IMG/VR virus record: IMGVR_UViG_3300005747_000869
Span: 1-24,738 of that record
DNA length: 24,738 nucleotides
Reading direction: 5' to 3' (one strand)
Source: a virus
Shown here: piece by piece, positions 1-24,738 of the stretch
How positions within the stretch are numbered: position 1 is the first letter of the stretch
Layout of the letters: every line of letters starts with the position of its first letter
Made by a program: the position numbers and the translations under genes
Notes under the pieces: model-generated
Seen by the model: the letters and a program-made list of their open reading frames with translations, nothing else
What the model was told of the DNA's origin: nothing
The model's database searches: none

Positions 1-40
1 AGCCGAAACGCATTTCTGTATATTCTGGTTTTGTCCACAT
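1..40 (-). CDS. pqqA: PqqA-like peptide, N-terminal part only (cut by window edge)
   Basis: Only the first 13 codons are inside the window and read MWTKPEYTEMRFG. This matches the start of PqqA, the roughly 23-residue ribosomal precursor whose later Glu and Tyr are cross-linked by PqqE/PqqD to make the cofactor pyrroloquinoline quinone; many proteobacterial PqqA peptides begin MWTKPxFTxxRxGFEVT. The Glu-Val-Thr-x-Tyr core would lie just beyond the edge and cannot be checked. The start codon has a strong AAGGAG ribosome site about 9 bases upstream. The frame stays open to an ATG at 88, but that start has no comparable ribosome site. The gene has its own promoter (149-177) and a late-type element (130-137). 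I infer high expression. It could supply extra precursor to a PQQ-making host or be an unrelated peptide with a similar N-terminus. Confidence 0.65.
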   Translation of the reverse strand, partial: MWTKPEYTEMRFG

Positions 41-125
41 AGTAATTCTCCTTCTATTTAATTGAAATAATATGTAAAGACAGGTCATCGGAGAGCAATA
101 GCAAAGTCCAACTTGAGTCCCACAG

Positions 126-141
126 GCGTTATTTATAACGC
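126..141 (-). promoter_or_regulatory. TATAAATA late-promoter-like element within a 6-bp hairpin palindrome
   Basis: On the minus strand the sequence contains TATAAATA (130-137), identical to the T4 late promoter -10 recognised by gp55. It sits inside a perfect inverted repeat with arms GCGTTA/TAACGC and a 4-base loop (126-141). It lies just downstream of a sigma70-like promoter and about 90 bases before the PqqA-like start codon. The window also encodes gp55, so late transcription from here is plausible. The palindrome could instead act as an RNA hairpin at the 5-prime end of the early transcript. Confidence 0.5.
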
Positions 142-148
142 TACAACC

Positions 149-177
149 ATTGTACTACTAATCCCAAAATAAGTCAA
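149..177 (-). promoter_or_regulatory. Sigma70-like promoter for the PqqA-like gene
   Basis: The minus strand has TTGACT (172-177), 17 bp of spacer and TACAAT (149-154). It overlaps the end of the dam gene, whose stop codon at 158-160 lies in the spacer. Predicted transcripts start near 142 and run into the PqqA-like gene at 40. Confidence 0.75.
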
Positions 178-1042
178 GGTTTTTCTGTATATTTCTTTGG
201 TAATTAAGCAGGAGCAACTCTTTTCGGTTCTTTTCGTCGTCTCGATAGACCTTACTAGAATGCATGGTATAGGTTAAATCCCACTCTATTTGTTCCCAGT
301 CAGAGTATGCTTCCTGTAGAGTCTCATTAGAGTTGTATGTAATCATAACCATATTATCGTCAGTATCTACGCAATCATGAAACTCTTTATGATCGAACCC
401 ACTATGCATGTCCCCACTGGACCCATATATAAATGACTTGATATCATAAGGTGGGTCACAAAATACAAAGGCATCCTTATCTCCGTCTAATAGATGTTTG
501 TAATCATAGTTTGTAATTTGCCACTTTTGTATTAGTTTTTGAAAACGTGGAAGACGTGCTATGATATTATGATTGAAATTGCTGTTAATTGCGTCTTTAC
601 TGAACGAACCAGCAGTTTCTCCGAGTCCTGAGAATGAGCATCGATTCAACATATAGAAACGCCATGCTCGTTCGAACTCATTAGTTTGATTGTTGATTTC
701 TTCTTTCAGTATAGGAAACTGATCAAGATGTGCTTGTTGCACGTCAGACTGATTTAGCAACCAGTCTTTCTTTTTGTGTAGAAAGTTTGCAAGCTTGTCG
801 CCTTCTTTCTTTAGCGTAATCCAAAAGCAATATAGATTGTAGTATTTGTCGTTGACCCAAACAGGGATATTGGGATATCGTTTAGTAAACTCGATTGCGC
901 AACTACCGCCACCAACGAATGGGTCGCGATATTCTCCGATGTTTTCCATCGGTGGTAGATGATGTTCTTGAAACAAAAACTTTACTGCTCTTGTTTTTCC
1001 TCCAGGATATCTTAGAGGCGACTTCAAATCTTTATTCATCAT
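158..1042 (-). CDS. dam: DNA adenine-N6 methyltransferase, Dam/D12 class
   Basis: The 294-residue protein is a D12-class adenine methylase related to Dam of T4 and E. coli, transferring methyl from S-adenosylmethionine to adenine N6. The N-terminus carries the SAM-binding motif SPLRYPGGK (about residues 8-16), followed by DPFVGGGS and the catalytic DPPY (about residue 197, in VFCDPPYD). Length and motif order fit a complete enzyme; GATC specificity is the usual expectation but is not shown. Two consecutive ATG codons (1042 and 1039) can start it. Neither has a clean Shine-Dalgarno, because a GC-rich hairpin (1051-1069) sits just upstream. It follows the 77-residue gene ending at 1087. Likely roles are protection from host restriction or marking of phage DNA, alongside the putative base-modification genes further upstream. 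Confidence 0.92.
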   Translation of the reverse strand: MMNKDLKSPLRYPGGKTRAVKFLFQEHHLPPMENIGEYRDPFVGGGSCAIEFTKRYPNIPVWVNDKYYNLYCFWITLKKEGDKLANFLHKKKDWLLNQSDVQQAHLDQFPILKEEINNQTNEFERAWRFYMLNRCSFSGLGETAGSFSKDAINSNFNHNIIARLPRFQKLIQKWQITNYDYKHLLDGDKDAFVFCDPPYDIKSFIYGSSGDMHSGFDHKEFHDCVDTDDNMVMITYNSNETLQEAYSDWEQIEWDLTYTMHSSKVYRDDEKNRKELLLLNYQRNIQKNLDLFWD

Positions 1043-1050
1043 ATATTGTT

Positions 1051-1069
1051 GGGGGAGTGTCGCTCCCCC
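1051..1069 (-). promoter_or_regulatory. GC-rich RNA hairpin in the dam leader
   Basis: The minus strand reads GGGGGAG-CGACA-CTCCCCC, a perfect 7-bp stem with a 5-base loop, ending 8 bases before the first dam ATG. No U-tract follows, so it does not look like an intrinsic terminator. The only purine-rich ribosome-site-like sequence is in or before the 5-prime arm. The hairpin may therefore control ribosome access, or act as an RNA processing or stability element. Confidence 0.6.
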
Positions 1070-1086
1070 TCTCCATTATATTAGTA

Positions 1087-1320
1087 TCAGTCTTTCTTCG
1101 TAATGAACTTGTAAAGTTCTTCTGCTTTCGCCATTACTTCCTGTGGTTGATACATATTTGGAATATACTTATTCATATCTTCCATAGTTTTTGCTGAGTC
1201 TTTTGTTTGCTTCAACATCGTTTGATAGTTTTCTTGTGCCATGTCATACTGCTTGTCTAACATTTCTTTTGCCATTGCTAGAATATCAAAACGAATTTCA
1301 AATGGATTTTTGTTCGCCAT
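1087..1320 (-). CDS. Small conserved hypothetical protein, 77 residues
   Basis: A 77-residue, probably all-helical protein rich in Met, Lys, Glu and Gln, starting MANKNPFEIRFDILAMAKEM. It has no cysteine motif, signal peptide or membrane segment. I recall similar short proteins with an NPFEIRFD-type start in T4-like marine phages, but no function is known to me. It has one of the best ribosome sites in the window, AGGAGG followed by CAAC and then ATG, which suggests strong translation. It lies downstream of the two tiny genes at 1354-1628 and probably shares their transcript from the promoter at 1719-1747, with dam following 45 bases later. A small accessory or DNA-associated protein is possible but unsupported. 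Confidence 0.8.
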   Translation of the reverse strand: MANKNPFEIRFDILAMAKEMLDKQYDMAQENYQTMLKQTKDSAKTMEDMNKYIPNMYQPQEVMAKAEELYKFITKKD

Positions 1321-1353
1321 GTTGCCTCCTGTGTGATGTGTGTAATAATATAG

Positions 1354-1527
1354 TTAGTGTGGCAAGAAGTTGCTCTTACTCGTACTTCTTTGTTGCCAGT
1401 TTCTCATTCGTGTTTCTAGATCGGAAATATTTTGAGACTTGGATAGATAAGACTCTAGTGCTTGTTGATCATTACCTTCGCACCATCGCTCAAACGCATT
1501 ACTAATTATCGTCATTAGTTTTTTCAT
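1354..1527 (-). CDS. DUF3563-like small protein, 57 residues
   Basis: This gene encodes 57 residues starting MKKLMTIISNAFERW. The middle part, ESYLSKSQNISDLETRMRNW (about residues 25-44), resembles DUF3563, a family of very small proteobacterial proteins with a YLxxSxDxxDLExRMR core. Function is unknown. The ATG overlaps the stop of the upstream 34-residue gene in an ATGA arrangement (1524-1527), a typical sign of translational coupling. The family match is from memory of the motif and is moderate. The clean reading frame, the coupled start and the position between a promoter and a gene with a strong ribosome site support it as real. Confidence 0.6.
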   Translation of the reverse strand: MKKLMTIISNAFERWCEGNDQQALESYLSKSQNISDLETRMRNWQQRSTSKSNFLPH

Positions 1528-1628
1528 ACCCAGTAACCGCCATTGTTTCTATATCTTTCCAACTTCTTCTTTGCACGGTATACTTGCATTTCTATTATTG
1601 CATTCACTATCTTGCGTAGTGTTTCCAT
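1524..1628 (-). CDS. Micro-ORF, 34-residue basic peptide
   Basis: A 34-codon frame begins METLRKIVNAIIEMQVYRAK and ends with an aromatic tail containing YRNNGGYWV. The start has a good AAAGGAG ribosome site 9 bases upstream, and the stop overlaps the next start by 4 bases. It is the first frame after the promoter at 1719-1747. The peptide is amphipathic and basic, with 8 Lys/Arg among 34 residues. I recognise no family. It may be a functional microprotein or a leader frame that couples ribosomes to the DUF3563-like gene. Confidence 0.5.
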   Translation of the reverse strand: METLRKIVNAIIEMQVYRAKKKLERYRNNGGYWV

Positions 1629-1664
1629 GTGTTGCTTCTCCTTTTGAGATGTGTTGTGTGTGAT

Positions 1665-1703
1665 GGCGAGTGATTTTGATGGAGTTCACATCGCCCAAAC
1701 TCC
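1665..1703 (-). promoter_or_regulatory. Possible structured leader (hairpin or H-type pseudoknot)
   Basis: In the leader between the promoter and the 34-codon gene, the minus-strand RNA has GGAGTT and AACTCC (1698-1703 with 1681-1686), a 6-bp stem. The loop contains GGCGA (1691-1695), complementary to TCGCC (1665-1669) downstream. The two pairings can coexist as a pseudoknot or compete. This is by-eye structure only. Confidence 0.3.
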
Positions 1704-1718
1704 GATTCTATTTATTTT

Positions 1719-1747
1719 ATTTTACCTCTTTTCAAAGGTATAGTCAA
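1719..1747 (-). promoter_or_regulatory. Sigma70-like promoter before the tiny-gene cluster
   Basis: The minus strand has TTGACT (1742-1747), 17 bp of spacer and TAAAAT (1719-1724). The TGA inside TTGACT is the stop codon of the lysine-rich membrane protein gene. It probably drives the genes at 1628, 1527, 1320 and perhaps dam. Confidence 0.7.
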
Positions 1748-2172
1748 GGATTTTGTGTTGCTTTCGCATCTTTTTTGACTCTTGGTTTCCGCTTCTTAGC
1801 AACAGTTGTCTTTTTAGTCGTTGTAGACTTTTTCTTAGTGGTGGTTGTTGCCTTCTTCCTCGGTTTCTTAGGAGCAGCAGGTGCTTTACCGCCAACCCAC
1901 GCTTCGTTCTCAGGAGTAGCAGGATCATCTTTCTTATAATGTCCCTTGTCATTCCTAGCACGTTTTGGTTCCATGTTTTCAGCAGTAGGAAATGGCCATG
2001 CTGCTGGTTCTTTATCCAAAATATCTTTGGCATTTTTCTTCAGCATCTTTTCAGTGTGAGTTTCTTCTGGTTTATCAAAAAGAACAGAATATGCCATCCA
2101 AACAAATACTGCTATCAAAACAATCAGCAATCCAATATCTATCATGTTCATACTACCCATCATACCGTTCAT
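1744..2172 (-). CDS. Membrane-anchored protein with lysine-rich, histone-H1-like tail
   Basis: The 142-residue protein has a Met-rich N-terminus, one strongly hydrophobic segment (IDIGLLIVLIAVFVWMAYSV, about residues 11-30), a charged linker and a C-terminal third made largely of Lys, Thr, Ala and Pro, including TTTTKKKSTTTKKTTVAKK. The tail resembles the low-complexity tails of histone H1 or bacterial Hc1/AlgP-like DNA-binding proteins; the front is a single-pass membrane anchor. I infer a protein that tethers nucleic acid, or another anionic partner, to the inner membrane; no enzymatic domain is visible. Start 2172 has AGGAG 9 bases upstream, within the end of the PRA-PH-like gene. The region has strong codon bias toward AAA/ACA, so the tail could be compositionally unstable. 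Confidence 0.75.
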   Translation of the reverse strand: MNGMMGSMNMIDIGLLIVLIAVFVWMAYSVLFDKPEETHTEKMLKKNAKDILDKEPAAWPFPTAENMEPKRARNDKGHYKKDDPATPENEAWVGGKAPAAPKKPRKKATTTTKKKSTTTKKTTVAKKRKPRVKKDAKATQNP

Positions 2173-2173
2173 A

Positions 2174-2554
2174 TTAATCTCCTAAATTCAAACATTCTTT
2201 AAGTTGTGGTTCTGAAAAGTTTGGACCTTTCATTACCTTACCATCATCTCTATAAATGGGTTTGCCATCTTCACCCAACTTGCTCATATTTGAACGTTGG
2301 ACTTCAGCAAAACATTTGTCAAGATCAATACCGAACGCATGTCCAGCACCATAGACAACATAGAGAAGATCCGTTAACGCATCAGCGACTTCTACTAAGT
2401 CTTCCTTCTTCATTGCGTCAACAAATTCATTGAGTTCCTCATGAATCAAAGCATAACGAAGAACTTGTGTTTCTTTATCAGGCATTTCAGTTTCAGTCTT
2501 CACCTCTTGCTCAAATGCGTTCATAAATTCACGAACCATATCAAAATTTGTCAT
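2174..2554 (-). CDS. PRA-PH/MazG-like all-alpha NTP pyrophosphohydrolase
   Basis: The 126-residue protein fits the phosphoribosyl-ATP pyrophosphohydrolase-like superfamily (PF01503/MazG type). The metal-binding EExxE...ExxD pattern is visible as EELNE (about 39-43) and EVAD (about 55-58), followed by ALTDLLYVVYGAGHAFGID, the hallmark helix of the family. These enzymes hydrolyse NTPs or dNTPs to monophosphate and pyrophosphate. In phages they are proposed to clean nucleotide pools, spare modified or host-derived dNTPs, or perturb (p)ppGpp signalling. Single-domain length is normal. It starts 10 bases after RegA, with a GAGGT ribosome site about 12 bases upstream and a TATATTATG start region shared with other genes. 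Substrate cannot be told from sequence. Confidence 0.85.
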   Translation of the reverse strand: MTNFDMVREFMNAFEQEVKTETEMPDKETQVLRYALIHEELNEFVDAMKKEDLVEVADALTDLLYVVYGAGHAFGIDLDKCFAEVQRSNMSKLGEDGKPIYRDDGKVMKGPNFSEPQLKECLNLGD

Positions 2555-2563
2555 AATATATTT

Positions 2564-2941
2564 TTACCTCTTTTTTCCTAGATTATATTTTGCTACTAAT
2601 TCCCAATCATCTTTTTCTTTATATGGCAAAACTTTGATTTGAGATAGTGGGGCAACTGGACTACTGCTACGGTCAGGAGCGTCGAGAGTAACAAGACCCC
2701 ATTCAGCAAGCAGATTAGCAATAGTGTTACGACGTCCCATATCTTCATCGGCAAAGTTCGAAGGTTTTCCATCCAACGCAAAAAGTTCTTTGAAGTGAAC
2801 AATGTAGTACCTTCCCTGTTTATGTAAAATGTGACAGGACTGATAAATTGTTTTGTTCTTTTTTGATGCGACGCCAATCCTAGTCAGTGTTTCTCTAATC
2901 TTTAAGAAGTCATCCTCATTATTCAGTTTGACTTCAATCAT
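2564..2941 (-). CDS. regA: RegA translational repressor
   Basis: This is the T4-family RegA, an RNA-binding protein that represses translation of early mRNAs, including those of the clamp and clamp-loader genes, by binding around start codons. The N-terminus MIEVKLNNEDDFLKIRETLT and the later YQSCHILHKQGRYYIVHFKE closely follow T4 RegA. I chose the ATG at 2941 (125 residues) because T4 RegA (122 residues) begins MIEITLKK. An in-frame ATG at 2953 has a better-spaced AAGG site and cannot be excluded; GTG at 2962 is unlikely. The start lies 8 bases inside the end of gp62, preserving the T4 order 45-44-62-regA. DNA polymerase gp43, next in T4, is not the next gene here. Confidence 0.95.
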   Translation of the reverse strand: MIEVKLNNEDDFLKIRETLTRIGVASKKNKTIYQSCHILHKQGRYYIVHFKELFALDGKPSNFADEDMGRRNTIANLLAEWGLVTLDAPDRSSSPVAPLSQIKVLPYKEKDDWELVAKYNLGKKR

Positions 2942-3347
2942 GTTTTCTATCATCTCTTCCACCCTTAGTCAGTGTTGTTCTTATTGTTGCAATCTGCTGG
3001 GGCGAGAGGATAGAAAGTGCTTGGCGTGCTTTAGAGTCGTTATAATTAAAATATTCTTTAACAGTCAACAAGTCACTATCATTATCTTTTTTCGCCCATT
3101 TAGCAACTCGCTTTCTGGGTCTAACAATATTTAGTAAAAAGTCGAACTGTAAAAGATTATCTATATGACTCAAACGATTCATCTCATTAGCAAAGTGAAC
3201 AGTATCACTATGATAAGATAAAGCACGATTATTTAGAAACGCATTGTAATCTTTTTCTGCCAGATCATCATTGGCAGTACCACGCATGAGATCTTTTTTT
3301 GATTGCGTTATGGCATTCGTATAGTCAAACGGATTTGTTTTTTCCAT
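2934..3347 (-). CDS. 62: gp62 clamp loader small subunit
   Basis: The 137-residue protein matches T4 gp62, which joins gp44 in the ATP-driven complex that loads the gp45 sliding clamp at primer-template junctions. Features shared with gp62 include NPFDYTNAITQSKKDLM near the N-terminus, the central LSYHSDTVHFANEMNRLSHI and FDFLLNIVRPRKRVAKW. It is shorter than T4 gp62 (187 residues), as in many marine T4-like phages. The ATG at 3347 overlaps the gp44 stop by one base (TGATG), with GGAG 9 bases upstream, so translation is probably coupled to gp44. Confidence 0.93.
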   Translation of the reverse strand: MEKTNPFDYTNAITQSKKDLMRGTANDDLAEKDYNAFLNNRALSYHSDTVHFANEMNRLSHIDNLLQFDFLLNIVRPRKRVAKWAKKDNDSDLLTVKEYFNYNDSKARQALSILSPQQIATIRTTLTKGGRDDRKHD

Positions 3348-4288
3348 CACTGAAACTCCGCATCAACCATAATTTCAGTCAACATAGCAGTCGTATTGAT
3401 TTCCTGATCAGCAGCAAACGCAGACTTGTATTGATACTCGGCAAGTGTAACAACTATCTGAGGGATGCTTGATGGCGCTACATGTTCATGTATAGACTCA
3501 TAGAACCTACGGAAGAACGGAGTCATATCACCGTCTATATTTTGCGCAACCCACTTACGAACCACTGAAAACTCTTTGTTCTTCATGCCAGTGATCAACG
3601 TCTTCATATCAGAGTCAACCTGATTCGCTAGTACACCTGCATCAATCTTACCTGATACACTGTACCGTTGTAGTTCGTTCAGTATCCTACGATTGTCAGG
3701 GAAGTGCTTAGTGATCATCTCGGCAACTACCTTTTGATCAAACTCAATTCCTTCTGTCTGTAGAATCTTACTGACACGTTTGAAGAACTGCCCAGCGAGT
3801 TTAGGTTTTTGTGCTGTAGGGATACGAAACTCAATCACCGAACACCGACTGTGTAGTGGCGCGATGATCTTGTTTACGAAGTTACACGTTAGAATGAAAC
3901 CGCAGTTTGCTGAGTAAGTCTCCATGAAGTTACGCAATGCAGGTTGAATCGATTGCGCATTCATATAGTCTGCTTCATCAAGAATAATATACTTGCGCCC
4001 ACCTGCCAGTGATACCGAAGAGGCAAAGTTCTTTATCTTGTTGTGTAGTGTATCAATGTATCGACCTTCGTCGGAACCATTGATGATGATATAGTCAGCA
4101 CCGATCTCGTCTAGCATTGCTTTAGCAACAGTTGTTTTACCAACACCTGCGCCACCAGTCAATAATAAATTTGGTACTGTTCCGTCTGTTACAAACTTCT
4201 GAAATGTTTCTTTTAGATTATCAGGAAGGATGGTATCGCTAATAGTTTTTGGTCGATAACGCTCGACCCACAAAAATTGTTCTCTCAT
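3347..4288 (-). CDS. 44: gp44 clamp loader large subunit, AAA+ ATPase
   Basis: The 313-residue protein is the AAA+ subunit of the T4-type clamp loader. It begins MREQFLWVERYRPKTISDTI (an RFC-box-like start) and has Walker A GGAGVGKTT (about 45-53), Walker B YIILDEAD and the SRC arginine-finger motif in APLHSRCSVIEF. The start at 4288 is chosen over 4303 because GGAG lies 10 bases before it and because T4 gp44 also begins just ahead of the VERYRP-type motif. It has its own sigma70-like promoter (4319-4347). The start region GAGTACTATATTATG is shared with two other genes and is a plausible RegA target, since gene 44 mRNA is the classical RegA target in T4. Confidence 0.96.
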   Translation of the reverse strand: MREQFLWVERYRPKTISDTILPDNLKETFQKFVTDGTVPNLLLTGGAGVGKTTVAKAMLDEIGADYIIINGSDEGRYIDTLHNKIKNFASSVSLAGGRKYIILDEADYMNAQSIQPALRNFMETYSANCGFILTCNFVNKIIAPLHSRCSVIEFRIPTAQKPKLAGQFFKRVSKILQTEGIEFDQKVVAEMITKHFPDNRRILNELQRYSVSGKIDAGVLANQVDSDMKTLITGMKNKEFSVVRKWVAQNIDGDMTPFFRRFYESIHEHVAPSSIPQIVVTLAEYQYKSAFAADQEINTTAMLTEIMVDAEFQ

Positions 4289-4318
4289 AATATAGTACTC
4301 CATTCACATAATACATCT

Positions 4319-4347
4319 ATTGTACTACCAATCCGATTTAAAGTCAA
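4319..4347 (-). promoter_or_regulatory. Sigma70-like promoter for gp44-gp62-regA
   Basis: The minus strand has TTGACT (4342-4347), 17 bp of spacer and TACAAT (4319-4324). The TGA inside the -35 box is the stop codon of the 72-residue gene before it. The predicted start of transcription is about 25 bases before the gp44 ATG, giving a very short leader. Confidence 0.8.
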
Positions 4348-4562
4348 CCACTCATTATTATCATTACAATGCTTTCGATAACAAAATCAACATCAGTATC
4401 TTCAGACTTTAGTACACCTGCTTCATCCAGTATTTCTTGGAACCCACTTACTGTAAGTGTTCCACCAAAAGCTGATGCCATACAACTTGACAAAACTGCA
4501 TGTGCTGTTGGATCGACTTGTTCGATTCTTGCTAATGCTTTTTGAGTTACTGTCATCCCCAT
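4344..4562 (-). CDS. Hypothetical protein, 72 residues
   Basis: A small protein starting MGMTVTQKALARIEQV, with a Gly/Ser/Thr-rich centre (ASAFGGTLTVSGF) and an acidic, hydrophobic C-terminus ending VMIIMSG. I do not recognise the family. The start overlaps the adenylyltransferase stop by one base (TAATG), with AAGGGG 7 bases upstream, so it appears coupled. Its stop codon is part of the -35 box of the gp44 promoter. There is no convincing membrane segment or metal-binding motif. Confidence 0.75.
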   Translation of the reverse strand: MGMTVTQKALARIEQVDPTAHAVLSSCMASAFGGTLTVSGFQEILDEAGVLKSEDTDVDFVIESIVMIIMSG

Positions 4563-4972
4563 TACAAGACCCCTTTGTTTCTCATTTCTTCTCTGATTTT
4601 AGTTGCGCTGATATTATGCACTTCTTTACCAAGATCATGTTCAGTAAATGTATATCCAACGCCACGCCCATAACTGATGTCAACGATGTTTGGCACTAGC
4701 ATTACTATGTAGTGTTCATCATAGTTGTATCCGTGTTTCGCTAATCCCTCTTTGATATTTTCTACCACTGTATCAAAGTCAAATGGATTATCGTCTTGCT
4801 TTGCCGTTCTACCGCCACCAGCGTCCTGTCCAACGACACCACCAACGTCACGCACCATAATACATACTTGACCAGTGATTGATAGACATCGCTTGAACAA
4901 CTCTGTATGTCCGTCATGCCACGGTTGCCACCTTCCCAACATTTCTACTGTTGGTTTTTGATTATCAAACAT
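4562..4972 (-). CDS. HIGH-motif nucleotidyltransferase (cytidylyltransferase-like)
   Basis: The 136-residue protein has the nucleotidylyltransferase signature GRWQPWHDGH (about 13-22, with HDGH as the HxGH motif) and a C-terminal ISATKIREEM (about 121-130), equivalent to the ISxTxxR motif that contacts phosphates. This superfamily (PF01467-like) transfers AMP or CMP and includes NMN adenylyltransferase, phosphopantetheine adenylyltransferase and glycerol-3-phosphate cytidylyltransferase. The acceptor cannot be read from sequence. Candidates are NMN (NAD salvage, as in other phages) or a sulfur- or sugar-linked acceptor, given an APS-kinase-like protein elsewhere in the window. It overlaps the DUF2061 gene by 8 bases upstream. 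A Gly/Asp-rich loop (GGVVGQDAGGGRTAK) follows the first strand and is unusual. Confidence 0.82.
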   Translation of the reverse strand: MFDNQKPTVEMLGRWQPWHDGHTELFKRCLSITGQVCIMVRDVGGVVGQDAGGGRTAKQDDNPFDFDTVVENIKEGLAKHGYNYDEHYIVMLVPNIVDISYGRGVGYTFTEHDLGKEVHNISATKIREEMRNKGVL

Positions 4973-5192
4973 TATCTTTTACTCCAAATTTAATATGATT
5001 ATACCATACTCGTTCATGCGCATAGTACAGAACCATTTTAGTTATCACTTCAATACCACCAATCATTGCTCCGACTTCCAGACTACCAGTTACAAACCAA
5101 CCGATAAGCATCGTGTCGATTGTACCAGTTATACGCCAAGTGATAGTTTTGGCAATGTGACGTTTTCTTGTTACAGTTTTATTCGTATTCAT
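4965..5192 (-). CDS. DUF2061-like small membrane protein
   Basis: The 75-residue protein matches DUF2061 (PF09834). Its basic N-terminus leads into AKTITWRITGTIDTMLIGWFVTGS, then VGAMIGGIEVITKMVLYYAHERVW, reproducing the family pattern TITWR...TGS...E...K...YYxHERxW. Two hydrophobic segments suggest an integral inner-membrane protein. The family is widespread in bacteria and its function is unknown; bacterial members often sit near sulfur-assimilation genes. It overlaps both neighbours: 14 bases with the oxygenase upstream and 8 bases with the adenylyltransferase downstream. Having it directly before a nucleotidyltransferase is notable. Confidence 0.85.
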   Translation of the reverse strand: MNTNKTVTRKRHIAKTITWRITGTIDTMLIGWFVTGSLEVGAMIGGIEVITKMVLYYAHERVWYNHIKFGVKDNV

Positions 5193-5784
5193 ATTTAGAA
5201 TTCACACTAACGACCATTCTATTATTAGAATTATTTTTATGATACCCACTACCATGCTTCAACCAACTTGGAAATATCAATAGATCCCCAGCATTAACAT
5301 CGAATTGATATCTAGTCCAGTTATGCTCATTGTATTGTTCAATTGTATTGTTAAACTCTGATGCAAGATTAGGACTTTGAAAAACTATTGGACTGCTACC
5401 ACTAGGCGCATTAATATACAATGCCATACTAGCAACAGATCCATCGTGAATATGATCGCGTAACAAACTGCCCTCATTTTGAATATTAAACCAACTATTG
5501 CCTAACTTTAGTTTCATTATTCCCATTGTTTTTGTATAATAATCGAAGTGATAACTCAATACTTCTTTTATGTTAGGAACTACATTAGATTGTAACTCAG
5601 TTAGACAATCAAGGGTAGGATAATTTTCAAGAAAATGACTGCTGCTAGAATCACCATCTAAAGCATCATGACGATCAGTATTCAAATGAATCAAATACTC
5701 ATAAATCAATTTCAACTCGTTCTTAGAAAATACGTTTTCTTTTCTAAAAACTGATGTTGGAAATAATTTATATACTTCCAACAT
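5179..5784 (-). CDS. 2-oxoglutarate/Fe(II) oxygenase (TIGR02466-like)
   Basis: The 201-residue protein resembles the 2OG-FeII_Oxy_5/TIGR02466 group, common in T4-like marine phages. The N-terminus VYKLFPTSVFRKENV is typical. Metal ligands are probably in SWFNIQNEGSLLRDHIHDGS (HIHD near residue 112) and the distal His in PSWLKHGSGYH, followed by RMVVSVN with the 2OG-binding Arg. Members hydroxylate unknown small-molecule or protein substrates; a prolyl-4-hydroxylase-like role is often assumed. The start overlaps the previous stop by one base (TAATG) and has no strong Shine-Dalgarno, so coupling is likely. It is distinct from the larger TET/JBP-like dioxygenase at 12430-13836. Confidence 0.82.
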   Translation of the reverse strand: MLEVYKLFPTSVFRKENVFSKNELKLIYEYLIHLNTDRHDALDGDSSSSHFLENYPTLDCLTELQSNVVPNIKEVLSYHFDYYTKTMGIMKLKLGNSWFNIQNEGSLLRDHIHDGSVASMALYINAPSGSSPIVFQSPNLASEFNNTIEQYNEHNWTRYQFDVNAGDLLIFPSWLKHGSGYHKNNSNNRMVVSVNSKYEYE

Positions 5785-6041
5785 TAGACTACAGTTTCGT
5801 ACAGCGTCTCAACATCATCGTTCTCTGTTTTGACTTCGTTGAGATTTTGCTTGTGAAATATGTTTGCCATTTTACGAAGATATTTTTTAGGAACTTGAGT
5901 ATCATCCTCAACATCCTGTAAAATATTTTTGATTAGATCACGCTCAGCACCCATTCGTGTCATTGAATTAGAAATTTCTTCCAACGCACCACGGATACGC
6001 TTCTTTGTTTCATCATCACTAGGAATCACTACATTACTCAT
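5784..6041 (-). CDS. DsbA-like small helical protein, 85 residues
   Basis: The 85-residue protein has a helical core EISNSMTRMGAERDLIKNIL (about 22-41) and then PKKYLRKMANIFHKQN. The pattern, helix with RMxxERD followed by a Pro-Lys turn and xxFHKQN, reminds me of T4 DsbA, a small double-stranded-DNA-binding protein linked to late transcription, and of related small marine-phage proteins. The assignment rests on pattern memory only. Its position close to gp45, the mobile activator of late transcription in T4, is consistent. The start at 6041 overlaps the preceding gene by 8 bases and has a weak GAG site. Confidence 0.6.
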   Translation of the reverse strand: MSNVVIPSDDETKKRIRGALEEISNSMTRMGAERDLIKNILQDVEDDTQVPKKYLRKMANIFHKQNLNEVKTENDDVETLYETVV

Positions 6042-6219
6042 TATTACTCGCTTTCTGTTCTTCTTGTTCTTTCTTTAGTTCTTCTTGTGCTGCCATTAAA
6101 ATTGATTCTCGAACCTGCCCAATTTGAGAAAGTTCTCCGCCTTCGAAAGCACCACGTTTTGAACATACATCAATAATTCGCACAATTGCTTTAACTGTTT
6201 GTAGATTTATTTCAACCAT
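6034..6219 (-). CDS. Small conserved hypothetical protein next to the clamp, 61 residues
   Basis: This 61-residue protein begins MVEINLQTVKAIVRIIDVCS, continues KRGAFEGGELSQIGQVRE and ends in a Glu/Gln/Lys-rich coil. A similar short protein with an RGAF-x-x-x-EL motif occurs, as I recall, just after gp45 in many cyanophages; its function is unknown. It may be a clamp- or transcription-associated factor, but nothing in the sequence proves this. The ATG has GGGAG 8 bases upstream and overlaps the gp45 end by 8 bases, placing it in the replication operon. Confidence 0.8.
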   Translation of the reverse strand: MVEINLQTVKAIVRIIDVCSKRGAFEGGELSQIGQVRESILMAAQEELKKEQEEQKASNNE

Positions 6220-6874
6220 TATATTTACTCCCTGCTTCAGTTGCTACCCAGTACTCAACACTCTTTCCTTGAAAATGCGAGATACCTTTTTGAGAAATTG
6301 ATACAACATAGTCTTGCTGAATAAACTTGAAGTTCTCAACTTTGAATACAAAGTCAAACTCGGCATCAGTTGTTAGATCTAAATCTTGAGAGAACTTGTT
6401 GGATGTTGGATTCTTACTGTCGGTAGCAACAAGTGTTATCTTTCCATCACTACCTTTTACTACAATCTCTGGTAGACCCAACTGATTTGCTGCATTAGTA
6501 ATCTTCTTGAGATCGTCCCATTTGAAACCAAACTTCACGTCTACTGATGGCAGTTCGATTGCTTTCTCAGGTGGCGCAGTTACCATAGACGCATCGGTGT
6601 AGGTATAACTCGAAGAGTTCTTACCTTCACTAATTGTAAGTGAGTTGTCACCAAAGTCATACTCACCGTTTTCAAATAACGTGGCAAGACCCAACAGTTG
6701 ATTCAACTCATACACTGCAAAGTCTTTAGGAAACGACTCAGCAACAGTAACTTGTGCCAGAATGTTTTTCTGTTCAGATACTGTGCGCAGTGTGTTACCT
6801 GCTTTGACTGAGATCGAAGGATTGATGCTAGAAAAGTTCTTCAATACGTTGAAGGTTTGTTCACTGATTTTCAT
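6212..6874 (-). CDS. 45: gp45 sliding clamp
   Basis: The 220-residue protein matches T4 gp45 (228 residues), the trimeric sliding clamp that tethers DNA polymerase and also activates late transcription through gp55 and gp33. MKISEQTFNVLKNFSSINPS aligns with the gp45 N-terminus, and the segments FAVYELNQLLGLATLF, APPEKAIELPSVD and the C-terminal VEYWVATEAGS are equivalent to T4 segments. GGAG lies 9 bases before the ATG. The gene overlaps the DUF3310-like gene by 14 bases. In T4, gp45 lies directly before gp44; here six small accessory genes are inserted between them. Confidence 0.95.
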   Translation of the reverse strand: MKISEQTFNVLKNFSSINPSISVKAGNTLRTVSEQKNILAQVTVAESFPKDFAVYELNQLLGLATLFENGEYDFGDNSLTISEGKNSSSYTYTDASMVTAPPEKAIELPSVDVKFGFKWDDLKKITNAANQLGLPEIVVKGSDGKITLVATDSKNPTSNKFSQDLDLTTDAEFDFVFKVENFKFIQQDYVVSISQKGISHFQGKSVEYWVATEAGSKYNG

Positions 6875-7157
6875 TATCTATTACTCCATGTTGTGCGTCA
6901 TGATTATACAACGCCATAATTCCATAATGTAAGATCTTCATTAGATCCTTTCTTGCTTCTTCGGTACTACCTTTGTTGCCATACCTTTGGGCATACTTCA
7001 TAATATTCCCAATGGTGAAACCTGCTCCATGACCAGCATCAAAAATAAACTCCGATGCTTGAAATTTATTCTTGCTGTAGTGTTGATCATAGGTATTGTC
7101 GATATAATTCATCAACTGCTGCACTAGTTCTGCTTCATTATATTTGTATTCGCTCAC
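6861..7157 (-). CDS. DUF3310-like protein
   Basis: The 98-residue protein has the DUF3310 (PF11753) signature: hydrophobic and aromatic residues, then GFTIGNIMKYAQRYGNK, then EEARKDLMKILHYGIMAL. This pattern (IGNxxKYxxRYGxK...DLxKxxHY) is common in phage proteins of unknown role, sometimes fused to or near nucleotide-metabolism enzymes. The start is GTG at 7157, overlapping the glycosyltransferase stop by 4 bases (GTGA), with AAGGA 9 bases upstream. It directly precedes gp45 and is co-transcribed with it from the promoter at 8043-8071. Confidence 0.82.
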   Translation of the reverse strand: MSEYKYNEAELVQQLMNYIDNTYDQHYSKNKFQASEFIFDAGHGAGFTIGNIMKYAQRYGNKGSTEEARKDLMKILHYGIMALYNHDAQHGVIDNENQ

Positions 7158-8011
7158 TTGCGTTTTTCCTTTCCTATCTTGTCAGGATCAGCAGTAGCAG
7201 TAGCACCAATTTGTGCTAGATCTGCCAAAGAACCACCAAAGGTATATGATCCAGTATGATCTAGTTTCATCCAAGGGCACAACCATGTATCAACACCACA
7301 CTCACGCATCCACTGACAAAACATATAGTCCTCGGAGAGATACCGCTTAGTCTTAGGATCGATAAGTGCTTGAAAGTACATCATGATCTCACGCGAACCA
7401 TCAAAGTGTTGTGTTCGAACGTGATCAGGTTTGTACGAGTAGTCTGGATATGCTGCATCAAACTTAGTGAAGGCATCCTTAGTGACCATCATGAACCCAG
7501 TACCACCTTCAAGCACCTTAACAGGTTCACTTAGTTTTACTTGAGTTTGCCCCTCAGCAGGATTGAACACATAGTCCCCAACAAACTTCTGTAGTTGGTT
7601 TGGATCTTTGTCAGCAAAACCACGATCAACTGCTTGCTTGATCTTTTCCCATGCGATAGTCTTTTTGGGATATGGTCCACAAACAATCTTCTTGCCATCA
7701 GGATCATTCTCATCCATTATTGCAGCAAGACTGAGTACATCGTTTGGATCAAATCCAATGTCACTATCAATGAACATCAGATGAGTGAAGTCTGATCGAA
7801 CGAACTCATCTGCGCAATAGTTTCGTGCACGAGTGATAAGTGATTCATTGAATAGGTAGAAGAAACGTATATCAATGTCATATGCCTGACTCATCTTGGC
7901 GAGGTCAGCAGTTGACTTAGTGTACATTCCGTGACATTGCCCACCATACATTGGTGTGGCAACGAAGATTTTCTTTTTGCGAAGTTCGCTCAGTTCAATC
8001 GTCAGTTCCAT
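7154..8011 (-). CDS. GT-A fold glycosyltransferase (family 2/Anp1-like)
   Basis: The 285-residue protein starts with KKKIFVATPMYGG, a nucleotide-sugar-binding first strand, and has FNESLITRARNYCADEF followed by HLMFIDSDIGF, in which DSD (about 82-84) is the DxD metal motif of GT-A glycosyltransferases. LEGGTGFMMVTKDAF and YLSEDYMFCQWMRECG resemble the acceptor and catalytic regions of phage GT2-like enzymes. Similar proteins are common in marine T4-like phages. The acceptor is not identifiable; it could be modified DNA bases (a hydroxymethylpyrimidine from the dioxygenase would be a natural target), a virion protein or a cell-surface glycan. GGAG lies 5 bases before the ATG, and a sigma70-like promoter lies 32 bases upstream. 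Confidence 0.85.
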   Translation of the reverse strand: MELTIELSELRKKKIFVATPMYGGQCHGMYTKSTADLAKMSQAYDIDIRFFYLFNESLITRARNYCADEFVRSDFTHLMFIDSDIGFDPNDVLSLAAIMDENDPDGKKIVCGPYPKKTIAWEKIKQAVDRGFADKDPNQLQKFVGDYVFNPAEGQTQVKLSEPVKVLEGGTGFMMVTKDAFTKFDAAYPDYSYKPDHVRTQHFDGSREIMMYFQALIDPKTKRYLSEDYMFCQWMRECGVDTWLCPWMKLDHTGSYTFGGSLADLAQIGATATADPDKIGKEKRK

Positions 8012-8042
8012 AATATCTCCATAATAATAAATTCATAATACA

Positions 8043-8071
8043 AGTATAAAGCAAACTTCTTATTTAGTCAA
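8043..8071 (-). promoter_or_regulatory. Sigma70-like promoter for glycosyltransferase-DUF3310-gp45
   Basis: The minus strand has TTGACT (8066-8071), 17 bp of spacer and TATACT (8043-8048). The last T of the -35 box is the first base of the TAA stop of the CobS-like gene. Confidence 0.75.
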
Positions 8072-9218
8072 GTTTTTGTTCAGGTTCAGAAGAAACTTCC
8101 TCAGAAGATTCCTCTATCTGAACGCCAGCGTCAATCTTAGAATAAAGATCAGCGAAAGAAACTTTGGTGTCATCGTCGAAACGATTGATACACATTTGAA
8201 TCGCCTTCATACGATCACCAAAGATTGAGTATGCTTTAGCAATATGAACCAAACGACGAGTAGATATAATTTCATCAACACCACCATCATAAAAAGTTTT
8301 GCGAATGATATCTGCCCAGTCAACAAGTTTCTCGACAAACTCATCATCGTTTACTTTCAAATCAGCAAACATATTACCAAGAATCTTTTTCTCGATTGAT
8401 GGTGTTGGATAAGATTGCTCAACAGTAATAGGGAAACGTTCAAGGAATGCTTCGTTCATTACGTTAGTGCCGATGAATCGACCATCGTCAGATCCCTTGC
8501 CCTTAGTGTTAGCAGTGGCGACTACGGTGAAACCAGATGCGGGAGTAACGTACTCCCCAGTCTTCTTGATGAAGTATCCGCCACCCTCAAGGATGGACTG
8601 GAGACACATAACCTTTGCTGGATTAGCAAGGTCAATCTCATCACAAAGCAGAACTGCACCAAGTTCCATTGCTTTGATGACTGGTCCTTTGAAGAACTTA
8701 GTCTCACCGTTTACCAAACGGAAACCGCCAATGAGGTCATCCTCATCAGTCTCAATCGTGAAGTTCACGCGAATCACTTCACGGTTGGTCACCGCACAAG
8801 CTTGTTCTACACTCAGCGTTTTACCATTACCTGATAGACCAGTAATGTATAGAGGGTAGAACATTTTAGATTTGACAACATCTTTTACAAGACTGAAGTT
8901 GCCAAAGGGAGTGAATAATGGATCAGTCGCAGGAACAAGATTTTCCTGAAATGATTCTGATTCCATATTCATATTCTGTTTCGCAGCAGGTGCTGGTTCA
9001 ACAGTTTTCTTTTTCATCGGAACAACATTGGCGTTCAGATTCATTTTGTACATACCACGTCCTGCGCGGAGACTTTTATCACCAAAGATCCACGAAGGAT
9101 ATCCGACACCTGCTTCATCAGCAATCGATTGGATTACCGAACGTGGCGCAGTGAAGTCTGGTCCAAGTTTTTTAACAAGTGCTGTTTCAAGTGTTTCAAT
9201 ACGAGTTTGCTTATCCAT
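8064..9218 (-). CDS. cobS: CobS/MoxR-like AAA+ ATPase
   Basis: The 384-residue protein has an N-terminal CobS-type segment (EAGVGYPSWIFGDKSLRAGR), then an AAA+ core: Walker A GLSGNGKT (127-134), Walker B AVLLCDEIDLA (187-197), and ATANTKGKGSDDGRF with sensor 1. It is the type annotated CobS in cyanophages. In aerobic cobaltochelatase, CobS and CobT form a ring-shaped chaperone for CobN. Here it lies just after a CobT-like VWA protein but no CobN is present, so a general MoxR/VWA-type remodelling role is as likely as cobalamin synthesis. I chose ATG at 9218 rather than 9236 because GAGAGAGG lies 7 bases ahead and CobS-like N-termini begin near here. The C-terminus is Glu/Ser-rich. Confidence 0.9.
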   Translation of the reverse strand: MDKQTRIETLETALVKKLGPDFTAPRSVIQSIADEAGVGYPSWIFGDKSLRAGRGMYKMNLNANVVPMKKKTVEPAPAAKQNMNMESESFQENLVPATDPLFTPFGNFSLVKDVVKSKMFYPLYITGLSGNGKTLSVEQACAVTNREVIRVNFTIETDEDDLIGGFRLVNGETKFFKGPVIKAMELGAVLLCDEIDLANPAKVMCLQSILEGGGYFIKKTGEYVTPASGFTVVATANTKGKGSDDGRFIGTNVMNEAFLERFPITVEQSYPTPSIEKKILGNMFADLKVNDDEFVEKLVDWADIIRKTFYDGGVDEIISTRRLVHIAKAYSIFGDRMKAIQMCINRFDDDTKVSFADLYSKIDAGVQIEESSEEVSSEPEQKLD

Positions 9219-9225
9219 AATATAG

Positions 9226-9338
9226 TCCTCTCTCAAAGGTTTAAAAAATACTCAATCAATACATCTATTCTACCATATAACCGTCTCAAAGTAAAGTTTT
9301 TTCTGAAACTAAATTGCTTGCAGAATCAATCACTTACG
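9226..9338 (-). repeat. Repeated intergenic module, copy A
   Basis: This region shares an ordered set of elements with 11716-11840 and 16099-16222: the preceding gene's end with AATCAA...ACTTA on the plus strand, an AAAG/TTTTT-like patch, a sigma70-like promoter, and a leader with CTCTCTCA (plus strand) placed before the next ATG. The three copies are diverged but collinear. Confidence 0.5.
9267..9295 (-). promoter_or_regulatory. Sigma70-like promoter for the CobS-like gene
   Basis: The minus strand has TTTACT (9290-9295), 17 bp of spacer and TAGAAT (9267-9272). It sits in the gap between the CobT-like and CobS-like genes, about 50 bases before the CobS-like start. Confidence 0.65.
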
Positions 9339-11511
9339 AAATTTCTTCAATAAATTCATTCAACATCTGTCTGGAAACCAACTTTTTCTTGTTTGCAGTA
9401 CGGAAACTCCTGAGAATCTCACCCTTTTTGGCAGATTCACTGACTTCAAACGAACCATTCGATGTCTCAAGAGACTTACCACCTTTGATCATAAAGTATT
9501 TGTCATATCCAAGACCAGTAACATTAGCGAAGTTATTTTTTTTGAACAAATCATAATACTTCTCAGCAGAGTCGCGTGTCTTTTCAAAACTCATAAGTGT
9601 GTCGACAAACTTATATTTCGCTGCTGAAATAATACGATATCCAACCACTGTCGAACCAGTCCTCGCTTTGTACATTTGAATCAGTCTTTTTGTGCAGTTA
9701 TCTTTGTTGATATTGTATGTGTTTCTAGTTACATGATCACTAATGATGCATCTCTCAAGATTTCTTACATTTATCCCTGAAGGTGGTCTCAATGAAGAAA
9801 CAGATTTTCGTCTATCACCATCACGTGTTTCGTAACTAACAGTCGTATTAGTATTATGCGAATCACCATCAGTCAGAATAATTGTGTTTACAATGTCAAC
9901 TGGGTTTGTTCGTTGAAACTCATTGTGTATAGAACTTGCGACAAGCAGAGTCGAGTCTAATGGTGTACCATATAGTCTCCATGTATCTCTCAAATATCTG
10001 CAGTATTTCCCCATCATCAACAAACGACCACTCATAGCACTGAAATCTTTTTTGGTCATTTTGTTATTGAAGAACTCTATCAATTGGAATCTTTCAATTG
10101 GCACAAGAGTGTTGTCGCGCATATTAGAAGTATCTAATTGTGGTTCCTCAGCATAAAAATCCTCAGATGGTGAATTAGAAAATGCATACACGCGGAATGG
10201 TATATTTACTTGTCGGCAAAAGTGAACAAGATTCAAAGTCTGCTCAACAGTTTTGTATATGTCGTTGACCATTGAACCAGACCAATCAAGATACATGATC
10301 ATGCCGTGGTTCTTGCCGTCAGGAACGATGTTTACTTTACGGAAGATATCATCATTGTATTTGTATGAGTTCATCTTCACTGGGTCAATCACACCAGTCT
10401 TAGAGATATATGATCGAGAGTAATTAGTAGCAGACTTCTTCATCTCAAACTCTTTGACGAGATAGTTGATCGTTCTTTTGTTATTGACAGTAAACTCTTT
10501 CAGCAATTTACTTGCCTTTGATTCAAGCGCAGTATTAAACGCATCGCATTGATCATCCGCATAATATCCATCTTCGTGGTGGGGTCGAAGGATAGAAACA
10601 AATTTAGTGTTCAGAATAGTTTTGTAATCTGTCACAAATTGTTTGTGATCAATATCGGTAGTCATGTATGTTTTAATGGTGGAGAAGTTGACGCTCTGTC
10701 CATGTTCACCTTCGATAGCGTCGCGAAGCATCTGATCAGTCTTTGCTACCAACTCATCTTCAGGACTTTTTGAGTCTTCAACATCCTCTTCAGTTTCACC
10801 CTTTGCCTCTGAGTTATCTTCACTTTCAGATTCCTCTTCATCAGATTCTTCAGCATCTTGATAACCATCATCGTATGCTTCATCATCAGACTCATCGTCT
10901 TCTTCACCTTGTTCCATTTCTTCAGAAGGCGATGGCATATTTTGCATTTGCTCTTGCTGTTTGTCTTTTGCTTCAGCATACAATCGCTCACAGATATCAA
11001 CTACCTGCTCCCATGTTTCTGCTACAGCAATCTCATCGATCCAGTGTTGCTCGTCTTTTTCAATACGAACACCAGCAGACATACCACATTTGAAATAAAC
11101 GTTGATGCGATCGATCAAATTCATTTCGTTGATATCATCGATGTCACCACCGAAAAAGTTTTCAGCAAGCATCTTACGATAAGACTTGACAAACTCACGT
11201 CGAAGTCCTTGATACTTTCGCTGAATTAATTTTTCGATACGTGCATCTTCAACTACGTTTAGAAATGATTTGAATGCTTTACCTTTACTTTTATCGGTAA
11301 CAGCATCATGTAAACCTTGCTCTGGTGTGTACAGAGCATGACCAACCTCATGACCAACGAGGTGGTCATAGGTATAGTCTTTCATGTCGTTCCACTGGGG
11401 AAGTGTAAGGACACGATCTTTTACATCGAATGATGCAGTAGGAACGTTGTCGTGAACCACTGTAAGATTTTCAGTGGCGAGAAGTTTAGCGAGAATATCT
11501 TTAGTATTCAT
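9334..11511 (-). CDS. cobT: CobT-like protein: HExxH metallopeptidase-like and VWA domains
   Basis: The 725-residue protein opens with a peptidase-like region containing HEVGHALYTPEQG (His54-Glu55-x-x-His58), a zincin HExxH motif. A long Asp/Glu/Ser-rich low-complexity stretch (about residues 195-260) follows, as in CobT proteins. The C-terminal half is a von Willebrand A domain with the MIDAS motif MYLDWSGSM (about 400) and TIILTDGDSHN. It pairs with the AAA+ CobS-like protein next to it; VWA proteins commonly serve as adaptors of MoxR/CobS ATPases. The HExxH suggests proteolysis or metal insertion, but activity is not proven. Start 11511 has AAGGG upstream inside the end of the 64-residue gene. 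Confidence 0.85.
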   Translation of the reverse strand: MNTKDILAKLLATENLTVVHDNVPTASFDVKDRVLTLPQWNDMKDYTYDHLVGHEVGHALYTPEQGLHDAVTDKSKGKAFKSFLNVVEDARIEKLIQRKYQGLRREFVKSYRKMLAENFFGGDIDDINEMNLIDRINVYFKCGMSAGVRIEKDEQHWIDEIAVAETWEQVVDICERLYAEAKDKQQEQMQNMPSPSEEMEQGEEDDESDDEAYDDGYQDAEESDEEESESEDNSEAKGETEEDVEDSKSPEDELVAKTDQMLRDAIEGEHGQSVNFSTIKTYMTTDIDHKQFVTDYKTILNTKFVSILRPHHEDGYYADDQCDAFNTALESKASKLLKEFTVNNKRTINYLVKEFEMKKSATNYSRSYISKTGVIDPVKMNSYKYNDDIFRKVNIVPDGKNHGMIMYLDWSGSMVNDIYKTVEQTLNLVHFCRQVNIPFRVYAFSNSPSEDFYAEEPQLDTSNMRDNTLVPIERFQLIEFFNNKMTKKDFSAMSGRLLMMGKYCRYLRDTWRLYGTPLDSTLLVASSIHNEFQRTNPVDIVNTIILTDGDSHNTNTTVSYETRDGDRRKSVSSLRPPSGINVRNLERCIISDHVTRNTYNINKDNCTKRLIQMYKARTGSTVVGYRIISAAKYKFVDTLMSFEKTRDSAEKYYDLFKKNNFANVTGLGYDKYFMIKGGKSLETSNGSFEVSESAKKGEILRSFRTANKKKLVSRQMLNEFIEEIS

Positions 11512-11520
11512 AAAAAACCC

Positions 11521-11715
11521 TTATTCAAAAAGGTCAGATTGAATAGGGGTTAATTCAAAACCAAATTTCAATTTAGCGTCAAAAAAGCAGGTAGCATCAA
11601 CCGTAGTTTTTACGCGACCAGTTTTTTTATCAGTAATACATAAACGAGTAGCACCGTACGCATCATAGTTTTCAGCAACTTCAGTAAGATAAAAAGTTTT
11701 AGTAGTAGTAGTCAT
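11521..11715 (-). CDS. Hypothetical protein, 64 residues
   Basis: This small protein begins MTTTTKTFYLTEVAENYDAY and contains ATRLCITDKKTGRVKTTVDA, a beta-rich pattern. I recognise no family. The start has AGAGAGG 8 bases upstream, and its own promoter lies at 11745-11773, so it is expressed as the first gene of the CobT/CobS transcript. The spacing to CobT is 9 bases. Many Thr codons near the start are ACT/ACA repeats. Confidence 0.75.
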   Translation of the reverse strand: MTTTTKTFYLTEVAENYDAYGATRLCITDKKTGRVKTTVDATCFFDAKLKFGFELTPIQSDLFE

Positions 11716-11840
11716 ATAACACCTCTCTCAGTTAAGTTACAACCATTGTACTCCAACTAGTCTCAAAAGTAAAGCTTTTTGCTATACTTTGTGGCTATAT
11801 GCATATAGCTAAAAGTAATATGCTGTAAAATCAACTACTT
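11716..11840 (-). repeat. Repeated intergenic module, copy B
   Basis: This copy is collinear with the modules at 9226-9338 and 16099-16222: AATCAACTACTTA at the end of the kinase gene, an AAGCTTTTTG patch, a promoter, and a CTCTCTCA leader (plus-strand readings). It carries an extra insert of about 30 bases holding the palindrome at 11794-11809. Confidence 0.5.
11745..11773 (-). promoter_or_regulatory. Sigma70-like promoter for the CobT operon
   Basis: The minus strand has TTTACT (11768-11773), 17 bp of spacer and TACAAT (11745-11750), about 30 bases upstream of the 64-residue gene. Its -35 box abuts the inner arm of the inverted repeat at 11773-11851. Confidence 0.7.
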
Positions 11841-11851
11841 AGCAAAAAGCT
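11773..11851. repeat. Nested inverted repeat: 12-bp arms around a 16-bp perfect palindrome
   Basis: The arms are AGCTTTTTGCTA (11773-11784) and TAGCAAAAAGCT (11840-11851), exact reverse complements. Between them is a perfect palindrome GCTATATGCATATAGC (11794-11809). The right arm encodes the last residues of the kinase gene; the left arm touches the -35 box of the next promoter. It could be a transcript-end stem-loop, a protein operator or a cruciform. No U-tract follows on the minus strand. Confidence 0.65.
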
Positions 11852-12430
11852 GACTATTTTGTCTGTATCTTCAGGTGTTTCGTGAGAGAACTCAACTACA
11901 CATCCCTTCTCTTCTCCGAATAGCGTCTGTCGGTCTCCGAACGCTTCGAGAACGTTCTGGCATTTAGTCCTAGTGGTTTGTATAAACTTATCTGATTGAT
12001 TGCTTCCTCGCTCCTTATAACGCTCCTCTCGGGTGTTATCAGAGACTGTTAGGTGTATTATAGTCAAATCATCACCCACTGCTTCGAAGAATGTCTTACT
12101 ATTAAGTCGGTCTCCCTCACCAAAGATTATCTCGTTTGGTTTGGTTTTGATCCACTCTATCGCTTTTGGTGCGACTGCCATACTGAGACGGTCTGTCCCA
12201 CTGAAGGTTTCGCCTTCTTCGTATTTACCAAGAACTCTATATGTGCCACGAATATGACGCACTATTGCTGCATCACCATCCTCTTCATCTTCATACTTAG
12301 AATGAACATGCGTATCAAGCAAATCCGTCACACGCTCTTGCGACCAGTTTTTTCCTATGCGTTTCATCAACGCCTTCATCAATGTAGACTTACCAGTTCC
12401 TGGAATACCAATAATGTAAAACAACTTCAT
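11831..12430 (-). CDS. P-loop kinase, candidate base/nucleotide kinase of a DNA-modification operon
   Basis: The 199-residue protein begins MKLFYIIGIPGTGKSTLMKA with Walker A GIPGTGKST (8-16). EIIFGEGDRL is the probable Walker B region and RYKERGSNQS a lid-like segment. It fits small P-loop kinases. Established knowledge: phages with hypermodified thymine encode a P-loop kinase that phosphorylates 5-hydroxymethyl-deoxyuridine in DNA, activating it for substitution by a pyrophosphorylase-like enzyme. Here the kinase overlaps the dioxygenase by one base (TGATG), with AAGGA 8 bases upstream, and is third after the pyrophosphorylase-like protein, which supports that role. A dNMP kinase or polynucleotide-kinase-like function remains possible. 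Confidence 0.75.
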   Translation of the reverse strand: MKLFYIIGIPGTGKSTLMKALMKRIGKNWSQERVTDLLDTHVHSKYEDEEDGDAAIVRHIRGTYRVLGKYEEGETFSGTDRLSMAVAPKAIEWIKTKPNEIIFGEGDRLNSKTFFEAVGDDLTIIHLTVSDNTREERYKERGSNQSDKFIQTTRTKCQNVLEAFGDRQTLFGEEKGCVVEFSHETPEDTDKIVSFLLSS

Positions 12431-13836
12431 CAGAAAAATCCTTCTAAGCTTGATTGCGTTTCATATGCCTCAGGATGATACTGCTGAACAATATCTTTCC
12501 CAAGTTTACTTTCCAAATAATCATACCACTCTTGCTGTGCCCACATATTAGGACTCACACCATTCCAGTATTCTCTCCATAATTTATGCTCTCTGTTGAG
12601 ACGACGATCGTCAACAAAGTTTTTGCGAGTCGTTTCATACTCCCAAGAACCGAGTTGATCCATATCTTCACGGAAGTAGTACACCAATGACATACGCATG
12701 AAATCATCCTCACCAGAGTCAGGTGCTTCGATAGGAGTGTTGCCGTGAATCACTCGCATGTTGTCAATTAGTAATAGATCTCCTGGACGAATGTTAATTG
12801 CTGCACGAACTTCAGGTGTCACCAAGTATCCGCCCTTCCAGTCTTTACCTTCAGGAGAGATCACTGTAAGGTTTGAATATCCTGCATTCAACGAACCAGC
12901 ATCACGATGACATGCCATCCGAGCATTACGATCCTTCGTTGTAGTGTTGACGGTAATTGTAGTGAATGTTGTATCCTCACCAATCAAGAACTTATTATCT
13001 AAACGTTTAGCAAACTCATTTTGTTTTTGCCAACGCATAGGAAGCATACGTTTAAACTCTGCCTCAAGTTTACGAGCAAATGGATAAGACTTTTCAAACT
13101 TCTCGCGATTGTGGTCAACGTATGCAGTAGCACGACCATAAGGAATGCGAGGATACCGTCCATAAAATCCAGCGATACCTGACCAAATAGCAGTAGCATA
13201 CGAGGTATCGCTAATCCATGTTTCTTTGAGCATCTTAGCATACTTGCCTGCATCTTCAACCGTCATGCCTGCCATTGCCATCATTGCTTGAGGAAAGAAG
13301 TTTTTGTAATCTGAATAACTATCCTCAATCTTAGTCGTCAACCAAACACCACCACGTATCTCATCTTTTTCTACTTCATGTTTCTTGCGCAGTGCTTCTA
13401 TTTGATCTGAACCATCGATTGCTTGCGGTTGTCCCTTGATATAATAGTCAAGTACATCTCGTTGGAAACTCGTCACCCACTCGCGACCACCTTGCGTTTC
13501 TTCTCTTGGACCTGCTGCAAGACCACGATTATTAGACTCTATCGCTGCATCAAATAATCCCTCATATGCACCACGTTGTTCTTCAGAAGTGAATACGTTT
13601 TTACGAAACTTGAATGCGATGGTAGTTTCATCCATCACAACTTTGTCACTCGTCATGTCTGTGGTTGGTAGATAGAAGTCAGCATCACTGTCAACTAGAA
13701 TGTCATACGAACTATCATCAACATACTTGCCAAGCACGTCATCATCTTTGACAATAAACTTGGCGACATAGACATCCTGTCCCTCGTCACCCTTGCCTTT
13801 CAACCACTGTTTTCCATTAATCTCAATCGTTTCCAT
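12430..13836 (-). CDS. TET/JBP-like Fe(II)/2-oxoglutarate dioxygenase
   Basis: The 468-residue protein has a C-terminal dioxygenase core. RIPYGRATAYV (230-240) leads to FTTITVNTTT, then CHRDAGS with HxD (His310, Asp312), then GGYLVTPE, RPGDLLLIDN, VIHGN (distal His364) and RMSLVYYFRE (Arg381). The order HxD - GG - PGD - HGN - R matches phage TET/JBP-family enzymes, which hydroxylate the 5-methyl group of thymine or methylcytosine in DNA. The first 200 residues contain no domain I recognise. ATG at 13836 overlaps the preceding stop by one base (TGATG); AGAGG lies upstream. Neighbours (pyrophosphorylase-like, kinase, ParB-like) are the expected partners in a hypermodification pathway. A non-DNA 2OG oxygenase is the alternative. 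Confidence 0.72.
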   Translation of the reverse strand: METIEINGKQWLKGKGDEGQDVYVAKFIVKDDDVLGKYVDDSSYDILVDSDADFYLPTTDMTSDKVVMDETTIAFKFRKNVFTSEEQRGAYEGLFDAAIESNNRGLAAGPREETQGGREWVTSFQRDVLDYYIKGQPQAIDGSDQIEALRKKHEVEKDEIRGGVWLTTKIEDSYSDYKNFFPQAMMAMAGMTVEDAGKYAKMLKETWISDTSYATAIWSGIAGFYGRYPRIPYGRATAYVDHNREKFEKSYPFARKLEAEFKRMLPMRWQKQNEFAKRLDNKFLIGEDTTFTTITVNTTTKDRNARMACHRDAGSLNAGYSNLTVISPEGKDWKGGYLVTPEVRAAINIRPGDLLLIDNMRVIHGNTPIEAPDSGEDDFMRMSLVYYFREDMDQLGSWEYETTRKNFVDDRRLNREHKLWREYWNGVSPNMWAQQEWYDYLESKLGKDIVQQYHPEAYETQSSLEGFF

Positions 13837-14819
13837 CAAAAGAATTCCTCTAATCCGACGTTTGTATTAGTGAACGTCTTATTGTAATCTATAACACCTG
13901 TATCTAAGTATATCTCCATTTTACCCTTATTTATGGAATTAGTCAAGTATTTTTTGACCAGCGTTTCTTCTCTGGCGTCCCATAAAGGTTGCCAGTCGAT
14001 TCCTGCCCAATTATCTTTCTCAACCTTTTTGATTTCCTCTGCTTGCCTGTCAAGATAGTATCCAAGATATCTACCGTCTCTTTTGCGGAACAGTTTCTTG
14101 AATGAACACAAGCACGTTTCCATAGCAAAATAGTCTGCTTTATCTGCTACATTTGGAAATCTTTGCCTCACTTCAGCAAGCATTTCTTTTGCCTCACCGT
14201 TTAGATAATCCAACTGCGTTTCGTCTAGTTTTTGATTTACCCATTCGTCACGATCAACAGCATAACATAAACCATTCCGATGGGAACGAGACCCACTGTG
14301 ATCATGCAACCACAAAGAATCAACATCCAAAGGAACTTTGCCGCACTGCTTGAGAGTCTGTAGATAAAACCACGAAGTGTATCTACCATATTTGTGCCAC
14401 CCATTTGCTACATCCCATAGATTGTAAAAATTCTTCACAGGGTCATCTGTTAGATGCTCTGCGATTGCTTCACCTTGTGTACGATCACCAACCCACTCTT
14501 TATAAGATACAAACTGCGCAGGCAGATGTCCCTTGTTCCACTTAGTATCATTTTGATATCGAAGACGTGAATAGTTGTCATCATTCCATTTCTTCAAACG
14601 ATCGACGCCAACTAACTCCATGTCAGGGAACTCGTTCCAGATCACATATGCAGTTGGCCAGTAGTATGTAGTTCCATACAACCAAATCAACCACAGTCTC
14701 TGCTCGGTGTTATATTCAAACCGATCAAAGTAGTAATTGGTCATGAACAGAGCAGAGTCGCAATCCTCTAACTCCAATGACCAACCAAACCAGTTTATGA
14801 AATTTTCTTTACGATTCAT
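13836..14819 (-). CDS. Putative alpha-glutamyl/putrescinyl-thymine pyrophosphorylase-like protein
   Basis: The 327-residue protein is rich in Trp and Tyr and looks alpha-helical. Its motifs are YNTEQRLWLIWLYGTTYYWP (about 35-54), KYGRYTSWFYLQTL (about 143-156) and SRSHRNGLCYAVDRD (about 177-191). These resemble the DNA-glycosylase-like aGPT-PPlase clade predicted to displace pyrophosphate from activated hydroxymethyluracil in phage DNA and attach an amine or amino acid. The match is by motif style, so moderate. It overlaps the ParB-like gene by 11 bases upstream and the dioxygenase by one base downstream. The ATG at 14819 is preferred to TTG at 14828; it has no clear Shine-Dalgarno, so coupling to the upstream gene is likely. 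A promoter for the dioxygenase lies inside its 3-prime end. Confidence 0.6.
   Translation of the reverse strand: MNRKENFINWFGWSLELEDCDSALFMTNYYFDRFEYNTEQRLWLIWLYGTTYYWPTAYVIWNEFPDMELVGVDRLKKWNDDNYSRLRYQNDTKWNKGHLPAQFVSYKEWVGDRTQGEAIAEHLTDDPVKNFYNLWDVANGWHKYGRYTSWFYLQTLKQCGKVPLDVDSLWLHDHSGSRSHRNGLCYAVDRDEWVNQKLDETQLDYLNGEAKEMLAEVRQRFPNVADKADYFAMETCLCSFKKLFRKRDGRYLGYYLDRQAEEIKKVEKDNWAGIDWQPLWDAREETLVKKYLTNSINKGKMEIYLDTGVIDYNKTFTNTNVGLEEFF
13918..13946 (-). promoter_or_regulatory. Internal sigma70-like promoter before the TET/JBP-like gene
   Basis: The minus strand has TTGACT (13941-13946), 17 bp of spacer and TAAAAT (13918-13923), all inside the 3-prime coding end of the pyrophosphorylase-like gene and about 80 bases before the dioxygenase start. 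It could allow separate expression of dioxygenase and kinase. Confidence 0.55.
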
Positions 14820-16095
14820 TATCAACAAAACAAGGAAGAACTACATATTGAACATTTGCATCAGGATGTAACCTTTCCATTGCATTTTTTAGTTTCTTTT
14901 TACTGCTAGACCACTTTTCATATTCATCCATGCCTTTGTGATGAGTAATAATGATACCATCCCATACTCCCATACCACCCATCTTATTCATAATAGCACC
15001 AATGCCAGCGTTATACACTGCGCCAGAAGAAACAGTAATCACTGCAACATCACCGTTATTCGCATCTTCATATTCTTTCGTGATTTTTTCCAATTCAGAA
15101 TGAGAGTATCTTTTAAAGTTCATTGTTGCTTCTGCAGCATTAGTTTTAATCCTATTGATAGCAACTTGTATATTCTTTGCTATCTGAGGGCGAGTCCACA
15201 TTGGATACAATGCAATCTTACACTGTTCAATAAATTCTTCGCCTTGCAGAAGTTGGAACTCTTCGTCCTTATGCTTAAGTTCTTGATCGTATAGATCAGC
15301 GATAGCTCGTTGACAATCCTCTGCGCTACTCGGTTTCTTGATCTTAGGATTATGATTAGCGACTTGACCAAATCGATTAATGTTTGTCTGTCTGTCTAAA
15401 AATACGCTCTTGTTAATATATATCACAGGAGCAGAGGTCCACTTTGCTTTCACGATTGCTTGAGAAGTGTGGTTGCCGTCAATAATCCATTTCTGACCAT
15501 GCTTATCAACACAAACAATGATAGGTGATACATTTTTCCTTGCTTCAACAGGATCGTGTATCATGTAATCAGAAATTCTCTTAACATGTACATTGTCAAT
15601 CAAAACCAAACGAACTTGATTGTGTTTGAAAGATTGGATCAATTCTGTAGATTCTTCAATAACTTCATATCTTCCTTCTTGAACATCTTTCCAAATTTCA
15701 TCCACCAAGTCAATGTCAACCAAACTAGATACTTTGGTCTCTTCAACTGGTTCTATACCATTTATCCAATCAATACCAACTTTTGCTTGCTCATCAGAGA
15801 TTAGTTTGTAATCATAAATCTCTGCGCCACCACCATTACTCTTATTGTACCAGTTATCGTTACGACGAGCATCCACATGCTTTAGCAGTTTGCGTTCCAT
15901 AGTAATCATATCTGCTATGCTACCACGAGCAAGTATTGAACGACGCAGGTGCCCTAATGACCATGCCTTTCTTAATTCTAAATCTTCTGAAGAAAAAACA
16001 TATCCGTCGTCTAGTTCTTTTGACTTGCGATAACCGATATATTTCATACCATTGATAATATTTTGGTATCCGTAAACAAATGCTTTATGTTTCAT
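14809..16095 (-). CDS. GIY-YIG-like and ParB/Srx-like fusion protein
   Basis: The 428-residue protein appears to have two domains. The N-terminus, FVYGYQNIINGMKYIGYRKS (about 6-25) with YNKSNGGG (83-90), resembles a GIY-YIG-type nuclease fold. The middle has a ParB/sulfiredoxin-like domain: VRLVLIDNVHVKRI, then SPIIVCVDKHGQKWIIDGNH (about 190-209), then TSQAIVKAKW, where IDGNHTSQA is equivalent to the ParB DGxHR-type motif. The remainder contains no domain I recognise. ParB-like domains occur beside phage base-modification genes and may act as nucleases or nucleotide-handling enzymes. The start at 16095 has GAGAGAGAG about 9 bases ahead; 16140 is unlikely because it lies in the leader just after the promoter. 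It is the first gene of a four-gene operon. Confidence 0.65.
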   Translation of the reverse strand: MKHKAFVYGYQNIINGMKYIGYRKSKELDDGYVFSSEDLELRKAWSLGHLRRSILARGSIADMITMERKLLKHVDARRNDNWYNKSNGGGAEIYDYKLISDEQAKVGIDWINGIEPVEETKVSSLVDIDLVDEIWKDVQEGRYEVIEESTELIQSFKHNQVRLVLIDNVHVKRISDYMIHDPVEARKNVSPIIVCVDKHGQKWIIDGNHTSQAIVKAKWTSAPVIYINKSVFLDRQTNINRFGQVANHNPKIKKPSSAEDCQRAIADLYDQELKHKDEEFQLLQGEEFIEQCKIALYPMWTRPQIAKNIQVAINRIKTNAAEATMNFKRYSHSELEKITKEYEDANNGDVAVITVSSGAVYNAGIGAIMNKMGGMGVWDGIIITHHKGMDEYEKWSSSKKKLKNAMERLHPDANVQYVVLPCFVDNES

Positions 16096-16098
16096 AAT

Positions 16099-16222
16099 AT
16101 AGATCTCTCTCTCAAAAGGTAAAAATAAAATGCAACTCAATTAACTCATATATTGTACCATATAGAGTCGAAAATGTCAAGCTTTTTATGAAAGAGAATT
16201 GCCTTTAGAATCAACAACTTAG
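16099..16222 (-). repeat. Repeated intergenic module, copy C
   Basis: On the plus strand this copy reads CTCTCTCAAAAGGT near the ParB-like start, then a promoter, then AAGCTTTTT, then AGAATCAACAACTTAG at the GNAT stop. The same order occurs at 9226-9338 and 11716-11840. Confidence 0.5.
16152..16180 (-). promoter_or_regulatory. Strong sigma70-like promoter for the hypermodification operon
   Basis: The minus strand has TTGACA (consensus -35, 16175-16180), 17 bp of spacer and TACAAT (16152-16157), about 55 bases before the ParB-like start. This is the closest to consensus of all promoters in the window. Confidence 0.8.
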
Positions 16223-16755
16223 AAAAAATCTTGCAATCCTTTGGGTGAAACAAACACTTTTACACACCCTCCCTTGCCTTTTTTGTGTACTGCATTATAG
16301 ATTACAGTATCGTCGATGTTGAACTCGCCATCGGTTATAAGGTTTGATTTGATACGAAACATCGAGAGTTGGCACTTAGACTTCTGTTCACCAAGCATCT
16401 TAAATCCTATCCGCTCGTAGAATCCTACAGCGTCTGGTTCAGCAGAAACACGGAAGTAAATAGCACCTGCTTTTCTTGCACGGATAAGAGAGTCCTGTGT
16501 AAGAATCTTTGCCACGCTCTTTCCACGATGCTTTACAAATGTATGGAGCAACTGCAGGTTCGCTACCTTTGGCGACCGCTTAGAGATGGTGGTGATAATA
16601 GCACCCATCAACTCGTTCCCATCCCACGCACCAATGCAGTAATCCCACTGCTCTTGCATGTTTGCTTTTGCTACAAATGTTTTCGCAAACTTATCAGCAG
16701 GATCATCGCTTATGTGTGCTTTGAACTCATCAGCAGTACAACTACACAACTTCAT
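16219..16755 (-). CDS. GNAT-family N-acyltransferase
   Basis: The 178-residue protein has the GNAT layout: YCIGAWDGNELMGAIITTIS (about 39-58), LQLLHTFVKHRGKSVAKIL with the acyl-CoA pyrophosphate loop KHRGKSVAK (75-83), then AVGFYERIGFKMLGEQ (109-124). The C-terminal extension of about 40 residues ends GLQDFF. I chose ATG at 16755, which overlaps the amidoligase stop by 14 bases and has GAGAG upstream, over 16857, which would overlap it by more than 100 bases. GNATs transfer acetyl or other acyl groups to amines. In phages some (Mom-like or linked to amidoligases) take part in modification of DNA bases or small molecules. The context suggests it acts on the product of the amidoligase/amidotransferase set. 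Confidence 0.85.
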   Translation of the reverse strand: MKLCSCTADEFKAHISDDPADKFAKTFVAKANMQEQWDYCIGAWDGNELMGAIITTISKRSPKVANLQLLHTFVKHRGKSVAKILTQDSLIRARKAGAIYFRVSAEPDAVGFYERIGFKMLGEQKSKCQLSMFRIKSNLITDGEFNIDDTVIYNAVHKKGKGGCVKVFVSPKGLQDFF

Positions 16756-17614
16756 GAAACTCTCGAATCTTTTCGCCACGCGACTTATCATACTTCGTTT
16801 CTGACCAACCCTTATACTGTGGTCCATTCCAAACAAAAGGAGGGAATGTATAATCACCTTCAGCGAGTATTTGATTCACAGATGGACCATCGTTCAATGC
16901 GGCAGATATAAACTTCTCTGCAAATCTAAATGAGTCTTCAATATGTTTACGCTTTGTGCTAGAACGCAAACAACGGAACTCGATTGTACCAGTATGTTTC
17001 ATGCAGTAAGTATTGATCGCATAACGAAATGGTCTGCCCATCGAAACGCCATCTTTACCTGCGGCATGCAGTTTAATAAAGTGTTCAAAGTCTGTTGCTA
17101 GATTGATAATGTTATCTGACATATATTGAGGCATCGCACGACCACCATCAAACTTCAAATACATCTTAGCACCCAATCGTTTCATCTCAGGATGCTCATA
17201 GAATCCATACAGATGTTCTATAACGTCATGTTGATTTTTACTGATATAAGAGATGAGTCGTTTCAGTGCGTCTAGATCATTCTTCAACTCAGGCACAAAC
17301 ACGTGTAGGTGTCCGTGATTAACCACAGAAGCAGAGGGAGAGTTGCCGTTGTCGACAAACAGTTGATGTATCTCCATGATTCGATCTACTTGTTCTTGCC
17401 ACGTATTGGTTGGTTTGGTGTTTATCTCACCACCCATTGGTGGATGAGTGCCTAATGGATCGCAGGCGACATACTTATATGGTTCATGTATATTTACGAT
17501 ATCAGTTTCTGCGTGTTCCCATGCACCCAAATGAGAAGGGACTTGTAAAGTCCTATCAATATCTCCCCATTCAATCTCATAACCCCATGTGTATTTGTCA
17601 CTCGGATACTGCAT
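16742..17614 (-). CDS. Amidoligase-family (COOH-NH2 ligase) protein, copy 2
   Basis: The 290-residue protein fits the Amidoligase_2 family (glutamine-synthetase-like fold). The motifs are GYEIEWGD (11-18), GGEINT (61-66), NHGHLHVFVP (99-108) and TIEFRCLRSST (210-220), giving the Glu, His and Arg residues that bind metal and ATP in this fold. Such ligases form amide bonds between a carboxylate and an amine or ammonia. It aligns without gaps to copy 1 (18404-19273), with about 80 percent identity by eye in the first 120 residues and less afterwards. Its own promoter is at 17644-17672. The ATG at 17614 has only a weak GGAT site. The divergent middle may mean a different acceptor. The adjacent class II glutamine amidotransferase could supply ammonia. 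Confidence 0.82.
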   Translation of the reverse strand: MQYPSDKYTWGYEIEWGDIDRTLQVPSHLGAWEHAETDIVNIHEPYKYVACDPLGTHPPMGGEINTKPTNTWQEQVDRIMEIHQLFVDNGNSPSASVVNHGHLHVFVPELKNDLDALKRLISYISKNQHDVIEHLYGFYEHPEMKRLGAKMYLKFDGGRAMPQYMSDNIINLATDFEHFIKLHAAGKDGVSMGRPFRYAINTYCMKHTGTIEFRCLRSSTKRKHIEDSFRFAEKFISAALNDGPSVNQILAEGDYTFPPFVWNGPQYKGWSETKYDKSRGEKIREFHEVV

Positions 17615-17643
17615 GATTATCCTTTCATCATAATAATGTATCT

Positions 17644-17672
17644 ATTATACTTGAAATCCTACTGCAAGTCAA
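17644..17672 (-). promoter_or_regulatory. Sigma70-like promoter for amidoligase copy 2 and GNAT
   Basis: The minus strand has TTGACT (17667-17672), 17 bp of spacer ending in TTTCAAG, and a perfect TATAAT (17644-17649). The GATase stop codon lies in the spacer. The spacer end and -10 are nearly the same as in the promoter at 18383-18411. Confidence 0.8.
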
Positions 17673-18351
17673 TAATATTATTTTGTATTGAAATATTATA
17701 GAAAGATTCTATCTGTGAGTGCGATGGCATAGATGTAGGTAGTTGTCGATACTCTATAAACATATCACACTTCTTAGTAAGTGTCAATCCACTACGCTTT
17801 GCTATGTCCTTTGTTGAAGTGAATATAACACCATTGCCAAGTTTGCTCATCCACAATGGACGCTCATGATTTCTAAATGCAGTTAGTTTTTTATCAGAAG
17901 TTAACTTTACAACTGACATTGAACGATCATAATACTTTTCTAATGGATGTTTGTTATCTTCGAATGCACGCAGTAACAACTCGCTATCATTTGCAGTTTC
18001 ACATTCATACTCCCATGTTGAAGGATCTTCCTGTGAGATGACACCATTATGTGCAATAGCAAGAGAACCATTATCAAATGGTTGATTGTAACGTAGGTCT
18101 GAGGTGGAGTACCTTATATGACCAATTAGATACAAACCACCATCCTCGTTTACCCATTCCTCTATGTTTCTCGTTTCAAAAAACTCGGTGACAGGAATGC
18201 CCTCTTTGTCTGTATGAACTTCTCCGTCTTTCACATACGAAACTCCAGTTGCGTGTTTACCACGAACCATCGTCTGTTGAAAAACTTCTCGTACGAGTTC
18301 TATATCTGACTTATTGACATCAGTAAGAGAAACACCAATCACTCCGCACAT
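17659..18351 (-). CDS. Stand-alone class II glutamine amidotransferase
   Basis: The 230-residue protein is an Ntn-hydrolase glutaminase domain. It starts MCGVIGVS, with Cys2 as nucleophile after Met removal; RGKHATG (30-36), HIRYST (78-83), NQPF (89-92) and HNG (101-103) are the glutamine-binding and oxyanion motifs of PurF/GlmS/AsnB N-termini. No synthetase or isomerase domain follows, so it should release ammonia from glutamine to a separate partner. Amidoligases on both sides are the obvious candidates. A perfect promoter lies just upstream (18383-18411) and AAGGA sits 10 bases before the ATG. It could alternatively act as a peptidase or amidohydrolase, as some Ntn-hydrolases near amidoligases are thought to. 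Confidence 0.9.
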   Translation of the reverse strand: MCGVIGVSLTDVNKSDIELVREVFQQTMVRGKHATGVSYVKDGEVHTDKEGIPVTEFFETRNIEEWVNEDGGLYLIGHIRYSTSDLRYNQPFDNGSLAIAHNGVISQEDPSTWEYECETANDSELLLRAFEDNKHPLEKYYDRSMSVVKLTSDKKLTAFRNHERPLWMSKLGNGVIFTSTKDIAKRSGLTLTKKCDMFIEYRQLPTSMPSHSQIESFYNISIQNNIIDLQ

Positions 18352-18382
18352 TTAAAATATTCCTTTTAGTAAATATACCTAT

Positions 18383-18411
18383 ATTATACTTGAAATTACT
18401 CTGTCAGTCAA
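18383..18411 (-). promoter_or_regulatory. Sigma70-like promoter for the glutamine amidotransferase
   Basis: The minus strand has TTGACT (18406-18411), 17 bp of spacer ending in TTTCAAG, and TATAAT (18383-18388). The final T of the -35 box begins the TGA stop of amidoligase copy 1. Confidence 0.8.
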
Positions 18412-19273
18412 CATCATAATACTTTCGATCTTTTTTTCCACGAGAAACATGATATATCGTTTTTTGCCATCCTGTATACTCTGACGCATTGAAAATAAAT
18501 GGTGGAAATTCGTAGTCATATTCTGCCAGTATTTGTTTGACATTTGGTCCACCATTTAGTGCAGCATCCATAAACTTTTCTACAAATCTAAACGAGTCTT
18601 CAATATGTTTACGATTTGTGCTAGAACGAAAACAACGAAACTCAATCGTGTTGGTATACTGCATAATGTAAGTGTTTATTGCATAACGTTGGGATGGCAT
18701 CTCTCCTTGCAACTCTTTTGGTGAATAATGATACTTAATAAAGTCATCGAAGTTCTTAGAATTGTCTATTATATTCTTGCAAACTTTATTTGGCATAGGA
18801 GTACCACCGTCCACCTCCAAGTAATGGAAGTCCAGTTTTTCCATAATAAGATTTTTACGAAAATTGTATAAACGTTTGATTGTTATTGCTTGATTAGTTT
18901 TGATATACTCAATCAATCTTTTCAGTGCATCTATGTCATTTTTCAAATTTGGAACATGAACATGTAAATGCCCATGGTTTACACAAGAACTAGAAGGCGA
19001 GTCCCCATTGTCAATGAACAATTGGTGTATCTCCATAATTCTATCTACTTGTTCTTTCCAAGTATGAGTCGGTTTGGTGTTTATTTCACCACCAACTGGA
19101 GGATTAATTCCAAGAGGATCAACAGCAACATACTTATATGGTTCATGTATGTTTACAATATCAATCTCTGCTCGTTCCCAAGTTCCTAAGTGAGAAGGAA
19201 TCTCTAGAGTTCTATCGATATCTCCCCATTCAATCTCATATCCCCATGTATATTTGTCACTTGAATGATGCAT
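18404..19273 (-). CDS. Amidoligase-family (COOH-NH2 ligase) protein, copy 1
   Basis: The 289-residue protein is the paralogue of the amidoligase at 16742-17614. It carries the same motifs: GYEIEWGD (11-18), GGEINT (61-66), NHGHLHVHVP (99-108) and TIEFRCFRSST. The middle (about 125-195) differs most, for example YNFRKNLIMEKLDFHYLEVD against a different sequence in copy 2. Both copies keep the family residues, so both are probably active, perhaps on different acceptors or as a heteromer. The ATG at 19273 is 17 bases inside the zinc-ribbon gene and no good ribosome site is visible, so it may be coupled to it. No separate promoter was found directly before it. Confidence 0.82.
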   Translation of the reverse strand: MHHSSDKYTWGYEIEWGDIDRTLEIPSHLGTWERAEIDIVNIHEPYKYVAVDPLGINPPVGGEINTKPTHTWKEQVDRIMEIHQLFIDNGDSPSSSCVNHGHLHVHVPNLKNDIDALKRLIEYIKTNQAITIKRLYNFRKNLIMEKLDFHYLEVDGGTPMPNKVCKNIIDNSKNFDDFIKYHYSPKELQGEMPSQRYAINTYIMQYTNTIEFRCFRSSTNRKHIEDSFRFVEKFMDAALNGGPNVKQILAEYDYEFPPFIFNASEYTGWQKTIYHVSRGKKDRKYYDVD

Positions 19274-19430
19274 TAGATTTGATAGCTCTACCCCAAACTT
19301 TTACAAATCGACAAGATCCACATTTCCATTTCCTACCGCCATCTGGATGGGGTTTAAGTTTTCCATTATGCGCATAAGATTCTTTTTTACATGTGAAGCA
19401 GTATCGTTTTTCTTCGGAAGGAAATGGCAT
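19257..19430 (-). CDS. Small zinc-ribbon protein, 57 residues
   Basis: This small gene encodes a 57-residue protein starting MPFPSEEKRYCFTCKKES. It has two CxxC knuckles, CFTC (11-14) and CGSC (37-40), separated by a basic Gly-rich linker (HNGKLKPHPDGGRKWK), and ends KSNASFK. This is a typical treble-clef or zinc-ribbon arrangement for binding one zinc ion. It probably binds nucleic acid or a protein partner; I recognise no named family. An AGGG site lies about 8 bases before the ATG, inside the stop region of the kinase-like gene. Its end overlaps the start of amidoligase copy 1 by 17 bases, linking it to that cassette. Confidence 0.75.
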   Translation of the reverse strand: MPFPSEEKRYCFTCKKESYAHNGKLKPHPDGGRKWKCGSCRFVKVWGRAIKSNASFK

Positions 19431-19433
19431 GTG

Positions 19434-19865
19434 TTACCCTAAAATCATGTTTACAATATTCTCAGCATCTTCTGTTGTCCCCCATCTAGGAAACTTCATA
19501 TTGACTTCCTTGATATCAGGAGCAACAAATGCTTTGTTAGTATCCTCAAATCTACCTTCTTCGATTGTATGCATCCAGATCAACCAATCAGCGTTTAATG
19601 TTGTACGCATTTCAGGTAGAGGCGCAACCATGTCAACCATATTGATCTCAGTATCAGATTCATTACACAAATCACGCATACGTTGTGCCTGTCTCATTCT
19701 ACCTTCTTCACTGAAGTCCCAGTCATCAAACTTCTTACGAACCTCATCTGCATTGAACCAGTTTACTTTCACATCTCGCCTATTAAACTCTGCCTGAATC
19801 TTGAGAGCAAACGTAGTTTTGCCTGATCCTGGAAGTCCCATAAGAAGTAACATTTTATTCGACAT
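19434..19865 (-). CDS. APS-kinase-like P-loop kinase
   Basis: The 143-residue protein begins with KMLLLMGLPGSGKTTFALKI, Walker A GLPGSGKTT (10-18). NWFNADEVRKKFDDWDFSEE (about 35-54) parallels the DGDNxR...DLGFS region of adenylylsulfate kinase (CysC), and RMRQAQRM the conserved Arg-rich helix. It is shorter than CysC (about 200 residues), and the DGDN motif is changed to NADE, so the substrate may differ. In T4-like marine phages similar proteins are annotated as adenylylsulfate kinase or polynucleotide-kinase-like. It could phosphorylate a nucleotide or a sulfated nucleotide. The start overlaps the deformylase end by 11 bases, in the same operon. Confidence 0.78.
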   Translation of the reverse strand: MSNKMLLLMGLPGSGKTTFALKIQAEFNRRDVKVNWFNADEVRKKFDDWDFSEEGRMRQAQRMRDLCNESDTEINMVDMVAPLPEMRTTLNADWLIWMHTIEEGRFEDTNKAFVAPDIKEVNMKFPRWGTTEDAENIVNMILG

Positions 19866-20373
19866 TCTTTTTCCTTATTTTATCTAGTTTTAATTTTTGG
19901 TTTCTTGCTCGTTCTACTCTTAGTTTTGAAGCACGTTTCACAAACGTGATGCCTTGTAGATGGTCGTACTCATGTTGAAATACTCTAGCAGTATATCCAC
20001 TGAAGTCTGTTGTATCAACATATCCATCATGTCCAGAAAATCTAACTCTAATTACAGCAGGTCTTTTTACTTTTACAAAAAGACCAGAGAAGGACAAGCA
20101 TCCCTCCTCCATATCTGATGTCCCCTCAGAATTTACTATCGTTGGATTGAAAACTGAGAAGATTGAATCGGGATTGTTTGGGTCGCCCATAACAAATACT
20201 CTGTATGGCAAACCAATTTGTGGTGCTGCAAGACCAAATCCTTTATGTTTGATCATTGTTTCTTTCATACTCTCGAACAAGAATTCTGGATCTTCAAAAG
20301 GATCTTCAAAATCAAAATACTCCGCTTCCTTTGATAGAATCGGATCATCATCTGCTACTAGTTTATATATCAT
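19855..20373 (-). CDS. def: Peptide deformylase
   Basis: The 172-residue protein has all three deformylase motifs: GFGLAAPQIG (45-54), EGCLSF with metal ligand Cys92 (90-95), and QHEYDHLQG (133-141) with His134, Glu135 and His138. It removes the formyl group from the N-terminal methionine of new proteins. Marine phages of cyanobacteria and SAR11 often carry def, thought to help the host process short-lived phage or photosystem proteins. Length is normal (150-190). The start overlaps the gp46 stop in an ATGA (20370-20373), so it is translated with the recombination genes. The C-terminus is strongly basic (RASKLRVERARNQKLKLDKI), which is unusual and may aid ribosome or nucleic acid contact. Confidence 0.95.
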   Translation of the reverse strand: MIYKLVADDDPILSKEAEYFDFEDPFEDPEFLFESMKETMIKHKGFGLAAPQIGLPYRVFVMGDPNNPDSIFSVFNPTIVNSEGTSDMEEGCLSFSGLFVKVKRPAVIRVRFSGHDGYVDTTDFSGYTARVFQHEYDHLQGITFVKRASKLRVERARNQKLKLDKIRKKNVE

Positions 20374-22082
20374 GTCGCTATCCTACTGTAAGATTTAACT
20401 TTTTCAAATTTTATCATGCTACGGAATTTATCAACCATCTGATCTGACTTATGAGAGATAACAAAAATATTTGTACCAGTCATTTCTCTAAACAGATTCA
20501 TTAGTATCTCGCTGCCGTTTACATCCAGCGATCCATCAAACACCTCGTCAAGTATGAGTAGATTTGTATTCACTGAGTTCTTCAACTTAGCGACTGCTCT
20601 CCACGTCAACATCAACGACAAATCAATACGTGCTTTTTCACCTTCACTGAACGAAGCATAACTAAACTCGTCTCGATGTCTAGAACGTATTACTTCGTTA
20701 AACTGCTCATCAAGTGTGAAGTCAACAAAGAAGTCCATTGCTGCTAGATACTTGTTGACCAACTTATTGATGATCGGAACATACTGACGAATGATTTTAG
20801 TTTTGATACCACCATCTTTGAGCATTTTACTAGCAAAGTCTAACACCATGCGATCTTTAGATAATGTTTCTCTGTTTGCAGACAAACTCTTATGATCACC
20901 ATTTAATTTATCAATCTCAACATCAAAGGTTTTTTCTTCACCCATGCGTTCGTTCAATGACTCGATCTTTTTGTTATACTGATTGATAGAAGCATCAACG
21001 TGTTTGATGTCTGACTGCATGGAAGATATCTGCTGTTGTAATCCAGTAATAGCAATTTGGGTTGCGTTAATTTGTTCTAGTCTATCGTGTAACTGATCAT
21101 TTTGTTTTTGTAACTCTGATATAGCGTCAGTGGTTTTAGATATGATGCTCTGTGTTTTCTGTATCTTTTCTTCCTTGATTTGTGCAGCAATAATCTGGTC
21201 ACAAGTAGGGCAGTTATCATGCGACTCAAAGAACTTCAATGTCTTACTACTAGAGTGCTCTTTGTCATGTAACTTACTCAGTAGATCAGAAACCTTTTCT
21301 GACTTGTTCTGAACCTTAGTATGATCGCTTATAGTATTGAAGTGCGCCTGTATTTTCTCTTCAGTTTGCGCTATATGGACGCTAGTGTTTGCATTGGTTT
21401 GTTGAGCACTAACAATCATTTCCTCGTACTCTTTTATTTCTTCCCCTATATCGCTCTTAACTTGGCGCAAGTATTGTTGTTGAACCTCTATTTTGTTTTC
21501 TACAAGTTCTATTTGATATTCGATATCAGTCGTGTCGTTTTTGTTTTTAGATGAACGATCACGCAACAGCGTATTCATTTGACTGAATATCTGTATGTCG
21601 AGTAAATCCTCAATTACCTCTCTACGATCTCGTATTGGCAGCTGCATAAATGGAGTAAATGTGGCAGAACCGAGTATGACTACCTGCGTGAATGACTTGT
21701 AGTTTAGTTTCAGTATCTGCTCTTCGAGAATCACCTGATAGTCTTTGATATTCCCTGGCTGTGGTAGCAGTTCGCCATTCTTCCAGATCTCAAATACATT
21801 CGGTTTATAGGCACGCACAATCTTATACTGCACCGTGCCAATCCGAAACTCGATTTCTACTCGAGCATCTTTACGACTCACTGAGTTGATCAATTGCAGT
21901 AGTTTGATATTTCGGAAAGGTTTGTTGAACAGTCCCCAACACAACGCATCAAGCATCGTTGATTTGCCTGCTCCATTCTCACCAACAATAACTGTACTTG
22001 GTGATCTATCTAAATGCAGTTCAGTGTAAACGTTCCCTGTGGAAAGAAAGTTTTTCCATCTCAGTTTTTCAAAATGTAACAT
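20370..22082 (-). CDS. 46: gp46 recombination nuclease ATPase subunit (Rad50/SbcC-like)
   Basis: The 570-residue SMC-like ATPase has Walker A VGENGAGKST (about 33-42) and a long coiled coil (about 180-430) with a zinc hook CPTCDQII near the middle. The ABC signature SFSEGEKARIDLSLML and Walker B LLILDEVFDGSLD are at the C-terminus. With gp47 it forms the T4 Mre11/Rad50-type complex that resects double-strand ends for recombination-dependent replication and host DNA breakdown. Start 22082 lacks a good Shine-Dalgarno. A sigma70-like promoter lies inside gp47 (22113-22141), about 30 bases upstream of it. Confidence 0.96.
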   Translation of the reverse strand: MLHFEKLRWKNFLSTGNVYTELHLDRSPSTVIVGENGAGKSTMLDALCWGLFNKPFRNIKLLQLINSVSRKDARVEIEFRIGTVQYKIVRAYKPNVFEIWKNGELLPQPGNIKDYQVILEEQILKLNYKSFTQVVILGSATFTPFMQLPIRDRREVIEDLLDIQIFSQMNTLLRDRSSKNKNDTTDIEYQIELVENKIEVQQQYLRQVKSDIGEEIKEYEEMIVSAQQTNANTSVHIAQTEEKIQAHFNTISDHTKVQNKSEKVSDLLSKLHDKEHSSSKTLKFFESHDNCPTCDQIIAAQIKEEKIQKTQSIISKTTDAISELQKQNDQLHDRLEQINATQIAITGLQQQISSMQSDIKHVDASINQYNKKIESLNERMGEEKTFDVEIDKLNGDHKSLSANRETLSKDRMVLDFASKMLKDGGIKTKIIRQYVPIINKLVNKYLAAMDFFVDFTLDEQFNEVIRSRHRDEFSYASFSEGEKARIDLSLMLTWRAVAKLKNSVNTNLLILDEVFDGSLDVNGSEILMNLFREMTGTNIFVISHKSDQMVDKFRSMIKFEKVKSYSRIAT

Positions 22083-22088
22083 AAAGTC

Positions 22089-23153
22089 TTAAGAATTTAC
22101 AGTCAAGGATTCATTATATAACGATCTCATCAATAAGTCAAGCTCTTTCTTGGGTACATTGTCAGGCAACTGCTCGATGTAGTTGCTCATAATAGTTACT
22201 GTATCCTCTGCTTCATTTACAATATCGCCATCATCTTCTAGATGTAAGTTTAGATTATCATCCACTATCTGTATGTTCAGTGGATTTGCTTTGTAGAGTT
22301 TCTCCATGTATAGATCAAACCAGTAGGGATTGTCACAGGTTTGTTTAATGACTTTCACATAGGTATTTTTGTAAGATTCAAAGTCTACTTCTTGTAATAT
22401 TTGTTCAATATCTTTTCCGTTATCATCGTAGAATGCTTTGTGAAACATAGAGAATGGATTTTTGATCATCTCGATATCTCTAGTATTCGTATCGTAGATA
22501 TGAAAACCTTTAGTATCCTGATAGTCTATCCATGTCATTTCGTAAGGGCAACCCAAATACTGAACATTGCCTATTTTGTTCTTGTGATGAAAGTGCCCAG
22601 AGAAAACTGTTTCAAACTTTTTGAACATAGAAACTTCCATGCCGTGTGAGTTCACATTTCCTCTATCCATCAACGCACCAGCAACTTCTAAGTGCGACAT
22701 CATAATTTGAGCAGGCGTTTCTTCCATTGCCTTTACTGCGTCATCATAGTTTTGTGCGTTAATCCAAGGCATGATAAGAATATCGTGCCCATCAAAGTTT
22801 ACAGTCGCAGGTTTGTCATAAGACTTGACTGCTCCGTCACGGAATAACTCTTTCATTGAGTTGATTTCGTTGGTGTTCTTATAAGGAACGTCGTGATTAC
22901 CGATGATAACATGAAGGTCTATATTATGTTCAGTGCACTTATCAATGAACATCTCTTTCATACGACGAAGTGTTACATAAGAAATATACTTTCGCCTATC
23001 CACAATATCGCCCAAATGGATAATAGTATCAATGCCTTCTGTAACGAGGTGAGGGAAGAAAACTTCATTATAAAACCTTTCAAAATAATCTAGAAACTGC
23101 GTGTTATCATTTCGTGCGCCAAAATGAGTGTCAGTGATCAAAGCGATTTTCAT
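22089..23153 (-). CDS. 47: gp47 recombination nuclease subunit (Mre11/SbcD-like)
   Basis: The 354-residue calcineurin-like phosphoesterase has the expected metal-binding blocks: DTHFGARND near the N-terminus, IIHLGDIVDRRKY, VIIGNHD, MSHLEV and FSGHFHHKN. It is the nuclease partner of gp46. I chose ATG at 23153 (MKIALITDTHFG) rather than the upstream 23204, because AGAGGAG lies 5 bases ahead and SbcD-type proteins begin just before this strand. The start follows the gp55 stop by one base. The last codons contain a promoter-like sequence. Confidence 0.95.
   Translation of the reverse strand: MKIALITDTHFGARNDNTQFLDYFERFYNEVFFPHLVTEGIDTIIHLGDIVDRRKYISYVTLRRMKEMFIDKCTEHNIDLHVIIGNHDVPYKNTNEINSMKELFRDGAVKSYDKPATVNFDGHDILIMPWINAQNYDDAVKAMEETPAQIMMSHLEVAGALMDRGNVNSHGMEVSMFKKFETVFSGHFHHKNKIGNVQYLGCPYEMTWIDYQDTKGFHIYDTNTRDIEMIKNPFSMFHKAFYDDNGKDIEQILQEVDFESYKNTYVKVIKQTCDNPYWFDLYMEKLYKANPLNIQIVDDNLNLHLEDDGDIVNEAEDTVTIMSNYIEQLPDNVPKKELDLLMRSLYNESLTVNS
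22113..22141 (-). promoter_or_regulatory. Sigma70-like promoter inside gp47, upstream of gp46
   Basis: The minus strand has TTGACT (22136-22141), 17 bp of spacer and a perfect TATAAT (22113-22118), encoded within codons for LDLLMRSLYNES of gp47. It could give gp46 and deformylase separate transcription. Confidence 0.6.
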
Positions 23154-23154
23154 G

Positions 23155-23700
23155 TTACTCCTCTGTGATGACTCGTTTCTTCTTTCTTCTTTTGTGTTCT
23201 TCAAAGTTTTCTATAAACTCTGACATATACTCTTGAGTCCATTCATTATACTTGATATCGTCTGAAAAGTCAACATTTTTATCATGTGATTGTCGATCAG
23301 AAGTTTGTTGAAAAACATTGATATGCTCTGATGCTTTAAACTTAGTGTACAGATACTTTTTCTCTTTTTGTATACGTCTTAGAAACGCGAAGTAAACGAT
23401 CTGTGTAAAGTATGCAAAAGGATTGCTAGACTTCTCAGGATTAAAGTTGTCGATATACTGTAAGCAGTTTTCAATACCATCACATATCATCTCATCTCGG
23501 AACGTGTAGTTTACAAAATTGGGTTTGTATGATAGATGTGTAGCAATCTTCATAATACAGTCAGCAACATAAATTGGCACGACTGGTCTTTCGCTACCAG
23601 AATCCTCTGCTTCTCTAACGCTTTCCTTGAACTTAACCATCGCCTCAAGGAACTCTTTGTTGTTAACGTAGTGTGGATTTTTCTTTTTGTTTCTAATCAT
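23155..23700 (-). CDS. 55: gp55 sigma factor for late transcription
   Basis: The 181-residue protein corresponds to T4 gp55 (185 residues), the highly diverged sigma factor that directs host RNA polymerase to TATAAATA late promoters. The region FRDEMICDGIENCLQYIDNF followed by NPFAYFTQIVYFAFLRRIQK (about 70-115) is the sigma region 2-like block that is best conserved. The C-terminus (YMSEFIENFEEHKRRKKKRV) is where T4 gp55 carries its clamp-binding motif; a hydrophobic/acidic patch is present. The only clear TATAAATA in the window lies at 130-137. It sits between a small Sm-like gene and gp47. Confidence 0.93.
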   Translation of the reverse strand: MIRNKKKNPHYVNNKEFLEAMVKFKESVREAEDSGSERPVVPIYVADCIMKIATHLSYKPNFVNYTFRDEMICDGIENCLQYIDNFNPEKSSNPFAYFTQIVYFAFLRRIQKEKKYLYTKFKASEHINVFQQTSDRQSHDKNVDFSDDIKYNEWTQEYMSEFIENFEEHKRRKKKRVITEE

Positions 23701-23714
23701 TACAACCTCGCTTA

Positions 23715-24095
23715 TTAATGTAACATGGTACTGTTAGTGTTTGCGCCAAAAATGTAGTTTTCTAATTCTTCCAGAGTTGTATCCTCTTGTATATGTTCTT
23801 CATTTGATCTGTTGTTAGCAATTATATTATCGACAGCATGAACGTAATATTCGCATATCTCGTCGCTCGCTGGCGTCATTCCAACTATATGTGTTTTTTG
23901 TATGGTCATATAGTTGTCGTTTTCAGTAAACGGAAACCACTGCACTGCTACCATAGAAGCAGACTTTCTTCCATGCTGCTCTGTTCTTATTTCTAATGGA
24001 TTGAGTAAAAGAATTGTTTTATTCTGTTCCTCAACAACATCAGAAACTATGGTGTCTCCATTGCTTAACTTTATAATTTGTAATGTGATTTCCAT
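23715..24095 (-). CDS. Small Sm-like protein, conserved in T4-like marine phages
   Basis: The 126-residue protein begins MEITLQIIKLSNGDTIVSDV and continues EEQNKTILLLNPLEIRT, resembling the Sm1 part of an LSm/Hfq-like barrel (LxNGxxIxGxV...). VAVQWFPFTENDNYMTIQKT and HIVGMTPASDEICEYYVHAV follow. The C-terminal tail is acidic. I recall a protein of this type between uvsW and gp55 in cyanophages, of unknown function. An RNA-binding or structural role is inferred from fold style only. It starts one base after the uvsW stop. Confidence 0.7.
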   Translation of the reverse strand: MEITLQIIKLSNGDTIVSDVVEEQNKTILLLNPLEIRTEQHGRKSASMVAVQWFPFTENDNYMTIQKTHIVGMTPASDEICEYYVHAVDNIIANNRSNEEHIQEDTTLEELENYIFGANTNSTMLH

Positions 24096-24096
24096 G

Positions 24097-24738
24097 TCAT
24101 TCTTGCTTTAAATTAATATTGTATATTTTGTAATCAAACTCTTCTTCATTGTACATCTTTATTCTGACTGCGAAGTGTTTGAGTGTATGATTGCAACTTG
24201 TTTTTTTACAGAGATCGTCGGCAATGTCATAGAGTGTTGCTCGTTCTTTGTTATCACCTTTTCGTAGACCACGCCCGATACTTTGTAGATTCCGTATCCT
24301 AGACTTAGTAGGACTAGCAAAAACGATATTATGCAAATTGCGTATGTTGATCCCAGTAGAGAACGTCCCGTACGAGGCGACAATAATTGCACTCCGCTCT
24401 GTTTCAGTAATTCTTCGAATTTCTTCTCGTTCATCAGCATCTACTCCTCCGTGGACAAAAAAGACACGCCTATCTGCATCAGCTTCTGCCTTTATCATAT
24501 CATATAAAATTTTACCATGTTTCTCAACCATTTGGAATAATAATAGTGTATTACCATTCCGTGTCAAAGTCAAGTTCTTTATGAACTGATTTCGCTTTTC
24601 ATTGCCTATCAAAAACTGTATCTCATCTTGATACTTTGCATTATGCATTACCTTACATACTTCAGGTGGATACTTTAACACTAATGCTTTGATTCTAAAG
24701 TCTGCTAGAGTTCCCTGATCAATTAACTCTTTAGTTTG
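24097..24738 (-). CDS. uvsW: UvsW helicase, C-terminal part (cut by window edge)
   Basis: The frame is open to the right edge; before the in-frame GTG at 24681 it reads QTKELIDQGTLADFRIKALV, so the true start lies outside. The visible 213 residues are the second RecA-like domain of an SF2 helicase: GNTLLLFQMVEKHGKILYDM, VFFVHGGVDADEREEIRRIT, then motif V region VASYGTFSTGINIRNLHNIV and motif VI QSIGRGLRK. The end, FAVRIKMYNEEEFDYKIYNI, matches T4 UvsW. UvsW resolves R-loops and branched DNA and helps switch T4 from origin to recombination-dependent replication. Its position just before gp55 and gp46/47 fits T4-like gene order. Confidence 0.93.
   Translation of the reverse strand, partial: QTKELIDQGTLADFRIKALVLKYPPEVCKVMHNAKYQDEIQFLIGNEKRNQFIKNLTLTRNGNTLLLFQMVEKHGKILYDMIKAEADADRRVFFVHGGVDADEREEIRRITETERSAIIVASYGTFSTGINIRNLHNIVFASPTKSRIRNLQSIGRGLRKGDNKERATLYDIADDLCKKTSCNHTLKHFAVRIKMYNEEEFDYKIYNINLKQE
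24545..24573 (-). promoter_or_regulatory. Possible internal promoter in uvsW
   Basis: The minus strand has TTGACT (24568-24573), 17 bp of spacer and TACACT (24545-24550), inside the uvsW coding region. It has the right geometry but a weaker -10 and no close downstream start, so it may be chance. Confidence 0.25.

Follow-up and report, generated by a model that had tools for sequence, protein, structure and literature searches.

Does a bacterial virus generate a hydroxymethyl base directly in its finished DNA and then elaborate it further? The question is raised by an island from a marine T4-like virus of bacteria (IMG/VR record IMGVR_UViG_3300005747_000869, positions 1 to 24,738; this stretch of 24,738 nucleotides is termed the window). 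A first-pass annotation had recognized a four-gene operon with the composition of a base hypermodification pathway. All four ORFs were intact on the minus strand (11831-16095), and successive genes overlap by 11, 1 and 1 bases, in line with the 1-11 bases reported at that time. The proposed composition was borne out; however, the island is larger (11831-19273), and four genes do not cover the whole pathway. Upstream of the block, genes for a GNAT acetyltransferase, an amidoligase-like protein in two copies and a class II glutamine amidotransferase (GATase) had been overlooked. The conserved set comprises about seven enzymes (Table 1). The promoter ahead of the operon had been called the best in the window. 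It does match the sigma-70 consensus at 11 of 12 positions, but shares this score with two other minus-strand candidates.

Table 1. Features of the island. Coordinates are those of the window; the genes for the GIY-YIG/ParB protein, ADDT, TET and the kinase are given from their likely ATG starts (the higher coordinate).
Feature	Coordinates	Strand	Evidence
P-loop kinase (KIN), Ploopntkinase3 family	11831..12430	-	PF18751 2.7e-19; Walker A
TET/JBP 2OG-Fe(II) dioxygenase, 468 aa from ATG	12430..13836	-	PF12851 2.7e-16; phrog_24024 4e-149
Clamp-binding-like peptide QSSLEGFF, C-terminal end of TET	12433..12456	-	same form as gp43 polymerase tail
Amino acid:DNA transferase (ADDT)	13836..14819	-	PF18724 6.5e-24; phrog_3271 1.6e-58
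Clamp-binding-like peptide NVGLEEFF, C-terminal end of ADDT	13839..13862	-	motif
GIY-YIG nuclease domain fused to ParB/Srx-fold domain	14809..16095	-	phrog_314 4e-9; fold match
Sigma-70-like promoter TTGACA-17-TACAAT, ahead of four-gene operon	16152..16180	-	11/12; consensus match only
GNAT acetyltransferase, C-terminus ...PKGLQDFF	16219..16755	-	PF13673 3.3e-13
Amidoligase-like carboxylate-amine ligase, copy 1	16742..17614	-	PF12224 only 0.033, below cut-off; AF2 fold
Promoter-like TTGACT-17-TATAAT, ahead of amidoligase copy 1	17644..17672	-	11/12; consensus match only
Class II glutamine amidotransferase (GATase)	17659..18351	-	PF13522 2.5e-9; starts MCGVIG, nucleophile-type Cys2
Promoter-like TTGACT-17-TATAAT, ahead of GATase	18383..18411	-	11/12; consensus match only
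Amidoligase-like protein, copy 2	18404..19273	-	PF12224 0.0097, below cut-off; 65% identical to copy 1

The central enzymes were assigned by profile searches, all three to the kinds of family proposed earlier, so that the refuting outcome foreseen there did not occur. All three scores exceed the curated Pfam cut-offs, far beyond chance. The dioxygenase matched Tet_JBP with 59.7 bits (cut-off 34.9). The residues singled out earlier, H310xD312, H364 and R381 (numbered from the ATG), are all invariant in seven sequences with identities down to 28%. The Fe/2OG site HxD...H...R is thus kept, and the enzyme would be expected to oxidize either T or 5mC within DNA. The neighboring helical protein had been termed pyrophosphorylase-like. 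This named the right kind of family; yet the protein is an ADDT (85.4 bits, PF18724 cut-off 26.2) and not an aGPT-PPlase proper (clade 3 only 0.0012). Both motifs noted in it are conserved among relatives as GR-x-[ST]-x-W and NG[LA]. A PDB sequence search with the ADDT gave no useful match; homologues occur in ViI-like and mycobacterial phages. The kinase carries the expected Walker A sequence, GIPGTGKST, and a conserved GTD/EGxR motif. It belongs to Ploopntkinase3 (69.9 bits, cut-off 27) and not to the characterized 5-hmdU DNA kinases, whose profiles PF18747 and PF18723 are absent from the Pfam matches listed for it; for comparison, the Cygsa01 kinases match these at 4.8e-84 and 8.8e-62. The predicted substrate of the window kinase is DNA with the hydroxymethyl base, which it would phosphorylate. 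To our knowledge, 5-hmU kinase activity has not been demonstrated for the Ploopntkinase3 family.

The amidoligase copies scored 14.5 and 16.2 bits against Amidoligase_2 (PF12224), both under the cut-off of 22. An AF2 model of copy 1 (pLDDT 85) had as its top PDB fold matches exclusively proteins of the glutamine synthetase (GS), glutamate-cysteine ligase, YbdK and Pup ligase type, with a probability of up to 0.99, but an E of only 2e-3 and a TM of about 0.4. Copy 2 is without the stretch AAGKDGVSMGRPF, which is present in all other members.

Next, the linkage of these genes across relatives was considered. In a scan seeded with TET, 16 of the 18 ADDT loci with good flanks had both ADDT and kinase, whereas a kinase was present in 0/14 well-flanked loci without ADDT; in most ADDT loci the kinase adjoins TET/ADDT. 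An independent scan seeded with the amidoligase found GATase, GNAT, TET, ADDT and kinase all present in 19/19 well-flanked contigs. As the contigs are related to one another, counts and p-values serve for description only. The island is common in IMG/VR, with at least 515 confirmed relatives of TET and at least 303 of the amidoligase. A scan of bacterial genomes yielded a single, distant contig of phage-like character that has TET, ADDT and kinase (L231). The earlier view that the four-gene combination would be unusual in a T4-like phage did not hold: it recurs widely among marine T4-like phages, and the composition is also present in JAMaL. The tailoring module of amidoligase, GATase and GNAT in such islands is new. 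Could its members be mere neighbors whose substrates are small molecules or proteins that have nothing to do with DNA? A simpler variant, GATase-GNAT-ADDT-TET-kinase, does without the amidoligase, and the C-terminal motif described below is absent from amidoligase (0/10) and GATase (0/29). The complete linkage seen from the amidoligase side argues against it, as does the same motif in both GNAT families, which often bear it. Further, a distant amidoligase in Vibrio phage 2.275.O is found together with genes for deazaguanine base modification and for an amidohydrolase of the Ntn type. We consider a chance neighborhood unlikely.

Several island proteins end in a peptide of the [ST]LExFF type, which matches the tail of the DNA polymerase of these phages. 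Among distinct C-termini, 53 of 56 from TET carried the motif, where chance alone would give 0.28, and 23/37 from ADDT (0.19 expected). The kinase mostly lacks it (3/27). In four genomes, 10 motif-bearing proteins were observed against 0.28 expected, and 7 of 13 island families carried it compared to 2 of 44 other families. Two baseplate-hub proteins also bear the C-terminal motif. These tails of TET, ADDT and GNAT are new and suggest that the enzymes may be tethered to the gp45 sliding clamp. Among DNA-modifying enzymes T4 alpha-glucosyltransferase binds gp45 (PMC13216743); the window enzymes are different ones, and for them clamp binding is deduced from the C-terminal motif only.

The first gene of the operon had been labeled ParB-like. 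Weak PHROG matches (6e-4) and a fold match agree with this, although Pfam ParB_N (PF02195) did not match any protein of the window. In an AF2 model (pLDDT 82) the best PDB fold matches were Noc/ParB/sulfiredoxin (E 6.8e-5), i.e. a ParB/Srx fold; a PDB sequence search gave no useful match. Overlooked in the first reading was an N-terminal GIY-YIG domain (phrog_314 over residues 10-112 of the longer ORF) with invariant Y8, Y19, E67 and N84. PADLOC returned only a homing-endonuclease match, for the GIY-YIG part. The protein is probably, and we say so with reserve, a nuclease or a recognition factor which discriminates modified from unmodified DNA. Possibly, GIY-YIG/ParB protein and TET modify only a few sites, setting an epigenetic or self/non-self mark similar to base J instead of a bulk protection. 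Several islands indeed come with a nuclease-domain protein of the ParB or DUF262 type, as in the window and in family 50 (GmrSD_N 2.7e-5 and an HNH phrog match), and the ParB protein was present in 13 of 19 well-flanked amidoligase loci. However, it is missing from many intact islands, and the clamp-like tails of TET and ADDT suggest a genome-wide action behind the fork. Sparse marking therefore appears improbable.

Which base is modified? The first-pass annotation had argued that a dioxygenase acting on DNA makes a dUMP hydroxymethylase dispensable. In agreement, neither PF00303 (dUMP/dCMP hydroxymethylase) nor the C5-methyltransferase PF00145 was detected in 50 TET records, including contigs of 151, 133, 120 and 119 kb, nor in the complete genomes of C48C1, DLP6, S-CBWM1 and JAMaL; the absence thus holds for relatives, the window genome being a 24.7 kb fragment. 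Complete Cr30 also lacks PF00145. Its PF00303 protein was rejected as a hydroxymethylase because it is a canonical ThyA (TIGR03284, 337 bits). A TET phage with a C5-methyltransferase as a positive control was not found, even in a second TET clade (Nonlabens/HTVC112P type). The lack of both enzymes in relatives supports oxidation of thymine in DNA; a missing C5-methyltransferase is still compatible with 5mC supplied by the host or an unrecognized enzyme. Further, in a variant TET-ADDT-PLP-kinase (L065, L074, L076, L078) the PLP enzyme has 36% identity (3e-56) to that of ViI-like phages, and ViI DNA contains the thymine derivative 5-NeOmdU (PMC6449724). A PLP enzyme of thymine hypermodifiers thus connects the islands to thymine. 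From gene content, thymine is the likeliest substrate of TET. A cytosine pathway, in which TET would oxidize 5mC of host origin or from an unrecognized methyltransferase to 5hmC for decoration by kinase, ADDT, amidoligase and GNAT, is quite improbable: TAGT occurs in sister islands, and there are known phage TETs that act on 5mC and are paired with TET-associated glycosyltransferases, yet PF00145 is absent as above, modification would depend on the host, and the ADDT and PLP relatives belong to thymine hypermodifiers.

How does the island relate to known systems? The four-gene composition as such is not new. In JAMaL, a Mycobacterium cluster B phage, the gene order is ParB, Tet_JBP, ADDT, Ploopntkinase3, the same composition as in the window, and nearly the same set is annotated for thymidine hypermodification in Rhodococcus phage Tonitrus (PMC11955845). 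Unlike the window island, neither cluster has an annotated amidoligase or GATase; the proteins are strongly diverged (26-28% identity) and the phage type differs. The ViI/M6-type systems (5-NeOmdU, 5-NedU) share with the window an ADDT homologue and the logic of a kinase followed by a transferase, and with its sister variant the PLP enzyme. There, however, the kinases are HMUD2/HMUDK_hel, and 5hmdU is incorporated into DNA in nucleotide form (PMC6449724), whereas the window-type islands have TET and their relatives no PF00303 hydroxymethylase. The model is reminiscent of base J synthesis (JBP1/2 and J glucosyltransferase) where a dioxygenase hydroxylates thymine in DNA prior to elaboration. 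In base J glucose is added; for the window amino/amide chemistry is predicted, with sugar versions in sister phages. These use the same TET family with a TAGT (PF20691), as in DLP6, S-CBWM1, L003, L062 and others. Cr30 combines TET, ADDT and kinase with a TAGT-like gene. A TAGT glycosyltransferase is absent from the window, and the C5-methyltransferase that is part of the TET/5mC/TAGT system was not found in the window's clade. Across the loci, sugar transferases replace ADDT (1/48 versus 22/38). This mutual exclusion of ADDT modules and sugar transferases is new; such a pattern would be expected were TET to supply both with the same hydroxymethyl intermediate.

The proposal of a hypermodification pathway with a dioxygenase that makes the hydroxymethyl base in DNA is supported by the families and by the absence of alternative routes. 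The genes with their families or folds, the conservation of their linkage and the common C-terminal motif are observed; the chemistry is predicted. In all, the island quite probably encodes a thymine hypermodification pathway which starts on finished DNA, is clamp-tethered and yields an amino/amide side chain. Judging from family, context and the lack of another route, TET/JBP would first hydroxylate the thymine methyl group in DNA to 5-hydroxymethyluracil. The P-loop kinase would then phosphorylate the hydroxymethyl group, and ADDT, by its family, would swap phosphate or pyrophosphate for an amino acid or amine. In the least certain steps GATase would free ammonia from glutamine for an amidoligase which, with ATP, forms an amide on a carboxylate, and GNAT may acylate an amine; the side chain would then be amidated and/or acylated. 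TET, ADDT and GNAT would probably bind gp45 via the C-terminal peptide and thus act on DNA shortly after the fork has passed. The likely purpose would be protection against host nucleases. The full proposal, a replisome-coupled pathway with a JBP-like TET, ADDT and GNAT on the clamp and a GATase-amidoligase pair, leading to an undescribed amidated/acylated aminoacyl-thymine, is put forward tentatively, as less probable than not.

Known thymine-hypermodifying phages produce 5hmdU at the nucleotide level; the genomic evidence presented here suggests that thymine is hydroxylated in DNA and that amino/amide chemistry follows. Two questions become testable in the cultured phages Cr30, DLP6 and JAMaL: whether a phage TET acts on thymine, and whether base-modifying enzymes are recruited by the clamp. 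If true, the island would provide enzymes with which thymine could be remodeled in DNA that has already been made, which would be useful for DNA labeling.

The window comprises 24.7 kb of an incomplete T4-like phage genome and encodes homologues of gp44, gp45, gp46, gp47, gp55 and UvsW. The overlapping minus-strand genes of the first-pass annotation are present. Pfam searches matched three products above curated cut-offs: the kinase to Ploopntkinase3 (2.7e-19), the TET/JBP-like dioxygenase to Tet_JBP (TET; 2.7e-16) and the helical protein to the amino acid:DNA transferase family (ADDT; 6.5e-24). HxD, H and R residues of TET are invariant in 7/7 aligned sequences. The fourth product, previously called ParB-like, does have a ParB/sulfiredoxin-fold domain (AF2 model, pLDDT 82; best PDB match Noc/ParB); additionally, it carries an N-terminal GIY-YIG nuclease domain (phrog_314, 4e-9) whose residues Y8, Y19, E67 and N84 do not vary among ten homologues. 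This set of four genes could already be recognised in JAMaL genes 1-4 (ParB-like by record annotation; Tet_JBP 5.5e-6, under the cut-off; ADDT 1.9e-8; Ploopntkinase3 1.4e-71) and in Tonitrus, where ParB, TET-like, aGPT-PPlase2 and kinase genes were annotated as a system for thymidine hypermodification (PMC11955845).

Coordinates of island genes and of neighbouring or related features
Feature	Record	Position	Strand	Remark
Four-gene operon	window	11831-16095	-	overlaps of 1-11 bases
GNAT, amidoligase 1, GATase, amidoligase 2	window	16219-19273	-	added to island by amidoligase-seeded scan
Amidoligase copy 2	window	18404-19273	-	lacks AAGKDGVSMGRPF, present in all other members
Dam-type adenine methyltransferase	window	158-1042		NLDLFWD at end, clamp-peptide-like
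Dam homologue	C48C1	33480-34361		ends STLDAFFG, clamp-peptide-like
Second, unrelated 2OG-Fe(II) oxygenase (PF13759) and APS-kinase-like P-loop protein	window	5179-5784 and 19434-19865
Glycosyltransferase-like protein (phrog_1574)	window	7154-8011		not TAGT type; 55-61% identity to Cr30, DLP6 copies
CobS-like AAA and CobT-like vWA pair	window	8064-11511		adjoins island in many contigs; CobS-like gene labelled porphyrin biosynthetic protein in cyanophages
Baseplate hub protein	Cr30	133694-134392		ends GLxDFF
Baseplate hub protein	G013	147141-147869		ends GLxDFF
Genes 2 and 4	JAMaL (L019)	785-3460		misannotated: 'queuine tRNA-ribosyltransferase' is the Tet_JBP match, 'terminase small subunit' the Ploopntkinase3 match
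TETs	Cr30, DLP6, S-CBWM1 (L006-L008)			mislabelled SNF2 DNA repair protein
Distant amidoligase and Ntn-type amidohydrolase	Vibrio phage 2.275.O (L232)	6866-11126		adjoin deazaguanine synthesis genes
GmrSD_N/DUF262 protein with HNH match	L028; also family 50	3586-4965		in some sugar-type TET islands

The four genes are real, but the island exceeds them by GNAT, amidoligase and class II glutamine amidotransferase (GATase) genes. Eighty viral contigs with TET relatives were scanned and their ORFs clustered. The kinase was present in 16/18 well-flanked ADDT contigs versus 0/14 without ADDT; GATase and the GNAT acetyltransferase tracked ADDT similarly. The fuller island has the order TET-GATase-amidoligase-GNAT-ParB-ADDT-kinase. 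A second scan was seeded from the amidoligase, TET not being used. GATase, GNAT, ADDT, TET and kinase were all found in 19/19 well-flanked loci, ParB in 13/19. Because the contigs are related, the counts serve as description and cannot be read as independent trials. The window amidoligase matched under the Pfam cut-off; its predicted structure (pLDDT 85) had glutamine synthetase, glutamate-cysteine ligase, YbdK and Pup ligase as top matches (E ~2e-3, TM ~0.4). Judged by its sequence, copy 2 may be diverged or inactive. Amidoligase relatives among cultured phages in the collection are distant only (26%). The Vibrio phage 2.275.O locus suggests that amidoligase/Ntn amidohydrolase pairs elsewhere serve DNA base modification.

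Possible substrates of TET-type enzymes are 5mC or thymine. With 5mC as substrate a C5-methyltransferase is expected in the phages. None was found in a set of 50 records that consists almost entirely of virus contigs with TET (including those of 151, 133, 120 and 119 kb and complete JAMaL), nor in complete C48C1, DLP6, Cr30 and S-CBWM1. It is possible that 5mC is supplied by the host or that the substrate arises via unrecognised enzymes. A hydroxymethylpyrimidine entering as nucleotide calls for a PF00303 hydroxymethylase; it was missing from the same 50 records and from C48C1, DLP6 and S-CBWM1, in agreement with the first-pass proposal that none would be needed. The Cr30 PF00303 protein was rejected as dUMP hydroxymethylase; it is a canonical thymidylate synthase (ThyA). 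In a sister variant, TET-ADDT-PLP-kinase, the PLP enzyme is homologous to that of ViI-like phages (36%, 3e-56), and ViI DNA has the thymine derivative 5-NeOmdU (PMC6449724). Together, the ViI-type PLP enzyme and the lack of both a C5-methyltransferase and a hydroxymethylase in the records searched favour thymine oxidised in DNA as the best-supported start of the pathway, the window genome itself being incomplete.

C-termini resembling [ST]LExFF are frequent in TET, ADDT, both GNAT families and sugar transferases; in the window, TET ends with QSSLEGFF, ADDT with NVGLEEFF and GNAT with PKGLQDFF. The phages' own DNA polymerase has the same tail in 9/9. Among distinct C-termini the motif was present in 53/56 TETs (0.28 expected), 23/37 ADDTs, 9/12 and 13/19 members of the GNAT families, 3/27 kinases and in 0/29 GATases, 0/10 amidoligases and 0/11 ParBs. 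The amidoligase-seeded set gave 35/46 for TET, 14/37 for ADDT, only 11/50 for GNAT and 0 for GATase, amidoligase, ParB, gp46, gp47 and clamp. Across three complete genomes plus a 151 kb contig, 10 proteins ended in the strict motif, where 0.28 would be expected: the polymerase and TET of C48C1, DLP6 and virus record G013, one TET-associated glycosyltransferase (TAGT), one Dam methyltransferase and two baseplate-hub proteins, the latter a caution for the clamp reading. In T4/RB69 the gp43 tail binds gp45, and the clamp encoded in the window has 1czd and 1b77/1b8h as matches. The alpha-glucosyltransferase of T4 co-purifies with gp45, an interaction which is not the main determinant of glucosylation level (PMC13216743). 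The tails are a strong lead, not proof, that modification enzymes may be recruited by the clamp.

Starting from thymine in DNA we propose, based on family functions, that TET would generate hmU, the kinase would phosphorylate it and ADDT would convert the phosphorylated hmU into an amino-acid adduct. Linkage and fold point to an amide that the amidoligase would form with GATase-derived ammonia, and to N-acylation by GNAT. In 2013 Iyer et al. reportedly predicted that hydroxymethylpyrimidines made by TET/JBP enzymes would be starting points for biosynthesis. As far as the literature searched shows, novel elements are an amidoligase-GATase-GNAT extension conserved in T4-like phages, evidence at the level of genomes against routes via 5mC and dUMP, the GIY-YIG fusion and the clamp-like tails. 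The GmrSD_N/DUF262 protein is a counterpart of the GIY-YIG/ParB protein and possibly a modification-sensing nuclease. Sugar transferases of the TAGT or GT4 type occurred in 1/48 ADDT contigs versus 22/38 others; ADDT and sugar islands are mutually exclusive, Cr30 being the sole contig with both. This fits with a TET product which is a shared hydroxymethyl base and is then either glycosylated or aminated.
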